64,000 nucleotides of DNA. Source: a bacterium (GTDB taxonomy: Bacteria; Oederibacteriota; Muellerivitia; Muellerivitales; Muellerivitaceae). Each line of letters opens with the position of its first letter. Positions within the stretch are counted from its first letter, which is position 1. The notes under the pieces are model-generated. The model was not told the DNA's origin. It was given only the letters and a program-made list of their open reading frames with translations, and searched no databases. The DNA lies in assembly GCA_035549195.1 (NCBI GenBank), contig DASZRK010000017.1:1-64000 (forward strand), given 5' to 3'. This document shows positions 1 through 64,000 of the stretch, piece after piece. Position numbers and translations under genes: made by a program.

Positions 1-316
1 GGGACACCTGCCACTCGGCCCACCAGCCGAGTGGCGTTCTTGGTTGTGCCGAGTCGCGGCGCCGTCGCTTGCGACGGGCGCCAAAACCGGGCGGGCAGGT
101 TCCCTAAATGATCCATCTCCCTTTGCCCAATGGCCGTTCCATGCCCGCCCCAGAACTCGGGACACCTGCCACTCGGCCCACCAGCCGAGTGGCGTTCTTG
201 GTTGTGCCGAGTCGCGGCGCCGTCGCTTGCGACGGGCGCCAAAACCGGGCGGGCAGGTTCCCTAAATGATCCATCTCCCTTTGCCGAATGGCCGCTCCAT
301 GCCCGCCCTGGGACTC
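1..316. repeat. 158-bp imperfect tandem duplication
   Basis: Bases 1-158 and 159-316 are near-identical direct copies; they differ mainly in the last ~35 bases. Each copy contains a 9-bp hairpin (CCACTCGGC/GCCGAGTGG), a second GC-rich hairpin, and the first codons of the aldo/keto reductase. In copy 1 the reading frame from 108 runs into copy 2 and stops at its TAA-ATGA junction, so only copy 2 leads into the full gene. The hairpins could be a terminator of the gene to the left, which lies outside the window. Confidence 0.9.
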
Positions 317-1045
317 GGCACCTGGAACCTCCGGGACAACGACTGCGTGGCGGTGGTGCGCATGGCCCTCCAGGCGGGTTACCGGCATATCGACACCGCC
401 GAGATGTACGGCAACGAGACCGAGATCGGCCAGGCCCTGGCCGACTCCGGCGTGCCCCGGGAGGAGCTCTTCCTCACGACCAAGGTCTGGACCAACCACC
501 ATCGGGAGAAGGATTTCATCCGCGCCGCCGAGGATTCGCTCCGTCGCCTCAAGACCGACCACGTGGACCTGCTCCTCATCCATTGGCCCAACGAAGCCGT
601 GGCCCTGGAAGAGACCCTGCGGGCCCTTAGCCGCCTGGCCCATCAGGGCAAGACCCTCTCCATCGGCGTCAGCAATTTCCCGCTGGAACTCCTCAAGAAG
701 GCCCAGGCCCTCGCCGACCGGCCCATCGCTTGCGACCAGGTCCCCTTGAGCCTCGACCATCCGCAGGATGCCCTGCTCCCCTACGCCTTCCAACAGAAGG
801 TGGTGGTCTGCGCCTATACGCCCCTGGAAAAGGGAAAGTTCCTGGGCCGCAGGGACCTGGCAGAGATCGGGAAGAGGCATGGCAAGACCCCCGCCCAGGT
901 GGCGCTCCGGTGGCTCATCCAACAGGGCGGCATCGCCGCCATCCCCAAGGCGGCCGGAAGCCTGCACTTGAGGGAGAACATCGGCATCTTCGATTTCGAG
1001 CTGACGGCGGAAGAGATGGAGCTCTTGAAGGCCCCTCGGAACTAA
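266..1045 (+). CDS. aldo/keto reductase (DkgB-like)
   Basis: A 259-residue soluble NADPH-dependent aldo/keto reductase of the 2,5-diketo-gluconate reductase type. The catalytic tetrad is readable: Asp43, Tyr48 (in IDTAEMYGNE), Lys73 (LTTKVW) and His106 (LLIHWP). The C-terminal IPKAAG stretch fits the cofactor-binding loop. The length is slightly short for the family (about 270-280). The start is inside the second copy of the 158-bp duplication; no strong Shine-Dalgarno precedes it. The family reduces aldehydes and ketoses in the cytoplasm; the actual substrate cannot be told. Confidence 0.9.
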   Translation: MIHLPLPNGRSMPALGLGTWNLRDNDCVAVVRMALQAGYRHIDTAEMYGNETEIGQALADSGVPREELFLTTKVWTNHHREKDFIRAAEDSLRRLKTDHVDLLLIHWPNEAVALEETLRALSRLAHQGKTLSIGVSNFPLELLKKAQALADRPIACDQVPLSLDHPQDALLPYAFQQKVVVCAYTPLEKGKFLGRRDLAEIGKRHGKTPAQVALRWLIQQGGIAAIPKAAGSLHLRENIGIFDFELTAEEMELLKAPRN

Positions 1046-1411
1046 GCCCGGACCCTGGTCCGAACCCCGAAAACCGGTCCAACAAGAACGCTGATCGAGA
1101 AATTGGATCTTCTGAGCGGCAAGAGGTCGGAAGATCCTCTCAAGGACCGCGAAGGACCCTTCGACCTTTGTCTTGTTCCCATCCATGGCGTCAAAAACGA
1201 GCGCATCGTCCTGAACTGCGCCGAACCGGAAAAAAGATCCGTTCCCAACGGGTGCGGTATCCAATAAACCTTTAAACAAAGGACCCTCGCCCCATTCCCG
1301 CCTCCCATACCCCCTTTTCTATCGAATACCTCTATTCATTTCCCCCCTCAACCCCTAAGGTATAGCCCGTTTCGCACAAAACTGGCCCCGAGCCTTTATA
1401 AGGAAATCACA
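1046..1411. other. intergenic stretch, no supported gene
   Basis: No reading frame here has a plausible start with ribosome-binding site and protein-like composition. A short GGAC/GTCC hairpin lies just after the reductase stop and could end its transcript. The last 30 bases carry the AAGGAAA ribosome-binding site of the next gene. Confidence 0.5.
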
Positions 1412-1675
1412 ATGGAAGATCAGAACAACAATCCCCAGGAGACGGTGGCGGCCGCTGAGCCAACACCCGCGCCCACGCCCGATGCGACCAAGAAGGCCCC
1501 GGAAACCTCGAAAGCGGCCGCAGCCCCGACGGCACCGGCCACGCCCGTGAAGATGGAACTCCCGAAGACGACCGGGACCACGCCCGGCGGGTGGAACCGT
1601 TTCGCCGACCCCAAGCGCACCAACAATAAGTTCAAGCCCAAGGGCAACCGGGACGGGTTCCGGGGCCGCCACTAA
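1412..1675 (+). CDS. small Ala/Pro/Thr-rich protein, unknown
   Basis: An 87-residue protein with a low-complexity Ala-Pro-Thr-Lys region over residues 10-55 and a basic, Arg/Lys/Asn-rich tail ending in RGRH. An AAGGAAA element 11 bases before the ATG supports the start. The composition suggests a disordered, nucleic-acid-associated or linker-type protein, but no family is recognised and no signal peptide or membrane segment is present. It stands alone between the reductase and an XRE regulator. Confidence 0.55.
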   Translation: MEDQNNNPQETVAAAEPTPAPTPDATKKAPETSKAAAAPTAPATPVKMELPKTTGTTPGGWNRFADPKRTNNKFKPKGNRDGFRGRH

Positions 1676-1789
1676 GCCCACCGGGCGGATCGAGGGAGCG
1701 CTATTCCCCCTTCATCCGTCCTGATATCCTAAAAAGGCGTTGATGGAAGGGGTCGGCCCGGCGGCCGGCTCCCAACGCCAGGAGGGATC

Positions 1790-2125
1790 ATGAACATCCG
1801 CGCGAAAAAGCCGAAGAAGGTCAAAAAGGCCGTTCTGGCCCGCTGGAAGAAAGAACACCTGCACCTTTACAAGGCCGCCCAGAACCCCACCCCCAAGCAC
1901 CGCCTCGGGGCCAATGTCACCACCTTCCGCTTGAGGAAGGGCATGACCCAAAAGGCCCTGGCCGCCAAGGCCAAGGTCCCCCACCCTGTCCTGAAGAAGA
2001 TCGAGGAGGCCCATCCGAGGTCCAACCCCACCCAGAGCGTCATCGAAAAGATCGCCCTGGCCCTGCATGTGGACGTCATCGACCTTTATAGGTTCATGGA
2101 GCAGTCCGAAAGTATCATCCGCTGA
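1790..2125 (+). CDS. XRE-family DNA-binding protein
   Basis: A 111-residue protein with a Lys-rich N-terminus (1-40) followed by a Cro/CI-type helix-turn-helix: TTFRLRKGMTQKALAAKAKV (about 43-62) and the recognition helix before LKKIEEAHPRSNPTQSVIEKIALAL. A strong AGGAGGG lies 5 bases before the ATG. It ends 8 bases before the glucan enzyme, so the two are probably co-transcribed and it may regulate that operon. Its ligand, if any, is unknown. Confidence 0.85.
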   Translation: MNIRAKKPKKVKKAVLARWKKEHLHLYKAAQNPTPKHRLGANVTTFRLRKGMTQKALAAKAKVPHPVLKKIEEAHPRSNPTQSVIEKIALALHVDVIDLYRFMEQSESIIR

Positions 2126-2132
2126 TCCTTCC

Positions 2133-3692
2133 ATGAACCGACCCCCTTCCTGGCTCGAGAACGCCCTTTTCTATCAGGTCTATCCCCAGAGTTACTACGA
2201 TTCCAACGGCGACGGCATCGGCGACCTGCCGGGACTCACGCGAAAGCTCGACTACATCCGGTCCATGGGTTTCAACGCCCTCTGGATCAACCCCTGCTTC
2301 GTCTCCCCCTTCCAGGACGCGGGCTACGACGTAGCGGACTTTTACCGCATCGCCCCGCGCTACGGCACCAACGCCGACGCCAAGCGCCTCTTTGCCGAGG
2401 CCAGAAAGCGCGGTATCCGTGTCTGCCTGGACCTGGTGCCGGGACACACCTCCATCGATCACCCCTGGTTCCGGATGGCCTCCCGCGCCGGCCGCAACCG
2501 CTATAGTGACCGCTATGTCTGGGCCGACGGCCATTCGGAGATCCACGAACCCGGCTTGAACCTCATCCGGGGCCTGGCCGAGCGCTCCGTGGGCTACGCG
2601 GCCAACTATTACTATTCCCAGCCTTCGCTCAACTATGGTTTCGCCCATCCCGATCCCAAGAAGCCCTGGCAGCAGGGGGTGGACCACCCGGGCCCCAAGG
2701 CCACCGCGGCCGAGATGCTCCGCATCATGCTCTTCTGGATGAAGTTGGGAGCCTCGGGATTCCGCGTGGACATGGCCGGTTCGCTGGTGAAGGGCGACCC
2801 GGACGGCCAGGCCACGATCCGCCTCTGGCGGAAGCTCTCGGGCGCCTTGAAGCGCCGCTACCCCGAGGCTTTCCTCATTTCCGAATGGTCCGACCCCTCC
2901 CGGGCCATCCAGGCCGGCTTCGACGCCGATTTCCTGCTTCACTTCGGCCCCCACGCCGGGGCCTACCTTTCCCTGTTCCGCGACGGGAAAAAGAGCTTCT
3001 TTCATTCCTCGGGCCAAGGCGACATCACCCTCTTCCTCAAGACCTTCCAGCACCTGACGAAAGAGGCTGGAAGCCGTGGCTATGTTTGCGTGCCCTCGGG
3101 CAACCACGATTTTTCCCGAATTTCCCGTTACCTGGGTCCCAAGGAATTGAAGACTTCTTTCGCGTTCCTTTTGACGCTACCCGGCGTTCCCTTCGTGTAT
3201 TACGGCGACGAGATCGGCATGTCCTACCTGGAGAAGACCCCCACTAAGGAAGGGGGCTACGAGAGGACGGGCACACGGACCCCCATGCAATGGGACAAAG
3301 GCCGCAACAAAGGCTTCTCGACGGCCAGGCCCACAAAACTTTACCTGCCGGTGGACCCATCGCCCAAAGCTCCCGATGTGGCGTCCCAGGAAAAAGACCC
3401 TTCTTCCCTGCTGGCCACCGTGCGGGCCCTGGCCGCCCTCCGGCACGCCCACCCGGCGTTGCAGGCCAAGGGTTCCTTCCAGGTGCTCTCCAAGGGCCGA
3501 CACCAGCCGCTTGCCTACCTCCGGGAAAGGGACGGCCAGAAGCTGCTGGTCGTGATCCAGCCGGGCCGTCAAAAGGCCCGCTTCCAACTGTCCCGGGGCG
3601 CCTGGCCTCTGCCCCTCTTGACCCAGGGAGCGCGCATTCACCGGGGCGCGATCGAACTGGCGGGGACCTCTTTCGGGATCTTTCAGCTCTAA
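2133..3692 (+). CDS. GH13 alpha-glucan hydrolase/transglycosidase
   Basis: A 519-residue alpha-amylase-family (GH13) enzyme without signal peptide, so cytoplasmic. An N-terminal DSNGDGIGD (23-31) fits the calcium-binding loop. The conserved regions are visible: I CLDLVPGHTS (98-107), II GFRVDMA with nucleophile Asp213, III LISEWS with acid/base Glu251, and IV PSGNHDFSR with Asp326. Region I has Gly instead of the usual Asn before His. The family cleaves or transfers alpha-glucosyl units (trehalose, maltose, sucrose or maltodextrin); the subfamily is not resolved. A longer frame exists upstream, but it would overlap the XRE gene, so ATG 2133 is preferred. Confidence 0.88.
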   Translation: MNRPPSWLENALFYQVYPQSYYDSNGDGIGDLPGLTRKLDYIRSMGFNALWINPCFVSPFQDAGYDVADFYRIAPRYGTNADAKRLFAEARKRGIRVCLDLVPGHTSIDHPWFRMASRAGRNRYSDRYVWADGHSEIHEPGLNLIRGLAERSVGYAANYYYSQPSLNYGFAHPDPKKPWQQGVDHPGPKATAAEMLRIMLFWMKLGASGFRVDMAGSLVKGDPDGQATIRLWRKLSGALKRRYPEAFLISEWSDPSRAIQAGFDADFLLHFGPHAGAYLSLFRDGKKSFFHSSGQGDITLFLKTFQHLTKEAGSRGYVCVPSGNHDFSRISRYLGPKELKTSFAFLLTLPGVPFVYYGDEIGMSYLEKTPTKEGGYERTGTRTPMQWDKGRNKGFSTARPTKLYLPVDPSPKAPDVASQEKDPSSLLATVRALAALRHAHPALQAKGSFQVLSKGRHQPLAYLRERDGQKLLVVIQPGRQKARFQLSRGAWPLPLLTQGARIHRGAIELAGTSFGIFQL

Positions 3693-3771
3693 AGACAAAA
3701 GGACGGCCTTTCCGTAACCCGGGACGTCCCAAGGGGGTAATGCCTTCCAAATCCCTCTCGCTAGGAGCCCC

Positions 3772-4419
3772 ATGAAACGCATCCTTTCCGTTGCCGCCTT
3801 GATCCTCAGCCTCGCCTCCACCTTCCCGACCCAGGCTTCCGAAAACACCGTCGGCAAGGTCTCCAAGAACGCCCAAGCGGTCGCGCCCCTTCAAAAGGGC
3901 GACCGGGTCCCCGACGGGGTCCTGCGCACCGTGGCGGGCAAGAAGGTGCGCCTCAAGAAGCTCCTGGCCGAACAGCCCAGCCTTCTCATCTTCTACCGAG
4001 GTAGTTGGTGCCCCTACTGCAACGCCCACCTGGGAGCGCTCCAGGGGATCCAGAAGGACCTTACCGCCCTGGGCTGGCGCACACTGGCCATCAGCCCCGA
4101 CGACGCCACCCACCTGAAGGAAATGGCGGGAAAGCACGAACTGACCTATACCCTGCTCACCGACCGGGGACTGGCCCTGGCGAAAAAATTCGGGCTGGTC
4201 TTCCGCTTGGACGCCATGACACAAGAGAAGTACCGCAAGTGGAACATCAAGCTCGATGAAGCCTCGGGCGGTTCGAACCAGGACGAGCTGCCCGTACCGG
4301 CGGCCTACCTGGTGGGCCGGGACGGGACCATCCTCTTCTCGCACTTCGATCCCGATTACAAGGTTCGCATCGACCCGAAGGAGCTCCTGAAGGCCGCCCA
4401 GGAACACCGGAGGGACTAA
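3772..4419 (+). CDS. exported thioredoxin-fold peroxiredoxin-like protein
   Basis: A 215-residue AhpC/TSA-type thioredoxin-fold protein. Residues 1-23 form a Sec signal peptide (MKRILSVAALILSLASTF, then TQASE), so it acts outside the cytoplasmic membrane. The redox motif is GSWCPYC with Cys80 and Cys83, in the position where peroxiredoxin-like and TlpA-like proteins carry their active cysteine. A YLVGRDGTILF strand near the C-terminus is typical of the fold. It likely reduces peroxides or disulfides. It is probably a single gene; an AGGAG element precedes the ATG. Confidence 0.82.
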   Translation: MKRILSVAALILSLASTFPTQASENTVGKVSKNAQAVAPLQKGDRVPDGVLRTVAGKKVRLKKLLAEQPSLLIFYRGSWCPYCNAHLGALQGIQKDLTALGWRTLAISPDDATHLKEMAGKHELTYTLLTDRGLALAKKFGLVFRLDAMTQEKYRKWNIKLDEASGGSNQDELPVPAAYLVGRDGTILFSHFDPDYKVRIDPKELLKAAQEHRRD

Positions 4420-4518
4420 GGCCCGTCCGCTCCGCCTTTATTTTCCCCATCCATATCTATTCGCCCCCGGAAGCCCTAGGCTGGCCTGGCCACCATTCCG
4501 CCGCTTCAAGGAGCCGTC

Positions 4519-4677
4519 ATGACCAAGCAAAAAGGACCCAAGAAAGCCAAGACCCTCTTCATGATCAAGCGCCTGGACCGCAAGAAGGTCCGCCATTTGA
4601 AGGGTGAGGCCCTGTCGAAGGCCATGGTGGACCTGGAAGCCAAGTGGCAGAAGGCCGCCGCCCTGGGTAAACGCTAG
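4519..4677 (+). CDS. 52-residue basic small protein
   Basis: A short frame with an ideal CAAGGAG 7 bases before its ATG. The product is strongly basic (KQKGPKKAKTLFMIKRLDRK, then an amphipathic helix ending in LGKR). No homologue is recognised. The strong ribosome-binding site and the helix-compatible composition support a real gene; a nucleic-acid or ribosome-associated role would fit the charge but is only a guess. Confidence 0.55.
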   Translation: MTKQKGPKKAKTLFMIKRLDRKKVRHLKGEALSKAMVDLEAKWQKAAALGKR

Positions 4678-4808
4678 GCCCTCGGCCGGTCGGTCGTTTT
4701 TAGGGCGCCTTTCTTCGGACAGGGAATTGAAAAAGCCGTCCCCCGGCATGATGATTTTTGAAAGGGCGGATGGGTCCGACAGCCCTTTCCTATACGGAGG
4801 AGGGACAT

Positions 4809-5246
4809 ATGGCGACGATTTTGGAAGTTTCCAAAAAGACCGTGGAGGTCCTGATGGTGGAGGACCACGCGGCCGACAGCTTCTTCATGCGGCAGGCGTT
4901 GAAGAACAGCCGCCATCCCATCCATGTGGAGATGATCACCGACGGTGAGACCGCCCTCGAATATCTGCGCCGCCAGGCCGGCCGTGGCAGCCTTCCCGAC
5001 CTGATCCTGTTGGACCTGAGCCTGCCGGGCAAGGACGGCCGCGAAGTCCTGGCGGAGATCAAAGTGGACCCCCGCCTGGAGAACATCCCTTTGGTCGTGG
5101 TGTCCGGTTCCAGCAACGCCTCGGACGTGCTGGACAGCCGGGAGCTGGAAAGCGACTTCTATCTGGTGAAACCCTTGAACATGCTGGAGTTCCCCGCCCT
5201 TCCCCGTGTGGTGGACCGGATCCTGGAGGGCCGGGCGAAGGGTTGA
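4809..5246 (+). CDS. CheY-like receiver (Rcp1 type)
   Basis: A single-domain response regulator of 145 residues. Acidic pocket ED at 18-19, phospho-acceptor Asp69 (LILLDLSLPGKDG), switch Ser99 and conserved Lys121 (YLVKPLN) are all present. There is no output domain, as in Rcp1-type regulators that pass phosphate from phytochrome-like or hybrid histidine kinases. GGAGGAGGG immediately before ATG 4809 fixes this start over an upstream in-frame ATG. No histidine kinase is nearby, so its partner is unknown. Confidence 0.9.
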   Translation: MATILEVSKKTVEVLMVEDHAADSFFMRQALKNSRHPIHVEMITDGETALEYLRRQAGRGSLPDLILLDLSLPGKDGREVLAEIKVDPRLENIPLVVVSGSSNASDVLDSRELESDFYLVKPLNMLEFPALPRVVDRILEGRAKG

Positions 5247-5268
5247 CCGGTCCCGTCCTTCCCGAACC

Positions 5269-5622
5269 ATGCGCTTCCTGATCCTTCCGCTTTCCCTGTT
5301 CCTGGTCTTTCCCGCCTGGGTCCGGCCCGACACGGCCGGGAAACCCACACCGGCCTTGCGCTCCAAGAAAAAGGTCCTGGCCACCCCGAACCTTAAAAGA
5401 ACGGCGAATCCCGCCCTTCGAACGGTCAAGAAAAATAAGGCAGCCGATGATCGGCTATCGGAGGGATCGAAAAGGGCTTTGGAGGAAGAAAAGAGCCTTG
5501 GGAAGGACGACCTGGACCTGCAGGGTCGGGAGCAAAGGGAAGGCGACCGGACGAAGAGCCTGAAAAAGATATTGAAGACCAAGCATGAAAAGACCAAGGA
5601 TTCGATCTCGAACGTCCACTGA
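5269..5622 (+). CDS. exported charged small protein, unknown
   Basis: A 117-residue protein with a Sec signal peptide (MRFLILPLSLFLVFPAWV), followed by a Lys/Glu/Asp-rich, probably helical or disordered mature part with no cysteines. It begins 22 bases after the receiver gene and may share its transcript. A GC hairpin (CCGGAC/GTCCGG) plus T-rich tail follows. The family is not recognised. Confidence 0.55.
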   Translation: MRFLILPLSLFLVFPAWVRPDTAGKPTPALRSKKKVLATPNLKRTANPALRTVKKNKAADDRLSEGSKRALEEEKSLGKDDLDLQGREQREGDRTKSLKKILKTKHEKTKDSISNVH

Positions 5623-5646
5623 ACCCACCACAGTGGATAAGCAAGG

Positions 5647-5671
5647 CCGGACCATCCCCTGTCCGGTTTCT
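5647..5671 (+). terminator. rho-independent terminator
   Basis: A 6-bp CCGGAC/GTCCGG stem with an 8-base loop is followed by TTTCTT, 25 bases after the exported small protein. Confidence 0.55.
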
Positions 5672-5840
5672 TCACAGCCCTGCCAAGTTTAGCGACAGCT
5701 TTCCGGGTGCCGCGGATCCCTGCGTCTTTTTCTTGCGGACCTTCCGTGCGGGTAGCACACTGGCAGGGGTCAGGCGAGGCAAGACCCAAAGGCCTACCTC
5801 CCCATGACCCCGCGAACGGACCTCCACGGATAGAGAAGGC

Positions 5841-5866
5841 CCACCTCCTGAAAGAGGTGGCTCATG
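5841..5866 (+). promoter_or_regulatory. hairpin sequestering a ribosome-binding site
   Basis: CCACCTC and GAGGTGG form a perfect 7-bp stem with a 6-base loop. The 3' arm is the Shine-Dalgarno of the next gene, whose ATG follows 3 bases later. Folding of the mRNA would hide the ribosome-binding site. Confidence 0.5.
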
Positions 5867-6151
5867 GCCGACCCCAAGGCCGGGACGAATTGGAGAAAGG
5901 ACCAGGTCATCCTGGTCATACGGAACATCTACCACTGCAACAAGGTCTTCCCTTCCTACGGATATGTCGAACGGACCTATCCGGAGCTCCTGGACGCCGC
6001 CTGGGTCCTGTTCGGCCCTTGGGAGAACGCCCTGGTCGCCGCGAAGATCATCTTCCCCGCCTTCGATCCCGACATGTTCTTTGACCACGAGCTCTGCATC
6101 TGGGCGCACGATTCCTTGACGGACCCCATCGGCCGCCGCACGGTCCTGTAG
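5864..6151 (+). CDS. small protein of unknown function
   Basis: A 95-residue soluble protein rich in aromatic residues (Trp, Tyr, Phe), with protein-like composition and no recognised motif. Its ribosome-binding site GAGGTGG is the closing arm of a perfect hairpin, so translation may be structure-controlled. No clear operon partner: the next gene starts 140 bases on. Confidence 0.6.
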   Translation: MADPKAGTNWRKDQVILVIRNIYHCNKVFPSYGYVERTYPELLDAAWVLFGPWENALVAAKIIFPAFDPDMFFDHELCIWAHDSLTDPIGRRTVL

Positions 6152-6292
6152 GGACGCCGGAGGCCAAGAACCCACCCGACAAAGAAAGTGCTTTCTTCAT
6201 TTCGCGGACCCGCGAGGGAGGAGCGGGCTTATCATGCCAGGAGCCCGGTCCTGTTCGGCCGGGGATATGGCCGGAATGGATCGGGACCCCTT

Positions 6293-6850
6293 ATGCAACC
6301 CTTCTTCAAAAGAGACAAGACCGACTATTCCGGGATCGCCCGCCAGATCATCAAGAACACCGGCCTGGACGAGAACCTGGGGATCCTTCGCCAGAAGAAG
6401 CACGTCCATCCCTCCAAGCCCCGGGAGACGCTCAAGCTCATCCTCTCCTTGAGCACCGTCAACCTGGCCCAGACCCTCAAGTCCGACTTCATCGTCCAGG
6501 AGGTCCCGGAGGAGGTCCGCGAGGGCATCCTGAAGGAATATGTGCACGAGAGCCTGCGACAACAGGAACTCATGCGCCTCGCGGGCGCCGAGATCGCCGC
6601 GCTTTATCCGGAGGTCATGGCCGTCGTGGCGGAGCTGCAGAACTTCTGGAGCGAATCGGAGGACCCGCAGGGTTCGGGCCCGGGCCCGCGTTATTTCTGC
6701 GTGAAGGAAGTGCTCCGGCGCCTCGGCGGGGACGTGAACTATGACCTGCGCGACGCCCTTTTCGAATTGATGTACCTTCAATACCGCCACTACCACAAAT
6801 TCTTCCAGTCCCATCTTTCCCAACCGGACCCTAAGGGACCCGGTCCCTAA
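6293..6850 (+). CDS. conserved-looking unknown cytoplasmic protein
   Basis: A 185-residue, mostly helical protein beginning MQPFFKRDKTDY. It has no signal peptide, membrane segment or recognised domain. The long frame could start as early as 6188, but the upstream part is unlike a protein. No strong ribosome-binding site precedes the ATG at 6293, so the start is uncertain. It is convergent with tonB, 31 bases away. Confidence 0.65.
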   Translation: MQPFFKRDKTDYSGIARQIIKNTGLDENLGILRQKKHVHPSKPRETLKLILSLSTVNLAQTLKSDFIVQEVPEEVREGILKEYVHESLRQQELMRLAGAEIAALYPEVMAVVAELQNFWSESEDPQGSGPGPRYFCVKEVLRRLGGDVNYDLRDALFELMYLQYRHYHKFFQSHLSQPDPKGPGP

Positions 6851-6881
6851 CGCCCGTTCGGCCGGGCATTCCGGGGATGTT

Positions 6882-7430
6882 TCAGGGATCGAGCCGGAAC
6901 CGCACCGGGATATCGGTCTCGGTGGAGATGGCCACGCCGCCCAGGCGCGCCGGTTTGAACTTCCAATCCCGGACCGTGGCGAGCGCGGCTTCGTCCAGGA
7001 GCGGGAACCCCGAGCTGGCCTTCAACAGGACCCCGGTGACATTCCCTTCCGCGTCGATGGAGACCCTCAGGGTCACCCTGCCCTGCTGCTTGGCCAACCG
7101 CGCTTCCAACGGATAGGGCGGTGGCGGGTTCCGAAGATAGGAAGGCCTATCGGCCGTGCCGCTCTGGGCCGGGCCCTTCGCCTGGGGATCCTCCGGGGCG
7201 GGGACAGGCCGGGCTTTGGGACGGACCCTAGCGGCTTCGTCGGAAAAGTCCTCCAGGCTCACCACCTGCTCCTCGGGGCGCCGCGCCTTGGGCGCCTCAC
7301 CCGCCTGGGCCGCCTGCCCCCTCAGGCCATATTCGACCCGGGTGCTCAAGCCCAGGCTTCCCAGGACAAAGACCGCTGCGTGGAGGAGGATCGCCAGGGC
7401 GAAACAGGTCCGAAGGGTGGCATCCCGCAT
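6882..7430 (-). CDS. tonB: TonB energy-transducing protein
   Basis: A 182-residue TonB. Residues about 5-28 are the N-terminal membrane anchor (CFALAILLHAAVFVLG), followed by a Pro/Ala/Glu-rich periplasmic spacer and a C-terminal TonB domain (YPLEARLAKQQGRVTLRVSI ... VRDWKFKPA). It carries energy from the ExbB/ExbD proton channel across the periplasm to outer-membrane receptors. It is last in the exbB-exbD-tonB operon; the ATG lies one base after the exbD stop, implying translational coupling. No TonB-dependent receptor is in the window. Confidence 0.9.
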   Translation of the reverse strand: MRDATLRTCFALAILLHAAVFVLGSLGLSTRVEYGLRGQAAQAGEAPKARRPEEQVVSLEDFSDEAARVRPKARPVPAPEDPQAKGPAQSGTADRPSYLRNPPPPYPLEARLAKQQGRVTLRVSIDAEGNVTGVLLKASSGFPLLDEAALATVRDWKFKPARLGGVAISTETDIPVRFRLDP

Positions 7431-7431
7431 T

Positions 7432-7839
7432 TCATTTTCCCTGGGTGCGGATCGCGGTTCGCTTGACGCCGGCCTTGCGGACATCGTCCAGCACCGAGAC
7501 CACCGTTCCGAAATCCGCCGCCTTGTCCCCGTGGACCATCACCTTCGGGTCCGGATCGGCGGCGACCAGGCCCTGCAGGCGGGCGGGAAGGTCCTTCAGG
7601 TCCAGGGCCTCCTTGTTCCAGAAGATCTTCCCTTCTTTCGTGACGGCGAGGATGACGGCCGCCTTCTCAGGACTGGCTTGCGAACTGCGGGCCCCGGGCA
7701 GGTTCACGGGGATCGAGCGGTCCTGGATCATGGAGAGGGACACCATGATGAAGGTGGCCAAGAGGAAGAACATCACGTCGATCAAGGGGATGATCTCCAG
7801 GCGGGCCCGACGCCGGGCGACCGGGGAAGGGATGATCAT
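7432..7839 (-). CDS. exbD: ExbD/TolR proton-channel subunit
   Basis: A 135-residue ExbD/TolR protein with one N-terminal membrane helix (about 15-37) that carries the essential proton-conducting Asp21 (IIPLIDVMFFLL). A periplasmic domain follows. It works with ExbB to power TonB. It starts one base after the exbB stop and ends one base before tonB, in a tightly coupled operon. Confidence 0.93.
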   Translation of the reverse strand: MIIPSPVARRRARLEIIPLIDVMFFLLATFIMVSLSMIQDRSIPVNLPGARSSQASPEKAAVILAVTKEGKIFWNKEALDLKDLPARLQGLVAADPDPKVMVHGDKAADFGTVVSVLDDVRKAGVKRTAIRTQGK

Positions 7840-7840
7840 G

Positions 7841-8443
7841 TCACTTCCCGGCCTTCTGGATCAGCAGTTCGGCCCGGGTGCCCGCATCCTCCATCTCGCG
7901 GCGGGCGGCCTCCAGACGGGCGTTGAGGAAGTTGAAGGGGATGAGCGCCGTGATGGCGATGACCAGCCCGAAGGCGGTGGCGATGAGGGCCTCCGCGATG
8001 CCGCCGGTCAGGGCCGCGGGGGCCTGCAGTTCCGAATCCCCCAAGAGGCCGAAGGAACGGATGAGCCCGGTCACGGTGCCCAAAAGCCCCATCAAGGGCG
8101 CCAGGGTGATGGCCGTGTCTAGGAGCGCCAGGCCCCGGCTGAAGCGCGCGAGCTCCCGGGCCGCCGCCTGCAGGTAGGCGCCAGAAAAGGAAGTGGCGCG
8201 GTTCTCCAGACCATAGGCGAGGGCGCGGGCGGCGAAATCCGTCGAGCCCTTCCCCGCCGCTTGGGCGGCGTCCCATTGGCCCTTTTCCAGCTTCGTGAAG
8301 AAGGCCTCGACGTCCGCCGGACGCCGGGAACGGCCCTCGCGCAGGATGAACCAGAGGCGCTCCAAGGCGACCGTCACGGTCGCCAGGGACACCGCCAACA
8401 GGGGCCACATCAGCGGCCCGCCCTTCATGAAGAATTGGATCAC
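7841..8443 (-). CDS. exbB: ExbB/TolQ proton-channel subunit
   Basis: A 200-residue MotA/TolQ/ExbB-family protein with three membrane helices (about 8-30, 110-135, 150-175); the LAPLMGLLGTVTGLIRSF signature is typical. The start is GTG, supported by GAGGAGG 7 bases upstream on this strand. It is first in the exbB-exbD-tonB operon. The 5' neighbour is the integration site of the element, so the operon is core. Confidence 0.93.
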   Translation of the reverse strand: MIQFFMKGGPLMWPLLAVSLATVTVALERLWFILREGRSRRPADVEAFFTKLEKGQWDAAQAAGKGSTDFAARALAYGLENRATSFSGAYLQAAARELARFSRGLALLDTAITLAPLMGLLGTVTGLIRSFGLLGDSELQAPAALTGGIAEALIATAFGLVIAITALIPFNFLNARLEAARREMEDAGTRAELLIQKAGK

Positions 8444-8561
8444 GTCGTCCTCCTCAAGGGCCCCATCCTAATCCCCGCGTCGCGCGCCTTCAAACCCCCA
8501 GGTGATGGGCCCCGGCCCATCGAACGATACCAGAACGATCGGTCGCCTTCAGGAATATAAG

Positions 8562-8626
8562 TTGTCCGTCCTGCCGATTTGGCTACAATAACCCCCCTGA
8601 CTTAGGCCCTTTGCGCGGGCTACAAT
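8562..8626 (+). promoter_or_regulatory. tandem tRNA-type promoters
   Basis: TTGTCC (8562-8567) and TACAAT (8584-8589) are 16 bases apart. A second TACAAT (8621-8626) has CTGACT 18 bases upstream. Both point at the truncated tRNA-Ser at 8678, as expected for the original promoter of that tRNA before integration. Confidence 0.5.
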
Positions 8627-8675
8627 TAGGGCTGTGGTTCGACACTTCGGCTTTATGGCCAGGTGGCCCACCACA

Positions 8676-8717
8676 ATGGAGGGTTAGTCCTAATTGGTAA
8701 GGCAGTGGACTTGAAAT
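8676..8717 (+). repeat. left attachment site (truncated tRNA-Ser)
   Basis: Identical over 42 bases to 39261-39302. It covers the tRNA acceptor 5' strand, D-arm and anticodon loop through AAAT, then diverges, so it cannot encode a functional tRNA. Confidence 0.85.
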
Positions 8718-8774
8718 TCTTTCAGGGCTTTTCCGAAATTTCCGACTAAAAATCTCAGTCCCCAGCACATAAAC

Positions 8775-8817
8775 AAAAGCCTTTGCCTGCAATGGTTTCG
8801 CGGGCAAAGGCTTTTTT
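8775..8817. terminator. strong hairpin terminator
   Basis: A perfect 13-bp stem (AAAAGCCTTTGCC/GGCAAAGGCTTTT) with a 15-base loop, with T-runs on both strands, would insulate the element's left end from host transcription. Confidence 0.8.
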
Positions 8818-8873
8818 CATTTAGACGGTTGGTGATGGCCGCCGACGAGAAAGTAACCGAAAAGATGGGTTCC

Positions 8874-8892
8874 AATGACACGGTTATGACAC
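8874..8892 (+). repeat. integrase-arm-like repeat, copy 1
   Basis: AATGACACGGTTATGACAC differs at two positions from the 19-base sequence found at 8955-8973 (inverted) and 39170-39188. Each holds two ATGACAC units 11 bases apart. Confidence 0.6.
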
Positions 8893-8954
8893 AGGCAGGG
8901 AAGTGGACTTCCGCCATTGCCTGATAGGGCTTTATGGGCAGTGGACCCCTTCCC

Positions 8955-8973
8955 GTGTCATTCCCGTGTCATT
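8955..8973 (-). repeat. integrase-arm-like repeat, copy 2
   Basis: On the minus strand this reads AATGACACGGGAATGACAC, identical to 39170-39188 inside the integrase gene at the other end of the element. Confidence 0.65.
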
Positions 8974-9019
8974 CAGCCCGGGATCCGCCTTGGAGAGGAA
9001 CGGGTTTTGCCGAAATCCT

Positions 9020-9712
9020 TTAGGCCTTACCGGCCTCCGGTTCCAATTGAAATGAAGCCGGCCTGTTCTTCACCGGCTTATGCTTATAGACATGGAAAAC
9101 ACAGCGGCCGTCCCCCGACTGGAACCTTTCTTCTCGCACCACCTTCACGCCTAAAAGTTGGGTCAGGACCGATACGCTGACACTGCATAAGGCTGGTTGG
9201 CGTGAAGCGACGTTCAAGAACGGGCAGTTCCCTTCCACCATGCGGAAACCATCGGCGGTCTCGGTCACGGACAGGAAGGGATCCTTTTCCAAATACAGGT
9301 CTTTGAGGCAATTGACCTTATCGCGGAGGGGTTTCCCTTCCAATACGGGCCGCCATTTCCTGACCCTGGTCTCCGTCATATCGGAAAGAAGCCGGCGCAG
9401 GGCAGGAGGCCCCAACCTCCGGCCGATGGTCTCCAATAGCTCAGCCGCCAAAGCGTCGTAATCCTTGGGGAAAAAATGGTCCCCCAAAGGGGTCAGGCCA
9501 TACCGGACCGTGGGCCGTCCACTGCGGACCTTGGCCTCGCGAAGGACCTCTTTTTCCACCCAACCTTGCCGGTGAAGCCCGAGGAGTTGCTGCCGGACGG
9601 CCTCCTTCGTGACCTTCATTTCGTGGGCGAGTTGGGCCATGGTCAAGGCCCCCTGTCTTTTCAATAACAGGAGGATGGACCTGTTGGAGTGGGAAAGATT
9701 CTCTAATTTCAT
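9020..9712 (-). CDS. SufR-like Fe-S cluster transcriptional regulator
   Basis: A 230-residue regulator. Residues 8-60 form an ArsR/DeoR-type winged helix (TMAQLAHEMKVTKEAVRQQL). The C-terminal half has Cys163, Cys176 and Cys204, the C-X12-C-X27-C spacing used by SufR-type repressors to hold an Fe-S cluster. It is the last gene of a three-gene minus-strand set with two membrane proteins. A palindrome CAAG-N6-CTTG, close to the SufR-type CAAC-N6-GTTG, lies upstream of the set and is its probable operator. Among NO-detoxification genes, a role as an NO or iron-sulfur stress sensor is likely but inferred. Confidence 0.82.
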   Translation of the reverse strand: MKLENLSHSNRSILLLLKRQGALTMAQLAHEMKVTKEAVRQQLLGLHRQGWVEKEVLREAKVRSGRPTVRYGLTPLGDHFFPKDYDALAAELLETIGRRLGPPALRRLLSDMTETRVRKWRPVLEGKPLRDKVNCLKDLYLEKDPFLSVTETADGFRMVEGNCPFLNVASRQPALCSVSVSVLTQLLGVKVVREERFQSGDGRCVFHVYKHKPVKNRPASFQLEPEAGKA

Positions 9713-9736
9713 CCGTGGGGCCTGATGTTCATGTTG

Positions 9737-10192
9737 TTATCGATCATAGCCTACGCCATGCCGGTAAACCAACTGCCCTCCCAGCCAGCCGCCGAAGAGA
9801 AGGACCAGGGTCCCCGATCCCGAAAGCAAAAGCCCGGGCAGGGGCCGCCACGGCTCGGCGGCGGGAGTTTCCCTATGGAAATAAAGGCTGACCCCAAAAA
9901 GGCAAAAGGCCGTCAACATGGCCCCCATGTGGAACATCCCCGTCCGAAGGGCCCCGGACTTGCCATCCGGGATCTTCATCAGATCGTAAAAGCCGGTCGT
10001 GGCCGTCACGATCCCGAAGCCCATGCCAAAAGCGATGTTCCAAAACGAGAAGGCCCGCCAGAACTCCCCTCCCCACCCGGCATGGACCAGGTCCCCCAGG
10101 AAGGCCGCCACCCACAATGCCAACGGAAAATGGGTAAAGGGGGCATGGAGCGGATGACCCATCGGCCTGAAAGCGCCTTCCCGATGGATCAT
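9737..10192 (-). CDS. DUF2231-type membrane protein
   Basis: A 151-residue integral membrane protein with about four helices. The N-terminal GHPLHAPFTHFPLALW and C-terminal GGWLGGQLVYRHGVG are hallmark segments of DUF2231 proteins, with conserved histidines that suggest heme or metal binding. The stop of the preceding membrane gene lies one base before this start, so the two are coupled. The physiological role of the family is not established; here it sits between an Fe-S regulator and NO-related genes. Confidence 0.8.
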   Translation of the reverse strand: MIHREGAFRPMGHPLHAPFTHFPLALWVAAFLGDLVHAGWGGEFWRAFSFWNIAFGMGFGIVTATTGFYDLMKIPDGKSGALRTGMFHMGAMLTAFCLFGVSLYFHRETPAAEPWRPLPGLLLSGSGTLVLLFGGWLGGQLVYRHGVGYDR

Positions 10193-10193
10193 T

Positions 10194-10541
10194 TCAGGCC
10201 GGGAAAAAGGCCGCTAACAGGAGCAGGATGAAAGCGGCAACGGCGACAAGGGCGTGGATGATCACGACCGGGCTTGGTAACGGCTTTTTCCTCAGGTGAA
10301 AGGAGAACAGGAAGAAACCTCCCAAAGCCGCCACCAGGAACAAGCCGAGCGAAAGGGCGACTTTCGAGGCGGTCCCTCCCTGCAAGAGGAAGACCAGCAA
10401 GGTCACCAAGCCTGCCGCTCCCAGGAGCCCGTGGAGCAAGGCCAATGGAAGGGGGAGGTTCTTCTTCTTGAAATGGAGAACCGCCAGGATCAAACCACCC
10501 ACAGCGGCGACGGCGAACAACCCGACAGCGATCAAAAGCAT
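10194..10541 (-). CDS. four-helix membrane protein with internal duplication
   Basis: A 115-residue protein made of two similar halves, each a pair of helices. The joining segments match: LHFKKKNLPLPLALLHGL and FHLRKKPLPSPVVIIHAL, each with two histidines placed alike. The four histidines could ligate heme. It is the first gene of the set with the DUF2231 protein and the SufR-like regulator, downstream of the 14-bp palindrome. The family is not recognised with certainty. Confidence 0.7.
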   Translation of the reverse strand: MLLIAVGLFAVAAVGGLILAVLHFKKKNLPLPLALLHGLLGAAGLVTLLVFLLQGGTASKVALSLGLFLVAALGGFFLFSFHLRKKPLPSPVVIIHALVAVAAFILLLLAAFFPA

Positions 10542-10591
10542 AAGGCCTCCTTTAGGATCGAAGATCTTCCCGGACTATAAAGGGCCCCTTT

Positions 10592-10621
10592 TAATAAAAC
10601 AAGTAAATACTTGTTTTATTA
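10592..10621. promoter_or_regulatory. palindromic operator (SufR-type)
   Basis: TAATAAAACAAGTA and TACTTGTTTTATTA are perfect 14-bp arms separated by AA. The core CAAG-N6-CTTG resembles the CAAC-N6-GTTG recognised by SufR repressors. It lies between the divergent membrane-gene set and the ClC gene and could control both. Confidence 0.75.
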
Positions 10622-10704
10622 GGTTAAGGGTCCTGGGTCCGTTGCAATTCCCGGGGCCTTTTCCGTAAACTCGGGTCATTCCCAGTTGATCGAAAGGAGA
10701 AGTT

Positions 10705-12084
10705 TTGGCCAAGAATAAGGCCTCATCCCGCCGGGCAAAGGGATCCCATCCCCGGACCGGGCCCGGAATCTTGAACGCCAAAACCCCCATCCTTTGCGCG
10801 GCCTCCATCGTCATCGCGCTGGTGGTCGGACTGGTGGCCCTGGGCCTGGTCCGTTTGATCGCCTTCTTCACCAACCTTTCCTTTTATCACCGCCTTTCCT
10901 TCGAGACCGTCTCCCCGGCGGACAACGGCCTCGGTCCCCTCGTCATCCTGGTCCCCGTGATCGGCGGCGTCATCGTGGGGCTCATGGCCTATTGGGGGCA
11001 CCAAGCCATCCGGGGACACGGCATACCCGAGGCCATGGAGGTCATCCTTACCAAGGAAAGCCGCATCCACCCGAACCTGACCTGGCTCAAGCCCTTGTCG
11101 TCGGCCATTTCCATAGGCACAGGCGGTCCTTTCGGTGCCGAGGGGCCCATCATCGCCACAGGTGGGGCGATCGGCTCCGTCGTAGGACAATGGATCGATT
11201 TTTCCACGGATGAGCGGAAGATCCTCCTGGCCGCCGGGGCGGCCGCGGGCATGGCGGCCACCTTCGGCGTTTCGGTCTCGGCGGCGCTCCTGGCCATCGA
11301 GCTTTTGCTCTTCGAGTTCCATCCCAAATCGATCCTGCCCGTTTCCTTCGCCAGTGCCACCGCCCTGGCCCTGCGCATGCGCCTGGTGGATGCGGCTCCC
11401 ATGTTCCCCATGCCGGACCTGGCCGTTCCCTCCGGCAAGGCCTTGGCCCTCTATGCCTTGATCGGGTGCCTGGCCGGCCTCTTCGCCATCGGGATCACCA
11501 AGGCCGTTTATGCCGTGGAGGACGGCTTCGAACACCTCCCGTTGCATTGGAAATGGTGGCCCGCCTTGGGGGGGATAGCCGTAGGGACCATCGGGCTCTT
11601 TTCGCCCAAGACCATGGGGGTAGGCTATGACAACATCGAGCATCTGCTGAAAGGTGATTTCACCTTTTCGCTCATCATAGGCCTCACTATTTTCAAGTTC
11701 CTCTCTTGGTGCTTTTCCCTTGGGAGCGGCACCTCAGGGGGCACCCTAGCCCCGCTTTTCACCATCGGCGGAGGGTTAGGATTCCTGATGGCGGGCGGAT
11801 TGGCCTGGGTCTTCCCCATGGCGGGCCTGGACCCCAAGGTCGGGGCCCTGGTGGGCATGGCCGCCCTTTTTACCGGGGCCTCCCGGGCTTTCCTGACCTC
11901 CGTGATCTTCGCTTTCGAATTGACCCACCAACCCCTGGGCCTCCTCCCCCTCTTCCTCAGTTGCTCCGGGGCTTACCTGGTCTCCTGCCTTTTCATGCGC
12001 AACACGATCATGACCGAAAAGATCGCCCGGCGCGGTGTCCATGTGCCGCATGGATACACGGGCCATCACCATGGGATCCATTAA
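10705..12084 (+). CDS. ClC-family chloride channel/antiporter
   Basis: A 459-residue ClC protein with ten or more membrane segments. The selectivity motifs are present: GHGIPEA (104-110, as GSGIP), GPFGAEGP (141-148) with gating Glu146, and GSGTSGGTLAP (340-350, as GxFxP). There are no C-terminal CBS domains. The start is TTG, with AAGGAG 6 bases upstream. It is divergent from the SufR-like set across a shared palindrome. In this setting it may balance charge or acid load during NO/nitrite stress; that is inference. Confidence 0.9.
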   Translation: MAKNKASSRRAKGSHPRTGPGILNAKTPILCAASIVIALVVGLVALGLVRLIAFFTNLSFYHRLSFETVSPADNGLGPLVILVPVIGGVIVGLMAYWGHQAIRGHGIPEAMEVILTKESRIHPNLTWLKPLSSAISIGTGGPFGAEGPIIATGGAIGSVVGQWIDFSTDERKILLAAGAAAGMAATFGVSVSAALLAIELLLFEFHPKSILPVSFASATALALRMRLVDAAPMFPMPDLAVPSGKALALYALIGCLAGLFAIGITKAVYAVEDGFEHLPLHWKWWPALGGIAVGTIGLFSPKTMGVGYDNIEHLLKGDFTFSLIIGLTIFKFLSWCFSLGSGTSGGTLAPLFTIGGGLGFLMAGGLAWVFPMAGLDPKVGALVGMAALFTGASRAFLTSVIFAFELTHQPLGLLPLFLSCSGAYLVSCLFMRNTIMTEKIARRGVHVPHGYTGHHHGIH

Positions 12085-12091
12085 GTACACC

Positions 12092-12105
12092 GTGAGATAA
12101 GTCAT
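12092..12105. promoter_or_regulatory. Crp/Fnr-type site, NnrS-like gene
   Basis: GTGAGATAAGTCAT lies 60 bases before the NnrS-like gene. It matches the sites at 14541 and 18921 (consensus GTGA-N3-AAGTYA), half-sites 4 bases apart as in FNR/Dnr boxes. Confidence 0.6.
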
Positions 12106-12165
12106 AGCCACTCGTTGTAAAATGACCCATCCTCTTCCGAAAACAGCGGCCTTCAGGAGCCTGTC

Positions 12166-13239
12166 TTGCGCCAAATCTCCAAACGCATTCCCCTCGTCCT
12201 TTCGGCTCTATTGACCCTGGTATTTGCCGTCTGGGGCGGACTTTTGCGTTTGCAATGGCAATTGCCGGTCCCCCAAGCCAACTGGATCTCTTTTCATGGT
12301 CCCCTGATGGTCAGCGGCTTTTTCGGGACCATCATCGGCCTGGCGAGGGCCAGTGCCCTTCGGTCAAAGACCGGCTTGATCGTTCCCTTGGCAACGGTGG
12401 CAGGGGCTTGGACCCTTCTATTGGGTGGTCCAGAGAACTGGGGAGCCTTGTTATTCCTGGCCGCAAGCCTGGGTTATCTTTTGGTTTCCATCGGTTTTTT
12501 TGGGAAACAACCGGCCTATGCCGCCGCCTTGGCTTTAGGAGGGGGAGCCGGTTGGGCCTGGGGTAATTTGTTTTGGTGGCGGGGGGAACCTATTCCCCAC
12601 GTCATGGCGGGTTGGCAGATATTGTTCGTCCTGACCATTGCTTCGGAGCGCTTGGAGGCCATTCGGTGGCGGCCTAGCGGATGGCGGGGGGCACTTCTGT
12701 TAGTGGACGTTGCTTTGCTTATGACCGGGGTTGTTTTACAGCCTTTTGAACCGGCCATCGGCGTCCGCGTCGCAGGGGCGGGCTTCCTGCTTCTGGCCTT
12801 CTGCCTGCTGATATTCGAGAAAGAATGGATCGGCCAAGGAACGGAAGGCTGGAAAACCTACACCAAGACCTGCCTCGTCTCAAGCTACGTTTGGCTGTTC
12901 CTCGGGGGATTGGTCGGATCGATCGCCGCTCCGGTGGACTCTGGTTTTGCCTATGATGCTTTACTTCATTGTATTTTCTTGGGGCTCGTCTTTTCGATGG
13001 TCTTCAGCCATGCGCCCCTTCTTTTGCCACGCGTCCTGAAAACACCGGTCCCCTTCCACCGGTTCTTTTATTCCCACTGGTTCCTATTGCAGGCATCCCT
13101 GGCGCTCCGGGTGGGTGGGGATATCGCTGGATCAACCCCTCTTCGCCGCTGGGGCGCCCTGTGGAACGCCTTAGCGCTCCTGTTCTTCATTCTCAATACC
13201 TTTTGGGCGGTGCGGGAAGGAAGACGGCGAAGGGGCTGA
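12166..13239 (+). CDS. NnrS-like multi-pass membrane protein
   Basis: A 357-residue, very hydrophobic protein with about 10-12 helices. Conserved-looking histidine-containing segments are FHGPLMVSGFFGTIIGLARA, PHVMAGWQILFVLTIASERLE and HCIFLGLVFSMVFSHAPLLLPRV, resembling NnrS proteins, heme- and copper-containing membrane proteins linked to NO tolerance. TTG start with CAGGAG 6 bases upstream. A Crp/Fnr-type site precedes it. NnrS is a best guess; it is shorter than typical NnrS (about 400). Confidence 0.7.
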   Translation: MRQISKRIPLVLSALLTLVFAVWGGLLRLQWQLPVPQANWISFHGPLMVSGFFGTIIGLARASALRSKTGLIVPLATVAGAWTLLLGGPENWGALLFLAASLGYLLVSIGFFGKQPAYAAALALGGGAGWAWGNLFWWRGEPIPHVMAGWQILFVLTIASERLEAIRWRPSGWRGALLLVDVALLMTGVVLQPFEPAIGVRVAGAGFLLLAFCLLIFEKEWIGQGTEGWKTYTKTCLVSSYVWLFLGGLVGSIAAPVDSGFAYDALLHCIFLGLVFSMVFSHAPLLLPRVLKTPVPFHRFFYSHWFLLQASLALRVGGDIAGSTPLRRWGALWNALALLFFILNTFWAVREGRRRRG

Positions 13240-13250
13240 TCCTCCGGGGT

Positions 13251-13712
13251 TCAACGGGCCGCGAAAGCCGGTATCATGGGCCAATTGTGGATGTTGAATT
13301 GGATGTCCGTTTCCACCCATTCCTTTTCCGCCTGGGTGAATTCTCCCTCGATCGCCTTGAAAAGCTCATCTTCCTCGAAATAAATGTGCTTGATGAGCTT
13401 TGCCGCGAACAACTCCAGCGAACGGGCATCCTTCATTTTCAGCAGCCTCCCCAATTCCTCATGCCCCGAGCGGGCCTTTTCGAGCAAGGGATCGCGCTGT
13501 CCGGTATGGAAGGCCAACTGGTCCAATATCCTATCCTCCACCCCAATATGGGCCGCAAGGTCGGTCTTGAAGAACTTGATGGCCTTTTTCCTAAGTTCTT
13601 CCAACTCTTTCTTCCCCGGCTTCTCAGCCAACTTCCTTTGGATCGATTTGGCGGCCATCAACCCGAAATGATGGGCATGGGTGATAGGCCATAAGAATTT
13701 TTCTCTTTTCAT
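13251..13712 (-). CDS. hemerythrin-like HHE protein
   Basis: A 153-residue HHE cation-binding helical-bundle protein. Metal-ligand-type residues occur as THAHH (11-15), LAAHIGVEDRIL (about 53-64), GHEEL and IKHIYFEEDELF. Such di-iron proteins bind O2 or NO. The N-terminus MKREKFLWP is shared with the paralogue at 15625-16101. It lies 20 bases downstream of the RIC gene in the same operon, behind a GGAGG ribosome-binding site. Confidence 0.85.
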   Translation of the reverse strand: MKREKFLWPITHAHHFGLMAAKSIQRKLAEKPGKKELEELRKKAIKFFKTDLAAHIGVEDRILDQLAFHTGQRDPLLEKARSGHEELGRLLKMKDARSLELFAAKLIKHIYFEEDELFKAIEGEFTQAEKEWVETDIQFNIHNWPMIPAFAAR

Positions 13713-13732
13713 GACGCTCCTCCTTTTCGGCT

Positions 13733-14482
13733 CTAATCCAAAATCCCTTTTTCCATCGCTTTCTCGAATAACACATTATTTTCCAGGTGAACATGGCGGT
13801 GCAGGTCGGCTTCCAATTCTCTCAAACCCCCATAAAGGGCCTGATAGGAACGGCAGGCATCCGGGGGCGGGGTGAAATCTTGAGTCAGCTGGTGCAGTTC
13901 CACGAACTCCTCCCCAGTCATCCCGTGCTCCCACATCAGGATCTTCAAGGGATGGGTGTCCAGGGGACCTCCCCCGAAAGGGTCGGCAATTCCCTCTTTA
14001 TTCCATCCCGCTTTTTCCACGGCTTGTAGATAGGGAAATACTTGCTCCTCCTCCTTGGCCATGTGGCCCTCCATCTCCTCGGCCATCTCATGGACGATCT
14101 CGGACAAGCGGGATAACTCGGGGTGATTGTTCCCATGGACATTCAGGACCTTTTCGGAAAGGGCTTTTAGCCGGGCCAGTTGGGACCGCGTATAAACATG
14201 GTGTTTGGTCAAGATATGGTCGATGAGTTCAGCGGCGGATTTCCCTTTCCAATCCATCGAAGCCCCCGCCGCAAAAGCCCGGTCCTCCTCCACCTTCTTC
14301 AAGGCGGAAACGACTTTTTCGACCGGAATTCCCGCCAAATTGCAGGCTTCTGAGAGTGTCCGGTTTCCCCCGCAACAATAATCGATCTTGAAACCCTCAA
14401 AAACGGGGATGGAGGGCTCGAATTCGGAGGCTATCACCCCAACGGTCCTGGTCGCTTCGAATCTGCTGATTCCTGTTTTCAT
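13733..14482 (-). CDS. RIC/ScdA/YtfE di-iron NO-stress protein
   Basis: A 249-residue protein. The N-terminal ScdA domain carries DYCCGG (Cys36-Cys37), followed by a hemerythrin four-helix bundle with repeated His/Glu motifs (ILTKHH, MEGHMAKEEEQVFPYL, WEHGMTGEEF, HRHVHLENNVLF). The family repairs Fe-S clusters damaged by NO or acts in NO handling. It is transcribed divergently from the Crp/Fnr gene; the site at 14541 sits between them and can serve both directions. Confidence 0.93.
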   Translation of the reverse strand: MKTGISRFEATRTVGVIASEFEPSIPVFEGFKIDYCCGGNRTLSEACNLAGIPVEKVVSALKKVEEDRAFAAGASMDWKGKSAAELIDHILTKHHVYTRSQLARLKALSEKVLNVHGNNHPELSRLSEIVHEMAEEMEGHMAKEEEQVFPYLQAVEKAGWNKEGIADPFGGGPLDTHPLKILMWEHGMTGEEFVELHQLTQDFTPPPDACRSYQALYGGLRELEADLHRHVHLENNVLFEKAMEKGILD

Positions 14483-14540
14483 GTTCGGCTCCTTGTTCTT
14501 TCTTACATCATTACTTTAAGACCAAAGGCGTTTGGGGGCC

Positions 14541-14554
14541 GTGATTCAAGTCAC
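14541..14554. promoter_or_regulatory. Crp/Fnr-type palindrome
   Basis: GTGATTCAAGTCAC has GTGA and TCAC half-sites 6 bases apart. It lies in the divergent promoter of the RIC operon and the Crp/Fnr gene. Confidence 0.7.
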
Positions 14555-14605
14555 CGGAAAGAGCCTTTTATTGAGGAATGATTTCATGGTCGTTATGATG
14601 GCGAA

Positions 14606-15274
14606 ATGGATAGGATCGCGGCCTTAAAACGGACGGAGATGTTCGGTTCCCTGGGGGTGAAGGAACTGGGGATCGTTGCCGATTCCTGCGTTGAAAAAAA
14701 ACTGAAAAAAGGAGCGGTCCTTATTTCGGCGGGGGAAGAGGCCAAGGGTCTTTACGTCATCACCACGGGAACCCTCCGGGCCTACCGGGAGAACACGAAC
14801 GGCCGTGAGCAGATCATTCATATTGAGAGGGCAGGGACCACCATCGCGGAAGTCCCTGTCTTTGACGGAAAACCTTATCCTTCCTCCGTCATCGCCGAAG
14901 AAGAGAGTGAAGTCCTTTTCATTTCCAAGCAAGACATTCAAAGACTTATTTCGGAATTCCCACCCATTGCCCTTGCGGCCCTGAAACTTTTGGCCTCAAG
15001 GCTCCGCAAGACATCCGTCCTCGCCGAGTCCCTTTCCCTCAAAGAAGTCGATCAACGTTTGGCCGCCTTTTTATTGGAGGAATTCCGTGATAAGCGGTTG
15101 AAGAAGCTGAAATTACCTTCAGTCTCCACCATCGCCGCGAGGCTAGGTTCCGTCCGTGAGGTGGTTTCCAGGTCCTTCGCCAAGCTGGAAAAGGAAGGAT
15201 ATATTTCCGTGGATAAGGAACGCTACGCGGTCTTGTCCGATCCTCAAGGACTTGAGAAGTTTTCTAAAAAATGA
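14606..15274 (+). CDS. Crp/Fnr-family regulator (Dnr/NnrR-like)
   Basis: A 222-residue regulator. Residues 10-125 form the cyclic-nucleotide-binding-type beta barrel, a dimerisation helix follows, and the C-terminal winged helix is at about 145-210 (STIAARLGSVREVVSRSFAKLEKEGYI). It has one cysteine only (Cys28), so it lacks the four-cysteine cluster of FNR; this fits NO-sensing Dnr/NnrR-type members. Three matching palindromes lie before its own gene and the RIC, NnrS-like and norB operons, so it probably controls the whole NO module. Confidence 0.88.
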   Translation: MDRIAALKRTEMFGSLGVKELGIVADSCVEKKLKKGAVLISAGEEAKGLYVITTGTLRAYRENTNGREQIIHIERAGTTIAEVPVFDGKPYPSSVIAEEESEVLFISKQDIQRLISEFPPIALAALKLLASRLRKTSVLAESLSLKEVDQRLAAFLLEEFRDKRLKKLKLPSVSTIAARLGSVREVVSRSFAKLEKEGYISVDKERYAVLSDPQGLEKFSKK

Positions 15275-15280
15275 ACCGAT

Positions 15281-15628
15281 TTAAAGGCGGGACCGCAGGT
15301 AGCTTTTCAGGACAACGGCATTGTTGTGGGCCTCGTCCTTGGCGGCAAAAAGAAGGGTGACCGTCCCCTGCCGGGCCGCCTCCAAAAGCGGCCTCAACAG
15401 TGCCAGGTGTGCGGGAAGCTCCCTCCGATAGCGTTTCTTGAACTCGATCCATTTTTTCGGGTCATGGCCGAACCATTTCCTCAGTTCAGGGGTTGGGGCG
15501 GCCTCCTTTATCCACCCGGCTAATTTAGCCTTCTCCTTGGAAAGACCGCGTGGCCAGAGGCGGTCAACCAGGAACCGTTTCCCATCCTTTGATGAAGGGG
15601 TTTGGTAAACCCGCTTAATTTGGATCAT
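15281..15628 (-). CDS. DUF488 family protein
   Basis: A 115-residue protein with the DUF488 signatures RVYQTPSSKDGKRFLVDRLW, PRGLSKEKAKL and WIKEAAPTPELRKWFGHDP, and the C-terminal TLLFAAKDEAHNNA. The molecular function is not established. Its ATG overlaps the stop of the upstream hemerythrin gene (ATGA), so it is the last gene of the norB operon. It is convergent with the Crp/Fnr gene, 6 bases apart. Confidence 0.88.
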   Translation of the reverse strand: MIQIKRVYQTPSSKDGKRFLVDRLWPRGLSKEKAKLAGWIKEAAPTPELRKWFGHDPKKWIEFKKRYRRELPAHLALLRPLLEAARQGTVTLLFAAKDEAHNNAVVLKSYLRSRL

Positions 15629-16101
15629 GGTTTTAACCCCCTCGTTTCACCAGGTTTGGAATGGTTCAAGGAGGTTTCCCGTTCCAAAAGTTGGCCCACC
15701 GCCTTCTTTCCACCCTCATCCAGGACCTTTTCGACACGTCCGAACAGGACATCCTCTTCAAAACGGACGTGGGAATTCAAAAGCTCGGCAAATCCCAAAA
15801 GACCCTCACGGTCGGCGCGAAGGAGCAGGGATTCCAACAGGCGGTGTTCTTTCCTGATCCGCTGGGGCTCGGGTTCGTCCTTCCCCATCCGCTCTTCATA
15901 CAAAGCCAGGATCTTTTCCTCATCCCAAAAATGGAGCCTTAGTTCTTCCTCATAAAGCTTGCGGACCTCCGCTGCCATTTCCTTAACAACTTCCTCATGG
16001 ACGGCATCGGAAGCCGAAAGTTTTTCCTTCACCCGCCGGGCCTCTATAAGGGCCCGATGGTGGGATTGGGTCAAAGGCCAAAGGAACTTCTCGCGTTTCA
16101 T
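15625..16101 (-). CDS. hemerythrin-like HHE protein, paralogue
   Basis: A 158-residue HHE helical-bundle protein with putative di-iron ligands in LTQSHHRAL, ELRLHFWDEEKIL, RKEHRLLE and LNSHVRFEEDVLF. The first nine residues match the paralogue at 13251-13712, implying an internal duplication. It follows the AhpD-like gene by one base and overlaps DUF488 by 4 bases. It probably binds NO or O2 as part of the NO response. Confidence 0.85.
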   Translation of the reverse strand: MKREKFLWPLTQSHHRALIEARRVKEKLSASDAVHEEVVKEMAAEVRKLYEEELRLHFWDEEKILALYEERMGKDEPEPQRIRKEHRLLESLLLRADREGLLGFAELLNSHVRFEEDVLFGRVEKVLDEGGKKAVGQLLERETSLNHSKPGETRGLKP

Positions 16102-16102
16102 A

Positions 16103-16567
16103 TCAACCTTTCGACTTGGGTTGATACCGGCCCGGGGGGACCCGGAATGCCATCATCAAGCGGTTCCATGAGTTAATGACCGCAATGGCGTGGGTCACAT
16201 CCGCAGTTTCTTTTGGGGAAAAATGCTTGGCCACTTCATCGTAAATATCCTTGGAAGCTTGGGACTCCCCCAGAAAAGTCAACGCCTCGGTCCAGGCCAA
16301 GGCCGCTCTTTCCCTGTCGCTGTAAAGCCCGGATTCCCGCCAGGCATTCAGCATATAAAGGCGCTCCTCCGTTTCCCCAGCGGCACGGGCGTCTTTCATG
16401 TGCATATCTAGGCAAAAGGCGCAACCGTTCATTTGGGAAGCCCGTATCTTTATCAATTCCAAGAGAGGATGTTCCAGGCCGCAAGTTTTCAAATAATCGC
16501 TGAAAACTTTCATGGCTTTATAACTTTCCGGCGCGGTCCCAAAATAATCCAATCGTTGTTTTTCCAT
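16103..16567 (-). CDS. AhpD-like carboxymuconolactone decarboxylase family protein
   Basis: A 154-residue AhpD/CMD-fold protein. The redox motif CAFCLDMH (Cys-X2-Cys followed by His) is characteristic of the peroxidase-linked members. The family commonly reduces peroxides or links to lipoyl systems. It is second in the norB operon, 30 bases after norB, with GGAGG before its ATG. A role in oxidative or nitrosative stress fits the context. Confidence 0.88.
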   Translation of the reverse strand: MEKQRLDYFGTAPESYKAMKVFSDYLKTCGLEHPLLELIKIRASQMNGCAFCLDMHMKDARAAGETEERLYMLNAWRESGLYSDRERAALAWTEALTFLGESQASKDIYDEVAKHFSPKETADVTHAIAVINSWNRLMMAFRVPPGRYQPKSKG

Positions 16568-16597
16568 TCGAACCTCCTCTCCAGTAAGCCCCCGAAC

Positions 16598-18859
16598 TTA
16601 TTCGGTTCCGGTGTCCGGCTTCTTTAGGAAGAACATCGACTTCACGGTGAAATAAAGCAGTGGCAAAACTCCGCCTACCACGAAGGTCAGGTCACCCACC
16701 ACGCGGGCCCATGTCATCTTTTGCACGACGGGCTGGTTCCAGAAATCCTGGCTGCGGGCGAACCAATAGCCATGGGTATAACTTTGGACCATTTCCAGGA
16801 TCCCGACCGGAAAGATGTCCAACGCGAGCATCAGCATGAGCCCGATCTGAAGCGACCAGAAGGACACCTTGAGGATGCGGTGGGACCAATGTTCCGGCTT
16901 GACCAAGAACCTTAATACGAACAACAGGGCCGCGATGGCCAAATTGCCGTAAACACCCATCAAGGCCGCATGGCCGTGGTTGGGTGTCAGGTAGGTCGCG
17001 TGCTCGTAATAGCTCACAATGGGAAGGTTGATGAGGAACCCGAATATCCCGGCTCCCACGAAGTTCCAGAAACCCACCGCGATCAGGAACATGATGGCCC
17101 AATAGTGGGCGAAGAATCCGTCGGATTCCTTGGTTCCCGCCTCTCCCCGCCTAAGTTTGGCGAAGTCGTAAGCCTCAAGGGTCAGCAAGAGCAGGGGCAC
17201 CACTTCCATGGCCGAAAAGAAGGCTCCCAAGGCCAAATTGATGGCCGGTTGGGCCGTCCAATAGTAATGGTGACCGGTGCCAATGAGCCCCGAACCCAGG
17301 TAAAGGATGATGTCCAGGTAAACAACCCGGACGGCGGTCTGGGTCGTGACCAACCCCAGGATCACGAAGAAATAAGCCACCACGATGGTGGTGAAAAGCT
17401 CAAAGAAGTTCTCCACCCACAAATGCACCACCCACCAGCGCCAGAAGTCGGCGACGGCGAAATTGGTCTTCGGGGTGTAGAGAAGGCCCGCCGAAAACAT
17501 CAAAGGGATGGCAAGGATGGCGTAAACCAGGAGGTAAGGCATGCTTCCCCAATCCTGCCCTTTCAAACGGCCCCAGACCGCACGCAAGACCAGGACGGCC
17601 CAAATACCCATCCCGGCGGTCAAAAGGATCTGCCAAAAACGCCCCAGCTCCAAATATTCCCAGCCTTGGTGTCCCAGCCAGAACCAATATTGGCCTAGCT
17701 TGTCCTTGATCCCCAGGTACTCCCCGACAATGGAACCGACCGCCACCAACACGACGGCTCCAAAGAGCACGTTCACCCAAAAAGCCTGGTATTTCGGCTC
17801 CTTTTTTCCGATGAGAGGGGCCATGAACAATCCCGCCGCTAGCCAGGCCGTGGCCACCCAGAAAATGGAAAGCTGAAGGTGCCAAGTACGGGTGATCGTG
17901 GTCGGGAGAATGTCCCGAATGTCAAAACCGTAAAAACCAGTGGTCTCCACAAAATAGTGCGCCGTGAAGACCCCCATGAGGGTTTGGAAGGCAAAAAGAA
18001 CGGCTACAATTAAGAAATACTTATAAGTGGCGACTTGGCTTGGGGTGATCTTGAAATCCCTCAAGGGAATGCTTTTTTTGATCGCGGGTTCGTCCCCGCC
18101 CCATCCCAGGTAGTCGAACCTGCCGAAGAACATCAGGACGAGCGCGCAACCACCCAAGAGGGAGATAAGGGAGAGAGCGCTCCAAAGGAAGACCGCCTTG
18201 GTGGGGCGGTTGCCGACGGCATCCTCCGGCGGCCAGTTGTTGGTATAGCTGTAATCCGCGTTCGGCCTTTGGGCCGAAGCGGCCCAGGCGGTCCAAGCGA
18301 AGAAATCGGTGAGTTTTTGGACCTCATCGACATTCTTGATGTAGTTCTTAGGCAGGCTTTGATCGCCACCGCCGTTGATGAACATATCCGTGTAAACGGA
18401 CGTCAGTTCCGGCCAAGCCTGGGCTTGCTCCTGGGTGAAGGTCAGGGTTTTCGTCGAGTCGTCATAACGGTTGGCCTTGGCTTCGGCCATCACGGACTGG
18501 TCGATCTGCGCCTTGTCCTTGTCGGCCAGGTCGGCGTATTTCTTCCGGAACCCGGCTTGGGCCTTGATGTCGCGTTGGAGCCAAGCCGAACGGTGCAGGT
18601 AATCATCCGTGAAATCCGGGCCCCGGTAGGCTCCGTGGCCAAAGACCGACCCGTAATCCATCATGCCATATTTTTGGAAAACCGCTTGGCCGACTAAAAT
18701 ATCCTCCCCGGTGAAAAGGACCTTCCCGGAGACGTCCACGACCTTGGCGGGTATCGGCGGGGCGTTTTCATAGACCTTTTTGCCCATGAACATCAAGACC
18801 GAAAATCCGGCGATGACGACGATGACTGCCCAATGGCGCCAAGCTTTTGATATTTCCAA
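16598..18859 (-). CDS. norB: quinol-dependent nitric-oxide reductase (qNor)
   Basis: A 753-residue single-subunit NO reductase, near full family length. The N-terminal helix (14-30) and periplasmic extension (about 30-220) replace the NorC subunit. The catalytic heme-copper-oxidase-like core follows: WHLQLSIFWVATAWL, WEYLELGRFWQILL, VVHLWVENFFELFTTIVVA, GTGHHYYW and PNHGHAALMGVYG hold the histidines for hemes and FeB plus glutamates. It reduces 2 NO to N2O with electrons from the quinol pool. It leads an operon with AhpD-like, hemerythrin and DUF488 genes; a Crp/Fnr-type site lies about 62 bases upstream. No nitrite reductase is nearby, so the role is probably detoxification. Confidence 0.95.
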   Translation of the reverse strand: MEISKAWRHWAVIVVIAGFSVLMFMGKKVYENAPPIPAKVVDVSGKVLFTGEDILVGQAVFQKYGMMDYGSVFGHGAYRGPDFTDDYLHRSAWLQRDIKAQAGFRKKYADLADKDKAQIDQSVMAEAKANRYDDSTKTLTFTQEQAQAWPELTSVYTDMFINGGGDQSLPKNYIKNVDEVQKLTDFFAWTAWAASAQRPNADYSYTNNWPPEDAVGNRPTKAVFLWSALSLISLLGGCALVLMFFGRFDYLGWGGDEPAIKKSIPLRDFKITPSQVATYKYFLIVAVLFAFQTLMGVFTAHYFVETTGFYGFDIRDILPTTITRTWHLQLSIFWVATAWLAAGLFMAPLIGKKEPKYQAFWVNVLFGAVVLVAVGSIVGEYLGIKDKLGQYWFWLGHQGWEYLELGRFWQILLTAGMGIWAVLVLRAVWGRLKGQDWGSMPYLLVYAILAIPLMFSAGLLYTPKTNFAVADFWRWWVVHLWVENFFELFTTIVVAYFFVILGLVTTQTAVRVVYLDIILYLGSGLIGTGHHYYWTAQPAINLALGAFFSAMEVVPLLLLTLEAYDFAKLRRGEAGTKESDGFFAHYWAIMFLIAVGFWNFVGAGIFGFLINLPIVSYYEHATYLTPNHGHAALMGVYGNLAIAALLFVLRFLVKPEHWSHRILKVSFWSLQIGLMLMLALDIFPVGILEMVQSYTHGYWFARSQDFWNQPVVQKMTWARVVGDLTFVVGGVLPLLYFTVKSMFFLKKPDTGTE

Positions 18860-18920
18860 TTTCCCCTCCGCTTTAAAAATTAAAACACCCTTATTTACGT
18901 CCCTCGATCCCTACGGCGTT

Positions 18921-18934
18921 ATAACTTAAGTCAC
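18921..18934. promoter_or_regulatory. Crp/Fnr-type site, norB operon
   Basis: On the minus strand GTGACTTAAGTTAT, in the norB promoter region; same pattern as the sites at 12092 and 14541. Confidence 0.65.
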
Positions 18935-19183
18935 GTGAAACACACCCAGGCCGGCAAAACCGAAAATACAATCTCGCCGTGAAAATATCCACCCATTCCG
19001 GCTTCTCAAGCCCGGATAACTTGGATTTCGTCATAAAACCTGTGGCGGGAACGACCGTTTATCAACGCTCAGGCAAATGTCATTGAGCACAGCACAGTTC
19101 GATCAAAAATCACTTTTGAAAGGATTTTGATCCTAATAACTCAAATTGCACGTTCGGGCCTTATCGTGCAATAAGGCTGGATC

Positions 19184-19204
19184 AAATTGCACTAAGTGCA
19201 ATTT
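19184..19204. repeat. perfect TTGCAC palindrome
   Basis: AAATTGCACT and AGTGCAATTT are 10-bp arms around one base. A related looser pair lies at 19145-19172. An unidentified regulator or replication protein could bind here. Confidence 0.55.
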
Positions 19205-19326
19205 CATTATTAAAAGATAAAGCCTCATCCTTTAATAACGATTTGGCTTATTAAAGGATGGTGGTTCTCATTAAAATCATTTTGCACACTAACATTTCAG
19301 ATTTTAAAGTTTAGAAATATTCGATT

Positions 19327-19347
19327 TTGTGTACTAAAAGTACACAA
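19327..19347. promoter_or_regulatory. AbiE operator 1
   Basis: TTGTGTAC and GTACACAA are perfect 8-bp arms around 5 bases. The same arms recur at 19397-19421. AbiEi antitoxins are known to repress their operon through inverted repeats. Confidence 0.75.
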
Positions 19348-19392
19348 TTTAGGATATTTATAAACTTGATGATTAGAACAGTTTATTTAGGT

Positions 19393-19421
19393 TATAATTT
19401 GTGTACCATGAGTACACAAAT
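19393..19421 (+). promoter_or_regulatory. AbiE -10 box and operator 2 over the start codon
   Basis: TATAAT (19393-19398) overlaps a palindrome with 10-bp arms ATTTGTGTAC (19397-19406) and GTACACAAAT (19412-19421). The abiEi ATG (19408) is at its centre, so the mRNA would begin within a few bases of the start codon. Confidence 0.7.
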
Positions 19422-20190
19422 AAAGAACAAATTAAACCAAATCCTAATATCTTGGCTCCATGGAACGGTAGCCACTCAAAAGTGGTTGTCTCAAAAGGGT
19501 GTAAGCCGATTTCTGGCAAGAAAGTATGTAAAGGGTGGCTGGATAAGGCCCATAGGCCCAGGTGCCTTCACACGGGCAGATGATACCGTTCTATGGATAG
19601 GCGGTCTTTACACTATCCAGCAACAGCTCCAACTCCCGATCCATGCCGGTGGCGAAACCGCGTTGAGGTGGCATGGCTATGGTCATACCGCTCCGATCAA
19701 CACGGTTCCTCCGTTATATCTTTTTGGGCCCAAAGGCACGAAACCGCCTTCCTGGTTCCTCAAGCACAAGTGGGCAAATAAGCCCAGGTACCAAACCACC
19801 GACTTTTTGCCCTATAAAAAGGAATTTGGCTTTACCGTCGACAATCAAAGTAATTTTCCATTGACCCTCTCATCTCCTGAAAGGGCTATGTTTGAAACGC
19901 TCTTATTAATGCCGCGTTATACGACCTTTGAGGGCGCGGCCGATTTGATGGAAGGCCTTTCCACATTGCGGCCAGATATGGTGATGGACCTCTTAAAAGC
20001 TTGTAAGTCCATCAAGGTAAAGAGATGTTTCCTTTATATGGCGGAACATGCGAACCATGCTTGGTTCAAAGAGCTAAATCTCTCTAAGGTGAAATTAGGA
20101 AAAGGCAAAAGGGTTGTGGTTCCAGGTGGTTCTTTTGATCCCAAGTACCAAATAACTGTTCCCACTAAAACCCCCGTGAGCGTTCCATGA
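19408..20190 (+). CDS. AbiEi-type antitoxin/transcriptional repressor
   Basis: A 260-residue AbiEi protein, the antitoxin of a type IV toxin-antitoxin/abortive-infection system. The N-terminal winged helix (about 13-55, ATQKWLSQKGVSRFLARKYV) binds operator DNA; the following domain neutralises the toxin. ATG 19408 lies within the second operator palindrome; an upstream in-frame ATG at 19327 would fall in the first operator and is less likely. It overlaps abiEii by 4 bases (ATGA). Confidence 0.87.
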   Translation: MSTQIKNKLNQILISWLHGTVATQKWLSQKGVSRFLARKYVKGGWIRPIGPGAFTRADDTVLWIGGLYTIQQQLQLPIHAGGETALRWHGYGHTAPINTVPPLYLFGPKGTKPPSWFLKHKWANKPRYQTTDFLPYKKEFGFTVDNQSNFPLTLSSPERAMFETLLLMPRYTTFEGAADLMEGLSTLRPDMVMDLLKACKSIKVKRCFLYMAEHANHAWFKELNLSKVKLGKGKRVVVPGGSFDPKYQITVPTKTPVSVP

Positions 20191-21104
20191 GAGATACCGG
20201 CTATTTCAAACAGGCGAAGCTTCTTTTGCAGGTCCTTCCCTACTTTGAAAAGCAAGGTCACTTTGCCTTGAAAGGCGGGACGGCCATCAATCTTTTCTTA
20301 AGGGAAATGCCCAGGCTTTCCGTTGATATTGACCTGACCTACCTCCCTGTTAACCCACGCGATGAAGCCCTATCCAATATCTCGCGGTCACTCAAAGAAG
20401 TGGCCGCCCAGGTGAGGAAGGTTTTGGGGGCCAAAGTAGATGAACAAACCCTTAAAGGGACTGACTACACGGTCAAAATGACCGTCCGACAGGCCGACGC
20501 AACGATCAAGGTAGAACCCAATTTGGTGTTACGGGGATCCATCTATCCCCCTGTCCAAGAAAAGCTTTGCAAAAAAGCTGAAAAGGAATTCGAGTTATCG
20601 GTTTCGACCAAAGTCCTATCTTTAGCTGATATTTACGGCGGAAAGATTTGCGCGGCTTTGGACCGGCAACATCCGAGAGATTTTTTTGACGTTAAACTTC
20701 TTTTGGAAAAAGAGGGACTGACGGATGAAATCCGGCGGGCTTTCGTGGTCTATCTCGCCAGCCATGACCGCCCAATGAATGAACTCCTCAAACCAAAATG
20801 GAAAGACATAAAATCCGTTTTTGAGAAAGAGTTCAAAGGCATGACCCTGGAGCCAGTGGAGTTAAATGACTTGTTGGAAACAAGGGATGAACTTCTTCGT
20901 CTTATTCATAAAGGCTTGAAGGATAAGGAAAAGAAGTTTCTGCTCTCCCTCAAAGATGGCGAACCCGACTGGACCCTTTTGGACTTGCCGAATATCGAAC
21001 GTTTGCCCGGTTTACAGTGGAAGCTGGAAAATATCCGTCGAATGTCTCCCAAGAAACGGCAGGAACAGTCTGTACTTTTACGCAAAGCCTTGAATGAAAA
21101 GTGA
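20187..21104 (+). CDS. AbiEii-type nucleotidyltransferase toxin
   Basis: A 305-residue AbiEii/AbiGii nucleotidyltransferase toxin. Motif I KGGTAINL (29-36), metal-binding DID (Asp47, Asp49 in SVDIDL), Lys153 in LADIYGGKICAAL and the RDFFDV box (164-169) are all intact, so it should be active. Members transfer nucleotides to RNA targets and stop growth during phage infection. It is translationally coupled to the antitoxin. The pair opens the defence block of the element. Confidence 0.92.
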   Translation: MRDTGYFKQAKLLLQVLPYFEKQGHFALKGGTAINLFLREMPRLSVDIDLTYLPVNPRDEALSNISRSLKEVAAQVRKVLGAKVDEQTLKGTDYTVKMTVRQADATIKVEPNLVLRGSIYPPVQEKLCKKAEKEFELSVSTKVLSLADIYGGKICAALDRQHPRDFFDVKLLLEKEGLTDEIRRAFVVYLASHDRPMNELLKPKWKDIKSVFEKEFKGMTLEPVELNDLLETRDELLRLIHKGLKDKEKKFLLSLKDGEPDWTLLDLPNIERLPGLQWKLENIRRMSPKKRQEQSVLLRKALNEK

Positions 21105-21389
21105 ATTGGATAGAAATGCCTATACTTATTTAAATGTATAGACATTTTTATCCAAGTCCAAAATCACCAACAAAACCGGAAAACACAAACCCCTTAATTA
21201 TTAAGGGTTCTATGAAAAGCAAAAATTGGCCCAAAACTTTGGCCTTTCATTTTGTTGGCCTATCCAAAATATTTTCCTAAATTCAGCCATTTTCTTGATT
21301 AGGAAAATACCCAGAAACCGGAAAATCAAAGTTTTCGATTTTGATCGTTGAGCGGCCATTTCTGCAAACCAACTTTTGGAGAGACAACC
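21105..21389. other. AT-rich intergenic region after abiEii
   Basis: No gene is seen. CTATAC/GTATAG (21120-21141), followed by a T-rich stretch, is a weak terminator candidate. CCCTTAA/TTAAGGG (21191-21207) is a second small hairpin. Confidence 0.5.
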
Positions 21390-21524
21390 TTGGAAAAAAA
21401 GAATTTGAAAGATTTGCCGATAGAAATTCGATTTGTTCCGTTATCGAAAGAGGAAGCGAAAGAACGCCAAGAGAGGCTGGAATTGCTTTTGCTCAAGGGG
21501 GCTATAAAAGCTTCTGAAAAATGA
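21390..21524 (+). CDS. 44-residue small protein
   Basis: TTG start with GGAGAG 7 bases upstream. The product (begins MEKKNLKDLP, ends GAIKASEK) is a charged amphipathic helix rich in Glu/Lys/Leu. No family is recognised. It stands alone between abiEii and the first module-boundary repeat. Confidence 0.4.
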   Translation: MEKKNLKDLPIEIRFVPLSKEEAKERQERLELLLLKGAIKASEK

Positions 21525-21529
21525 GCCTT

Positions 21530-21619
21530 TCGGGGGAAGGCCTTCCCCCTGGCCTCGGCTTCCCTCTGGGCGATCCTCGGCACACCCCCTTCTCCTGGGG
21601 CTTCGCCCCAAACCCTTGC
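21530..21619 (+). repeat. module-boundary repeat R1
   Basis: An 18-base perfect palindrome GGGGGAAGGCCTTCCCCC (21532-21549), then a shared ~40-base core with ACCCCCTTCTCCTGGGG and a GGGGC/GCCCC hairpin. Similar sequences follow the stop codons at 23340 (R2) and 24706 (R3). Confidence 0.8.
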
Positions 21620-21691
21620 CTTTGCTTTACTATTGCTTATTTCTAATGGTTATGTTACCTAATAATAAAGTAACGTTACCAGGAGACAGGC

Positions 21692-22363
21692 ATGCCCATC
21701 ACAGATGCGGAAAAGCAAATCCGTTTTCGGAAAAAAGAGGCATTGAAGCGACAAGCTGAAAATGCTTTCAAACACCTACAGCTTAGCCTGGGGCTCCATA
21801 GGCAACATAAAACTCCGCAAGAAATCAAGATCGTCTTGGACCAGGCGATTGAGCTGCCTTCCGGATGGACAGACGAGGACTATGTTCGAGCGCAACAAAA
21901 GCTCCAACAGATCTTCCACGACATTGTTTCAATGCCTGATGAGTTGAAGAACGATGTGGACGAAGGAGCGTATCCCTCAAATAAGTTCAGGACCACACCT
22001 GATCCAATGGGATTCATAAAAGAAGAAAAGTTAGGTGTGGAAAAAACACGAGCGCTGGCCTCTCACCTCATTTCAGCCCTCAATCTTTCCAACTGCAACG
22101 ACGCTGAAAAAGCCGCGGCGGTCCTGGAAGCGGTGCGTACAGTTGGCAGGACTGTGGCAAACCAACAGGAAGTTCCCCGGTCAGCTGCCACGGCTGTTTG
22201 TCTTGCGACCTTGGGGCCCCACTATGAGAGGCCGAAGTGGTTTGCAAAGCGTATGGCCAAAGCTCTTATAAGTCAGCTTGATCAAAAATTAAGTAAGGAA
22301 TTAGGCCACCTCCTCATTGAGCAGAACCGAAACCTTTTTTTTGAAGACGAGGGTCTTTCGTGA
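21692..22363 (+). CDS. unknown partner of HNH nuclease
   Basis: A 223-residue soluble, largely helical protein beginning MPITDAEKQIRFRKKEALKR. No domain is recognised. AGGAGACAGGC precedes the ATG, and upstream GTTAC/GTAAC repeats (about 21648-21681) may be an operator. Its stop overlaps the GTG start of the HNH gene (GTGA), so the two are made together and probably work together. It could be an immunity, regulatory or DNA-targeting partner. Confidence 0.7.
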   Translation: MPITDAEKQIRFRKKEALKRQAENAFKHLQLSLGLHRQHKTPQEIKIVLDQAIELPSGWTDEDYVRAQQKLQQIFHDIVSMPDELKNDVDEGAYPSNKFRTTPDPMGFIKEEKLGVEKTRALASHLISALNLSNCNDAEKAAAVLEAVRTVGRTVANQQEVPRSAATAVCLATLGPHYERPKWFAKRMAKALISQLDQKLSKELGHLLIEQNRNLFFEDEGLS

Positions 22364-23340
22364 TCGGCGTCCGACCTTACGATTACCGCAGGAAGGTTGA
22401 ATGCATTTACGGAGGAGATCGGTACACCGTCCGGGACAACGGGGCCGTCTTTCGTCATGCCAAGGCGGGCAAACGCCCTCGCAAAGCCGATGAACGATGG
22501 ACTTTTGGCAGACCGAATCCAAAAACGGGTTACATGGAGATCGCCTCCGTCCGCGTTCACAGGATCGTCGCAACCGCGTTCCACGGCGAGGCGCCCTCGC
22601 CGCAGCACGTGGTCGACCACATTGATACAAATAGGAGAAACAACCGGCCCGAGAACCTTCGGTGGCTAACAAAGTTAGAAAATGTGCTTCAAAATCCCCT
22701 CACTGTTAAACGCATCGAGTATGCCTTTGGTAGTATCGATAATTTCCTAAATACACCTCCGGAACAGAGACGGAACGACGGTAAACAAAATTTTAGCTGG
22801 ATGCGGCCTGTCAATCCCAAGGAAGCACGCACAAGCTACCAGCGCTTGCTCGATTCCGCTGAAAATGACAAGCCTCTACCTGGGGGGCCGTTGGGTGAAT
22901 GGGTCTTTCATAAAGAAGTGTCCGTCGAGGGCGTTGAAGAATTGTCGGAAGAAATTCCAGCGATAACCTTGAACGCCGTGCAGAGGAAATGGCGAACACC
23001 TTGCGAATTTCTTTGTTGCCCGGAGGACGCGGGAGAAACACCAATATCTTCCTATGCACAACGGCTTACTTTGGGCTGTGTTTTTTCCCGAAATGAATTT
23101 CAAAAATCCATAGTCGAGCAATTTGCAGTTTCTCAAGACGGTAAGTCGCTTTGGGTGATGTGTTGCTTTGAAGGAAAATCCTTGAAGCCTTGGACACTTG
23201 CCCAAGTTACATTTGAAGATGGGCAGTTTGTTCACACGAATTTGGGGAGTTTTTTCGGCCAAGATGGGGCCGAGAAGCAATATTGTTTAGCACAGGGTAA
23301 AGAATGGACAGGAGGAGATACTTTTGATGATTTCTGTTGA
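22360..23340 (+). CDS. HNH endonuclease with unknown C-terminal domain
   Basis: A 326-residue protein. The N-terminal half resembles NUMOD4/HNH-type phage and homing nucleases: VDHIDTNRRNNRPENLRW (85-102) holds the HNH metal-binding core (Asp86-His87, Asn95). Residues 150-326 are an unrecognised domain containing Cys219 and the Cys-Cys pair 224-225. GTG start overlaps the upstream stop. With its partner it forms a two-gene unit flanked by repeats R1 and R2, inside a defence block; an anti-phage or selfish nuclease function is possible. Confidence 0.78.
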   Translation: MIGVRPYDYRRKVECIYGGDRYTVRDNGAVFRHAKAGKRPRKADERWTFGRPNPKTGYMEIASVRVHRIVATAFHGEAPSPQHVVDHIDTNRRNNRPENLRWLTKLENVLQNPLTVKRIEYAFGSIDNFLNTPPEQRRNDGKQNFSWMRPVNPKEARTSYQRLLDSAENDKPLPGGPLGEWVFHKEVSVEGVEELSEEIPAITLNAVQRKWRTPCEFLCCPEDAGETPISSYAQRLTLGCVFSRNEFQKSIVEQFAVSQDGKSLWVMCCFEGKSLKPWTLAQVTFEDGQFVHTNLGSFFGQDGAEKQYCLAQGKEWTGGDTFDDFC

Positions 23341-23341
23341 T

Positions 23342-23426
23342 CGGGGGGAAAGCCTTCCCCCTGACCTCAACTCCCTTCGGTGATTTTCGGCTCACCCCCT
23401 TCTCCTGGGGCTTTGTCACAAACCCT
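23342..23426 (+). repeat. module-boundary repeat R2
   Basis: It starts 2 bases after the HNH gene stop. It has GGGGGAAAGCCTTCCCCC and the core TCACCCCCTTCTCCTGGGG also seen in R1. Confidence 0.8.
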
Positions 23427-23496
23427 AAGAAGTAATAAAAGCTAGTTAATTTATCGGCCGTTTAATGTCGATTTATAGGCAGTCGGCACCTTTGTT

Positions 23497-23514
23497 CCCG
23501 AATGAAAATTCGGG
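23497..23514 (+). promoter_or_regulatory. GNRA-loop hairpin before leader frame
   Basis: CCCGAAT-GAAA-ATTCGGG is a perfect 7-bp stem with a GAAA tetraloop. The closing GGG with the following AG is the only Shine-Dalgarno-like sequence for the ATG at 23524. Confidence 0.45.
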
Positions 23515-23523
23515 AGTAATATA

Positions 23524-23616
23524 ATGAACATAAACTTGTATGGCGACATTTCCAGAGAATCGCCATCCGTGAAACTCAGTTTTATTGAATGGAAATATTT
23601 TGGGCCAGATGATTAA
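23524..23616 (+). CDS. possible 30-residue leader peptide
   Basis: A short frame (begins MNINLYGDIS) whose stop at 23614-23616 lies 3-8 bases past the ATG (23609) of the membrane protein gene. The overlap would allow coupled translation. Upstream is a GAAA-loop hairpin that includes its ribosome-binding site. No family is recognised. Confidence 0.35.
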   Translation: MNINLYGDISRESPSVKLSFIEWKYFGPDD

Positions 23617-24706
23617 CCTTTTTAAATTTATTTGGGCAAAAAAAATCCAACATATCCTTCTGTTTATTTCATCTTTAATTTTATATGTCTGTTCCTTTTA
23701 CCCTGAATTCATAAAGATTTGGCCCATCTATGTGACGATTGGGCTATTTGCAATTGCTACATTGGTGAATATTTTTGCGGCTAATTATCCTTCCTTTATC
23801 GAATCAATAAAAAACAGAGATATTCAAAGAGGAATAGAAAAGCTTAAAGAACAAGCATCCGCAGATAAAACAATAATTTCAGAATATGAACAATTGAAAT
23901 CATTACTCTCGAAATTTTTAGATAGTTCGGGTGTTTACCGCGAAAAAGTAATTGATCTTCTAAATTTAAATGAAGATTACCTTTGTATAGCCAAAAGTTC
24001 TGAAGGGATGGGAGACGCATTTGAAGATAATGACAAGCAAATGCTTCCGTTTTCAAAAGTGTTGTTTGAATGGCCTGGATCAATAAAACCTTTTGAAAGA
24101 ATGACTTTATATTTAATACCTGTTAAAAATCTTCCTGGATTAAAACGTAATAATCTTCGGCAATACATCAACAAGGTAATAATTCCAAAAGTGCAGAAAG
24201 AACGAGTCAATTATTTAAAGAACGTAAAAAAGAAAATAGCAAAAGCTGTCCAGGAACTGGCTTATAAATATGTAGCTTACTTTATTAAGGGGAACGAGAT
24301 AGTTTTCGAAACAAAAAATAGAAAATTTATAAAAAAATTTGTAGATGCTTTCATTAAAACGGATAGTAAACGGGACATTGTTAAATATACGAGGGCGTTA
24401 AGTGATGTTATAGGGTTAAAAGAGTTTTTCTTAAGGGTTGAATGGGATGCATTCTCTGACCTTAATTTTGGTCAACAGCAGTTGGTAGAAGCAAATAAAA
24501 GTAAAATTTACGACGGGTTGAAAAAAGCGGACATTCACTCCCTTAGAGAGATGTATTTGGCTGGTGAAGAAAAATTATCGAAACTTTTGATGAAAATACT
24601 GGGAAATAAAATAACTCAAATTAGAGCGATCAATATTTCTAAAAAATTAGTTAGAGGCGCAAAAAATGTCTTGGATATATTAGAAAAAGCCGGGATTCGA
24701 GTTTAA
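23609..24706 (+). CDS. membrane-anchored protein of unknown function
   Basis: A 365-residue protein from ATG 23609; a TTG at 23585 would add 8 residues. Two N-terminal membrane helices (about 10-28 and 35-55) anchor a long cytoplasmic Lys/Glu-rich region predicted helical. No enzymatic motif is visible. Coding is strongly AT-rich compared with the core. It is bounded by repeats R2 and R3, so it behaves as a single exchangeable module. The architecture (two helices plus cytoplasmic sensor-like domain) occurs in membrane-acting defence effectors, but this is only analogy. Confidence 0.65.
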   Translation: MINLFKFIWAKKIQHILLFISSLILYVCSFYPEFIKIWPIYVTIGLFAIATLVNIFAANYPSFIESIKNRDIQRGIEKLKEQASADKTIISEYEQLKSLLSKFLDSSGVYREKVIDLLNLNEDYLCIAKSSEGMGDAFEDNDKQMLPFSKVLFEWPGSIKPFERMTLYLIPVKNLPGLKRNNLRQYINKVIIPKVQKERVNYLKNVKKKIAKAVQELAYKYVAYFIKGNEIVFETKNRKFIKKFVDAFIKTDSKRDIVKYTRALSDVIGLKEFFLRVEWDAFSDLNFGQQQLVEANKSKIYDGLKKADIHSLREMYLAGEEKLSKLLMKILGNKITQIRAINISKKLVRGAKNVLDILEKAGIRV

Positions 24707-24710
24707 AAAA

Positions 24711-24762
24711 TCCTCCGGTAATCCTCAGCACACCCCCTTCTCCTAAGGCTTTGCCCCAAGCC
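24711..24762 (+). repeat. module-boundary repeat R3
   Basis: A shorter copy: it lacks the GGGGGAAGG palindrome but keeps the core CACACCCCCTTCTCCT and GGCTTTGCCCCAAG. It begins 5 bases after the preceding stop codon. Confidence 0.75.
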
Positions 24763-24818
24763 ACGAAGAAAAGAGACCCTGAGAATAAAACATCAAAATA
24801 TTTAAAAAGGAAAAGACT

Positions 24819-25634
24819 TTGGAATTTGAAAAGCCTAGTTTTGGAAAAATGATATTGATCTCAATATTTTCGTTCGCAATTACATTCCTTTGCGGCCTAA
24901 GTTTTACATTTTCTTATGGTTGTGTGGTCGGAAAAAATACTATGCAAGAACCTGGTTTTTTGGCCGCTATTTTCACGATTCTAGTTTCAGAACTAGGTTA
25001 TTTAGCTGGTGGATATGTTTTCGGGACATTGTCCAAGGACACTTGGAATGGATGGATTAAAGCAATAATACTCATTGGGCCGAATCTTCTTTTTCGAGGT
25101 GCAACATTTGCTTTAGCTTTTTACAACATGGATTTACAACAAGAGTTGTTGGCATCAAAAGTAAATCTAATTGTAATTCCAGCATTAACTATGGTGTTGT
25201 CGCCATTTGTCGCATATTTCGCCATTGGATTGGGTGAGTCCTCCGCCGAAAAGTATAGTCATCCAAAATCCATCCTGAATATTGATTGGTACCATTGGAT
25301 ATGGATTCTTCCTTTTTATATTTTTTCTGCGGCGGGCGTGCCATCGTTTTTGCTGTTTGCCTTATGGAAATTTGACTCTTTAACGGATTTAGATAGTTAT
25401 CCTTCAATCATCACAATATTCACTCACTTCCCGACCTTCATTACTCGATTGATCATTCTCGCTGTAATAGGGTTGGCGTTTTTTAGCATCGAAACTGTTT
25501 ATTCCACGTTAAGTGATCGAACTTCAAAGAGCGGCCTATCCGCTGGGGTAAAAGTGTTTTTGAATTGGTTAATTCTAACGATCTTTGAGTGCATGATCTT
25601 GCTTTCGTTCATGGGGCAGATGTTGAAGAAGTGA
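24819..25634 (+). CDS. seven-helix membrane protein, unknown
   Basis: A 271-residue integral membrane protein with about seven hydrophobic segments (roughly 11-33, 48-72, 82-104, 113-136, 149-173, 198-225, 243-266). TTG start preceded by AAAAAGGA. No family is recognised and no catalytic motif is obvious. It is first of three genes with short spacing (27 bases, then a 4-base overlap), which suggests one complex. Its AT-rich codon use matches its neighbours. Confidence 0.65.
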   Translation: MEFEKPSFGKMILISIFSFAITFLCGLSFTFSYGCVVGKNTMQEPGFLAAIFTILVSELGYLAGGYVFGTLSKDTWNGWIKAIILIGPNLLFRGATFALAFYNMDLQQELLASKVNLIVIPALTMVLSPFVAYFAIGLGESSAEKYSHPKSILNIDWYHWIWILPFYIFSAAGVPSFLLFALWKFDSLTDLDSYPSIITIFTHFPTFITRLIILAVIGLAFFSIETVYSTLSDRTSKSGLSAGVKVFLNWLILTIFECMILLSFMGQMLKK

Positions 25635-25661
25635 AATCCTAAATGGAAACGTCCGAAAATT

Positions 25662-28217
25662 ATGAGATACAAGTTATTAATTTTTCTAAATCAATTTAAA
25701 ACATACTGGAAGATACGCACTTATTTATTCCAGATCAAATTTAGGCTGGTTAAATATTTTTACAAAACAGAAAATTCGTTCGAAGAAAATTCAGCAAGAT
25801 TCAATATCGCTAAAGCCTTATTGAGAAAATCTCTTTGGCCTTTATGTTTGGCAATCTTTACTTGTCTTCTCTTTTGGAAATTAAGTGAAATATTCTGCTT
25901 CAATTCAATTCCTGTCACGTCGCATGACTCTTTCTCGGATACATATAACACCTTATTGGGAACAATCGCTGGTGTAGGAGGACTTTTTATTGGTTTGTAT
26001 TACAACGGCCTAACGGCCGTGGGCACCGCGATTTATTCTAAAACTCCAAATAATATTCGAGACTTACTTGCCAGGGAAAGAACTGGTAGTACGTATATGG
26101 GTTATTTGTCTTATGTAACCTTCTTTGCGCTCGGTTTAATAGCGATGAATATGTTTGGATTAGGCCCTTTGCGATTGGCCGCCTTATTTATGGTTTTATT
26201 AGCCGGGGTCGGAATTTTCGTATTTGTGGCTTTGGGCCAATCTGCTTTCAATTATTTTGATCCCACAGAGTTATCAAAGACGTTCATATTCGAGCTCCAA
26301 TCCTCATTTAAAAAAGTCACAACTTCTGGATTCTTTTTTAAAGACCCATCAATTCAAAATCATTTAAATAAAGTAACATCGGCGGCCATATCCACCCTAA
26401 AAACTTTGACGGACATCATTGAAAAACAAGAGCACTTAAACGGGCAATCGTTTTTTGATTTTTCAAAAATGATTGTTCGACTTTTGATTTATTATCAAAA
26501 CCAAAAGAAACGCATACCGACAAAAAGTTTTTGGTACGATTTAAAATACCAGCATCCAGATTGGTACACCTCCGACTACACGAGTGTCGAATTAGCACAA
26601 AACACTGGCACTTCTATCTCACCTAAGAGTGTTCAAGATAACTATTGGCTAGAAAATGATTTACTTACGATTCCGATTAAATGTTTTGAAATAAACTTAA
26701 AAGCAAAACGTTTAGAGTTGGCAATCGATGTTGTTAGGTTAATTAATCATTATTTAAAAGCATTGGCAGAAAATGGTGAGGTTAACACTGCTTTGGATTT
26801 AGTTGAACGATTATTAAAAATCCATTCTGAAAATTTAGGGGAAGTATCGCCAGGCAAAGAGGAGTCGGTTAAAGAAATAGCAATTTTTGAAACTCTTTTG
26901 ATCCTCAAGGCTGAGATACTTATCGCTTTTTCTGCTGAAACGCAGAAGTTGTCTCCTGAGAAAATCTCAGAACGAATTAAAAAAATTGAATGGGTTGATA
27001 GCAAATCGATTTATTCAACCAATTTTCCTCCAAATTTATTGGCCGATCTCGAATGGCTCCAAAAGACAATATTATTTGAGCTTGATTGTGAGGGAGAAAT
27101 ATTGAGCCCGCAATGGTATCAAGCCGAATTAGTAATATTGTTTCATGCGCAAAAAATTAATGAAAACATTGATTGTTTGTTCAAAAGATCAAAAACACTT
27201 AAGAGCAAAAATTTAAAAGACCTCTCGTTGCAGAAAAGACCATGGCACTTGAGTTGTTTTATTAGTCATGAGTTGGAGTATATAAATAAAACCTATGCTC
27301 ATTTTTCGAGACTGAGCGAGGTTTGGAAATCGCTAATCGAAAAACGGCATATTAAAAAATTGCCCTGGCCAAAATTGGAATTTTCTAATCTGTTTTCGGA
27401 TCTTGACTCTCAGAAAAAAGAGTTAATTAAGATGTTGCCACAAGCAGTGAAATCACTAAGTCCTTTTAAAAGAACGGAAGAGTTCCCGGATTATTTAGGT
27501 CAGTTTTTAAATTTAATGGGAGAAAGTATTCTCGAATACTGCACCGAAAATAAAATGGATTTAGCTAACGAGTTGTATCCCGGGTATTTCGAAGGATGTA
27601 TTTTAAAGTTTGGCCAATTATTTCCTGACTCTTCGTTGGAGGGCAGAAACTTTGAAAATGCTTATACCCTTGCATGCGGACCAATTTTGGAACTGATAGA
27701 ACTGAGCGGATATGTGAAGCTGTTCTCTGAGTATTACGGTAATGATTCTTCTTGGGATGTAATTAAGGATATTTGGGATAAATATCTTTCTGACCAAAAC
27801 GCACCTAAAAAAATGGAATCACTCGCGAGTATTTTGAGATCGGATGAACAAAACCCTGGTTTATCTCCGAGCAGTTTACACAGGACTGGCTGGTCTCAGA
27901 TGACATACAGATTTTTAAGAGAAAATGTAATGAAAGCCTTTCGACAAAGAAAATCCATACCAGGGGTTGTTGATTTTATTAGACCGGAAGAAATCGCGTT
28001 ACATCAAAGTCCATTAGTACGAATATTTTCAGAGGGGGATTTTAGTTGTTCTTTCGATGGAGGCCATATTTTTATCTCCGAATATCTTTTAAAACGTGCA
28101 GATTCCAAGGGTGTTAATTTTAAAGGGAGCTGGAAGGATCTTACGGAAGCTATTAAGAGAGAAGCCAAAAACAATACCTTTGTCAAAGATGAGTTGAAAA
28201 AGCGAGAACAAGCATGA
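25662..28217 (+). CDS. large membrane protein with helical cytoplasmic domain
   Basis: An 851-residue protein. About four membrane helices lie between residues 58 and 200, including a glycine-rich pair (LLGTIAGVGGLFIGLYYNGL and ALGLIAMNMFGLGPL). Residues 210-851 are a long, mostly helical soluble region with no recognised catalytic motif, suggesting a repeat-like or scaffold fold. The next gene overlaps it by 4 bases. Together with the seven-helix protein and the 326-residue partner it forms the largest unexplained operon of the element. Confidence 0.7.
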   Translation: MRYKLLIFLNQFKTYWKIRTYLFQIKFRLVKYFYKTENSFEENSARFNIAKALLRKSLWPLCLAIFTCLLFWKLSEIFCFNSIPVTSHDSFSDTYNTLLGTIAGVGGLFIGLYYNGLTAVGTAIYSKTPNNIRDLLARERTGSTYMGYLSYVTFFALGLIAMNMFGLGPLRLAALFMVLLAGVGIFVFVALGQSAFNYFDPTELSKTFIFELQSSFKKVTTSGFFFKDPSIQNHLNKVTSAAISTLKTLTDIIEKQEHLNGQSFFDFSKMIVRLLIYYQNQKKRIPTKSFWYDLKYQHPDWYTSDYTSVELAQNTGTSISPKSVQDNYWLENDLLTIPIKCFEINLKAKRLELAIDVVRLINHYLKALAENGEVNTALDLVERLLKIHSENLGEVSPGKEESVKEIAIFETLLILKAEILIAFSAETQKLSPEKISERIKKIEWVDSKSIYSTNFPPNLLADLEWLQKTILFELDCEGEILSPQWYQAELVILFHAQKINENIDCLFKRSKTLKSKNLKDLSLQKRPWHLSCFISHELEYINKTYAHFSRLSEVWKSLIEKRHIKKLPWPKLEFSNLFSDLDSQKKELIKMLPQAVKSLSPFKRTEEFPDYLGQFLNLMGESILEYCTENKMDLANELYPGYFEGCILKFGQLFPDSSLEGRNFENAYTLACGPILELIELSGYVKLFSEYYGNDSSWDVIKDIWDKYLSDQNAPKKMESLASILRSDEQNPGLSPSSLHRTGWSQMTYRFLRENVMKAFRQRKSIPGVVDFIRPEEIALHQSPLVRIFSEGDFSCSFDGGHIFISEYLLKRADSKGVNFKGSWKDLTEAIKREAKNNTFVKDELKKREQA

Positions 28218-29194
28218 AATTTAGAAAGCCATTTACGGAAAATCCACGTGAGCAATTAAAGCAAAGTCTTAAACCGCGGATGGCCAATTATTTCCAAAGC
28301 TTACAAGGAACATACTCGCCGAGATTATATGAACAGTTCTTTTCCGAAGATTTGCGAACCGGAGTGATGCCCTATGGTTTTGAATTGGGGCGAGAAAATA
28401 ATCAAATTCTTGCTACCTTTGAAGGCTCTGATGAAGAGAACGAAAAGGCTATAAATCTACTTTCCGATTTTTGCGAACATGAACCTCGAAATGAAACCGA
28501 TTTAATTTGCAAAGCGGTAAATGAAATTTCTCAAGATGTTAGCTGGGAAGGAAGGGCGGTATATGAAATTCTTAAAGGCATTAACAATAAAGGGAAGGCG
28601 GAATTTTACGTTCACCAATTTTACCGTGCGAGAACAATCAAAGTGCCATTTTACAAGTATTTTCAAATTGTCCCCAAGCTGGACAGGGAATATTTGAAGG
28701 CGAAATATCTATCGTGCCCCGTTGAGGATGTTTTTGAAATTACCATTCCAAGTCGTTTAGGCGGTTACAAACGGTATAAAAATATTTTGAATGAACTTGC
28801 AAAATATTCTGGAGTGGGCCCTGGTTTTTTCCGACAAGATCCATATCAGGAATTAACAAAGGGTTTTGACTTCGGGGACTATCGGCGTAATCAAATGGTT
28901 TTTGGGTTTTCAATAACGCGAAAGTGGGGTTGGAATTACAGAAATCTTGCTAATGAGTACGAGAACGAATTTTTTAAAGTCCACAAATACATAACTTTTA
29001 AATGGGCCCAAGCAATTCTTCGGGACCATATTATTTCTGAACTAAATGAATTACTGATCAGGTTGAGAATTGATTCGAAGTTTAAAATCGAAGGTTTACT
29101 TAAGCCGAGTGAAATACTAGAAGTCAGAGAAAAATTGAAAAATGGAGAAATTGATTTTGAGGAGGTATTTAAAAAACTTAAATACCAAGATTAA
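28214..29194 (+). CDS. cytoplasmic partner protein, unknown
   Basis: A 326-residue soluble protein without recognised domains, rich in aromatic and charged residues (for example GFFRQDPYQELTKGFDFGDY). Its ATG overlaps the stop of the 851-residue gene, so the two are translationally coupled. Its end overlaps the convergent stop of the minus-strand gene by 4 bases. A role as the sensor or regulatory subunit of the membrane system is plausible but unproven. Confidence 0.68.
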   Translation: MKFRKPFTENPREQLKQSLKPRMANYFQSLQGTYSPRLYEQFFSEDLRTGVMPYGFELGRENNQILATFEGSDEENEKAINLLSDFCEHEPRNETDLICKAVNEISQDVSWEGRAVYEILKGINNKGKAEFYVHQFYRARTIKVPFYKYFQIVPKLDREYLKAKYLSCPVEDVFEITIPSRLGGYKRYKNILNELAKYSGVGPGFFRQDPYQELTKGFDFGDYRRNQMVFGFSITRKWGWNYRNLANEYENEFFKVHKYITFKWAQAILRDHIISELNELLIRLRIDSKFKIEGLLKPSEILEVREKLKNGEIDFEEVFKKLKYQD

Positions 29195-29634
29195 TCTGGG
29201 TTGGAGTGATCCCAATGCGCAACCCAAATTATCCCTGCTAAAGAAAGCAAAAAGGGAACCACAATACCTGCTCCGATTTTCTTCAATTCTTCAAAATCCT
29301 TTAAATCAACCCACTTCAACAAAGCCATTAGACAAACGGAAAAAGATGCAAGCGAACAACCCAACAGTGCGATCCAACACCATTTAGCGGCAGATTCTAC
29401 TCGGGTTAACATCCTCTCGTTGTCATAAAGGTATGTGAAAACCTTTGGCAGAGAATCACAAGTAACCGTTTTATTTCCTTTGTTTATTTCTTTAACTTTC
29501 TCGTTGAATGCACCTCTAAGTCTTGCAATCTTTCCAATGGCACCTTTAATAATGAAATGCCGAAGTGTCAAAGCGATTCCAAAGCAACCACCTGCAAAAG
29601 TAAGCCATGACATTGGGTTTATAGGATCGATCAT
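29191..29634 (-). CDS. small membrane protein with coiled region
   Basis: A 147-residue protein starting MIDPINPMSWLTF. There are three hydrophobic segments: residues about 8-27, 75-97 and 117-138. A Lys-rich segment between the first two could be cytoplasmic. The ATG overlaps the stop of the zinc-ribbon gene (ATGA), so the two form an operon. It ends convergently against the 326-residue gene. The family is not recognised. Confidence 0.6.
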   Translation of the reverse strand: MIDPINPMSWLTFAGGCFGIALTLRHFIIKGAIGKIARLRGAFNEKVKEINKGNKTVTCDSLPKVFTYLYDNERMLTRVESAAKWCWIALLGCSLASFSVCLMALLKWVDLKDFEELKKIGAGIVVPFLLSLAGIIWVAHWDHSNPD

Positions 29635-29942
29635 TTTTTGGGCCCTACATGACGATCGTTTTCCTCCGAGGCTGCTCCAGCAAGAAGACCCAACAAGCCA
29701 CCAATTATTGCACCTGGTGGGCCCCCAATTGCCCAGCCAAGCAAGGCTCCCCCGCCGGCCCCTGCAACTGGTCTTGCGCCAGGAGAAGGGGTAGACACAG
29801 TTCTTTTTAAAGTCATTTGCCCACAATAGGGGCATCGGACCAAATTGGGCAGGGACAATAAAATCTTATAACCCTTAGTTGATGAATATTGGCAACTAGG
29901 ATTTTGGCAGTTGTATTCGAATTTATTTTGATTTTCAGTCAT
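29631..29942 (-). CDS. zinc-ribbon glycine-zipper membrane protein
   Basis: A 103-residue protein. Two Cys pairs, NCQNPSC (11-17) and RCPYCG (about 36-41), form a zinc-ribbon-like domain. The C-terminal half is a Gly/Ala-rich hydrophobic stretch (GGALLGWAIGGPPGAIIGGL) like a glycine-zipper membrane insert. Such inserts occur in pore-forming or membrane-disturbing small proteins. It is the first gene of the minus-strand pair. Confidence 0.62.
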   Translation of the reverse strand: MTENQNKFEYNCQNPSCQYSSTKGYKILLSLPNLVRCPYCGQMTLKRTVSTPSPGARPVAGAGGGALLGWAIGGPPGAIIGGLLGLLAGAASEENDRHVGPKK

Positions 29943-30256
29943 AAATACGTCCTTACCTAATCTGACTTTAATTATTCCCTACAAGAGTAAATATTAACAA
30001 TCAATTCTGAGCATGTTTTCTATTATTCCGAACGCCCTTTGGACTCATGTCCATGTCCTCGGACACCTAGACCGTGTCCGGGTCACCAGGTCTCGGATGC
30101 TGTCGCTTCGCTATCGCACTCCGTCGGAAAACTTGAAAACGTTCATGGGCCGGTAGTCCGCTTGGGCTACCTACCCGGCCTTTTTCTCTCCATGGCCGCC
30201 CCTTTCCTCTTTGAGGGGCGGCCCCGGAGGCTGCTCCCAGTTAAAGGAGCAAGGCC
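29943..30256. other. intergenic region with GC-rich hairpins
   Basis: No gene is supported. After AT-rich sequence a GC-rich block begins at about 30027. It has GGACAC/GTGTCC (about 30059-30077) and a larger stem GGCCGGTAG/CTACCCGGCC (about 30150-30181, one bulge) followed by TTTTT, which looks like a terminator and could end a small RNA. AAAGGAGC before 30257 serves RadC. Confidence 0.5.
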
Positions 30257-30742
30257 ATGACGAAGAGAAAATACGAAGCGCTGGAATTCGACCTGAAGGT
30301 GTTACCCCCGCCGACAGTACCCCCGACGTCCTGGGCGGAAGCTAGGGCCGACTATAAGCGCGGGCCGGTCATTTCCAGCCCTGAGGCCGTAGCCGCCTAC
30401 TTCAAACAATACATCGGCGGGAAGGATACCGAGGCGTTCCTGACCATGTACCTGGACCACCGGAACCATGTTTTAGACGTGGTCCTGAACCAGGAGGGGA
30501 CCGTGGACCATACTGCGGTCTATCCCAGGGAAGTTCTCAAGAAGGCCCTGGATTTGAAGGCTACGGGCATTATCTTCAGCCATAACCACCCAGCCGGAAG
30601 TCTGGAGCCTTCCGAGGGAGACAAACAGCTGACCCGTCAAATCCTGACCGGGGCTAGGGCCTTAGGCATCACCGTCCATGACCATCTCATCGTGACCCAT
30701 GAAGGCCACTTTTCTTTCCGCCAAGCCGGGCTTTTGGCTTAG
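30257..30742 (+). CDS. RadC-like JAMM-domain protein
   Basis: A 161-residue RadC/MPN-domain protein. The JAMM metalloprotease-like metal site is intact: Glu59, His109 and His111 (SHNHPAG) and Asp122, with H-x-H-x10-D spacing. The N-terminal helix-hairpin-helix of full RadC is absent, as is usual for copies on mobile elements. AAAGGAGC lies 7 bases before the ATG. The function in mobile elements is unclear; it often sits beside anti-restriction and plasmid maintenance genes. Confidence 0.92.
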   Translation: MTKRKYEALEFDLKVLPPPTVPPTSWAEARADYKRGPVISSPEAVAAYFKQYIGGKDTEAFLTMYLDHRNHVLDVVLNQEGTVDHTAVYPREVLKKALDLKATGIIFSHNHPAGSLEPSEGDKQLTRQILTGARALGITVHDHLIVTHEGHFSFRQAGLLA

Positions 30743-30753
30743 GGAGGCGCGGA

Positions 30754-30936
30754 ATGGACTTCTTACACGAAGGCGAAGTTTGTTATCACGGCTGGAACGA
30801 AGAGAACGAGGGCAGGCCCTGCCCAACCTGTTTGGGTTTTTGCCCAAGCTGTGGACGATGGAATATGACCCTCAATTGGCAAACGGGCTATTGCTTGGAA
30901 TGTGAGGAGCTTTTCGAGTCAGACTACCAAGGATAA
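30754..30936 (+). CDS. 60-residue zinc-ribbon protein
   Basis: A small protein with CPTC, CPSC and CLEC motifs plus another cysteine near the N-terminus, suggesting one or two zinc ribbons. It begins 11 bases after radC with GGGAGG upstream, so it is likely co-transcribed. A rho-independent terminator follows. No specific family is recognised. Confidence 0.65.
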   Translation: MDFLHEGEVCYHGWNEENEGRPCPTCLGFCPSCGRWNMTLNWQTGYCLECEELFESDYQG

Positions 30937-30950
30937 AACCCAACAAAACC

Positions 30951-30974
30951 AAGGCCCGAACCCAGGGCCTTTTT
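30951..30974 (+). terminator. rho-independent terminator
   Basis: AAGGCCC and GGGCCTT form a 7-bp stem with a 7-base loop, followed by TTT; it ends the radC transcript. Confidence 0.8.
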
Positions 30975-31093
30975 GCGCCCGCAGGGAAGGGTGTTCCCTC
31001 CCCTGCACCTCTCCCCTGCTTTTAATACTTTCCACAACACCGAATCATTTAAAATACACAAATGTTTAAAACAAACCAATTTTCGGAACTTTT

Positions 31094-33964
31094 ATGATCC
31101 GCCTATCATGGAATGAAATTCGTGACCGTGCCCTTAAATTTTCGGGGAACTGGAAAGATGTATCTAGCGAAGACGGCGAAGCGCAAACATTTTGGAATGA
31201 ATTCTTTGAAATTTTTGGAATAAGAAGACGAACCGTCGCTTCTTTTGAAGAGCCTGTTCGTACCATCAAGGGAAAATATCACTTTATTGACCTGTTTTGG
31301 AAAGGCGTTCTATTAGTCGAACACAAATCAAAAGGCAAAGACTTAAGCAAGGCGTCATCCCAGGCCTTTTCCTATATCCAAGACCTGGTTAATGAAGGCC
31401 GTGAAAATGATATCCCTCGCTTCGTAGTCATATCCGATTTCTCACGATTTGTTATCTACGACTTAGAAAGCGACCCTTCCCTTCTCCCTTCCAAAAAAGT
31501 TCCAATAGAACTATCCGAAAGCCCAGCTACTTTTGGGTCTCAAGAATTTCAGCTAAAGGATTTAAATAAGAACATTCGTTCTTTTGCCTTTTTGCGAGGT
31601 GAAAAGCCAGTCAAAAGGAACCCGGAAGATCCAGCCAATATTGAAGCAGCTGAAATCATGGGGAAACTTCATAAGGCGCTAGAAAGCGGTGGGTTCGAAG
31701 GTCATGACCTGGAAAGGTTCCTGGTTCGTATTTTGTTTTGCCTGTTCGCAGAAGATTCTCTTGTATTTGAGCCTAATTTATTCTCCCAATTCATCCTCAA
31801 TCATACCCGTGAAGACGGGTCCGATCTTGGTTCACAACTTAACCGACTTTTCGAAATATTAAATACTCCGGAGACTACTCGTCAAAAATCATTGGATGAA
31901 GATTTGGCATCTTTTCCATATGTAAATGGCGACCTGTTTAAAGAAAGATTAGCCTTTGCCGATTTCAATAAACAAATGAGGGATGCTTTAATTTCTTGCG
32001 CGAAATTCAATTGGAGTCGTATTTCTCCGGCCGTTTTCGGCTCCATGTTTCAATCGATTATGGAAAAAGCAGAGAGACGTGGTCAGGGAGCGCACTATAC
32101 AAGCGAAGCAGACATTTTAAAAATTGTTCGCCCTTTGTTCTTGGATGATCTTTACATCGAATTTAATACGATTAAAAACGACCGTTCTTCCAGACGCCAA
32201 GGCCGCTTTGAAGATTTCCGAAAGAAGTTATCCGGGTTGAAGTTTTTAGACCCGGCTTGTGGCTGCGGAAACTTTTTGGTTATTACGTATCGTGAGTTAA
32301 GACTTTTAGAATTGGAAGTTCTTAAAGAAGCTTTTGCCGGGCAAATGGATCAAATGGTATTGAGTTCTGAGGATGTTTATAGGCTTTCGCGAGTAAATGT
32401 TGATCAAATGTTCGGCATTGAACTTTCAGAATGGCCAGCACGCATTGCAGAAGTCGCCCTTTGGCTTACAGATCACCAAATGAATCAAGAAGTTTCGAAT
32501 GCTTTTCATCAGTTATATATTCGAATTCCTTTAAAACAATCTCCCCATATCAAATGTGCAAACGCTCTTAATTTCGATTGGACTGAATTACTGCCAAACA
32601 CAGAATGTAGCTTTATTTTAGGAAATCCTCCTTTTGTTGGCAAAAAGGCCAGAGACAAAAATCAACAAAACGACATGGAAAAGGTATTTGGAAAAGGCGA
32701 TGGTTCAGGTGTTCTAGATTATGTTTGTTGCTGGTACCGGAAGGCCGCCGAATACATACACAATACAAAAATAGGAGTTGGTTTCGTTTCTACCAATTCG
32801 ATATCCCAAGGAGAACAACCAGGAATCCTTTGGCCTACTTTATTTGGAAAATATGGTCTTAAAATTTGGTTTGGCTACCGCACTTTCCCGTGGGAAAGCG
32901 AGGCAAAAGGAAAAGCAAATGTTCATGTTGTAATCATTGGTTTCGGTGCTTTCGAGAGGAAACCCAAATACATTTTTGAGTTGTTGGATGAAAAAGAAGG
33001 ATTCCTTCGTACCGAAGTTAGCAATATCAGCCCATATATTTCCGAAGGGCCTGACACAGCCATAGAAGAAAGAAAGACTCCTATAAGCCCAAATATCCCC
33101 GAGATGTATTTCGGTAACATGCCTAATGACGATGGAAACTTCCTTTTAACCAATGATGAAAAAGATGATTTAATAAAAAAGGAACCAAAAGCAAAAAAGG
33201 TTATTCGCCCATTTTTAAGCTCGAAAGAATTTCTCAGGAATATCCCCAGATGGTGCATTTGGCTTAAAGATATCGAACCAAACCTAATAAACGATTTAAA
33301 AGAGATTAAAAACAGAATTGAACTAGTAAAAAAGTATAGATCGGAGAGCGACCGAGAAGCGACTCGAAAGCTCGCTGCTTACCCGTCATTGTTTGGAGAA
33401 ATTCGACAACCAAAAACATCTTTCGTTCTTGTTCCGAGGCATAGTTCCGAAAATCGCAGATATATCCCAATGTCCTATTTTGGGCCAGAAAATATTGTTG
33501 CTGATAGTTGTCTTTTTCTTCCTGAAGCCACTTACTTTCACTTTGGAATATTGAATTCAACAATGCACATGGCATGGGTAAGACAAATTTGCGGGAGATT
33601 AGAAAGTCGATACAGGTACTCTGTTGGTTTGGTTTATAACAACTTCCCTTGGCCAGAGAATCCCAATGAGAGGCAACAAGAGAAAGTTGAAGAAGCTGCG
33701 AAGGCTGTCCTTGCTGCAAGACAATCACATCCAACTTCTAATTTGGCCGATCTTTATGACCCATTAAGTATGCCATCCAATTTGAATAAAGCTCATGCCG
33801 AGTTAGATAGAGAAGTAGAAAAATGTTATAGAAAGGAACCTTTTGAAAGCGACCGAAAGAGGTTCGAGTTTCTTTTTGATTTGTACCTCAAAGCCCGGAG
33901 CCCATTGGTCTCGGAACCAATCGCAGGGAAAATAGTTTCAAGAAAACGAAAAAAACAACATTGA
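31094..33964 (+). CDS. MmeI-like type IIL restriction-modification enzyme
   Basis: A 956-residue single-chain restriction enzyme and N6-adenine methyltransferase. The N-terminal PD-(D/E)XK nuclease has Asp66 and Glu76-His-Lys78 (LLVEHKSKG). The methyltransferase follows, with SAM motif I LDPACGCGNF (Asp386) and catalytic motif IV NPPF (511-514). The target-recognition region is about 620-850 and a helical C-terminal domain ends the protein. MmeI-type enzymes methylate one strand for protection and cut about 20 bases from the site, needing no separate methylase. All motifs are intact. Coding is AT-rich relative to the core. Confidence 0.93.
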   Translation: MIRLSWNEIRDRALKFSGNWKDVSSEDGEAQTFWNEFFEIFGIRRRTVASFEEPVRTIKGKYHFIDLFWKGVLLVEHKSKGKDLSKASSQAFSYIQDLVNEGRENDIPRFVVISDFSRFVIYDLESDPSLLPSKKVPIELSESPATFGSQEFQLKDLNKNIRSFAFLRGEKPVKRNPEDPANIEAAEIMGKLHKALESGGFEGHDLERFLVRILFCLFAEDSLVFEPNLFSQFILNHTREDGSDLGSQLNRLFEILNTPETTRQKSLDEDLASFPYVNGDLFKERLAFADFNKQMRDALISCAKFNWSRISPAVFGSMFQSIMEKAERRGQGAHYTSEADILKIVRPLFLDDLYIEFNTIKNDRSSRRQGRFEDFRKKLSGLKFLDPACGCGNFLVITYRELRLLELEVLKEAFAGQMDQMVLSSEDVYRLSRVNVDQMFGIELSEWPARIAEVALWLTDHQMNQEVSNAFHQLYIRIPLKQSPHIKCANALNFDWTELLPNTECSFILGNPPFVGKKARDKNQQNDMEKVFGKGDGSGVLDYVCCWYRKAAEYIHNTKIGVGFVSTNSISQGEQPGILWPTLFGKYGLKIWFGYRTFPWESEAKGKANVHVVIIGFGAFERKPKYIFELLDEKEGFLRTEVSNISPYISEGPDTAIEERKTPISPNIPEMYFGNMPNDDGNFLLTNDEKDDLIKKEPKAKKVIRPFLSSKEFLRNIPRWCIWLKDIEPNLINDLKEIKNRIELVKKYRSESDREATRKLAAYPSLFGEIRQPKTSFVLVPRHSSENRRYIPMSYFGPENIVADSCLFLPEATYFHFGILNSTMHMAWVRQICGRLESRYRYSVGLVYNNFPWPENPNERQQEKVEEAAKAVLAARQSHPTSNLADLYDPLSMPSNLNKAHAELDREVEKCYRKEPFESDRKRFEFLFDLYLKARSPLVSEPIAGKIVSRKRKKQH

Positions 33965-33976
33965 CTAGGAGGCGAA

Positions 33977-34243
33977 ATGTCTTACTTTAAAAATGCTGAG
34001 TTCGAATATGGAATTGAATTTGTGTGCGACTGCTTTCCAAAAAATAAATTCCAAGAAGAAGTTTCAGGCAAAAGAACCGAACTAAAAGCCACCGCCACAT
34101 TTTCTAACCCCATCTATTCCAAAATCCTTTATGTGGCTGCAAGATTTTGTGTAGACGTCATGGATGGACTTCTTCGTTTCTTTCGTTGGCTAGATGGGCA
34201 GACTGTAACCTCAGAACCAAAATCCGAACCAGACGCTCTATGA
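33977..34243 (+). CDS. small protein downstream of MmeI-like gene
   Basis: An 88-residue protein with a very strong AGGAGG 6 bases before its ATG, 12 bases after the restriction gene, so probably co-transcribed. The sequence holds one hydrophobic helix (IYSKILYVAARFCVDVMDGL) and no recognised domain. Its 3' part overlaps a minus-strand frame by 86 bases. Confidence 0.55.
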   Translation: MSYFKNAEFEYGIEFVCDCFPKNKFQEEVSGKRTELKATATFSNPIYSKILYVAARFCVDVMDGLLRFFRWLDGQTVTSEPKSEPDAL

Positions 34244-34436
34244 TCGGCTTTTTCTTAACCATCTCTTTCTGATACATCTCAATAATTATTTCTCCGTATT
34301 GAACTAAACTTTCAGTCCACTCCAAAACTTCCCCCATCGTCATTTCCCGATTCGCTTTTTCCTCAAACAGTTTTTTTCCTCTCAAAAGAAGGTCGTCGGA
34401 ATACTTTGCGGAATAGGTGTGCAATGATTTTTTCAT
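34158..34436 (-). CDS. possible small helical protein
   Basis: A 92-residue frame (begins MKKSLHTYSAKY) with protein-like, amphipathic helical composition and GGGAAA before its ATG. It overlaps the end of the 88-residue gene on the other strand by 86 bases, which lowers confidence in one or the other. Its size and charge would fit an antitoxin-like or regulatory protein, but no family is recognised. Confidence 0.4.
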   Translation of the reverse strand: MKKSLHTYSAKYSDDLLLRGKKLFEEKANREMTMGEVLEWTESLVQYGEIIIEMYQKEMVKKKPIIERLVRILVLRLQSAHLANERNEEVHP

Positions 34437-34608
34437 TTTCCCAATTTAATTGAAAAACTTTTTTTCTTATTGATGTACGAATTAAGACTTCGTTAAATCC
34501 AAAACCTTTATATACAAAGAAAATTTATAGCCTCGAACCATTAACTGATATACGATAAACACCGAAAAAGTTTTGACGAATTTCGACGAAAGGAATAAAT
34601 TCACCACC

Positions 34609-34809
34609 ATGAAGAAAGAAAAACGTGGACGCAAAAGCCTAGGCGGTTTGAGGATCATTCTTCGCTTGACCCCCCAGCAAGTGGAGCTCTTGAGGGTCAG
34701 GCAGGAACAAACCGGGTCAAGCCGTACCGAGCTTATTCGGAGGGCCATTGACGAATACTACGCCGATAAGCGCCACAACAATGATTGGAGAAAGTCTCCC
34801 AAAGCCTGA
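34609..34809 (+). CDS. ribbon-helix-helix DNA-binding protein
   Basis: A 66-residue CopG/Arc-type ribbon-helix-helix protein: beta strand GGLRIILRLTPQQ (11-23), helix A with QVELLRVRQEQ, turn TGSSR, and helix B TELIRRAIDEYYAD. An AAAGGA element lies upstream. It precedes the VirD4/TraG-type gene by about 60 bases and may be the mobilization-accessory or autoregulatory protein of the transfer operon. Confidence 0.78.
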   Translation: MKKEKRGRKSLGGLRIILRLTPQQVELLRVRQEQTGSSRTELIRRAIDEYYADKRHNNDWRKSPKA

Positions 34810-34869
34810 CCTGGCGGGGACCGCCAGGAAGTGTGGAACGGAGGCGGTCTCCGGAAAGCCAGGTGCGGT

Positions 34870-36666
34870 ATGTCAAACGACTCGAAGCTGAGCTTCAACC
34901 AGATCATTTGGATGGTTCTAACTCCTCCCCTCTTTTTCCTGGTCATTGACCTCCTGCGATATCTCGCGGGGTTCGATGGCTCCTCCAGTTTCATCGGGAA
35001 TATCCCCCTCAATGTCATCCGGCCCCCGATGTTCCTCTTCCTGCTTTCCTGCCTTCCCTACCCGACCGCCTTCTATTTCCGCCATAGCGACAAAATATTC
35101 TTCATCACCAAGGTGGCTATTAGTTTGTCTGTGGCCATTGACCTTCTCGAATACGTCGCCCCTGAGTACGGCCTCCCCTATTGGGTGGGCTTAAGTCTTT
35201 TGACCATCCTGGGAACCTGGGGTCTCGTTTGGAAAGCGGATGTCGGGAGAAAACCGGACGCGGGACCTTATCCCCTGACCGTGGACAAGGCGGGCCGGAA
35301 AGGATTCCCGACCGACTCCCTCCATATGAACGTCCAGATCGTGGGCGGAACGGGAACCGGCAAGACCCATTTCGTCATCAAACCCTTCATTGAGCAGACC
35401 ATCCATCAGGGCTTGGGATGCTTCGTCTTTGACGTGAAAGGAAACTTACGTCGGGACGTGGCTTACTACCTGAAGACCTCAAGTTATTCAGGCCGCAAAG
35501 GCCTCCTCTACTTTGACGTGGACGATCCACGGGGCTCCGATACCTACAACCCCCTTTACGGTTCCAACCCCGACGCCATCGCCAACCGGGTCTTCACCGC
35601 CCTCTATTACGACAATACCCGGACGGAACCCTATTACGTGGAATTGGGCAAGGCTTTCCTGCACAACCTGGTGGGACTCCTGAAGAAGGAGATCAAGACC
35701 CTGACCTTCCTGGACCTGCTCCTGGCCACGGAGGAGACGGACACCTTTCGAACCATCCATTGGTTCTGCGCCAAACACCCTGATACCCCCTACGCGAGGT
35801 ACTTCCGCAACCAATGGCTGACGAAGCCCGGCAAACAGCGCCAGGAAGAGCTGTCGGGCTTGGTGACCAAGCTCCAGCGCTTCTGCAACAGCGAGTGGGC
35901 CCATCTCTTGAACGTCCGGGACCCCAACATCCGCATGGAGGACGTCGTGAAGAACGACCGGATCTTCCTCTTCTCCCCCAACGCGGCGAAATACCCCGAC
36001 GACGCCAAGCCGCTCTCCATCCTGGCCATGATGGACCTCTCCGAACAGGTCGCCGACCGCTACCGGAACCGACCCGAGAAACCCTTCCGGGTCTTCCTGG
36101 ACGAGTTCTACAACCTGGCCTATCCCCGCTTCATTGACTTCATTAACAAATGCCGTGAAGCGAAAGTGAACCTCTTTTTGGCCCACCAATCCCTGGGGGA
36201 CTTGAGCGGGATATCCCAGGAGTTCCTGGAGCAGGTCATGAACACGGCCCGGAACAAGATCGTCTTGGGGGTGGACGACCCGGCAACGGCGGAACACTTT
36301 GCCCGGCAATTCGGGACCGAACTGGACCAGGACTACCAAGTGGAATCCTTCAAGTCGGACGGGACCATGGCGGGCTATTCCAAACCCAAGGTGGAGAAGT
36401 TCCGGTTCCACCCCAACCTCATCAAGGCCTTGCGGCCCGGCGCGGCCATCGTGAAGGTGGTGGGAACGGCGGGGGTCCACATTTTTGAGGCCTCCCTGAG
36501 ACCGGCTTCCCCCGTCCCGGAGACCTATGAGCCTGGGGCCTCCCATTTCCGCAGGTCGGGGGGCTTGGTGAACGAAAGCTCCCTGGAAGAGGTCATGAAG
36601 CCCAAACCCTGGGACAAGCCCCAGGAGAGGAAGGACGGCGGCATGGGGGACGAAAATGCGGCCTGA
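34870..36666 (+). CDS. VirD4/TraG-family coupling ATPase
   Basis: A 598-residue membrane ATPase. Three to four N-terminal helices (about 15-115) precede the P-loop: Walker A GGTGTGKTH (159-167, Lys165) and Walker B FRVFLDEF (Asp411-Glu412). TraG/VirD4 proteins bring the relaxase-DNA complex to a type IV secretion channel. ATG 34870 with AGGTGCGGT is preferred to a GTG 39 bases upstream. The following gene overlaps by 11 bases. No mating-pair genes are in the element, so it would need a helper channel. Confidence 0.87.
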   Translation: MSNDSKLSFNQIIWMVLTPPLFFLVIDLLRYLAGFDGSSSFIGNIPLNVIRPPMFLFLLSCLPYPTAFYFRHSDKIFFITKVAISLSVAIDLLEYVAPEYGLPYWVGLSLLTILGTWGLVWKADVGRKPDAGPYPLTVDKAGRKGFPTDSLHMNVQIVGGTGTGKTHFVIKPFIEQTIHQGLGCFVFDVKGNLRRDVAYYLKTSSYSGRKGLLYFDVDDPRGSDTYNPLYGSNPDAIANRVFTALYYDNTRTEPYYVELGKAFLHNLVGLLKKEIKTLTFLDLLLATEETDTFRTIHWFCAKHPDTPYARYFRNQWLTKPGKQRQEELSGLVTKLQRFCNSEWAHLLNVRDPNIRMEDVVKNDRIFLFSPNAAKYPDDAKPLSILAMMDLSEQVADRYRNRPEKPFRVFLDEFYNLAYPRFIDFINKCREAKVNLFLAHQSLGDLSGISQEFLEQVMNTARNKIVLGVDDPATAEHFARQFGTELDQDYQVESFKSDGTMAGYSKPKVEKFRFHPNLIKALRPGAAIVKVVGTAGVHIFEASLRPASPVPETYEPGASHFRRSGGLVNESSLEEVMKPKPWDKPQERKDGGMGDENAA

Positions 36667-37531
36667 CCCCACCCTGGAACCCAAGGACGTGGAGACCCTG
36701 GCCTATCTCCACTCCAATAAGTTCATGACCCCCAGGCTCTTCCACCGGAAATTCCACCCCGAACAGACCTACGCAACCGCCTGTTCCCGCTTGCGGGCCC
36801 TGGAAGCCAAGGGGCTGGTCTTGAGGGTCCGGAAGTTCCAGAACGACGACAACTACTTTTACCTGTCCCGGAAGGCCTTGAAGCAGCTTTCCGGGCTGGC
36901 CCGCATCCTGACCACCCCCGAGATCCGGTCCCCCCACATCAACCCCTTTGAGAGGGAGCACGACAAGAGGGTGGTGGCAATGCGGGTCCAGATCGAGGCG
37001 GAAGGGGGCCTGGAGGGATTGGCCTGGTTGTCCGACTACGAGATGCGGTGCGGCCTCAAGTTCGAATGGAAGAGGGCTTTGGAGGCCGGGGCGGGCTGGG
37101 ACCTGGCAGGCAAGGTCAAACCCCGGAGGGTCCACCACCGTACCCCGGACGGTTACTTCGAAGGAACCCTGGAAGGCCGGGCCTGTTCCTTCGTCCTGGA
37201 ATACGAGCACTCGGCTTACAACCGGGACAAGATGGCCGGGATGGTCCTGAACCTGAGACGGGACTTCCCGGAAGCCTTCCGCTTGGTGGTCAGCCGGGAC
37301 AAGGCCCACGCCGTCCGCATGATGAACGGCTTGGCCACCTTCCTCCAGGGAGACCCCAGGGAGGCTGCCCTCTGGGGGTTCAACTTCTTCGAGAAGGTGG
37401 ACCGACTGCCCTTCCGCCGGGTGCCCTGGGCCAGGCTGGGTGGAGGCTACCTGCCTTTCGTGAAGGACCCCATCCTGAAGTCCTTGGCGGCACCGGAAGC
37501 CGTTCCAATGGCGGAAGGGATGACGGCATGA
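36656..37531 (+). CDS. replication-relaxation family protein
   Basis: A 291-residue protein. The N-terminal winged helix (about 8-75, LEPKDVETLAYLHSNKFMTP ... LEAKGLVLRV) is followed by a domain with HDKRVVAMRVQIE and LEYEHSAYN typical of the replication-relaxation family found on plasmids and integrative elements. The second domain resembles a nuclease-like alpha/beta fold (Glu, Tyr and Asp residues), so it may act on origin DNA. It is coupled to the VirD4-like gene and lies next to the stem-loop array. Confidence 0.8.
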   Translation: MRPDPTLEPKDVETLAYLHSNKFMTPRLFHRKFHPEQTYATACSRLRALEAKGLVLRVRKFQNDDNYFYLSRKALKQLSGLARILTTPEIRSPHINPFEREHDKRVVAMRVQIEAEGGLEGLAWLSDYEMRCGLKFEWKRALEAGAGWDLAGKVKPRRVHHRTPDGYFEGTLEGRACSFVLEYEHSAYNRDKMAGMVLNLRRDFPEAFRLVVSRDKAHAVRMMNGLATFLQGDPREAALWGFNFFEKVDRLPFRRVPWARLGGGYLPFVKDPILKSLAAPEAVPMAEGMTA

Positions 37532-37597
37532 GGTTTCAACGGAGCTTTATTCCGGTTAAAGGGAAAAAGACCCGGAACACCCGCACCCACAAGGAGT

Positions 37598-37689
37598 TTG
37601 GTTGTTCTTCGACGCCAGCCCCCACTCCCCCAGGATCAATAGAGATGACCTGGAATTCGGGAGTGGGGGCTGGCTTCTTGAACAACCAA
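37598..37689. repeat. 92-bp compound stem-loop
   Basis: Outer stem TTGGTTGTTC/GAACAACCAA (10 bp), asymmetric internal loop (6/5 bases), inner stem GCCAGCCCCCACTCCC with its perfect complement at 37659-37674 (16 bp), and an apical CCAGG/CCTGG. There is no T-tract, so it is not a normal terminator. Confidence 0.85.
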
Positions 37690-37744
37690 GTGGCTGCGGG
37701 TGCAGGACTCGAAGGATTAGGAGTTAAGACGAAAGACGAACACC

Positions 37745-37793
37745 GTGGAAAACCCCCCGTGGTGTCCCTGATGGGACGGGCGGGGTTTTCCAC
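37745..37793. repeat. second large stem-loop
   Basis: GTGGAAAACCCC pairs with GGGGTTTTCCAC (12 bp), continuing past a 2-base bulge to CCGT/ACGG; the apex holds an alternative GTCCC/GGGAC. A smaller ATCCCC/GGGGAT hairpin follows at 37809-37823. Confidence 0.8.
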
Positions 37794-37859
37794 ACCTTTC
37801 CCTGAAGGTATCCCCTTCGGGGATCTGTATCTATCAACTTCCATCCAAGGAGGCCGGAT

Positions 37860-38123
37860 ATGGCGGACCGTCGAAAAGCTGACCGTAGGGCTGCAAGCCA
37901 GGATTGTCTCTTGTCGGAAAGGCAGGTAGCCGAGCTGGCCAAGGTATCGGTGAACACCGTCCGCTACTGGCGGCAAACGGGGCTCCTGCCCTCCGTAAAG
38001 GTGGGTAAGTACCCCCGGATTTGGGCCTCCGTCTTCGACCAAGTCTTCCAAAAACCGACCCCCCTTTCGGCTTGGGCGGCTGGTAAAATGCCTTCTGCTG
38101 GGGACATTAGGAGGCCGTTATGA
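37860..38123 (+). CDS. excisionase-like HTH protein
   Basis: An 87-residue MerR/Xis-type winged-helix protein (LLSERQVAELAKVSVNTVRYWRQTGLLP, residues 17-44), the usual form of recombination directionality factors. AGGAGG precedes the ATG, and its stop overlaps the integrase start (ATGA). It likely switches the integrase toward excision and may also repress transcription from the element's right end. Confidence 0.82.
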   Translation: MADRRKADRRAASQDCLLSERQVAELAKVSVNTVRYWRQTGLLPSVKVGKYPRIWASVFDQVFQKPTPLSAWAAGKMPSAGDIRRPL

Positions 38124-39226
38124 GCAAACCTAATGTTCATGGACTGCCCCAACACCTCCGCAAGGACGGCAAGGGGTATTTCCTGGATTACTTCGTGAAG
38201 GAAGGAGGGTTAAGGAGACGCAAAAGGGTAAGGCTGGGCCAGATACCATTGGCCCAGGCCAAGCGCATCTTGGCGGAGCACACCAAGGAGATCGTCGCGG
38301 GGGAATTCCTGCCGGGCGATAAGCCGCAGGTGAGCTTCGACGAGGCGGCGGAAGCCTTCCTGGCCTTTTCAATGGCGAGGAAAAAAAGCTACAAAAGGGA
38401 CACCCATTCGGTGAAGGCCCTCAAGGCCTTTTTCGGCGGGCGGCCCCTGATAAGCCTGACGCCAAGCTTGGTGGAAGATTACCTGACCGAGCGCCAAAAA
38501 AAGGCCGAGGCAAAGGGCAAGACGCTAAAGGGAGCCACCTTGAACCGCGAGATCGCCTGTCTCAAGACCATCGCCCGTAGGGCGGTCTTGGACCGGAAGA
38601 TCGAATGGAACCCGGTGGTGGGGGTGCGGATGTTCCGGGAGACTTCCCGGAATCGGACGCTGACCCCCGAGGAATACCGGAGGCTCTTGGAGAACTGCTC
38701 CCCCCATTACCGGCCCGTCGTGCAGGTGGCTTACGTCACCGGCATGAGACGGGGCGAGATAACGGGGCTCAAATGGGAACAGGTGGACTTGAAGGAAGGT
38801 GTCATCACCTTGAAGTCCGAGGACACCAAGACCCAGGAGGCCCGGGAGATACCGCTGGACGAGGGTTTGATCGACCTTTTCCGGAAAGTTCCCAAAGTTT
38901 TGGGCAGTCCTTTTGTCTTCAATTTCCGGGGCCACGGGCTAAAGGACCCGAAAACAGCTTTCCTCCGGGCGTGCCAACGTGCTAGTATTTCGGACTTTCA
39001 TTTCCACGATTTACGGCACTGCGCGGTCACGAACTTCCGGAAAGCCGGGGTCAGTGATTCCACGATCATGTCAATCTCGGGACATAAGACGCACGCGGTC
39101 TTCAGAAGATACGACCGCATCGACCGGGGCGACCGAAAGGAAGCCTTGAGGCGGGTCCGGATGTTGGCCAATGACACGGGAATGACACCAGAGGGTCTTT
39201 CGAAAGCTCAAGGGTTCGGAGGGTGA
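38120..39226 (+). CDS. tyrosine site-specific integrase
   Basis: A 368-residue phage-type integrase. Arm- and core-binding N-terminal domains (1-160) are followed by the catalytic domain with Arg210 (TGMRRGE), His296-x-x-Arg299 (HDLR), His322 (GHKT) and nucleophile Tyr331 (RRYDR). All catalytic residues are intact. It lies 36 bases from the tRNA-Ser used as integration site. The last codons contain the 19-base repeat that also occurs, inverted, near the left end. Confidence 0.95.
   Translation: MSKPNVHGLPQHLRKDGKGYFLDYFVKEGGLRRRKRVRLGQIPLAQAKRILAEHTKEIVAGEFLPGDKPQVSFDEAAEAFLAFSMARKKSYKRDTHSVKALKAFFGGRPLISLTPSLVEDYLTERQKKAEAKGKTLKGATLNREIACLKTIARRAVLDRKIEWNPVVGVRMFRETSRNRTLTPEEYRRLLENCSPHYRPVVQVAYVTGMRRGEITGLKWEQVDLKEGVITLKSEDTKTQEAREIPLDEGLIDLFRKVPKVLGSPFVFNFRGHGLKDPKTAFLRACQRASISDFHFHDLRHCAVTNFRKAGVSDSTIMSISGHKTHAVFRRYDRIDRGDRKEALRRVRMLANDTGMTPEGLSKAQGFGG
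39170..39188 (+). repeat. integrase-arm-like repeat, copy 3
   Basis: AATGACACGGGAATGACAC lies within the end of the integrase gene, 73 bases from the attachment core; it is identical to the inverted copy at 8955-8973. Confidence 0.65.
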
Positions 39227-39260
39227 TCCCGATTCGTTGCAGCGTAAGTGTTTTACGGAG

Positions 39261-39302
39261 ATGGAGGGTTAGTCCTAATTGGTAAGGCAGTGGACTTGAA
39301 AT
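39261..39302 (+). repeat. right attachment site
   Basis: 42 bases identical to 8676-8717, running from 2 bases before the tRNA to its anticodon stem. Recombination here restores an intact tRNA-Ser. Confidence 0.85.
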
Positions 39303-39349
39303 CCACCGGGGGAAACCCCTTGCAGGTTCGAGTCCTGCACCCTCCGCCA
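39263..39349 (+). tRNA. tRNA-Ser(TGA)
   Basis: Acceptor GGAGGGT/ACCCTCC, anticodon stem GTGGA/TCCAC with loop CTTGAAA (anticodon TGA), a class II variable arm GGGG-AAA-CCCC, T arm GCAGG-TTCGAGT-CCTGC, and encoded CCA. Its 5' half and upstream sequence came with the element; the 3' half is host. Confidence 0.93.
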
Positions 39350-39487
39350 CATGGAAGGAATGGACTTTCCATCCCTTCCATGTGGCTTAGTGTGTTGAAG
39401 GACGAGAACCGTAGGTTCGGCGCCGCCAAAAGCGGCGGGACAAAAGTTTCCATCAAGAAGAGACGACTATAAATGTTTCTTTTGTCC
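39347..39487 (+). ncRNA. structured segment A after tRNA-Ser(TGA)
   Basis: A 12-bp hairpin CCACATGGAAGG/CCTTCCATGTGG, then GAACC/GGTTC (39406-39418), CGCCGC/GCGGCG (39421-39437) and a long-range GGACAAAAG/CTTTTGTCC (39438-39487) enclosing 32 bases. The same arrangement recurs 300 bases downstream. Confidence 0.5.
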
Positions 39488-39558
39488 GGATCTGCCCCTC
39501 TTCCGCTTTCGGTTGGTTAGCTGTTGATTTTTTGATCTAGTTCTCTTTTTAAGCGATC

Positions 39559-39650
39559 GGAGAGGTGGCCGAGCGGCTTAAGGCGACGGTTTGCTAAACC
39601 GTTGGAGGGGTAACACCCTCTCGAGGGTTCGAATCCCTCCCTCTCCGCCA
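39559..39650 (+). tRNA. tRNA-Ser(GCT)
   Basis: Acceptor GGAGAGG/CCTCTCC (read CCCTCTCCG at the 3' end), anticodon loop TTGCTAA with GCT, a long variable arm, T arm AGGG-TTCGAAT-CCCT and encoded CCA. Class II serine tRNA. Confidence 0.93.
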
Positions 39651-39787
39651 TAGAAAGGGGCGCTCGAAGGGCGCCTCGTTCTATGGCTTTCATACAAAAG
39701 ATTCGAACCCTCGGGTTCGGGGTCGCCCAAGGCGGCCGGACGAAAGTTTCGATCAGGAAGAACCGGTGATGACTGTTTCTTTCGTCC
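39648..39787 (+). ncRNA. structured segment B after tRNA-Ser(GCT)
   Basis: CCATAGAA/TTCTATGG hairpin, CGAACC/GGTTCG (39704-39719), GGTCGCC/GGCGGCC (39721-39737) and GGACGAAAG/CTTTCGTCC (39738-39787) around a 32-base loop. The last stem has a G-C where segment A has A-T, a compensatory change. Confidence 0.5.
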
Positions 39788-39984
39788 TGACCTCCCTCTC
39801 AAGTGGGTTTCGAGCCCATAGGGTCCGGATTCTTTCTTGTCTCGTATTTAGTATTCCCGCCCCTCACCGACCTCTACCTCTAGTTGTCCGCCCTTCCCAT
39901 GGCCCCGAACACCAGTATTTCCTTACCCCCTGTCCTTCCCTCGGGTAAAATATCGTTATTCGCTATACCTATGAGGAGACACCT
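39788..39984. other. intergenic, no gene seen
   Basis: With segment B this makes 334 bases between the tRNA and the next gene. It is pyrimidine-rich and shows no supported reading frame. GAGGAG before 39985 serves the lipoprotein. Confidence 0.5.
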
Positions 39985-40551
39985 TTGAACACCTTCCTGA
40001 GAAACGCCTCGTTCGTAGCCCTTCTGGCGCTGTCGGCGGCGCTCCTTCCCGCCTGCGGTAGCAAATCGAACGTCCAAAGCGACAAAGCCCCCGAGACCGT
40101 CCTGAACCCCGAGACCACCCCCACCGTCGAGACCTCCGTCTCCACCGGCGACGAGAACGGCACCTCCATCCGCACCCACGTCCAGAAGTCCTATACCGCC
40201 AAGATCCACCGCACCAAGGGCCCCAACTCCACCACCACCGTCGTGACCACGCCCACCGATGCCACCCCGGTCATCACCCCGGCCGCCACCCAGAACACCG
40301 CTCCCATGGAAAGCACCCCGGCGCCGGTCAAGAAGTCCAGCGGCCCCCACTGGTTCCTCTGGTTCCTGGTGCTGGTCGTCTTGGGCGGGATCGGCTGGTA
40401 CTTCTGGCAGAAGAACCAGGAAGACTTCACGAACCAGTCGCCCAAGCCCCCCACGGGCGGGCTCTCCCCGGTGAGCGGTTTCACCGCGGTGCGTTCCAGC
40501 ATCGATAACGAAGAAAAAAAGCCTTCCATCTGGACCCGGAAGCTTTTCTGA
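39985..40551 (+). CDS. lipoprotein with second transmembrane segment
   Basis: A 188-residue protein. A lipoprotein signal (LLALSAALLPAC, lipid-attachment Cys25) is followed by a Thr/Pro/Val-rich extracytoplasmic linker (30-115), then an unusual second membrane helix (about 122-142, HWFLWFLVLVVLGGIGWYFW) and a hydrophilic tail. TTG start with GAGGAG 8 bases before. Lipidated N-terminus plus internal membrane helix is an odd topology. Function unknown. Confidence 0.7.
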   Translation: MNTFLRNASFVALLALSAALLPACGSKSNVQSDKAPETVLNPETTPTVETSVSTGDENGTSIRTHVQKSYTAKIHRTKGPNSTTTVVTTPTDATPVITPAATQNTAPMESTPAPVKKSSGPHWFLWFLVLVVLGGIGWYFWQKNQEDFTNQSPKPPTGGLSPVSGFTAVRSSIDNEEKKPSIWTRKLF

Positions 40552-40571
40552 ACCCCATCTTGGGCTGATGC

Positions 40572-41207
40572 ATGCCGTCCTTCGCCGATCCGGACCGTTT
40601 CCTGTCCCTGTTCCAACCCGACCGTTGCCCCCTTTGCTTCACCGTGCGCAACTATGCCTATGAGCACCTGCGTTCCCTCCTGGATGAATCCGTCACCGAT
40701 CCCGTCACCCGCGACAAGCTCTTCGGTTCCAAGGGCTTCTGCCGCCACCACGCCTGGATGGGCGTGCACCAGCGCCAGGCCTTGGGGATGGGCGTCATCT
40801 ACGGGAGCCTGCTGGACCGGGGCTTGAAGGAGCTCTCCGCCCCGCCACGGCTCTTCAAGAAGAAGGACGCGCGGCCTTGTCCACTCTGCGTCTCCGAGGA
40901 GGAACGGGACCTGTCCGTCACCAAGGAATTCGCCCTGGCCTGGGACGAGTCGGAGGAGCTGCGCAAGGCCTTTGGCGAAAAGGGCATCCTCTGCCTGCCC
41001 CATCTCACCCGCACCCTGGACGAGAAGATGTCCACGGAAAAACGCAGGGAATTGGCGATGGCGGGGCGGAAAGCCCTGGAAAAGCTCGCCCAGGAATTGA
41101 ATGAATTCCTCGAAAAACAAGACTATCATCGTTCCCAAGAGGCCCTCGGTAAGGAATGGGACGCCTGGGTGAGGGCGGTGCGAATGATCAGCGGCGAGAG
41201 GGATTGA
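40572..41207 (+). CDS. DUF6062-like CPLC-motif protein
   Basis: A 211-residue soluble protein with two CPLC motifs (Cys19-Cys22 and about 103-106) and conserved GFCRHHAWM and GILCLPHL segments, a pattern of paired Cys/His sites suggesting two zinc- or Fe-S-binding units arisen by duplication. This pattern fits the DUF6062 family, whose function is unknown. Its stop overlaps the next start (TGATG). Confidence 0.72.
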   Translation: MPSFADPDRFLSLFQPDRCPLCFTVRNYAYEHLRSLLDESVTDPVTRDKLFGSKGFCRHHAWMGVHQRQALGMGVIYGSLLDRGLKELSAPPRLFKKKDARPCPLCVSEEERDLSVTKEFALAWDESEELRKAFGEKGILCLPHLTRTLDEKMSTEKRRELAMAGRKALEKLAQELNEFLEKQDYHRSQEALGKEWDAWVRAVRMISGERD

Positions 41208-41650
41208 TGCCGGAACCGTTGAACTACAAAGACAACCGCGAGTGGGGCACCACCGACTACTACTTCATCGACCTGGTGGTCATGCTGGCCTCCTCGGCCA
41301 AGATCGACCTGGGCGAATTGGTGCACCCCTATTACAAGGATAAGGATCTCAACCTTCCTCGCGCCCGCATGACCATCAACATGATCACTTCGCTCATCAA
41401 GAAGACCTCGGGCAACCTGAACATCGAGGAAAAAAAGGTGCTGAGGGAAGTACTGGACGACCTGCAGAAGACCTACGTGGAGAAGACCAAGGAAAAGGCC
41501 AAGGCCGGCGGACCCGCGGCCGTCGTGCCCATGCCCGCCCGGCCCCTGGTGCCCACCCCTCCGACCCCCAAGAAGGACGTCAAGGAATGGATCTCCATGG
41601 TCCAACAGGAACTCGCCAAGAAAAAGCAGAACCCACCTAACAAGTCTTAA
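41207..41650 (+). CDS. DUF1844 family protein
   Basis: A 147-residue protein. Its N-terminal half carries the DUF1844 pattern (YFIDLVVMLASSAKIDLGEL ... ARMTINMITSLIKKTSGNL), a short helical domain common in Chlorobi, Deltaproteobacteria and candidate phyla. The C-terminal half is a Pro/Ala-rich linker plus a basic helix. The ATG overlaps the upstream TGA, so it is translationally coupled to the CPLC protein. Function unknown. Confidence 0.78.
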   Translation: MPEPLNYKDNREWGTTDYYFIDLVVMLASSAKIDLGELVHPYYKDKDLNLPRARMTINMITSLIKKTSGNLNIEEKKVLREVLDDLQKTYVEKTKEKAKAGGPAAVVPMPARPLVPTPPTPKKDVKEWISMVQQELAKKKQNPPNKS

Positions 41651-41667
41651 CTTAAGAGCGTTATTTC

Positions 41668-41994
41668 ATGGGACTATTTGGACCAAATGAGCATAAGTTT
41701 TTTATTCGGCCAGATCTCCAAGAACTCTATTTGAAATACTGGCCGCTTGAATTGTTAATGAAAGACATTCGACGAGTTTTTAAAGAATGCGTCTGCCCTA
41801 TTCATATGGATTACGCCACTTCTCTCCCACATTTAGACGATTCATTGCATGGGTTTAAAGAATTCTCTATCGACGCCAATAAAACACTATGGGTTGTATT
41901 TCAATTTTGCTGCAAAAACTACAAACAAAATATGGAGACCCAATCACAAAACGTTCTTATTGATGCCTTAAAAATCAAAGGCATCAACCTGTAG
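41668..41994 (+). CDS. unknown 108-residue protein
   Basis: A soluble protein with four cysteines and no recognised domain. Base composition is lower in GC than its neighbours, which suggests recent acquisition. It has only a weak AAGAG before its ATG. It is convergent with the glycosyltransferase, 4 bases apart. Confidence 0.55.
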   Translation: MGLFGPNEHKFFIRPDLQELYLKYWPLELLMKDIRRVFKECVCPIHMDYATSLPHLDDSLHGFKEFSIDANKTLWVVFQFCCKNYKQNMETQSQNVLIDALKIKGINL

Positions 41995-41997
41995 GTT

Positions 41998-43116
41998 TTA
42001 AATCTTTCTTCCCTTCCAATGGCCCCGGCCCGTCAGGTGCCAGAAAACCGAATTGAACCCGATCAGCGAAAAGAGCAGGCAGCCCAAAGGATGGAACAAC
42101 ACCGATCCGCGGCTGAAGCCATAACGGAAGCTCTCGAGGGCGCGGACCCCGAAGGACACCAGGACCATGGCCAGCGCCGGTCCGAAGAGCGGGCCATCGG
42201 GACCCAAACAAAGCGCGACAAAAGGAGCCACTCCATCCAGGAGCAGGGCCGCCTGGGCGTTAAGAAAGAAAAGCGGGTTGAAGGCCACCGCCGAATAGAA
42301 ATTCTTTGAAAAACCCTCCCAGACCTCCCGGGCATTGGTGTACATGCGGCAAAAGGAAAGGTCGGACCCGTCGCCATAGACCAGCTTGTAGCCGCCCCGC
42401 ACGATGAGCTTGCCGAAGTTCAAGTCCTCCACGATCTCGTTCTTGACCCGCTCGTGCCCGCCGAAAGCGCGGTAGACCTTCTTTTGGATGAGGATGTATT
42501 GGCCGCTCACCCCGGCGAACTTCGAGAAGAAGCTGTCCTTGCGCAGCGACCACCGGGCGGGTAGGAAGGCCAGGAGCGTATAGGCCATGACCGGCACCAC
42601 CAGCGCTTCCATCCAGGTCCCCGTGACCTGCCGGGTAAAAAGCGTCAGCACATCCGCTTTTTTCGCCAAAGCCATCTGGATGGACCGCTTCATGAGGTGG
42701 GGATGATGCCATGTGTCCGCGTCGGTGAAGAAGAACCATTCCCCTTTGGCTTTTTTTGCCAACTGCTGGCAAGCCCAGGGCTTCCCTTTCCAGCCCGGGG
42801 GCAATTCGGTTCCTGAAATCACCTTCAGCCGATGGTCTTTCCGGGCCCGCTTCCTCAACAACGCCAGGGTTCCATCCGTGGAGCGATCATCCAGGACGAT
42901 CAATTCGAATCTTGGATAATCCAAGGCCAGCAAGGTTTTGAGGCAGGGCTCGATCCGTAGTTCCTCGTTGCGGGCGGGGATCAGGATGGAGACGAAGGGC
43001 CACTTCTTGCGTCCCTTGTCCAGGGCGGGCGGTTTCTCGAAAAGGAGGGTGTTGTCCCAGGCAACGAAGAGCAGGTAGGCGACCAGGGACCACCAATAGA
43101 TCGAAAGAATGAGCAT
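41998..43116 (-). CDS. family 2 membrane glycosyltransferase
   Basis: A 372-residue GT2 enzyme. An N-terminal helix (2-22) is followed by the GT-A domain: PFVSILIPARNEE (about 40-52), LIVLDDRSTDGT (73-84), DXD-type FFTDADTW (about 128-135) and a QXXRW-like region with SFCRMYTNAREVWEGFSKN. Two or more C-terminal helices follow. The arrangement resembles CrtQ-like and other lipid- or carotenoid-glycosylating transferases. The acceptor is not known. The promoter is separated from ahpC by a terminator. Confidence 0.85.
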   Translation of the reverse strand: MLILSIYWWSLVAYLLFVAWDNTLLFEKPPALDKGRKKWPFVSILIPARNEELRIEPCLKTLLALDYPRFELIVLDDRSTDGTLALLRKRARKDHRLKVISGTELPPGWKGKPWACQQLAKKAKGEWFFFTDADTWHHPHLMKRSIQMALAKKADVLTLFTRQVTGTWMEALVVPVMAYTLLAFLPARWSLRKDSFFSKFAGVSGQYILIQKKVYRAFGGHERVKNEIVEDLNFGKLIVRGGYKLVYGDGSDLSFCRMYTNAREVWEGFSKNFYSAVAFNPLFFLNAQAALLLDGVAPFVALCLGPDGPLFGPALAMVLVSFGVRALESFRYGFSRGSVLFHPLGCLLFSLIGFNSVFWHLTGRGHWKGRKI

Positions 43117-43143
43117 TCGCGGGACCTTTTCATGGATCGGGAC

Positions 43144-43176
43144 AATAAAAAAGGGGACCCCCTCTTGGGGGTCCCC
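43144..43176 (-). terminator. rho-independent terminator after peroxiredoxin
   Basis: GGGGACCCCC/GGGGGTCCCC (10 bp) with a 4-base loop, followed on the minus strand by TTTTTTATT. Confidence 0.9.
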
Positions 43177-43195
43177 TTCATTCTAACCTCGAAAC

Positions 43196-43717
43196 TTAAT
43201 TGATCGTCTTCTGGCCGGGGGTCCAGCCGCATCCGGTCAACTTGCCGGTCTCGAAGGCCGCCAAGGTGCGGATGGTCTCCTCCACGTTACGGCCGACGGC
43301 CGTGTCATTGATGGTGGCGTGCTTCAGGTTGCCGTCCGGATCGATGACGAAAGTGCCGCGCAGGGCGATGCCCTTATCCTCGATCAACACGCCGAAGGCG
43401 CGGGAGATCGTGTGGGCGGTGTCCGCCAAATGGGGGAACTTCAGCTTGCCCAGGCCCGCTTCCTGCCAGGCCTTGTGGCTATAAACGCTGTCGGTGGAGC
43501 AGGTGATGACCTCCGCCTTCATCTTCCCGAACTCCTCGTACTTCTCGTTGAACGCCTTGATCTCGGTCGGGCACACGAAAGTGAAGTCCAAGGGATAGAA
43601 GAACAACACCACCCATTTGCCCTTGTAGTCGGACAACTTGATGTCCTTGAATTCGCCGTTCGGCATCACCGCTTGGCCCTGGAAATCAGGGGCCTTTTGT
43701 CCTACTTGAACCGCCAT
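43196..43717 (-). CDS. typical 2-Cys peroxiredoxin (AhpC/Prx)
   Basis: A 173-residue thiol peroxidase. Peroxidatic Cys49 lies in DFTFVCPTE and resolving Cys163 in TGCGWTPG. It reduces H2O2 and organic peroxides in the cytoplasm. It is about 10-15 residues shorter at the C-terminus than many AhpC proteins and lacks the long YF-bearing tail, which would make it less prone to overoxidation. It is downstream of a Fur/PerR-type gene and is a probable target of it. Confidence 0.94.
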   Translation of the reverse strand: MAVQVGQKAPDFQGQAVMPNGEFKDIKLSDYKGKWVVLFFYPLDFTFVCPTEIKAFNEKYEEFGKMKAEVITCSTDSVYSHKAWQEAGLGKLKFPHLADTAHTISRAFGVLIEDKGIALRGTFVIDPDGNLKHATINDTAVGRNVEETIRTLAAFETGKLTGCGWTPGQKTIN

Positions 43718-43811
43718 AACCGCCTCCTTGTGTTTATTCCCACCATCCGGATGAGGACGGTAGTATCGATGACCCTTCCCCGGGGTTTCAACCCCCCGGC
43801 CATCCCGGGTC

Positions 43812-44279
43812 TTAGTTCCTCGCCTTGGTCCTGCGCTTGCCCGCGCAATCGGGGCAGTAGCCCTTGAAGTGCACCGAATAATCCACGACCTCGAAACCTT
43901 TTCCGGAGGCCGGGGGCAGGCGCAATTCCCGCACGCGGTCCTCCTCCAGATCCACCACCTTATGGCATTGCAGGCAGGTCAGATGATGATGCCGCTCAGT
44001 GTTCGGGTCATAACGGGCGGCGGACCCCAGATGGCTGGCCTTGTGCACGATCCCCAAGCGCACCAGGGTCTCCAGGACCCGGTAAACGGTGGTGCGGGAA
44101 AGGCCGGGCAGGCGCCCTTCGACCGCTTCGAAGACCTGGTCGGCGGTGGGATGGTCCACCCGGCCGGCCAGCGTCTCCAGGATGACCTGTCGTTGGCTGG
44201 TCAGGGGAAGTCCCTGTTCCCGGCAAAGCTCCTCGAAACGCTGGAGTTTTTCCTGGATGAAGGCGGGGCTGGGTTTCAT
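43812..44279 (-). CDS. Fur-family regulator (PerR-like)
   Basis: A 155-residue Fur-family metalloregulator. The winged helix (about 15-80) includes PLTSQRQVILETL and LSRTTVYRVLETLVRLGIV; the dimer domain has HHHLTCLQCHKVVDL (metal site and zinc Cys pair) and CPDC near the C-terminus. Its position 94 bases upstream of a peroxiredoxin favours PerR (peroxide sensing) over iron control. ATG 44279 is chosen; an earlier ATG would run through a palindrome that looks like its own operator. Confidence 0.87.
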   Translation of the reverse strand: MKPSPAFIQEKLQRFEELCREQGLPLTSQRQVILETLAGRVDHPTADQVFEAVEGRLPGLSRTTVYRVLETLVRLGIVHKASHLGSAARYDPNTERHHHLTCLQCHKVVDLEEDRVRELRLPPASGKGFEVVDYSVHFKGYCPDCAGKRRTKARN

Positions 44280-44290
44280 GGTTGGTAATT

Positions 44291-44307
44291 TATTGCAACT
44301 AGTAATA
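44291..44307. promoter_or_regulatory. Fur/PerR-box-like palindrome
   Basis: TATTGCAACTAGTAATA is an imperfect 8-1-8 palindrome just upstream of the Fur-family start; it could mediate autoregulation. Confidence 0.45.
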
Positions 44308-44374
44308 GATGTCAACCTCTCCCTGCGCCTTTTTGCGTGGAGGGATGGGACCCCGCCCTTGGTACAATGACCCC

Positions 44375-44812
44375 ATGGCCAACGACGACCTGCGCATCAA
44401 GACCCTGACCCTGGAGGAGGCCAATGCCCTCCTTCCTCAGGTCCGCTTGACCCTCAAGTCCCTCCGGGAACTGCGGGCGGCGATCCTGCGCGCCCAGGCC
44501 CAGGTGGAGATCGAGGAGATGACCCAAAGCTCCGCCCCCGGGGTCCTGACCCAGGAGGGCCACGCGGCGGTGGCCAAGTGGATGGAGGTCCTTCACTTCA
44601 ACTCCAAGCGTTTCGAGGAGGACCTATCGGCCTTGGAGGAAAGCGGCGCCCACCTGAAGGACCTGGACACCGGACTGGTGGATTTCTACAGCCTCCGGGG
44701 CCGGGAGCTCATCTTCCTTTGCTGGAAGGAAGGTGAGGACGAGGTGACCCATTGGCACAGCCTGGAGGGCGGCTTCCGGGGCCGGCAGTCCCTCGACCCT
44801 CCCGTTTTCTGA
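44375..44812 (+). CDS. DUF2203 family protein
   Basis: A 145-residue soluble protein with the DUF2203 pattern: TLEEANALLPQVR at the N-terminus, a coiled middle with LRAAILRAQAQVEIEEMTQ, and the C-terminal LVDFYSLRGRELIFLCWKEGEDEVTHWH. The function of the family is unknown. It starts at ATG 44375; upstream in-frame codons overlap the Fur promoter. It precedes transketolase by 71 bases. Confidence 0.85.
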   Translation: MANDDLRIKTLTLEEANALLPQVRLTLKSLRELRAAILRAQAQVEIEEMTQSSAPGVLTQEGHAAVAKWMEVLHFNSKRFEEDLSALEESGAHLKDLDTGLVDFYSLRGRELIFLCWKEGEDEVTHWHSLEGGFRGRQSLDPPVF

Positions 44813-44883
44813 CCGGGCCCCACGTTTTTTTCGTCGAAATCCCTTAGAATCTCTGGACCCAAACGACCGATAAGGAGCCCGTC

Positions 44884-46890
44884 ATGTCCAAGCCCTTCGA
44901 CCAAGCCGACCAACTCGCCGTCGACACCATCCGGATGCTCGCCGTGGACGCCACCCGCCAGGCCAGCTCCGGCCACCCGGGTATGCCCATGGGCATGGCC
45001 CCCGCCGCCCACGTGCTCTGGACCCGCCACCTGAAGCACTCCCCCGCCAATTCCCTTTGGGTGGACCGGGACCGTTTCGTGCTTTCGGCCGGCCACGGCT
45101 CCATGCTCATCTACGCCCTTTTGCACTTGCACGGGTACAAAGTGACCCTGGACGACCTGAAACAATTCCGCCAATGGGGCAGCAAGACCCCGGGTCACCC
45201 CGAATTCGGCCACACCGACGGGGTCGAGACCACCACGGGACCGCTGGGCCAGGGTATCGCCACCGCCGTCGGGTTCGCCATGGGCGAGGCCATCATGGCC
45301 GCCCGCTTCGGCAAGGACCTGGTGGACCACCGCACCTGGGTCATCGCCTCCGATGGCGACGTGCAGGAAGGCGTTTCCCACGAGGCCTCTTCCCTGGCCG
45401 GCCATTTGAAGCTCGGCAAGCTCAAGGTGATCTACGACGACAACCATATCTCCATCGAAGGCGACACCAAGCTGGCCTTCACCGAGGACGTGCTCAAGCG
45501 CTATGAGGCCTACGGATGGCATACCCTGCGCGTGGACGATGCCAACGACCTAGAGGCGCTCGATAAGGCCATGACCGCCGCCGAGGCCGAGACTTCCCGC
45601 CCGTCGATCATCGCCGTCCGCTCCCACATCGGCTTTGGTAGCCCCTTGCAGGACAACTCCAAGGTGCACGGGTCGCCCCTGTCGCCCGACGACATCAAGA
45701 AGACCAAGGATTTCTTCAAGTGGCCCCAGGAACCCACCTTCCACGTGCCGGAGGAGGCCAAGAAGCGCTGCCTCGAATCGGTGGAGAAGGGCAAAAAGCT
45801 GGAGGCCGAATGGAACGCCCGCGGCAAGGACCGGATCAAGTCCGACCCCGAAGGTTTCAAGCAATTCACCCTGTCCCTGGCCAAGGACCTGCCGCCCGAC
45901 CTGGAGAAAAAGCTGCCCGTCTTCCCCGCCGACGAGAAGGGACTGGCCACCCGTCAGGCCTCGAGCAAGGTCCTCAATGCCATCGCCAAGGAAGTGCCCT
46001 TCTTCTTCGGGGGCTCCGCCGACCTGGCCGAATCCAACCTTACCCTCATCGAGGGTGGCGGCGATTTCGAGGCGGGCCAATACAAGAACCGCATCTTCCA
46101 CTTCGGCATCCGCGAGCACGGCATGGCCGCTTGCCTGAACGGCATGGCCCTGCACGGCGGTGTCATCCCCTTCGGCGGCACCTTCCTGATGTTCAACGAC
46201 TATATGAAGCCCGCCTACCGCCTAGCCCACCTGATGGGCGTGCAATCCATCTTCGTCTTCACCCATGATTCGATCGGCCAAGGCGAGGACGGGCCGACCC
46301 ACCAACCCGTGGAGACCCTGGCCGCCATGCGGGCTACGCCCAACGGCTGTGTGATCCGCCCCGCCGACGCCAACGAAAGCGCCTATGCCTGGCTGGCGGC
46401 GCTCCACCGCAAGAATGCGCCGACCGCCCTGGTCTTCTCCCGGCAGGCCTTGCCGACCTTCGATCGTTCCAAGCTGGCCCCGGCCTCGGGCACCCTCAAG
46501 GGCGCCTATGTGCTCTCGGAAGCCAAGGGTGGAAAACCCCAAGTGATCCTCATGGGCACTGGCTCCGAGGTTCAACTTTGCGTGAAGGCCCAGGAACTAT
46601 TGGAAAAGGAAGGGATCGCCGCCCGCGTGGTGAGCTTCCCCTCCTGGGAACTCTTCGCCGCCCAATCGGATTCTTATAAAGAAGAAGTCCTGCCCTCCTC
46701 CGTTAAGGCCCGTGTGGCCGTGGAAGCAGCGACCAGTTTCGGCTGGCACCGCTGGACCGGGGACAAAGGCCGCTTCGTGACCCTGGAGCGCTTCGGCGCC
46801 AGCGCCCCCGGCGGCGTGGCCCTAAAGAACCTGGGTTTCACCGCGGAAAAAGTGGTCGAAGCGGCGAAGGACTCAATAAAGAACCTATAA
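44884..46890 (+). CDS. tkt: transketolase
   Basis: A 668-residue, full-length thiamine-diphosphate transketolase. SGHPGMPMGMAPAAHVLW near the N-terminus, GDGDVQEG-type ThDP/Mg motif (Asp157-Gly-Asp159), and the pyrimidine domain with FGIREHGMAACLNGMA and HDSIGQGEDGPTHQPVE are all intact. It transfers two-carbon units between sugar phosphates in the pentose phosphate pathway. AAGGAG precedes the ATG. Oxidative-branch genes zwf, opcA and pgl lie just downstream on the other strand. Confidence 0.97.
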   Translation: MSKPFDQADQLAVDTIRMLAVDATRQASSGHPGMPMGMAPAAHVLWTRHLKHSPANSLWVDRDRFVLSAGHGSMLIYALLHLHGYKVTLDDLKQFRQWGSKTPGHPEFGHTDGVETTTGPLGQGIATAVGFAMGEAIMAARFGKDLVDHRTWVIASDGDVQEGVSHEASSLAGHLKLGKLKVIYDDNHISIEGDTKLAFTEDVLKRYEAYGWHTLRVDDANDLEALDKAMTAAEAETSRPSIIAVRSHIGFGSPLQDNSKVHGSPLSPDDIKKTKDFFKWPQEPTFHVPEEAKKRCLESVEKGKKLEAEWNARGKDRIKSDPEGFKQFTLSLAKDLPPDLEKKLPVFPADEKGLATRQASSKVLNAIAKEVPFFFGGSADLAESNLTLIEGGGDFEAGQYKNRIFHFGIREHGMAACLNGMALHGGVIPFGGTFLMFNDYMKPAYRLAHLMGVQSIFVFTHDSIGQGEDGPTHQPVETLAAMRATPNGCVIRPADANESAYAWLAALHRKNAPTALVFSRQALPTFDRSKLAPASGTLKGAYVLSEAKGGKPQVILMGTGSEVQLCVKAQELLEKEGIAARVVSFPSWELFAAQSDSYKEEVLPSSVKARVAVEAATSFGWHRWTGDKGRFVTLERFGASAPGGVALKNLGFTAEKVVEAAKDSIKNL

Positions 46891-46893
46891 CCA

Positions 46894-47044
46894 TGTCATT
46901 GCGAGGAATGAACGCCGATTAGGCATTCGCCAATGACGAAGCAATCTCAGTTCCAAAATACACTCCTTGGGAAAAGGCATATTTAGACTGAGGTCGCCTC
47001 GTCGTGATCGCCCCGCTATTCACGGGGCACTCCTCGCGATGACA
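46894..47044. repeat. 151-bp dispersed inverted-repeat element
   Basis: TGTCATTGCGAGGA at the left end and its near-complement TCCTCGCGATGACA at the right end enclose hairpin-forming sequence. Such GTCATTGCGAGGA elements are scattered intergenically in many bacterial genomes. Confidence 0.75.
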
Positions 47045-47173
47045 ACGAACCACTCATCGTTTCCAGGGATCCATGATCACCACCACCCATGCCCAGCCTC
47101 TTCTCATCTTCATCGGCTTCTTCCAGGGCCTCTGGCTCATCTATTATTACGTTGGATTTCATTGGAGGGCTTT

Positions 47174-47596
47174 TTGAGGCTTTGGTCCCTTCATCCTCGA
47201 TATCTGGACACAAAAGGCCTCTTGGCCGTCTGGCGGGAAGGTCTTCTTGCCCAAAAGGTTTTGGAGGGAAAGACCAAAGGTTATAAGAACCATCCCCAAC
47301 TCGCCCGCTTCAAGACTCAGAAGGATCCTCGTAAAGCCATCGGCAACTATTTATTGGAAGTTTGGAAAGAAGCGGAGACGCGCGGGTATTCCTTCGCGCG
47401 ACATAAGGTGCGAAGAGCGGGAAAGATGAACCTTATCCCTGTGACCCGGGGGCAGATAAAGTATGAATGGGAGCACTTGCGGAAAAAACTGCGGAAAAGA
47501 GACCCCGTGAGGCTCCAGTCGATGACGAGAATCCCAAGGCTCCATCCGTCGTTCCGTTCGGTGGTCGGACCGGTCGAGGATTGGGAAAAACGGTAG
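47174..47596 (+). CDS. pyrimidine-dimer DNA glycosylase (T4 EndoV-like)
   Basis: A 140-residue protein starting LRLWSLHPRYLDTKGL from TTG 47174, with GGAGGG 6 bases upstream. The sequence WREGLLAQKVLEGKTKGYKN is typical of the T4 endonuclease V-like pyrimidine-dimer glycosylase family, which recognises UV dimers and nicks the strand. The reading frame is open further upstream, but that part lies in the dispersed repeat and is not protein-like. It is convergent with pgl by one base. Confidence 0.82.
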   Translation: MRLWSLHPRYLDTKGLLAVWREGLLAQKVLEGKTKGYKNHPQLARFKTQKDPRKAIGNYLLEVWKEAETRGYSFARHKVRRAGKMNLIPVTRGQIKYEWEHLRKKLRKRDPVRLQSMTRIPRLHPSFRSVVGPVEDWEKR

Positions 47597-48442
47597 TTAT
47601 TTCTTAAGAAGGGCCGCGGCCGGAGCATCCATCATAAAGACCAGTTTTCCGTCGGTGGGCCTGAGGTATTGGATCGGGTAGCGAGGCGGATCCTTGGGAC
47701 CTTCCAGTACTTCCTTGAGCATTTTGGCTTTCTTGTCCCCCGAGACCAAGACCAGCAGTTCCCGCGAGGCGTTCAAGACCGGGAAGGTCAGCGAGACCCG
47801 GTCCTTCTTGGCGTCATCCACGTAATAGCCCACCACCCATTTTTCCATCTCGTTCAACTGCTCCACCCTTGGGAACAAGCTGGCGGTATGCCCGTCATCC
47901 CCCATCCCCATGAGGGACAGGTCGAAACGCGGCACGGATCCGCTCCCGAAGAACTTGCGCATCTTGATCTCGTAGGAATTGGCCGCCTTATCGACCGGCA
48001 AGGCCCCGTTGGTCATGGGGAAGATGTTCTCTTTCGGGGTGGGAACCTTGGACAGGAGGAATTCCTGGGTCATGCGGTAGTTGCTGTCCGGGTGGTCGAA
48101 GGGCACGTGGCGCTCATCGACCCAGAAGAAGAAGCACTTGTCCCAGGGGATGAGGCTGCGGTAGGGCTCCTCGGTCAATTGCTGGAACAGGCCTTTGGGG
48201 GTGGTGCCGCCGGAAAGGGCGGCTACGAAACGGCCCCGGGCGTTCACGGCGTCGCGGGAGGCCTGCATGAAGAGCGGAGCCGCTTCCTGCACCAAGGTGG
48301 CCGCGTCCGGAAAAAGCTTCACTTCAGGAAAAAATCCGATCTTTTTGGGTTTAGTGGAGGCTTGGGGAGAAGCCGCTTTTTTCACGGCCTTCCTGACGCT
48401 ACGAACGGGCGTCTTCTTCTTTTTTACGGGCTTCTTGGCCAT
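47597..48442 (-). CDS. pgl: 6-phosphogluconolactonase
   Basis: A 281-residue DevB-type lactonase. Residues 1-34 are an unusual Lys-rich extension (KKPVKKKKTPVRSVRKAVKK); the enzyme domain begins at about 36. Family motifs AALSGGTTPKGLF, FWVDERHVP and GMGDDGHTASLFP are intact. It hydrolyses 6-phosphogluconolactone after G6P dehydrogenase. It is the last gene of zwf-opcA-pgl, 83 bases after opcA. Confidence 0.93.
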   Translation of the reverse strand: MAKKPVKKKKTPVRSVRKAVKKAASPQASTKPKKIGFFPEVKLFPDAATLVQEAAPLFMQASRDAVNARGRFVAALSGGTTPKGLFQQLTEEPYRSLIPWDKCFFFWVDERHVPFDHPDSNYRMTQEFLLSKVPTPKENIFPMTNGALPVDKAANSYEIKMRKFFGSGSVPRFDLSLMGMGDDGHTASLFPRVEQLNEMEKWVVGYYVDDAKKDRVSLTFPVLNASRELLVLVSGDKKAKMLKEVLEGPKDPPRYPIQYLRPTDGKLVFMMDAPAAALLKK

Positions 48443-48525
48443 GCTCCCCTCTCTTCAAAGGAGGAAATCATCCCTCAACGGATTCTACGCACCCCTCCTC
48501 GTTTTTTCCAAGGGTGGCGGGTCTT

Positions 48526-49623
48526 TTAAAGGGTCAGTTTGGGCTTGATGAGGGTGGTACCGACCATCTCCAGGGCCCGGCGCCAGACCAGGTCGTCCTC
48601 CAGGTGCTTGAGACCCAGGTCCAGCAGTTCGTTGGTGTGCAGGTGGTCGAAGGAGACCGTCCGCTGGAAGCCGACCTTATGGTCGATCTCGGTACGGGCA
48701 ATGACGCAATGCGGGTCCGAGTCCCGGATGACGGTGAAGAGGCCGGGCTTATCCCCATTGGTCTCGATACCAACGGCGAAGATACGGTCCCAACGGGCGT
48801 CATTGACGGGTACGGGCTTCAGGTGGACCTCCACCTTGCCCGTGGGGGTCTCGAAATCCAGCCGGTCGGCGAACTCGGCCATGCGGGTCCCCGAGTATTT
48901 CCACCCCAATTGGGAGCCCAGCCAGCAGGCCAGGAAGAGGCTTCGGGTGGGCTGGTTGCCCGACCCGTGCTCGATGGTGACCTTGCGGATCCGCTTGAGA
49001 TAGGGGGCCCATTGCCCGTCGAAAAGCTCGGCGATGAGCGCCCGCCAGCGTTGGATGCGCACCCAGTTCAGGTCCCCCAGGAAGCAGTGGGGGAACCGGC
49101 TGTGCCAGAAGGCCGCGAGCCGGGAGAGGGCGTGGATGGGCTTTTGGAACTTGGAGGAATCCACCCAGACGCGGTTGGAGGCCAGGGCCATCTTCTCGAA
49201 ATAGGCGTTCTCGTAGGGGAGGTCCCCCGGCCACCAGAACTCGACCGGCAGGTCGGGCATGAGGAGGGAAAAGGTGAAGCCATAAAGGTTCTCGATGACC
49301 CCCGGTTGGGCGACCAGTTTGATGAGGTCGCAGCAGACCCGCTTTTCCTTGCCGGTGTTGAAGAGGCAGTGGCCCGAAACATAGGAGCGCAGGGATGATT
49401 CGGTGGTGTCGGCCGCGGGACGCACCAGGATGTAGCGACCCGGCTGTTTCTCGGCCAGGTCGTTCAGGATCTGCTCGACCCGGTATCCCTCGTCGTGGTT
49501 GGAGGCGTAGGCCACCATGTTGGTCGTATAGACCCGTTGCAGTCCCAGGTCCTTGGATTCCCCTTCCAGGGGTTTCCAAAGGTCCGCCAGGTCCTTCTCG
49601 ATGCTTTGGGCTGAAATTCCCAT
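48526..49623 (-). CDS. opcA: OpcA-type G6PDH assembly protein
   Basis: A 365-residue OpcA family protein, which binds and activates glucose-6-phosphate dehydrogenase in cyanobacteria and actinobacteria. Typical segments are YILVRPAADTTESSLRSYVS, CCDLIKLVA and LPVEFWWPGDLP. ATG 49623 follows GGAGG and is preferred to the longer frame that runs through a dispersed repeat. It lies between zwf and pgl, consistent with co-regulation. Confidence 0.9.
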   Translation of the reverse strand: MGISAQSIEKDLADLWKPLEGESKDLGLQRVYTTNMVAYASNHDEGYRVEQILNDLAEKQPGRYILVRPAADTTESSLRSYVSGHCLFNTGKEKRVCCDLIKLVAQPGVIENLYGFTFSLLMPDLPVEFWWPGDLPYENAYFEKMALASNRVWVDSSKFQKPIHALSRLAAFWHSRFPHCFLGDLNWVRIQRWRALIAELFDGQWAPYLKRIRKVTIEHGSGNQPTRSLFLACWLGSQLGWKYSGTRMAEFADRLDFETPTGKVEVHLKPVPVNDARWDRIFAVGIETNGDKPGLFTVIRDSDPHCVIARTEIDHKVGFQRTVSFDHLHTNELLDLGLKHLEDDLVWRRALEMVGTTLIKPKLTL

Positions 49624-49645
49624 GAAAAACCTCCAAAGCTTTCGA

Positions 49646-49736
49646 ACCACAGAGTTCCCGAGGGCACAGAGAAAAGATCTTTTGGATCTTAAATCCGGAA
49701 CAATTTCCTTTTTCGTCTTCTCTGAGTTCTCGGTGA
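49646..49736. repeat. dispersed inverted repeat (ACCACAGAG type)
   Basis: ACCACAGAGTTCCCGAGGGC at one end and a near-complementary TCTGAGTTCTCGGTG at the other, with AT-rich centre, inserted between zwf and opcA. Confidence 0.6.
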
Positions 49737-49747
49737 TTAGATCGGGG

Positions 49748-51283
49748 TTAGAGCCTTCTCCACTTGCGCCAGGGCTTCTCCAGCATGGCATCGGCTTCCG
49801 CCGGGCCCCAGCTCCCGGCCTCGTAGTTGGGGAACTCCCCTTCGGGCTCGGTGGTCTCCCAATGGTTCAGCACGGGCATCAGCGCCCCCCAGGCCGCCTC
49901 GGCCTCGTCCCCGCGGATGAAGAGGGTGGCGTCCCCCAGCATGCAATCCAGCAGCAACCGCTCGTAGGCCTCGCTGGTCCCTTCGGCGAAAGTGGTGCCG
50001 TAGCGGAAGTCCATGTTGACGGTCCGGGCTTCCATGGTCATGCCGGGCACCTTGGTCTCGAACTTGAGGGTGATTCCCTCGTCGGGCTGGATGCGCACCA
50101 CCAGCACGTTGGGTGAAAGCTCGTTCACGTTGTTCTTGAAGAGCAGGTTCGGCGGTTCCTTGAACTGGATGGAGACCTCGGTGCCCCGTTTGGGGAGCCG
50201 CTTTCCGGATCGCAACAGGAAGGGCACGCCGTGCCAGCGCCAAGTATCGAGGAAGATCTTCAGGGCCGCGTAAGTGGGCGTGATGGACTTGGGGGAAACC
50301 CCCTCCTCCTGCCGGTAGCCCGGCACCTTCTCGCCGGCCAGGTAGCCCGGGCCGTATTGGCCCCGCACCGCCCAGTGCTTCAGGCTTTTGTCGTCGAAGG
50401 GACGGATGGACTTGAGGATCTTGAGCTTTTCGTCGCGGATGGCGTTGGCCTCGAAGGCCACCGGAGGCTCCATGGCGATCAGGCACATGACCTGGAAGAG
50501 ATGGTTCTGGAACATGTCCCGCAGGATGCCCGAGTTCTCGTAATATCCCGCCCGGCTACCCACCCCCAGGTCCTCGGAGGCCGTGATCTGCACATGGTCC
50601 ACGTGGCGCCGGTCCCAGATGGGCTCGAAGATGGAGTTGGCGAAGCGCATGACCAACAGGTTCTGGACCGTTTCCTTCCCCAGGTAATGGTCGATGCGGT
50701 AGATCTGGTGTTCCCGGAAGACCTCCTTCACATGCCGGTTCAGGGCCTGGGCCGAAGCGAGGTCGTGCCCGAAGGGCTTCTCAATGACCACCCTCGAATA
50801 GCCCCGTTCCTCGGAAGCCAGCCCCGAATCGCCCAGGTTGGTGATGATGGGTTCGAAGACATTGGGCGGGGTGGAAAGGTAGAAGATGCGGTTGCCGGCG
50901 GTGCCTTTTTCCTTGTCGAAGCGGTCCAGGGTCTCGGCGAGGGTCCGGAAGACCTTGGGGTCGTCATAGCCGCCCGCGAGATAGTGGAAATTCTGGGAGA
51001 AGCTGTCCCAAAGCTGGTCGGAGAGTTGGGGCTCGCTCTTCTGGAGCGACTCCTTGAGCTTGGCCTTGAACTCCTCATCGCTCATCTTGGAACGGGAGAT
51101 GCCCACCAGGCAGAAGGAGGCGGGCAGGAGGTGCTTTTCGTAGAGATCGAAGAGGGCGGGGACCAGCTTGCGGTGGGTCAGGTCGCCCGAGGCCCCGTAA
51201 ATGACGAGGCTACAGGGCAAGGGCGTACGATCGGAAAAAAGGCCTTGGCGCAAAGGATTTTCAAGCAGGGCGGTCGGGGTCAT
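49748..51283 (-). CDS. zwf: glucose-6-phosphate 1-dehydrogenase
   Basis: A 511-residue, full-length G6PDH. The NADP-binding motif GASGDLTHRK (30-39) and the active-site RIDHYLGKE (196-204; His199 region and catalytic base downstream) are intact. It oxidises glucose-6-phosphate to 6-phosphogluconolactone with NADP reduction. It leads the zwf-opcA-pgl operon; the neighbouring transketolase completes the link to the non-oxidative branch. Confidence 0.97.
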   Translation of the reverse strand: MTPTALLENPLRQGLFSDRTPLPCSLVIYGASGDLTHRKLVPALFDLYEKHLLPASFCLVGISRSKMSDEEFKAKLKESLQKSEPQLSDQLWDSFSQNFHYLAGGYDDPKVFRTLAETLDRFDKEKGTAGNRIFYLSTPPNVFEPIITNLGDSGLASEERGYSRVVIEKPFGHDLASAQALNRHVKEVFREHQIYRIDHYLGKETVQNLLVMRFANSIFEPIWDRRHVDHVQITASEDLGVGSRAGYYENSGILRDMFQNHLFQVMCLIAMEPPVAFEANAIRDEKLKILKSIRPFDDKSLKHWAVRGQYGPGYLAGEKVPGYRQEEGVSPKSITPTYAALKIFLDTWRWHGVPFLLRSGKRLPKRGTEVSIQFKEPPNLLFKNNVNELSPNVLVVRIQPDEGITLKFETKVPGMTMEARTVNMDFRYGTTFAEGTSEAYERLLLDCMLGDATLFIRGDEAEAAWGALMPVLNHWETTEPEGEFPNYEAGSWGPAEADAMLEKPWRKWRRL

Positions 51284-51423
51284 GGGATCCTCACCGGTTT
51301 CTGACGAAAGGAGCCCTATTCTAGCCCTTTAGGGGAAGGTGGGATTGTTTTTCTTTCGACGCATCCGCAAATTACAAACGTGAAACGTATTTAGCCAAGG
51401 ATTTTGGCGTTCGAAAGGTTCCC

Positions 51424-52311
51424 ATGGCCGATCCCCGAAAAAAGCTCGCCGAAAATGTCGAAGGGGAATTTTTCGTCGATTCGACCTGCATCGATTGCGA
51501 CACTTGCCGTCAATTGGCCCCGGACCTGTTCGAGGACAGCGGCGACCACTCCTTCGTGAAGCGCCAGCCCCGGGACGAGGCGGAGATCCGCTCGGCCCTG
51601 CGCGCCCTGCTCGCCTGTCCCACCGGATCGATCGGGACCACAGGCCCCAACCGCTCGGCCGAGGTGATGGAGGATTTCCCCCGGGAGATCGAGGACGGCG
51701 TCTTCTACTGTGGCTTCAACTCCCCCAAGTCCTTCGGCGGCAACAGCTATTTCATCCGGCACGAGGGCGGCAACTGGTTGATCGATTCCCCCAAGTTCCT
51801 GCCCCACCTGGTGCGGCAATTCGAGCGAATGGGCGGGATCGGGACCATCTTCCTCACCCACCAGGACGACGTGGCCGAGGCCGCCCGTTACGCCGAAAAG
51901 TTCGGGGCCAAACGCATCATCCACGAAGCGGACGCGGGCGCCCAACCCGGTGCCGAGGTGCTCGTGCACGGCGAATCGGTCTTTGGACCGGTCCCCGGTT
52001 TCAAAATCATCCCCACGCCTGGTCACACGGAGGGCCATTGCGTCCTTCTCTATCGGGATAAATACCTCTTCACCGGCGACCATCTCTGGTGGAGACGCCG
52101 CCGCAAGCAACTGGGAGCTTCCCAGGGCGTGGCCTGGTATTCCTGGCGTCGTCAGGTCGAGTCCATGGAGAAGTTGACAAGGTTCGATTTCGAATGGGTG
52201 CTTCCCGGCCACGGACAGGCCAAGCACTTGCCTGGGGAGGAAATGCGGAAAGAACTCCAGCAATTGGTGGGCCGTATGAAGGCTTCCCTGGAGGCCGGCT
52301 GGCCCGGCTAA
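51424..52311 (+). CDS. ferredoxin-MBL fusion protein
   Basis: A 295-residue protein. The N-terminal ferredoxin has Cys22, Cys25, Cys28 and Cys65 (CIDCDTC ... CPTGS), for one 4Fe-4S cluster. Residues 90-295 are a metallo-beta-lactamase fold with LTHQDDVAE (His146, Asp148, Asp149), TPGHTEGH, FTGDH and LPGHGQ. The usual HxHxDH is reduced to H-x-D-D, typical of a ferredoxin-linked MBL subgroup. Its substrate is unknown. It precedes the CysH-type gene by 47 bases. Confidence 0.82.
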   Translation: MADPRKKLAENVEGEFFVDSTCIDCDTCRQLAPDLFEDSGDHSFVKRQPRDEAEIRSALRALLACPTGSIGTTGPNRSAEVMEDFPREIEDGVFYCGFNSPKSFGGNSYFIRHEGGNWLIDSPKFLPHLVRQFERMGGIGTIFLTHQDDVAEAARYAEKFGAKRIIHEADAGAQPGAEVLVHGESVFGPVPGFKIIPTPGHTEGHCVLLYRDKYLFTGDHLWWRRRRKQLGASQGVAWYSWRRQVESMEKLTRFDFEWVLPGHGQAKHLPGEEMRKELQQLVGRMKASLEAGWPG

Positions 52312-52358
52312 AGGACGAGGCCCTTGGTTTCCCTTCCCCGGAAACCTATGATGCCCCC

Positions 52359-53069
52359 ATGGAACAAGCAACGATCGACCAATTGAACCAAGGTTTTGAG
52401 GCTCGAACCGCCCAGGATGTGGTCCGTTGGGCCGTCCAGGAATACGGCCAGGACCTTTGCATGTCCACGTCCTTCGGGGTCGAGAGCGCGGTCCTGCTCC
52501 ACCTGGTGACCCGCATTAAGCCCGACATCCCCGTCCTTTTCACCAACACCGGCTTTCACTTCAAGGAGACCCTGGAGCACCGGGACCTGCTGGTCAAGAA
52601 GTTGGGGTTGAATCTGCGGGAGCTGACCCCCGAGATCCCCCATGAGGAGTTCCTCAAGGGCTACGGAAAGCTCTACGAGCGGGACCCGGACGCCTGCTGC
52701 GCCATGAACAAGATCGCGCCTTTCGAGAAGGCCATCGTCGATTACAAGGGATGGATCACCGGCATCCGCCGCAACCAGGCCGTCACCCGCAAGGACGTGC
52801 AGTTCCTCGTCCCCAACAGCAACGGCGTGATGAAGATCAGCCCCTTGTTGAATTGGACCTCGAAGATGTTCTGGGACTACGCCAAGGAACATGGCCTGCC
52901 CTATCACCCGCTCTGGGAAAAGGGCTACCTTTCCATCGGCTGTTCCCCCGAGACCTGCACCCGCCCCGTCAAGCTGGGGGAGGACCCCCGCAGCGGCCGT
53001 TGGGCCGGGACCGGCAAGATCGAATGCGGCATCCACACCTTCGCCGCGGAGAACCAGCCGCCGAAATGA
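52359..53069 (+). CDS. cysH: CysH-type APS/PAPS reductase
   Basis: A 236-residue assimilatory adenylyl-sulfate reductase. The N-terminal sulfate-binding STSFGVESAVLLHLV (36-50) and the C-terminal KIECGIH with catalytic Cys223 are present. A cluster-type Cys113-Cys114 pair (DACCAMNK) indicates the APS form with a 4Fe-4S cluster. The second Cys pair is spaced Cys195-x4-Cys200 (GCSPETCTRP) instead of the usual Cys-x2-Cys. It reduces activated sulfate to sulfite. No other sulfate-assimilation gene is nearby. Confidence 0.9.
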   Translation: MEQATIDQLNQGFEARTAQDVVRWAVQEYGQDLCMSTSFGVESAVLLHLVTRIKPDIPVLFTNTGFHFKETLEHRDLLVKKLGLNLRELTPEIPHEEFLKGYGKLYERDPDACCAMNKIAPFEKAIVDYKGWITGIRRNQAVTRKDVQFLVPNSNGVMKISPLLNWTSKMFWDYAKEHGLPYHPLWEKGYLSIGCSPETCTRPVKLGEDPRSGRWAGTGKIECGIHTFAAENQPPK

Positions 53070-53131
53070 CCCGGCCCTCCAACCGCGCCGTGGTTTTCCA
53101 ACCCCTCGAATAAAACCGGAAAAACACTCTC

Positions 53132-53213
53132 ACCACAAAGACACGAAGAGAAGCAAAGGATCTTGGGGGGTGGACCGGGATTTCTTACTTTGTGAACTTC
53201 GCGCCTTCGTGGT
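53132..53213. repeat. dispersed inverted repeat (ACCACAAAG type)
   Basis: ACCACAAAGACACGAAG and its imperfect complement CTTCGCGCCTTCGTGGT flank a short centre, in the gap after cysH. Similar repeats are common in intergenic DNA of GC-rich genomes. Confidence 0.6.
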
Positions 53214-53236
53214 TCGAACAGCCTTGATGGATCCCT

Positions 53237-53695
53237 TTAAAATCGAAAGGCATAGGAAAGGCCCATGCCGTCGCGGTGGGGTCCCTGGGTGGTCTGGATG
53301 CTAAGGGCCGGCCGGCCCAGGAGTTCCAGGGCGAGCAGGGTCGCCGTATGGGTGCCGAGCGCGATCCAGGCCCTCTCCCGCACCGGCGGTTCCGGGGCCC
53401 AGAGCAGGGTCGCCACCGGATAAAGGGTCTTGGCGTCCCCCGCCGCGTTCACCAAAAAGAGCCCCGCGTCGTAGTCCTTCGCCGCCAGGAAGAGCCCCCA
53501 CCCCAGCGCGTCCACTCCCGCCGTGCTCCAGGTATAGATGTCCGCGTGGTCCAGCGACGATTCGGTGTAGGCCCAACCGTAGTAATCGGCCGCCACCAAG
53601 GGGAAGGTCACCCACTCGTTGCCCGCCCGGGCTTGGCCCACCGTGGTCAGCGCCAGGACGCCCAAGGCGGCACCCCGCCAGGTCCTCTTTTCCAT
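53237..53695 (-). CDS. exported protein of unknown function
   Basis: A 152-residue protein with a Sec signal peptide (RTWRGAALGVLALTTVGQARA) and a mature part rich in Ala, Tyr and Trp with several hydrophobic stretches; it could be a small membrane or envelope protein. It overlaps the stop of the upstream lipoprotein region if read from 53725; ATG 53695 gives a better signal peptide. No family is recognised. Confidence 0.6.
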   Translation of the reverse strand: MEKRTWRGAALGVLALTTVGQARAGNEWVTFPLVAADYYGWAYTESSLDHADIYTWSTAGVDALGWGLFLAAKDYDAGLFLVNAAGDAKTLYPVATLLWAPEPPVRERAWIALGTHTATLLALELLGRPALSIQTTQGPHRDGMGLSYAFRF

Positions 53696-53705
53696 CACGA
53701 TCTGC

Positions 53706-54314
53706 TCACTTCGAGGCCGGTACAACGGTCGGGGTCGGGGTGGGATAGTGCCACTCCATCGAGACCGGCTGGCCTACCGCCTTGGGATAGATATAGATGA
53801 AGACCGGAATGTTGGCCGAATTTTTTTGGCAATTCTCCTCGTCGGTCCAGCGGTAGATGGGGATCGTGATCGTGTAGCAATCGGTCGACATCCCATCCCC
53901 GAAAGGTTTGACCTTCTCACAGGGATTAAGGGTGAGGGGGATCATGTAGACCGATTGCTTGCTCCAATCGATGAGCGGTTTCAGGTTATCCGTTACCACC
54001 TTGTCCTGGTCCAACTGGACCGAAAGCCCCGCCCACCACTGGTCGAACTGTTCCTGGGTATCGATCAAAGCCCCGCCCGCGTTCAGGTAGGGATAACCTC
54101 CGCCCGCCGTGGCCTGGATGAGCCGATGGGGATAGACATGGGGGGCGCAACGATCCAGGGGACTCCGGTTGTTGTAGGACTCCACCGCCGCAGGCCTCTC
54201 CACCTGGACCTTGCTGTCGTAAATGGAAACACAACCTGCCAGGCTGAGGAGCCCCAGCGCGGCGGGAAGAATTACCTTTTTGTGGGACGATCGGTCCTTG
54301 GGTTTGATTCGCAT
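53706..54314 (-). CDS. lipoprotein of unknown function
   Basis: A 202-residue lipoprotein: signal with lipobox LSLAGC (lipidated Cys about 24). The mature part has conserved-looking ALIDTQEQFDQWW, a pattern also seen in protease-inhibitor-like or small envelope domains, and four further cysteines that could form disulfides. ATG 54314 is the most likely start. It is between the PAP2 fusion and the exported protein, all on the minus strand, and may be in one transcript. Confidence 0.68.
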   Translation of the reverse strand: MRIKPKDRSSHKKVILPAALGLLSLAGCVSIYDSKVQVERPAAVESYNNRSPLDRCAPHVYPHRLIQATAGGGYPYLNAGGALIDTQEQFDQWWAGLSVQLDQDKVVTDNLKPLIDWSKQSVYMIPLTLNPCEKVKPFGDGMSTDCYTITIPIYRWTDEENCQKNSANIPVFIYIYPKAVGQPVSMEWHYPTPTPTVVPASK

Positions 54315-54328
54315 GGGGTTTGGACGCC

Positions 54329-55912
54329 TCAGTCCTTTTCCCGGACCGGCCGGCCGTCCAGCACATAGACCTGGCCCTCGGAAAGGATCCATTCCACCTC
54401 GGTGAATTTCCCCCAACGGGCGGCCAATTTCCGGGTCAATTGGACCACGTCAAAGAGCTCGAAACCCTTCAAGGGGAAGGAGGACGGGAAATAGTTCCAG
54501 GGGGTCTCCAGGAAGCCCCGGAAAAGGTTCTTCTGGGGGGTGAGGCGCATTTCCAGAACGTCGCCCGAGGGCAATGAGGTCATACGGATCTCCACGTCGG
54601 TCAGCTTCAGGCCCTTCGAGGGGAAGGACCGGCAGACCCCCAGGGCCGAGACCTTGAGGGCCTTCTGCACCAGGAAGTAGCGCTTCAAGGAAGGCTCGAA
54701 GACCATGCGGACCGTCTGTTCCAGGGAAAGGGGCTTGAGGGCCAGGAGGGTGTTCTTCTTGGAGCCGGACGCGTCCGAGGGGCGCACCCAATAGGGGCCC
54801 GGTCCCAGGTCCGCCAGGGCCTGACGCACCACCCCTTCGGCCCGCGCGCGCGATTGCCGCCCGCAAACGAATCCCGGCGAAGTCTCGCCCCCGAGGGGCA
54901 GCAGTTCGCTCAAGCGCCCGGCTAATTTCCCATAATGTTCCCCGTGCCCTTCGGTGAGGTTCAGGAGCCAGACCCTTGGGGGTTCCAGGGACCGGCGGAC
55001 GGTGCCGAGGAAGACCTCCAGCTTCGGCCCGCCCCAGGCGGCCAGGGCCGCCAACAGGCCCCCGCTCAGGAGATCGGGCAGGTAATGGAAGCCGAGGAAA
55101 AGGGTGGAGAGCCAGATGCCGACGGTCAGCGGAAGGCCCCAGATCAGGCTGCGCCGGTCATGGGCGGCCTGCCAGAACAGCAGGTAACCCGAGATGGCCC
55201 CGTGGAGGCTTGGGAACACGTCGAACTTCGAACCCAGGTTGACGATGAGGACCTGGGACCACTGGAAGATGACGCCGCCGGAAAGCCAGTTCCATTCCTC
55301 CGGGTAGGCGAAGCGGGGACCGATGGCCGGATAGAGCAGGTAACCGCTGAAGCCTCCTATATAGACCAGGATGAGCCCCAACATGAAACGCTGATAAAGC
55401 GCCCGTCGCACGGTGCTATGGAAGGCCAACAGCCCGACCAACCAGGCAAAGAGCCCCAGGTAAAAGAGGCAAAGCAGGTCCGTCAGGAAGGGCCGGCCGA
55501 TCAATCCCTTGTTCCAGAGGGAAGGCCCCTTGCCCATCAGGTGCAGGTCCAACTGCCGCAGGGTCGCGTCGAAGAGCTGGGGATGGATCACCGGCACGAG
55601 GGTCTTCATCAAACCGTAACAAAGCACCAGCCCCAACCAGGGGCTCAAACCCCGCACCAGTCCCCAAAAGCCGAAGGGGGGCGGCCGCCGCACCGCCACG
55701 AAGTAAAGCCAACCCACCCAGACCGCCGTGGAAAAGGCGGCTTGCTCGAAGGCGGCCAGGGCCCCCGGCTCCTCGGCAAAAAGCGCGCCCAGGGACAATA
55801 GGAAGAAGAAGAGGGAAAGCAGCGAGGTCAGCCATTCGGAGGGGGAAAGGACCCAGGCGTTCCTACGGATGGTATGGGGGAAGGAAAAGGCCAAGGTGAA
55901 CTCCCGGTTCAT
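54329..55912 (-). CDS. PAP2 phosphatase fused to PEP-synthase-like domain
   Basis: A 527-residue protein. Residues 20-300 form a six-helix or longer PAP2 membrane phosphatase with the catalytic motifs FPSLHGA (His237) and GFHYLPD (His276, Asp280), resembling inositol-phosphotransferase-type members. Residues 305-527 are a soluble domain related to the ATP-grasp end of PEP synthase/pyruvate phosphate dikinase: VRPSDASGSKKNTLL and a final VEWILSEGQVYVLDGRPV. The fusion is unusual. It may act on lipid-linked phosphates under control of a nucleotide-binding domain. Confidence 0.75.
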   Translation of the reverse strand: MNREFTLAFSFPHTIRRNAWVLSPSEWLTSLLSLFFFLLSLGALFAEEPGALAAFEQAAFSTAVWVGWLYFVAVRRPPPFGFWGLVRGLSPWLGLVLCYGLMKTLVPVIHPQLFDATLRQLDLHLMGKGPSLWNKGLIGRPFLTDLLCLFYLGLFAWLVGLLAFHSTVRRALYQRFMLGLILVYIGGFSGYLLYPAIGPRFAYPEEWNWLSGGVIFQWSQVLIVNLGSKFDVFPSLHGAISGYLLFWQAAHDRRSLIWGLPLTVGIWLSTLFLGFHYLPDLLSGGLLAALAAWGGPKLEVFLGTVRRSLEPPRVWLLNLTEGHGEHYGKLAGRLSELLPLGGETSPGFVCGRQSRARAEGVVRQALADLGPGPYWVRPSDASGSKKNTLLALKPLSLEQTVRMVFEPSLKRYFLVQKALKVSALGVCRSFPSKGLKLTDVEIRMTSLPSGDVLEMRLTPQKNLFRGFLETPWNYFPSSFPLKGFELFDVVQLTRKLAARWGKFTEVEWILSEGQVYVLDGRPVREKD

Positions 55913-56078
55913 TCGCGCGGCGCCGCCATCTTACCATAAGGGCCCGGCGGGGACCCTTCTGGAAAACCGTTTACCACGAGTGGTCGAAAATTTATTTCCG
56001 CTTTCTGGGTCGTTCACCTGGTGAATGCCGCCGCTCTCCATTACCTTCTTCTCATCCTTTGCGGATCGAAGGCGGCCG

Positions 56079-58073
56079 ATGCGTTCTCGTGGGGCTTGGA
56101 CCTCTCTTTTAGTGTTGGGGTTTGGAACGGTCCTTTGGACCGGTTGCCCTGGGAGCAGCGGCCCGACCACGCCCAGCGGCTCTTCGGACACCCCGACCGC
56201 TACCCCGACCGCCACCCTGCCACTGTCCACCCCGACCTCGACCTTGAGCGCGACGCCTTCCTCCACGCCCAGTTCCTCGCCTACCCCAACCCCCACCGGG
56301 ACCCTGACACCTTCCTCGCCCACTTCCACCCCGACCGCTTCCCCAAGCCATACGGCCACCGCTACCCCGACCGCCACCGCCTCCACTTCCGCCGTTCCCA
56401 CCGACACACCGGCTTGCGTCACGACCTCGAATTTCGGGTACGATCAACCCGGGGCCTCCTCCGGCATCTTCACCAACTATTACGCCTGCAAAGCCATCGT
56501 CTCCGATCCCGCTTCCGTCACCCTGACCTCCCTGAGCTGTGACTTCAACATCCTTTACGACCAGGTCCGCTGCGCCGTTTATGACGACAACTCCGGTTCC
56601 CCCAACAATCTCGTCGTCCAATCCAATCTCCTCATCCCCGCCGGGTCCGGAGGTGTCACTTCCGGTTGGGTGAATCTCGACCTGCCCGACACCGTCCTCT
56701 CCTCGCCCGCCACCTACTGGCTGGCCCTCCAGACCAACGCCAATACTCAGGTCAAGTACGACTCAGGGCCCGCCGGCAGCATGATGGGACACAATTACGC
56801 CTTCCCCTTCAGCCCTTTCCCCTCCACTTTCGATCCGCCCCTCGCTTCCTACCCCTATCTTCTCTCCCTGGTCGCCAACTATTGCCCGCCTGCACTCGCT
56901 GGCACCCCCACCTTCACCCGGACCCCCGTGCCCACCCAAACCTTCACACCCACCATCACAAACACCTTCACCCCCGTCTTCACCGACACTCCCGCCTGCG
57001 TGACCACTTCGACTTTCGGCTATCCCACCCAGGGTCCCTCCAGCGCCGGGTTCACCAACTACTTCGCCCTGAAAGCTCCCGTCGCCTATGCGCTCCCGAT
57101 CACCCTCACCAGCCTCTCGGCCTATTTCACCAATATCAGCGGCCCCATTCGCGCCGCCGTCTATGACGACAATGCCGGCGTCCCCAACAACTTGGTGGTC
57201 GAGTCCCATCTTCTCTACCTCTCCAACTCCTCGGGATGGACCCAGTTGGACCTGCCCGACACCGTCCTTTCCTCGCCCGCCACCTATTGGCTGGCCTTGC
57301 AACTGACCACGGGCACTTATCTGAGCTACGACAGCGGCTCCTCAGGCGACTCCATCCGCCACAATTACGTTTATCCATTCGGGAATTTTCCCGTTACCTT
57401 CGAGGATCCCAAGGCCGATCTCGGATATCGTCTTTCCATCACCGCCAATTATTGTCCGCCCCCCATCACGGGGACCCTGACGGCGACCCCCACCCCCACG
57501 ATCACTTCGACCCCGACCCTTTCCCCGACCTCGACACCAAGCGGGACCCCCACCGCCACACCTTCCCGGACCGCGACTTCCACCATCACTTCCACACCCA
57601 CCTCCACAACGACCCAGACCCCTTGCGGCGCTCCCAATTCTTACGGGGACAAATCCATCGGGACTCCCGCCACCACACCCGTGGCGGTCATCATCGCCGA
57701 GGCCTTTCCCTTGGCCACTCCGGGCCGGGTCATCTCCTTCTCGGTTTATAACGGGAGCGGGGACCAACAGGCCCAAGCGGGCCTTTATACCGACAATTCG
57801 GGGGTGCCAGGCACATTGATCATCCAGGCCGGCGCCCAGAGCGTGACCACCGGTTGGAACACCCTGGACATACCCGACGTCTCACTCTCGGGTCCCGCCA
57901 CCTATTGGCTGGCCTTCCAACTCCAGGACGGTTCTTATAATTCCAGCCCCGTCGCCGGACAGCCCTATGGGATCTTGGCCCATACGTTCGGAACATCTTT
58001 CCCCGCCTCCGGTTCTTCCTTTACGACCGGGAAAGACCAATCCTTCTCCTTCTACGCCAATACCTGCCCCTGA
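56079..58073 (+). CDS. surface lipoprotein with three repeats and Thr-Pro linkers
   Basis: A 664-residue lipoprotein: signal with LWTGC (Cys about 22), then a long Thr-Pro-Ser linker (TPTATPT-like) and three related beta-rich domains of about 130-150 residues. Each ends with a segment like LDLPDTVLSSPATYWLALQ and has YDDNSGSPNNLVV-like motifs; they are separated by Thr-Pro linkers. The architecture fits a cell-surface display or adhesion protein. A paralogue follows. The first frame could start upstream at 56025, but the lipobox favours 56079. Confidence 0.78.
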   Translation: MRSRGAWTSLLVLGFGTVLWTGCPGSSGPTTPSGSSDTPTATPTATLPLSTPTSTLSATPSSTPSSSPTPTPTGTLTPSSPTSTPTASPSHTATATPTATASTSAVPTDTPACVTTSNFGYDQPGASSGIFTNYYACKAIVSDPASVTLTSLSCDFNILYDQVRCAVYDDNSGSPNNLVVQSNLLIPAGSGGVTSGWVNLDLPDTVLSSPATYWLALQTNANTQVKYDSGPAGSMMGHNYAFPFSPFPSTFDPPLASYPYLLSLVANYCPPALAGTPTFTRTPVPTQTFTPTITNTFTPVFTDTPACVTTSTFGYPTQGPSSAGFTNYFALKAPVAYALPITLTSLSAYFTNISGPIRAAVYDDNAGVPNNLVVESHLLYLSNSSGWTQLDLPDTVLSSPATYWLALQLTTGTYLSYDSGSSGDSIRHNYVYPFGNFPVTFEDPKADLGYRLSITANYCPPPITGTLTATPTPTITSTPTLSPTSTPSGTPTATPSRTATSTITSTPTSTTTQTPCGAPNSYGDKSIGTPATTPVAVIIAEAFPLATPGRVISFSVYNGSGDQQAQAGLYTDNSGVPGTLIIQAGAQSVTTGWNTLDIPDVSLSGPATYWLAFQLQDGSYNSSPVAGQPYGILAHTFGTSFPASGSSFTTGKDQSFSFYANTCP

Positions 58074-58231
58074 TCCTTGAACAAATCCACAGCTTTGATA
58101 GAAACCACAAAAGAGATGGATAGGTCCGTCCCATTCGGAAAGTTACCGGACCGAAAATTAACGAACAGATCGGTGGCTTTCCCGGGCCCCTCCCCCTATT
58201 CTTCTGCCATCCCAACCGACCGGAGAGACCC

Positions 58232-60538
58232 ATGAAACGCCTGTCCCTACTGCTGTTGCCCATCCTCTTGACGGGCGGATTCTTCCTCACCGGCTGTCCC
58301 GGCAATCCTCCGACCTCACCCAACAATCCGACCAACACCCCCACTGGAACGATCACCATCGTGGGAACGCCGACCGGAACACCCACCCGGACCAAGACCC
58401 CCATCTGCGCGCCCTACTATTCCTTCGGGAAGAACGTCCTCGGGAGCGGGCCCTTGGCTCCCAGCGGGGGCATCATGGTGGCGAACAAGTTCAACCTGCC
58501 CGTTTATGGGAACGTCTTCCGCCTGGATGTCTTCCTGGCTTCGGCGCCCGTTTCCGCCACCGACATCCAAATGTCCATTTACACCGACAACGGCGGAGCC
58601 CCCCAATCGCTGATCGTGGCCTCGACCCAGCAGGCCGCCGTGTCCGGCTGGAACGTGCTGGACACGCCCCAGACCATCCTGCCCTCCGGCGATTACTGGA
58701 TCGCCGTTACTTCGCCCTCCTCCTCAAGCGGCATCAATCTTTCCAACGACTACGGCACGACCGGCGACTGCCATTACACCAACGCCAGCCCCGGGTCCCT
58801 GCCCGCCGCCTTCGGCGCCGGTTCCTCCACCGACTGGAACTTCTCCATGTTCGCGGATTATTGCGCCCTGGCCGGTTCCCCCACCCCGGACCCGACGGAG
58901 ACCTTCACCTTCACGCCCACCGCCACGCCGACCAACACACCTACCTTTACCGAGACGGTCAATTCTTCCTGCCAAGGCAACTATGCCTTTGGCAATAATT
59001 TCGTCGGACCCTCCAGCGTGGGGATCGACAACGGCAGTTTCGCTACCCGAGCCGTTCTTCCCGTAGGCGCGACCGTCACCAAACTCCACTGTTACATCAC
59101 CACCACCAACGGCCGTCACTACAAGATGGGTCTTTACAGTGACAGCGGTTCCGGACCTGGGACCTTGATCGCCGGCTCCGCGTCCTTAGCGGCCGCCACC
59201 GGCTGGAACACCGCCGACATTCCGGACACCACCTTGCCCGCCGGGACCTATTGGATCGCCGGTTCCAACGCCGACTCAGGCATCACGCCCGGGCCCGTCT
59301 TCGCCACTCAGAATTACGGCGATGATGCGACCGACGGCTATTCCACCTTCGGCATCATCCCCTCCACCTTCAGCGGCAGTGGCCCCGACAGCTACACCTT
59401 CGACTTCTACGCCGAATATTGCGTGCTGAGCGGTTCCCCGACCCCGGTCCCCAGCGTCACCTGGACCTTCACGCCCACCGCCACTCCCACTTCTACGCCG
59501 ACCGCCACCCAGACACCCAACCTGTCCTGCACGGGCTCCTATGCCTTCGGCAATAACTTCGTCGGACCCTCGACTACAGGCATCGATAACGGTTCCTTCG
59601 CCTCCCGATATGTCCTCCCCGTGGCCGGCACCGTGAAGAACCTCCACTGTTACATCACCACCACCAATAGCCGAAGCCTCCGGATGGGGATCTACAGCAA
59701 CAGCGGCTCCGGGCCGGGCACCTTGATCGCCACCTCGGCCACCCTGGTGGCCGCCGTCGGCTGGAACACCGCCGACATCCCGGACACCCCGCTCCCCGCC
59801 GGGACCTACTGGATCGCCGCCGCCAACGACAGCTCCGGCTCCACTCCCGGGCCCGTCTTCGCGATGCAGGACTATGATTACGATTCGAGCGACGGCTACG
59901 CTTCTTCTTCCATCATCCCTTCCACCTTCAGTGGCAGCGGACCTGTCGCCTACACCTTCGATTTTTACGCGGATTACTGCGTGGTCGGGGCTTCACCAAC
60001 GCCGGTTTATACCGCCACCTGGACCTTCACCCCCAGCTATACCCCGACCTTCACGCCCACCATCACCCAGACACCGGCTTGCGGAGGCCCCACTGCCTTC
60101 GGCATCAACGCGACCCAAGGCAGCACCTCGACCTTCGGCGGTGGAAATTACCTCTTGAGCGCTTTCAATCTCGCCAGCGGTCCGGTCACGGTCATCCGTC
60201 TCAATGCCTATGTGGCTTCGGGTACTGGGAACGTGAGAATGGCTCTTTACACGGACAACGCCGGGGTCCCTGGCACACTCAAAACCCAATCCAACGCCTT
60301 GCCGGTCACGGTCGGCTGGAATAACTTCCCGGTCCCAGGTGTCGCCTTGTCCGCTCCTGCCACCTACTGGATCGGGCTCATCCATGATAATTACGGCACT
60401 GCCATGGGTTTTTCCTACAGTAGCGTCACCGATCATGGATACCTCCAAGGCGGCTCGATCACAACGTTCCCGGGTTCAATGGGCAGTGGAATCAACTGGG
60501 ACTACGTCCTATCCGTCTACGCGGACAAATGTCCGTAA
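58232..60538 (+). CDS. surface lipoprotein with four repeats, paralogue
   Basis: A 768-residue lipoprotein: signal with FFLTGC (Cys22), a Thr-Pro linker, and four copies of the domain found in the upstream protein, with SIYTDNGGAPQSLIVA-like and LPAGTYWIA-like segments. The two middle copies are nearly identical to each other (NNFVGPSS/T-GIDNGSFA, then YITTTN), showing recent internal duplication. It follows its paralogue by 158 bases. Likely surface exposed; no ligand is known. Confidence 0.8.
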   Translation: MKRLSLLLLPILLTGGFFLTGCPGNPPTSPNNPTNTPTGTITIVGTPTGTPTRTKTPICAPYYSFGKNVLGSGPLAPSGGIMVANKFNLPVYGNVFRLDVFLASAPVSATDIQMSIYTDNGGAPQSLIVASTQQAAVSGWNVLDTPQTILPSGDYWIAVTSPSSSSGINLSNDYGTTGDCHYTNASPGSLPAAFGAGSSTDWNFSMFADYCALAGSPTPDPTETFTFTPTATPTNTPTFTETVNSSCQGNYAFGNNFVGPSSVGIDNGSFATRAVLPVGATVTKLHCYITTTNGRHYKMGLYSDSGSGPGTLIAGSASLAAATGWNTADIPDTTLPAGTYWIAGSNADSGITPGPVFATQNYGDDATDGYSTFGIIPSTFSGSGPDSYTFDFYAEYCVLSGSPTPVPSVTWTFTPTATPTSTPTATQTPNLSCTGSYAFGNNFVGPSTTGIDNGSFASRYVLPVAGTVKNLHCYITTTNSRSLRMGIYSNSGSGPGTLIATSATLVAAVGWNTADIPDTPLPAGTYWIAAANDSSGSTPGPVFAMQDYDYDSSDGYASSSIIPSTFSGSGPVAYTFDFYADYCVVGASPTPVYTATWTFTPSYTPTFTPTITQTPACGGPTAFGINATQGSTSTFGGGNYLLSAFNLASGPVTVIRLNAYVASGTGNVRMALYTDNAGVPGTLKTQSNALPVTVGWNNFPVPGVALSAPATYWIGLIHDNYGTAMGFSYSSVTDHGYLQGGSITTFPGSMGSGINWDYVLSVYADKCP

Positions 60539-60563
60539 CCCAAATCCATAGGCCCTGAAACAA

Positions 60564-60597
60564 AAAAAGCCGGACCCCGCGAGGGGCCCGGCTTTTT
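60564..60597 (+). terminator. rho-independent terminator
   Basis: AAAAAGCCGG and CCGGCTTTTT with internal CCCC/GGGG around a GCGA loop (one A-C mismatch). T-tracts on both strands make it suitable for both the lipoprotein gene and the convergent sodC. Confidence 0.9.
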
Positions 60598-60618
60598 GCT
60601 TTTCGGTCCAGCGGTCCA

Positions 60619-61155
60619 TCACTTCTTGGTTTCGGCCTCTTTCACCAACTTGATCTCGCCGCAGGCGACCCTCGCGCCCGCGTTGCCCGTGGGCTGGGTC
60701 TTGTAGTCGTCCACCTTCTCGTGCACGATCATGCCCCGGCCGATGATGCTGTCCGGTCCCGTCAATTGGATGACCTTGTCGTTGCGGGTGTAGTTGGCCA
60801 CGCCCTTGGCGTTGGCATTCAAGTTCCCCAGGTCCCCCGCGTGGCGGTCGGCGGCGCCCGGCGCCCCATGGTCGTGCTTGCCCGGGTTGAAATGCCCCTT
60901 GGCCGAACTGGCGTCCGGCGCCGAGCAATCCCCCGACTCATGGATATGGAACCCGTGCTTGCCGGGGGTGAGCCCCGTCACATGGGCCTTCACCGTCACG
61001 TAGCCTTTGTGCTGGATGAACTTGACCGTTCCCATGACCTTGTTGCCCTGTGTGGGGGCCAGCTCACAGACCGCGGTCAGGGGCGCTTCGGCCGCCACCA
61101 CCGCTCCCGCCATCAGGAACCCCGCCACCAGACCCACGACCATGCCTTTACGCAT
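60619..61155 (-). CDS. sodC: periplasmic Cu/Zn superoxide dismutase
   Basis: A 178-residue SodC with signal peptide (1-22). Copper ligands His70, His72, His88 and His145, zinc ligands His88, His96, His105 and Asp108, the Cys77-Cys165 disulfide and Arg162 are all in place. It destroys superoxide in the periplasm. It ends by a shared terminator with the convergent lipoprotein gene. Confidence 0.95.
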   Translation of the reverse strand: MRKGMVVGLVAGFLMAGAVVAAEAPLTAVCELAPTQGNKVMGTVKFIQHKGYVTVKAHVTGLTPGKHGFHIHESGDCSAPDASSAKGHFNPGKHDHGAPGAADRHAGDLGNLNANAKGVANYTRNDKVIQLTGPDSIIGRGMIVHEKVDDYKTQPTGNAGARVACGEIKLVKEAETKK

Positions 61156-61171
61156 AACCCCTCCCTCTGCC

Positions 61172-61606
61172 TTATTTTTCCGGCTTGTGGTTCATCACAT
61201 AGGAGAACTCCAGGCGGTTCCCGTCCGGGTCCGCGATCACGCAGAAATAACCCCGCATATGGCCGCCGTAGGCGGCCCCTTCGATCAAATGCCCGTCCTT
61301 CTTGGCCCGGGCGCTCATTTCCTCCACGGGTTTCAGGTCCGTCATGCGGAAGGCGAAGGATTGGAAACTTTGGGCCGGGGCCGTCCCATGCTTGAACTGG
61401 GTGTCCTCCAGGAGGACGAAAAGGGGCGCGTTGGGGTTCTCGCTGAAGCGCATCCAGACCCAACGCTTGCCGTCGGTGTCCTTCTGGTCCTGGACGGCGT
61501 TCATGCCCAGGTATTCGCTGTAGAAGCGGATGGAGGCGTCCGCGTCCTTCACCTTGAAAAGGACGTGGTGCCACTCGGCAAAGTGGGAGACGAATTCTAA
61601 GCCCAA
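61172..61606 (-). CDS. VOC/glyoxalase-fold protein
   Basis: A 144-residue vicinal-oxygen-chelate protein with two beta-alpha-beta-beta-beta units. Metal-ligand candidates include His13 or His14 in WHHVLFKV and Glu133 in PDGNRLEFSY; IADPDGNRLEF is the typical C-terminal VOC segment. It may be a dioxygenase, glyoxalase or antibiotic-resistance type; the substrate is unknown. It lies 17 bases upstream of sodC on the same strand. Confidence 0.85.
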   Translation of the reverse strand: MGLEFVSHFAEWHHVLFKVKDADASIRFYSEYLGMNAVQDQKDTDGKRWVWMRFSENPNAPLFVLLEDTQFKHGTAPAQSFQSFAFRMTDLKPVEEMSARAKKDGHLIEGAAYGGHMRGYFCVIADPDGNRLEFSYVMNHKPEK

Positions 61607-61631
61607 AAGAAAACCCTTTAAAAAAATTTGA

Positions 61632-61711
61632 AATTTTTAATTCTTAGTTTTTAATTGAGAACCTGAGGGCGTTTTAGCCTCGCCACAATTCAAAATTAAG
61701 AATTAAAAATT
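61632..61711. repeat. AT-rich inverted repeat between gpsA and VOC gene
   Basis: Two 26-base arms, 61632-61657 and 61686-61711, are near-perfect inverted copies (for example TTTTTAATTCTTA), around a GAGGGC/GCCTC-type loop. It has the form of a dispersed palindromic element. Confidence 0.75.
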
Positions 61712-61722
61712 GAGAATTGCCT

Positions 61723-62709
61723 TTATGGAACTATCTTCCAGACCTCGTCCACGAATCGGGAACGGGCCGCGGGCTGGCGCAAACAGGTCTGGATGAGGCC
61801 CGCCAAGGGGGTTTCGGCGACCCCGCCCATGGTCTCCATGATCATCTCCAGGGTCCGCACGCCTTCGGGGACCACCCCGCCCAGCTTGGCCAAGGCCGCA
61901 TCATATTCCATCCCCGAGGCCAAATACTCCCCCAAACGCCGGTTGTGGGAATCCGCCGAAAAACCGGTGGTCACCAGGTCGCCCAGGCCCGCCAGGCCCT
62001 CCAGGGTCCTTTCCTTGGCCCCCATGGCCACCGCCACCTGCTTCATTTCCTTCAGGGCCATGATGACGAAGGCGGCCTTCAGGTTGGGACTGCCGTGGTC
62101 CAATCCGTCCAGGAGTCCGAAGCCCAGGGCATAGATGTTCTTGAGGACCCCGCTGACCTCCACCCCGACGAGGTCGTCGGAGCTTTCCACCCGGAAGTAG
62201 GGATTGGCCAGCGCCCCGGCGGCCTTCTGGACGCAATGGGCGTTGGAGCCCGCCAGCACCACGGCGGTGGGTTGTTTGCGGGCGAATTCGTTGGCGATGG
62301 AGGGGCCCGACAGGGCCACGTAATGATCGGCGGTGTGGAGGGAGGCTTCGGCGTAGACCTGGCTCATGCGCTTGTGGGTGCCGGCCTCCAATCCCTTGGC
62401 CGCGCCCACCACCACCGCCTCGGGCATGGAGAAGGGAGAGGCTTCCTTCACCACCTGCCGGAAGTAGAGCGAAGGCGTGGCGATGAAAATGAGCCGGGCC
62501 TCGCGCACCACGTGGTTGAGCAGGATATCGGCGGTCACGGACGAAGGCAGGGCCACATCGGGCAGGAAGCGGCTGTTGCGGCGGTTCTGAACGATATCCT
62601 CGACCACCTCGGGCATATGGTCCCAGCAGGTGACCGTGTGGCCGTTGTCCGCCAAGAGGCAGGCCAAGGCCGTTCCCATGTTCCCCGAACCGATCACGGC
62701 TGTTTTCAT
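61723..62709 (-). CDS. gpsA: NAD(P)-dependent glycerol-3-phosphate dehydrogenase
   Basis: A 328-residue GpsA. The N-terminal Rossmann motif GSGNMG (7-12), Lys105 in GAAKGLE, SGPS (134-137), Lys190 in SGVLKNIYALG and GLAGLGDLVTT are intact. It reduces dihydroxyacetone phosphate to sn-glycerol-3-phosphate for phospholipid synthesis. It is divergent from the antiporter gene. Confidence 0.96.
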   Translation of the reverse strand: MKTAVIGSGNMGTALACLLADNGHTVTCWDHMPEVVEDIVQNRRNSRFLPDVALPSSVTADILLNHVVREARLIFIATPSLYFRQVVKEASPFSMPEAVVVGAAKGLEAGTHKRMSQVYAEASLHTADHYVALSGPSIANEFARKQPTAVVLAGSNAHCVQKAAGALANPYFRVESSDDLVGVEVSGVLKNIYALGFGLLDGLDHGSPNLKAAFVIMALKEMKQVAVAMGAKERTLEGLAGLGDLVTTGFSADSHNRRLGEYLASGMEYDAALAKLGGVVPEGVRTLEMIMETMGGVAETPLAGLIQTCLRQPAARSRFVDEVWKIVP

Positions 62710-62826
62710 AGGACGACCTCACCCTGGGCCCTGAAGCATCGCACGGCCTTCTTAAAACCCTCGACGGAAAGATGACCGACCCGCTTATTATAGGGGAGTC
62801 GGGACCGGCCCGGAGAAAGGAACGCC

Positions 62827-64000
62827 ATGAACCTGTTCGATGCCACCGCGATCCTGGTCGCCTTGGCCGCGGTCTTCAGCTATGTCAACTACAGGCTGCT
62901 CCGCCTGCCCACCACCACGGGCATCCTGAGCCTGGCCCTCCTGAGCTCCCTGCTCATGCTGGGCTCCGACTGGCTCTTCCCTCAATGGGACCTGCGCGAC
63001 ATGGTCGAGAATTTCCTGTCCGGGATCGATTTCTACCAGGTCCTCCTCAAGGGAATGCTCTGTTTCCTCCTCTTCGCCGGCGCCCTCCACGTGAAATTCG
63101 AGGACATGCGCAGCAACCAATGGACCATCCTGGTGCTGGCCACCGTGGGCGTCATCCTTTCCACCCTCCTGGTGGGAGGGCTTTCCTTCGCGCTCTTCGG
63201 GCTCCTGGGCCTTTCGATCCCCTTCCCCATCTGCCTGGTCTTCGGGGCCCTGCTTTCCCCCACCGACCCCATCGCGGTCATGGGCCTTTTGAAGGAACTC
63301 AAGGCCCCTAAGGAATTGGACGCCATGATCGCCGGGGAATCGCTCTTCAACGACGGCGTGGGCGTGGTGGTCTTCCTGACCCTCCTGGGAGTGGCCGGCG
63401 TTTCCGAGGCACCCCACCTACCTTTGAACAGCCTAGGCGTCGCCCTCCTTTTCTTGAGGGAGGTCGCCGGCGGGGTCCTGCTGGGTTTCCTTTTGGGCTA
63501 TCTTGCCTTCCGGGCCTTGAAGAGCATCGATTACGCCCCGCTGGAACTGCTCATCACCCTTTCACTGGCCATGACCACCTACGCCCTGGCCTTCCGCCTG
63601 GACGTTTCGGGTCCCATCGCGGTGGTGGTGGCGGGCCTTCTGATCGGCAACCAGGGCAAGCGTTTCGCCATGAGCGAGAGGACCATCGGCCATGTGGACG
63701 CCTTCTGGGGCATGATGGACGACATCCTGAACGCCATCCTTTTCCTTTTGATCGGGCTCATGGGCTTCGATCCCAGGCTCGATCGCCGGGCCTTTTGGGC
63801 GGCCTTGGCCATCATCCCCGTGGCACTATCCTCCCGTTTCCTATCGGTCCTGGTCCCCATCACCTTCCTGCATTGGCGGCGCAAGCAGCCGGGGATCGTC
63901 CCCATCCTCACCTGGGGAGGTCTTCGGGGCGGGCTTTCCATCGCTATGGCCCTGTCCCTGCCTTCCATCCCCGAAAAAGGGATCCTTTTGACCGCCACCT
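62827..64000 (+). CDS. CPA1-type Na+/H+ antiporter (partial)
   Basis: The 5' 391 codons of a cation:proton antiporter of the NhaP/CPA1 type; the window end truncates it. Many membrane helices are visible. The transport core SPTDPIAVMGLLKEL and GESLFNDGVGVVVFLTL holds the conserved Asp residues. It exports Na+ or K+ in exchange for protons and controls internal pH. AAAGGA lies 6 bases before the ATG. Confidence 0.93.
   Translation, partial: MNLFDATAILVALAAVFSYVNYRLLRLPTTTGILSLALLSSLLMLGSDWLFPQWDLRDMVENFLSGIDFYQVLLKGMLCFLLFAGALHVKFEDMRSNQWTILVLATVGVILSTLLVGGLSFALFGLLGLSIPFPICLVFGALLSPTDPIAVMGLLKELKAPKELDAMIAGESLFNDGVGVVVFLTLLGVAGVSEAPHLPLNSLGVALLFLREVAGGVLLGFLLGYLAFRALKSIDYAPLELLITLSLAMTTYALAFRLDVSGPIAVVVAGLLIGNQGKRFAMSERTIGHVDAFWGMMDDILNAILFLLIGLMGFDPRLDRRAFWAALAIIPVALSSRFLSVLVPITFLHWRRKQPGIVPILTWGGLRGGLSIAMALSLPSIPEKGILLTAT

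Follow-up and report, generated by a model that had tools for sequence, protein, structure and literature searches.

A mobile gene pair joining a membrane protein to a protein of predicted portal-like fold, found repeatedly beside defence genes

Three tightly spaced genes on a bacterial integrative element, here called g1, g2 and g3, were predicted from their position in a block of defence genes to form an undescribed and perhaps membrane-acting anti-phage system. This raised the question of which of the three genes belong together, how widely they occur and what their products might do. We addressed it in the window (the whole 64,000-nucleotide stretch of DNA that was analysed) and by searches of bacterial, archaeal, plasmid and phage sequences, coupled with structure prediction.

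The locus and its host element

All three open reading frames were found where the original prediction had placed them, with the 27-base gap followed by the ATGA overlap, starting right after repeat R3 and lying between AbiE and the MmeI-type enzyme (Table 1). Their AT-richness was borne out (36–38% GC over the g1–g3 stretch versus ~60% in the flanks). Hydropathy gave seven hydrophobic segments in g1, the number of helices claimed for it, and none in g3. For g2, where four helices had been proposed, a strict cut-off left only two clear N-terminal segments, whereas transmembrane (TM) counts on its homologues ranged from three to five and were mostly four. The assignment of the region to an integrative element is supported by the integrase next to tRNA-Ser and by the TraG/TraD-like coupling protein; the element has a low GC content (~35–50%) in a genome of ~60%. 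A repeat of the tRNA end, which would fix the element's other boundary, was searched for and not found.

Table 1. Coordinates of the genes, of the matched parts of g3 and of neighbouring features in the window
Feature	Position	Strand	Description
AbiEi–AbiEii pair	19327–21104	+	Neighbouring defence genes
R3	24717–24764	+	Third copy of the intergenic repeat, upstream of g1
g1	24819–25634	+	271 aa, TTG start, seven-TM protein
g2	25662–28217	+	851-aa membrane protein; 27-base gap after g1
g3	28214–29194	+	326-aa soluble protein; ATGA overlap with g2
g3 residues 94–177	28493–28744	+	Helix and strands in portal-wing order; approximate mapping
g3 residues 190–250	28781–28963	+	Short segment at the place of the portals' stem, clip and tunnel loop; family-specific W-G-W-N-x-R
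g3 residues 252–322	28967–29179	+	Long helix, strand and two helices; matches the portal C-terminal wing/crown end
MmeI-type type IIG restriction-modification enzyme	31094–33964	+	Neighbouring defence gene
TraG/TraD-like coupling protein	34831–36666		
Integrase	38120–39226		Adjoins tRNA-Ser
tRNA-Ser	39263–39349		Beside the integrase

Several other features of the window were recorded. R3 belongs to a GC-rich, partly palindromic intergenic repeat present in three copies (21532–21616, 23344–23426 and 24717–24764), each of which precedes one of the successive gene blocks of the element; elsewhere in the genome, a fourth copy, 89% identical, lies on a separate contig (G000 contig C75:132967-133055), and the repeat is perhaps a small mobile or terminator-like repeat that marks insertion points. 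Bounded by R1 and R2, at 21692–23340, a 223-aa protein without known family overlaps a 326-aa HNH endonuclease (HNH_3). Between R2 and R3 lies a gene for a protein of 373 aa (23585–24706) that has two TM segments near its N terminus and fits no family; it was not seen at the other g2–g3 loci. The start of AbiEi holds nested inverted and direct repeats (19291–19437; TTTGTGTACT...AGTACACAA), which are probably the AbiE operator. Convergent with g3, on the minus strand at 29191–29942, a small protein has zinc-ribbon-like cysteines and matches a glycine zipper below threshold; a 214-aa open reading frame without assignment overlaps it. A NorB-type nitric oxide reductase, two hemerythrin-like proteins and a Crp-type regulator adjoin the element at 13733–18859, likely as a nitric-oxide response block.

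Linkage, distribution and neighbours of the pair

The original prediction treated all three genes as one unit. A co-occurrence search upheld this for g2 and g3, which are adjacent in the same order and on the same strand, with g3 directly downstream, at all 17 distinct loci found (the window included), and which overlap by 4 bases in at least 13 of the 17; it did not do so for g1, which was found at none of the other g2–g3 loci. A plasmid search likewise gave no homologue of g1, and no credible one was seen in 45 genomes of the phylum, where the matches were short, broken or marginal. Because g1 is missing at every other locus, it has to be left out of the unit, and the three-gene operon was ruled out as such. 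We conclude that g1 is probably co-transcribed with g2–g3 in the window while standing outside the conserved module; support for it as a real gene comes from length and hydropathy alone. Both g2 and g3 are conserved over their full length at ~30% identity in other phyla, which excludes them as chance open reading frames. The pairwise identity matrices of the two proteins across loci are correlated (r = 0.94, permutation p 0.0005), and this correlation and the strict pairing show a shared history of g2 and g3, which almost certainly constitute a conserved two-gene unit. No neighbouring gene is common to all of the loci, and repeat R3 is not part of the module elsewhere.

The loci are spread over Pseudomonadota, Bacillota, Poribacteria and plasmids. 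In a tblastn search of plasmids, g2 had full-length relatives (29–30% identity) in Burkholderia glumae and Paenibacillus. Ten loci more, from Beta- and Gammaproteobacteria, a Peptococcaceae bin and Poribacteria, came from an alignment-based scan that covered bacterial and archaeal genomes, and a further four from genome sampling. Pseudomonas fluorescens FW300-N2E3 and a Paraburkholderia are among the carriers, and the pair sits on plasmids, one of them conjugative, as well as on an ICE-like integrative element. Among related genomes, the pair occurred in 1 of 368 others from the class of the Pseudomonas carrier, in none of 299 other Pseudomonas genomes, in 1 of 299 others from the family of the Paraburkholderia carrier and in 4 of 85 from the phylum of the Poribacteria carriers; in its own phylum it was seen in this genome only, among 45. 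E. coli genomes gave no match in a DNA-level search, in which only near relatives would show. The g2 proteins of a Betaproteobacteria bin and the Peptococcaceae bin are 66% identical, closer to each other than either is to the other loci, a pattern that points to transfer from one phylum to another or to a short contig placed in the wrong bin. Across the samples, the pair is rare, patchy and horizontally spread among phyla and plasmids. No relative of g2 or g3 was found among 50,697 phage genomes, nor when the window's own g3 was also searched in these phage records, and IMG/VR scans, which depend on short patterns, found neither gene.

Flanking genes were compared at 16 of the 17 loci, leaving out L006, a 4-kb contig. 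Strong defence neighbours were present at seven of the 16 and weaker ones at three further loci, in a plain tally rather than a test against matched controls. Besides AbiE and the MmeI-type enzyme in the window, the strong neighbours were a type III restriction-modification system (L158) or a type IIG-like enzyme (L161) directly upstream of the pair, a type IIG enzyme and an HKD/Snf2 helicase with a PDC-S15/FRG-domain gene downstream (L169), DRT1a and an AAA protein (L168), a type I HsdM and an HNH protein (L167), and two genes matching PADLOC TmtA models (L170). The weaker ones were VapC (L004), a PIN-domain gene (L164) and a weak DzbB match (L002). At the remaining six loci, several of them chromosomal, there was no defence gene among the neighbours examined. 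Two details of these flanks are noted separately: at L170 (4399–7733), from the phylum of the Poribacteria carriers, the TmtA-type gene beside g2–g3 is apparently split into two open reading frames (498 and 570 aa), and at L168 (13110–15980), in a Burkholderiaceae genome, a VgrG gene (type VI secretion) lies directly downstream of g2–g3, on the opposite side from DRT1a.

Family searches and predicted structures

As had been noted from the window itself, none of the three proteins has a recognised family; no curated family matched g1, g2 or g3. Searches of Pfam, PADLOC, PHROGs and NCBIfam gave no significant match for g2 or g3, and these searches ruled out a known defence system. A housekeeping transporter was also rejected, there being no family match and no homologue in the phylum outside this genome.

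The earlier reading did not see what structure prediction points to, namely a phage portal fold in g3. An AlphaFold2 model of g3 built from 11 sequences (mean pLDDT 81, pTM 0.81) was compared with the PDB by Foldseek, and the top 50 matches were all portal, connector or neck/tail-complex entries (best E 1.6e-4, prob 1.00; nine at ≤0.001). Against the BFVD viral library, the best match had an E of 6.7e-5 (prob 1.00) and nearly every named match was a portal. TM-scores to portals were 0.4–0.5 with large rmsd, which would mean that the model superposes on a portal in part only or has its domains placed differently. We take the conserved sequence of g3 to recall portals, and one g3 relative of 11 gave a sub-threshold portal match in PHROGs (E 0.52, residues 92–174). 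Pfam gave no portal match for g3, and hhalign of g3 against HK97-like and P2-like portal sets assembled for this analysis was not significant, with scores inside those of reversed and shuffled controls; proof of portal kinship from sequence was thus not obtained. The missing sequence match is weak evidence against kinship, because a sequence search with the G20c and lambda portals likewise missed the whole HK97-like set. With TM-scores in this range and no significant profile match, the resemblance we claim is structural alone, and at that level g3 probably has a portal-like fold.

The portals of HK97, G20c/P23-45, lambda, R4C and HFTV1, which supply nearly all of the top structural matches, seem to share with the predicted g3 both a wing-type helix-strand layout and a C-terminal helix-strand-helix end. 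A permissive alignment with HK97 is co-linear, setting g3 103–135 against the G-N-A-Y-A region, ~167–190 against the final strand of the wing with the beginning of the stem helix, and 252–322 against the C-terminal end; the G-R-A-x-Y-E-I region of g3 falls opposite F-Y-G-N-A-Y-A of HK97 in an alignment that is of low confidence and agrees in element order. The stretch that holds stem, clip and tunnel loop is ~115 residues in HK97 versus ~60 in g3, where it has no predicted strand and lower model confidence. W240 and R243, invariant in the g3 family, lie inside this 190–250 segment, and the invariant E252, H272 and N278 lie in the 252–322 part that contains the long helix. In g3, then, a short WGWNxR segment appears to replace the portal stem and clip. 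Small size alone would be insufficient for this reading, as phi29-type portals of ~300 aa have a clip (PMC8703570); the proposed clip loss in g3 rests on element spacing in the model. Unlike phage portals, g3 is without a significant sequence match, carries the W-G-W-N-x-R segment where the stem/clip appears shortened and replaced, is paired with a membrane protein and has no relative found in phages. It also comes without a terminase or capsid module, since no neighbour is common to the loci.

In the model of g2, a helical domain at the N terminus leads into a long alpha-solenoid of ~600 residues, which is predicted with good confidence. A strongly conserved core lies in the N-terminal TM domain (GG-x-FIGLYY...Y-x-K-x-P-x-x-x-R-x-LL). 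The best matches in a structure search were generic solenoids, none significant at 0.001, and no known effector fold was among them. The TM domain had no Pfam match, DUF2254 (PF10011) included. In a profile–profile comparison, it aligns in order with the DUF2254 membrane proteins, scoring 34.3, whereas 20 block-shuffled controls gave ≤26.2 and reversed controls 14.5; the probability is only 8.5% and no C-terminal domain is shown in common, so we treat this similarity as a lead only.

A candidate function and its rivals

With a membrane component, conserved linkage of g2 and g3, repeated occurrence beside defence genes and no known family, the proposal of an undescribed system held up, with its gene boundary drawn wrongly. 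We consider that g2 and g3 form a mobile two-gene module that probably has a defence role. The predicted portal fold changes the likely mechanism. The best explanation we can offer, to which we give somewhat less than an even chance, is a mobile, likely anti-phage module that senses phage head assembly through g3 and has g2 as its membrane effector. Here g3 would be a captured phage portal turned into a host sensor or bait; with the portal-like part host-encoded, the obvious roles for it are those of bait, mimic or ring. Phage portals bind terminase and tail by the clip and contact the capsid by the wing (PMC10359639), from which we propose that g3 may have given up its functions in packaging and at the tail and acquired a separate docking face. 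It would engage phage head-assembly parts that normally touch the portal wing (capsid, scaffold or portal subunits), and a g3 ring, or a complex of g3 with phage parts, would activate g2 through the cytoplasmic solenoid. Acting from the inner membrane, g2 would open a pore or disturb the membrane and so stop infection late, in the style of abortive infection. The specific mechanism is tentative throughout, and its trigger and membrane effect are pure inference; that a domesticated, clip-reduced portal acts in immunity as the bait or sensor that drives an always co-encoded membrane effector seems to us rather doubtful. The six of 16 flanked loci without obvious defence neighbours count against the best explanation as a whole, and TM-scores below 0.5, large rmsd and profile scores inside the shuffled null against its portal part.

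Portals as immune triggers have precedent by analogy. Through its clip domain, the portal YonE activates SpbK, a protein whose gene lies on an integrative and conjugative element (PMC12847820), and PDB entry 8dgf, retrieved in the structure search with g3, is Avs4 bound to a phage portal. Both systems link a portal to defence, as g2 and g3 would; they recognise the phage's own portal, whereas here the portal-like protein is encoded by the host. Literature searches for portal-like defence proteins and for the accessions of homologues gave nothing relevant. Membrane abortive-infection systems, such as Zorya and CBASS effectors, resemble g2–g3 in combining a membrane protein with a cytoplasmic partner among defence genes, and differ in that the pair matches no PADLOC model and is without an ATPase, nucleotide cyclase or nuclease partner.

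The main rival to sensing is exclusion, in which a portal-like g3 ring seated on an inner-membrane g2 ring would block or destroy entering phage or plasmid DNA. In its favour, portals form DNA-conducting rings, g3 seems to keep the wing-like part, the clip seems replaced by a conserved family-specific motif that could be a g2-docking face, g2 is a membrane protein, and plasmids and an integrative element carry the pair; however, there is no nuclease or ATPase motif, the channel-lining stem helices look shortened and oligomers are without support, and we judge exclusion unlikely. We also think it improbable that the portal likeness is convergence or partial domain similarity, with g3 being an ordinary adaptor or enzyme that acts together with g2, possibly still in defence. 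The low TM-scores and the lack of a profile signal above the shuffled nulls speak for it, as would a site absent from portals if W240, R243, E252, H272 and N278 form one, but portals make up almost the whole of the match lists from two independent libraries, element order agrees over most of g3, and portals of different phage groups miss each other by sequence as well. A non-defence role, for instance in DNA transfer or mobile-element maintenance by a membrane complex whose genes drift into islands with defence genes, is quite unlikely: the plasmid and ICE-like carriage and the several chromosomal copies without a defence gene in the stretch examined are consistent with it, yet no conserved transfer or replication genes stand beside the pair and strong defence neighbours are frequent (7/16). 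A remnant of a prophage, tailocin or gene-transfer agent, suggested by the fold of g3, was ruled out as highly improbable by the phage and IMG/VR negatives, by the lack of an accompanying terminase, capsid or tail module (no neighbour being common to all loci) and by the constant partner g2, which is not phage-like.

Whatever the mechanism, g2–g3 is an undescribed gene pair linked to defence genes, with two new protein families to be named, and neither the libraries nor the literature covered by our searches describe such a composition. The 17 divergent examples would offer a defined pair on which the idea of a host-encoded portal-like sensor or ring can be examined. If the preferred reading, with g3 as sensor of head assembly and g2 as membrane effector, is true, a stable two-gene system would have redirected a core part of the virion against phages.

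What the first reader, a model, noticed from the sequence alone, without database searches (positions are those of the whole stretch)
39347..39787. Duplicated structured RNA after two tRNA-Ser genes with a compensatory change
Each serine tRNA is followed by the same order of hairpins. The two final stems start exactly 300 bases apart (39438, 39738) and pair as GGACAAAAG/CTTTTGTCC and GGACGAAAG/CTTTCGTCC, an A-T to G-C covariation. GAACC-type and GC-rich hairpins are also kept while loops diverge. This suggests selection on RNA structure: a tRNA-linked non-coding RNA or processing element.
Basis: seen in the sequence. Interest (0 to 1): 0.65.

Follow-up and report, generated by a model that had tools for sequence, protein, structure and literature searches.

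The report
Hairpin element inside broken serine-tRNA copies
Next to its serine tRNA genes this uncultured bacterium carries broken pieces of the same tRNA genes with a small two-hairpin element lodged in one of the tRNA loops; the hairpins are truly conserved, but the thing looks more like a tiny mobile or copied repeat than like an ordinary tRNA-processing signal.

Summary
A covariance search found 18 strong copies of the two last hairpins in 5 of 9 family/order genomes (relatives include candidate division FCPU426 MAGs) and none in the rest of a 384-genome sample. 12 of 16 base pairs show changes on both sides. All 18 copies belong to tRNA-Ser loci. Each sits inside a partial second copy of a tRNA-Ser gene: in the T-loop of a 3' fragment downstream of the intact gene (as in the window) or in the D-loop of a 5' fragment upstream. 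With the core removed, the flanks match the neighbouring tRNA in 16 of 16 copies tested. A further 39-40 nt hairpin pairs the encoded CCA with TGG; its sequence is nearly free, its structure fixed. Core similarity follows neither tRNA locus nor genome, and the closest non-tandem pair joins a T-loop and a D-loop copy. I read it as a short double-hairpin repeat that moves or is copied among truncated tRNA-Ser genes. An RNA function, chiefly of the CCA hairpin, is not excluded; no transcript data were available.

The parts
39263..39349 (+). intact tRNA-Ser(TGA); its 5' half doubles as an attachment site of an integrated element
39347..39385 (+). H1 hairpin: encoded CCA pairs with TGG, 17 pairs and 1 mismatch
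39406..39418 (+). H2 hairpin GAACC/GGTTC: inverted then direct copy of the T-arm; for this copy the inverted part is degenerate (77 of 300 shuffles score as high)
39421..39437 (+). H3 GC hairpin, first half of the double-hairpin core
39438..39487 (+). H4 stem GGACAAAAG/CTTTTGTCC with its loop, second half of the core
39488..39504 (+). remnant of the tRNA-Ser(TGA) 3' end after the core
39559..39650 (+). intact tRNA-Ser(GCT)
39648..39686 (+). H1 hairpin of the second copy: CCA pairs with TGG
39704..39719 (+). H2 hairpin CGAACCC/GGGTTCG: inverted then direct copy of the T-arm
39721..39737 (+). H3 GC hairpin of the second copy
39738..39787 (+). H4 stem GGACGAAAG/CTTTCGTCC with its loop, second copy
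39788..39799 (+). remnant of the tRNA-Ser(GCT) 3' end after the core

Best explanation
The feature is a tRNA-Ser-linked, gene-less repeat. Its core (H3+H4, 58-71 nt) is a double hairpin that sits in the T-loop or D-loop of truncated tRNA-Ser copies flanking the intact gene. It spreads or is copied between such fragments, most likely as folded single-stranded DNA through transposition, recombination or replication template switching. Insertions persist only where an intact tRNA gene remains or is restored beside the broken one. The downstream version also carries an inverted copy of the tRNA 3' end, which makes the CCA-pairing hairpin H1 and the hairpin H2. Shown: the structure, the covariation, the position inside tRNA fragments, the serine linkage and the patchy distribution. 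Inferred: mobility, the single-stranded intermediate and the survival filter. No enzyme was identified.
For: 18 strong copies (E below 1e-4) in 5 of 9 family/order genomes; 5 of 45 phylum genomes; 5 of 384 sampled genomes. All 18 are at tRNA-Ser loci, four isoacceptors. Covariation: 95.4% of 281 cells paired, 12 of 16 pairs with changes on both sides, 0 of 500 shuffles as high; partners slid by 1-3 columns drop to 36-51%. With the core removed, the flanks match the neighbouring tRNA in 16 of 16 copies, 0 of 300 shuffles each. Core identity does not follow locus (permutation p 0.85) or genome (p 0.21), and the closest non-tandem pair, 84%, is a T-loop copy and a D-loop copy of one genome. Orthologous tRNA spacers without any copy exist in G001 and G008, and a 122-bp unit is repeated three times in G002. 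In the core the mismatches show no G-U excess over A-C (3 against 5), which does not favour RNA-level selection there.
Against: No transposase or autonomous partner was found. Y1 transposases occur in 6 of 9 genomes but not in G006, which has five copies; reverse transcriptases are missing from four of the five carriers. Restriction to tRNA-Ser is unusual for a free mobile repeat. Copies are few (3-5 per genome). Core similarity does follow D against T type (p 0.017), so exchange between loops is limited; the single 84% pair lies only 169 bp apart and could be local gene conversion. H1 keeps its length and pairing while its sequence changes, with G-U 8 against A-C 1 (p 0.039), which points to an RNA role for that part. 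For T_G004_CGA and T_G005_CGA another tRNA-Ser of the genome scored above the neighbouring one.
Confidence: 0.5

Rival explanations
1. A functional structured RNA made with the tRNA precursor: H1 hides or marks the encoded CCA end and H2-H4 direct 3' processing, stability or regulation of serine tRNAs.
For: H1 is present in 9 of 29 tRNA-Ser genes and always beside the inverted/direct T-arm copy, while only 1 of the other 20 has such a unit directly after it (Fisher p 1e-6). H1 has 14 of 18 pairs with changes on both sides at fixed length, and G-U exceeds A-C 8 to 1. No terminator-like site was found on the + strand of 39150-40000, so read-through is possible.
Against: Absent from the other tRNAs of the genome and from close relatives with intact tRNA-Ser genes. 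The core has no G-U excess. Upstream D-loop copies cannot serve 3' processing. No transcript evidence.
Confidence: 0.27
2. No function and no mobility: replication template switching at tRNA palindromes created the inverted and direct copies and keeps the hairpins perfect.
For: The order tRNA 3' end, inverted copy, direct copy is what double template switching makes; the inverted arm copy was matched by at most 5 of 300 shuffles in 11 of 16 copies. The abstract of PMC8794818 states that template switching can create and maintain hairpins and can explain compensatory changes.
Against: It does not explain why one particular double hairpin with a partly conserved interior recurs in T-loops and D-loops of four isoacceptors, nor the restriction to serine.
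Confidence: 0.15
3. Scars of integrative elements: partial tRNA-Ser copies are attachment-site remnants, and H3-H4 is a leftover end of such an element.
For: An integrase-bearing element in this window sits in the 5' half of tRNA-Ser(TGA); the window's genome and a relative have GIY-YIG and restriction-modification genes beside tRNA-Ser.
Against: Copies carry no genes, occur as tandem 122-bp units, and at G000 tRNA-Ser(CGA) the host-specific trailer hairpin itself is duplicated, which element-borne attachment sites would not do.
Confidence: 0.08

Closest known systems
Mitochondrial double-hairpin and repetitive hairpin-forming elements (fungi, algae, sponges)
   Same: short gene-less elements of one or two hairpins, patchy between relatives, found in spacers and inside RNA genes (PMC2800124, abstract start and passages; the double-hairpin papers seen only as a search listing)
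   Different: here bacterial, few copies, and only in loops of truncated tRNA-Ser copies
REP / BIME repeats thought to be mobilised by RAYT transposases
   Same: small palindromes that may be mobile and transcribed (PMC3733652, abstract)
   Different: 3-5 copies per genome, tied to tRNA-Ser, no consistent Y1 transposase; the terminal tag was not tested
Hairpins made by template switching / quasipalindrome correction
   Same: inverted and direct copies side by side, perfect stems (PMC8794818, abstract and start of introduction)
   Different: does not account for a recurring core at two tRNA loops
Rfam sX4 (RF02223)
   Same: sub-threshold match covering tRNA-Ser and downstream bases
   Different: best score 42 bits against a cut-off of 70; the alignment shows that the score comes from the tRNA part

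Membership tests
REP/RAYT repeats | high copy number, interspersed (over 100 per genome, as stated in the abstract start of PMC2817692 seen in the listing) | tested here: not met
   3, 4, 3, 3 and 5 strong copies in the five carrier genomes, all at tRNA-Ser
REP/RAYT repeats | a Y1 tyrosine transposase in the same genome | tested here: inconclusive
   found in 6 of 9 genomes, none in G006 which has five copies; genomes are incomplete assemblies
REP/RAYT repeats | GTAG or CGTC tag at one end | not tested
   flanks were only listed, not searched for tags
double-hairpin elements | two adjacent conserved hairpins | tested here: met
   H3 and H4, 12 of 16 pairs with changes on both sides
double-hairpin elements | presence/absence between related genomes | tested here: met
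   5 of 9 family/order genomes carry strong copies; empty spacers in G001 and G008
double-hairpin elements | demonstrated movement to new sites | not testable with these tools
   no strain series; one T-loop/D-loop pair at 84% identity is only suggestive
curated RNA family (Rfam 15) | match at or above a family's gathering score | tested here: not met
   only the two tRNAs in the window; a permissive search of 39200-39900 gives nothing credible beyond tRNA
general tRNA 3' processing element | present after most or all tRNAs of the genome | tested here: not met
   long stem from the CCA region together with H2 only at three of 44 tRNAs, all Ser
general tRNA 3' processing element | transcribed with the tRNA | not testable with these tools
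   no RNA data

The most novel reading that the evidence does not exclude
A previously undescribed kind of bacterial parasite or tRNA companion: a gene-less double-hairpin element that recognises serine tRNA genes by the shape of their D- and T-loops, inserts there, and is tolerated because each insertion comes with a restored intact tRNA gene whose CCA end is capped by an RNA hairpin.
Probability: 0.25. Interest if true: 0.75.

Novelty: new variant of a known kind. Interest (0 to 1): 0.5.

Why it matters
Covariation is usually taken as proof of a functional RNA. Here strongly covarying hairpins sit in fragments of tRNA genes and look like a repeat that is moved or copied, so the case bears on how RNA-like structure arises and is maintained. 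If the element targets tRNA loops by shape, that would be a new insertion logic, and it would help explain how tRNA-Ser genes become crowded with fragments and integrated elements.

Tried and rejected
Exact patterns across genome contigs gave first nothing and then 10 stretches. Five of these are records of this family (two labelled Proteobacteria, identical in contig length to contigs of G006). The other five (Rubrobacter, Paracoccus, Euryarchaeota, Prevotella and Lysobacter records) have no tRNA gene found by ARAGORN in the fetched stretch and, by eye, do not fold as H3-H4; they were dropped as chance. Of the weak covariance hits I read three (G005:C24 and G002:C63, G005:C43): none has a tRNA; the rest of those above E 0.01 were dropped unread, except G002:C69 (E 0.027), a degraded D-type copy next to tRNA-Ser(GCT), which I did not count. 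A 19th, degraded D-type copy in G006 is one of the 18 distinct rows of the pair count, where identical G002 tandem rows collapse. H2-like patterns outside the family were two places in G015, both without tRNA.

Viral contigs gave no match to the T-type pattern; phage and plasmid records gave none to one short piece each. Rfam sX4 and the plastid family RF04351 match tRNA sequence. Reverse-transcriptase and Y1 associations did not track the carriers. A conserved outer acceptor stem around the intact tRNA was considered and dropped by eye, because the outer 3' ends are decayed in several copies.

Literature: eight searches listed no paper whose title or abstract start describes hairpin elements in tRNA-Ser fragments of bacteria; the library lacks most subscription journals. 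Papers opened: PMC8794818 (abstract and start of introduction), PMC3733652 (abstract), PMC2800124 (passages); all others only as search listings.

Full report
Check of the observation. The regions after the tRNAs fold with z -5.59 and -5.01. Rfam sees only the tRNAs.

Anatomy. After each encoded CCA comes H1, a 39-nt hairpin that pairs CCA with TGG, then a spacer, then H2, H3 and H4. The two copies align over 84 columns of H2-H4 without gaps. Comparison with the tRNAs shows that H2 consists of an inverted and a direct copy of the T-arm, and that the bases after H4 are again tRNA 3' end. H3-H4 is therefore an insertion after GGTTCG in the T-loop of a partial tRNA copy.

Copies elsewhere. A covariance model of ten cores finds 18 strong copies in 9 family/order genomes: G000 3, G002 4, G004 3, G005 3, G006 5, none in G001, G003, G007, G008. 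The same five genomes are the only ones among 45 of the phylum and 384 sampled relatives (stricter filters were used there and only 13 candidates were scored per genome shown). That the window's own genome belongs to the same group rests on the tool's family label.

Two positions. Eleven copies are T-type (3' fragment, T-loop, downstream of the intact gene; two of them behind a 2.6-kb restriction-modification insert in G006). Seven are D-type (5' fragment, D-loop, upstream of the intact gene; three of these form a 122-bp tandem array in G002). With the core taken out, the flanks align to the neighbouring tRNA above all 300 shuffles in 16 of 16 copies; in 2 of 16 another tRNA-Ser of the genome scored higher. 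An inverted copy of the T-arm or anticodon arm was matched by at most 5 of 300 shuffles in 11 of 16, and not in 5 of 16, among them the window's TGA copy.

Covariation. Ten seed cores: 97.5% of cells paired, 10 of 16 pairs changed on both sides. All distinct rows: 95.4%, 12 of 16, with shuffled and slid controls far below; this alignment was fitted to the model and leans towards the structure. H1 in nine T-type loci: 96.3% paired, 14 of 18 pairs changed on both sides. Pairs other than Watson-Crick: core G-U 3, A-C 5, others 8; H1 G-U 8, A-C 1, p 0.039 without correction for relatedness.

Who carries H1. Of 29 tRNA-Ser genes in eight genomes, nine have a long stem starting at the CCA end, and all nine are followed by the H2 copy; of the other 20 only one has a T-type unit directly after it (read by eye; test). 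One of the nine, G004 tRNA-Ser(TGA), has a decayed core. In the window's genome, of 44 tRNAs only Ser TGA, GCT and CGA show H1 with H2; other tRNAs have ordinary terminators or nothing comparable, judged by eye.

History. Core identity is not higher for the same tRNA locus in different genomes (p 0.85) nor within a genome (p 0.21), but is higher within type (p 0.017). The best non-tandem pair, 84%, joins a T-loop copy at TGA and a D-loop copy at GCT in G005. The TGA-GCT spacer has no copy in G001 and G008, and no T-type copy in G002 and G007. At G000 tRNA-Ser(CGA) the trailer hairpin is duplicated after the core. These point to gain, loss and copying rather than to a fixed gene.

Mechanism. 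I favour a short double-hairpin repeat that moves or is copied as folded single-stranded DNA between tRNA-Ser fragments. The step that makes the inverted copies looks like template switching, reported to create and maintain hairpins (PMC8794818, abstract and start of introduction). No enzyme was found: Y1 transposases and reverse transcriptases do not track the carriers. An RNA function of H1 remains a serious rival. Why serine alone is unexplained.

Known relatives. It resembles double-hairpin elements of mitochondria and REP-type palindromes in form, but fails the REP copy-number feature, and its habitat is different.

Noticed in passing
window 8676-39302: A 30.6-kb integrated element between 42-nt identical repeats that hold the 5' half of tRNA-Ser(TGA), with a tyrosine recombinase (38120-39226, PF00589) beside the intact tRNA and a TraG/TrwB-like coupling protein (34831-36666); use of the 5' half of a tRNA as attachment site is noteworthy.
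   Followed up: partly
window 37686-37713 and 39327-39354: Inside the integrated element a 28-nt inverted match (89%) to the tRNA-Ser(TGA) 3' end including the start of H1; may be chance.
   Followed up: no
L058 746-3350: In G006 a 2.6-kb restriction-modification cassette (N6/N4 methylase and HNH nuclease) sits between the CCA of tRNA-Ser(CGA) and its H1 hairpin, with CCGCCATA on both sides.
   Followed up: partly
L056 657-1170 (positions as printed, reverse strand): Downstream of tRNA-Ser(GGA) of the window's genome, a partial and a complete GIY-YIG gene, each ending in a 3' half of the same tRNA whose anticodon arm is replaced by a short hairpin.
   Followed up: partly
L050 607-663; L170: Another hairpin type (CAACTTTCGC...GCGAAAGTTG) follows tRNA-Ser genes in G002, suggesting further palindromic repeats at tRNA ends.
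   Followed up: no
window 39594-39647, minus strand: Rfam family RF04351 (plastid psbI-rps4 3'UTR) matches the antisense of tRNA-Ser genes below its cut-off, and RF02223 (sX4) contains a tRNA-Ser-like part; both families seem to include tRNA sequence.
   Followed up: no
window 1-316: Two head-to-tail copies of 158 nt, 97% identical.
   Followed up: no
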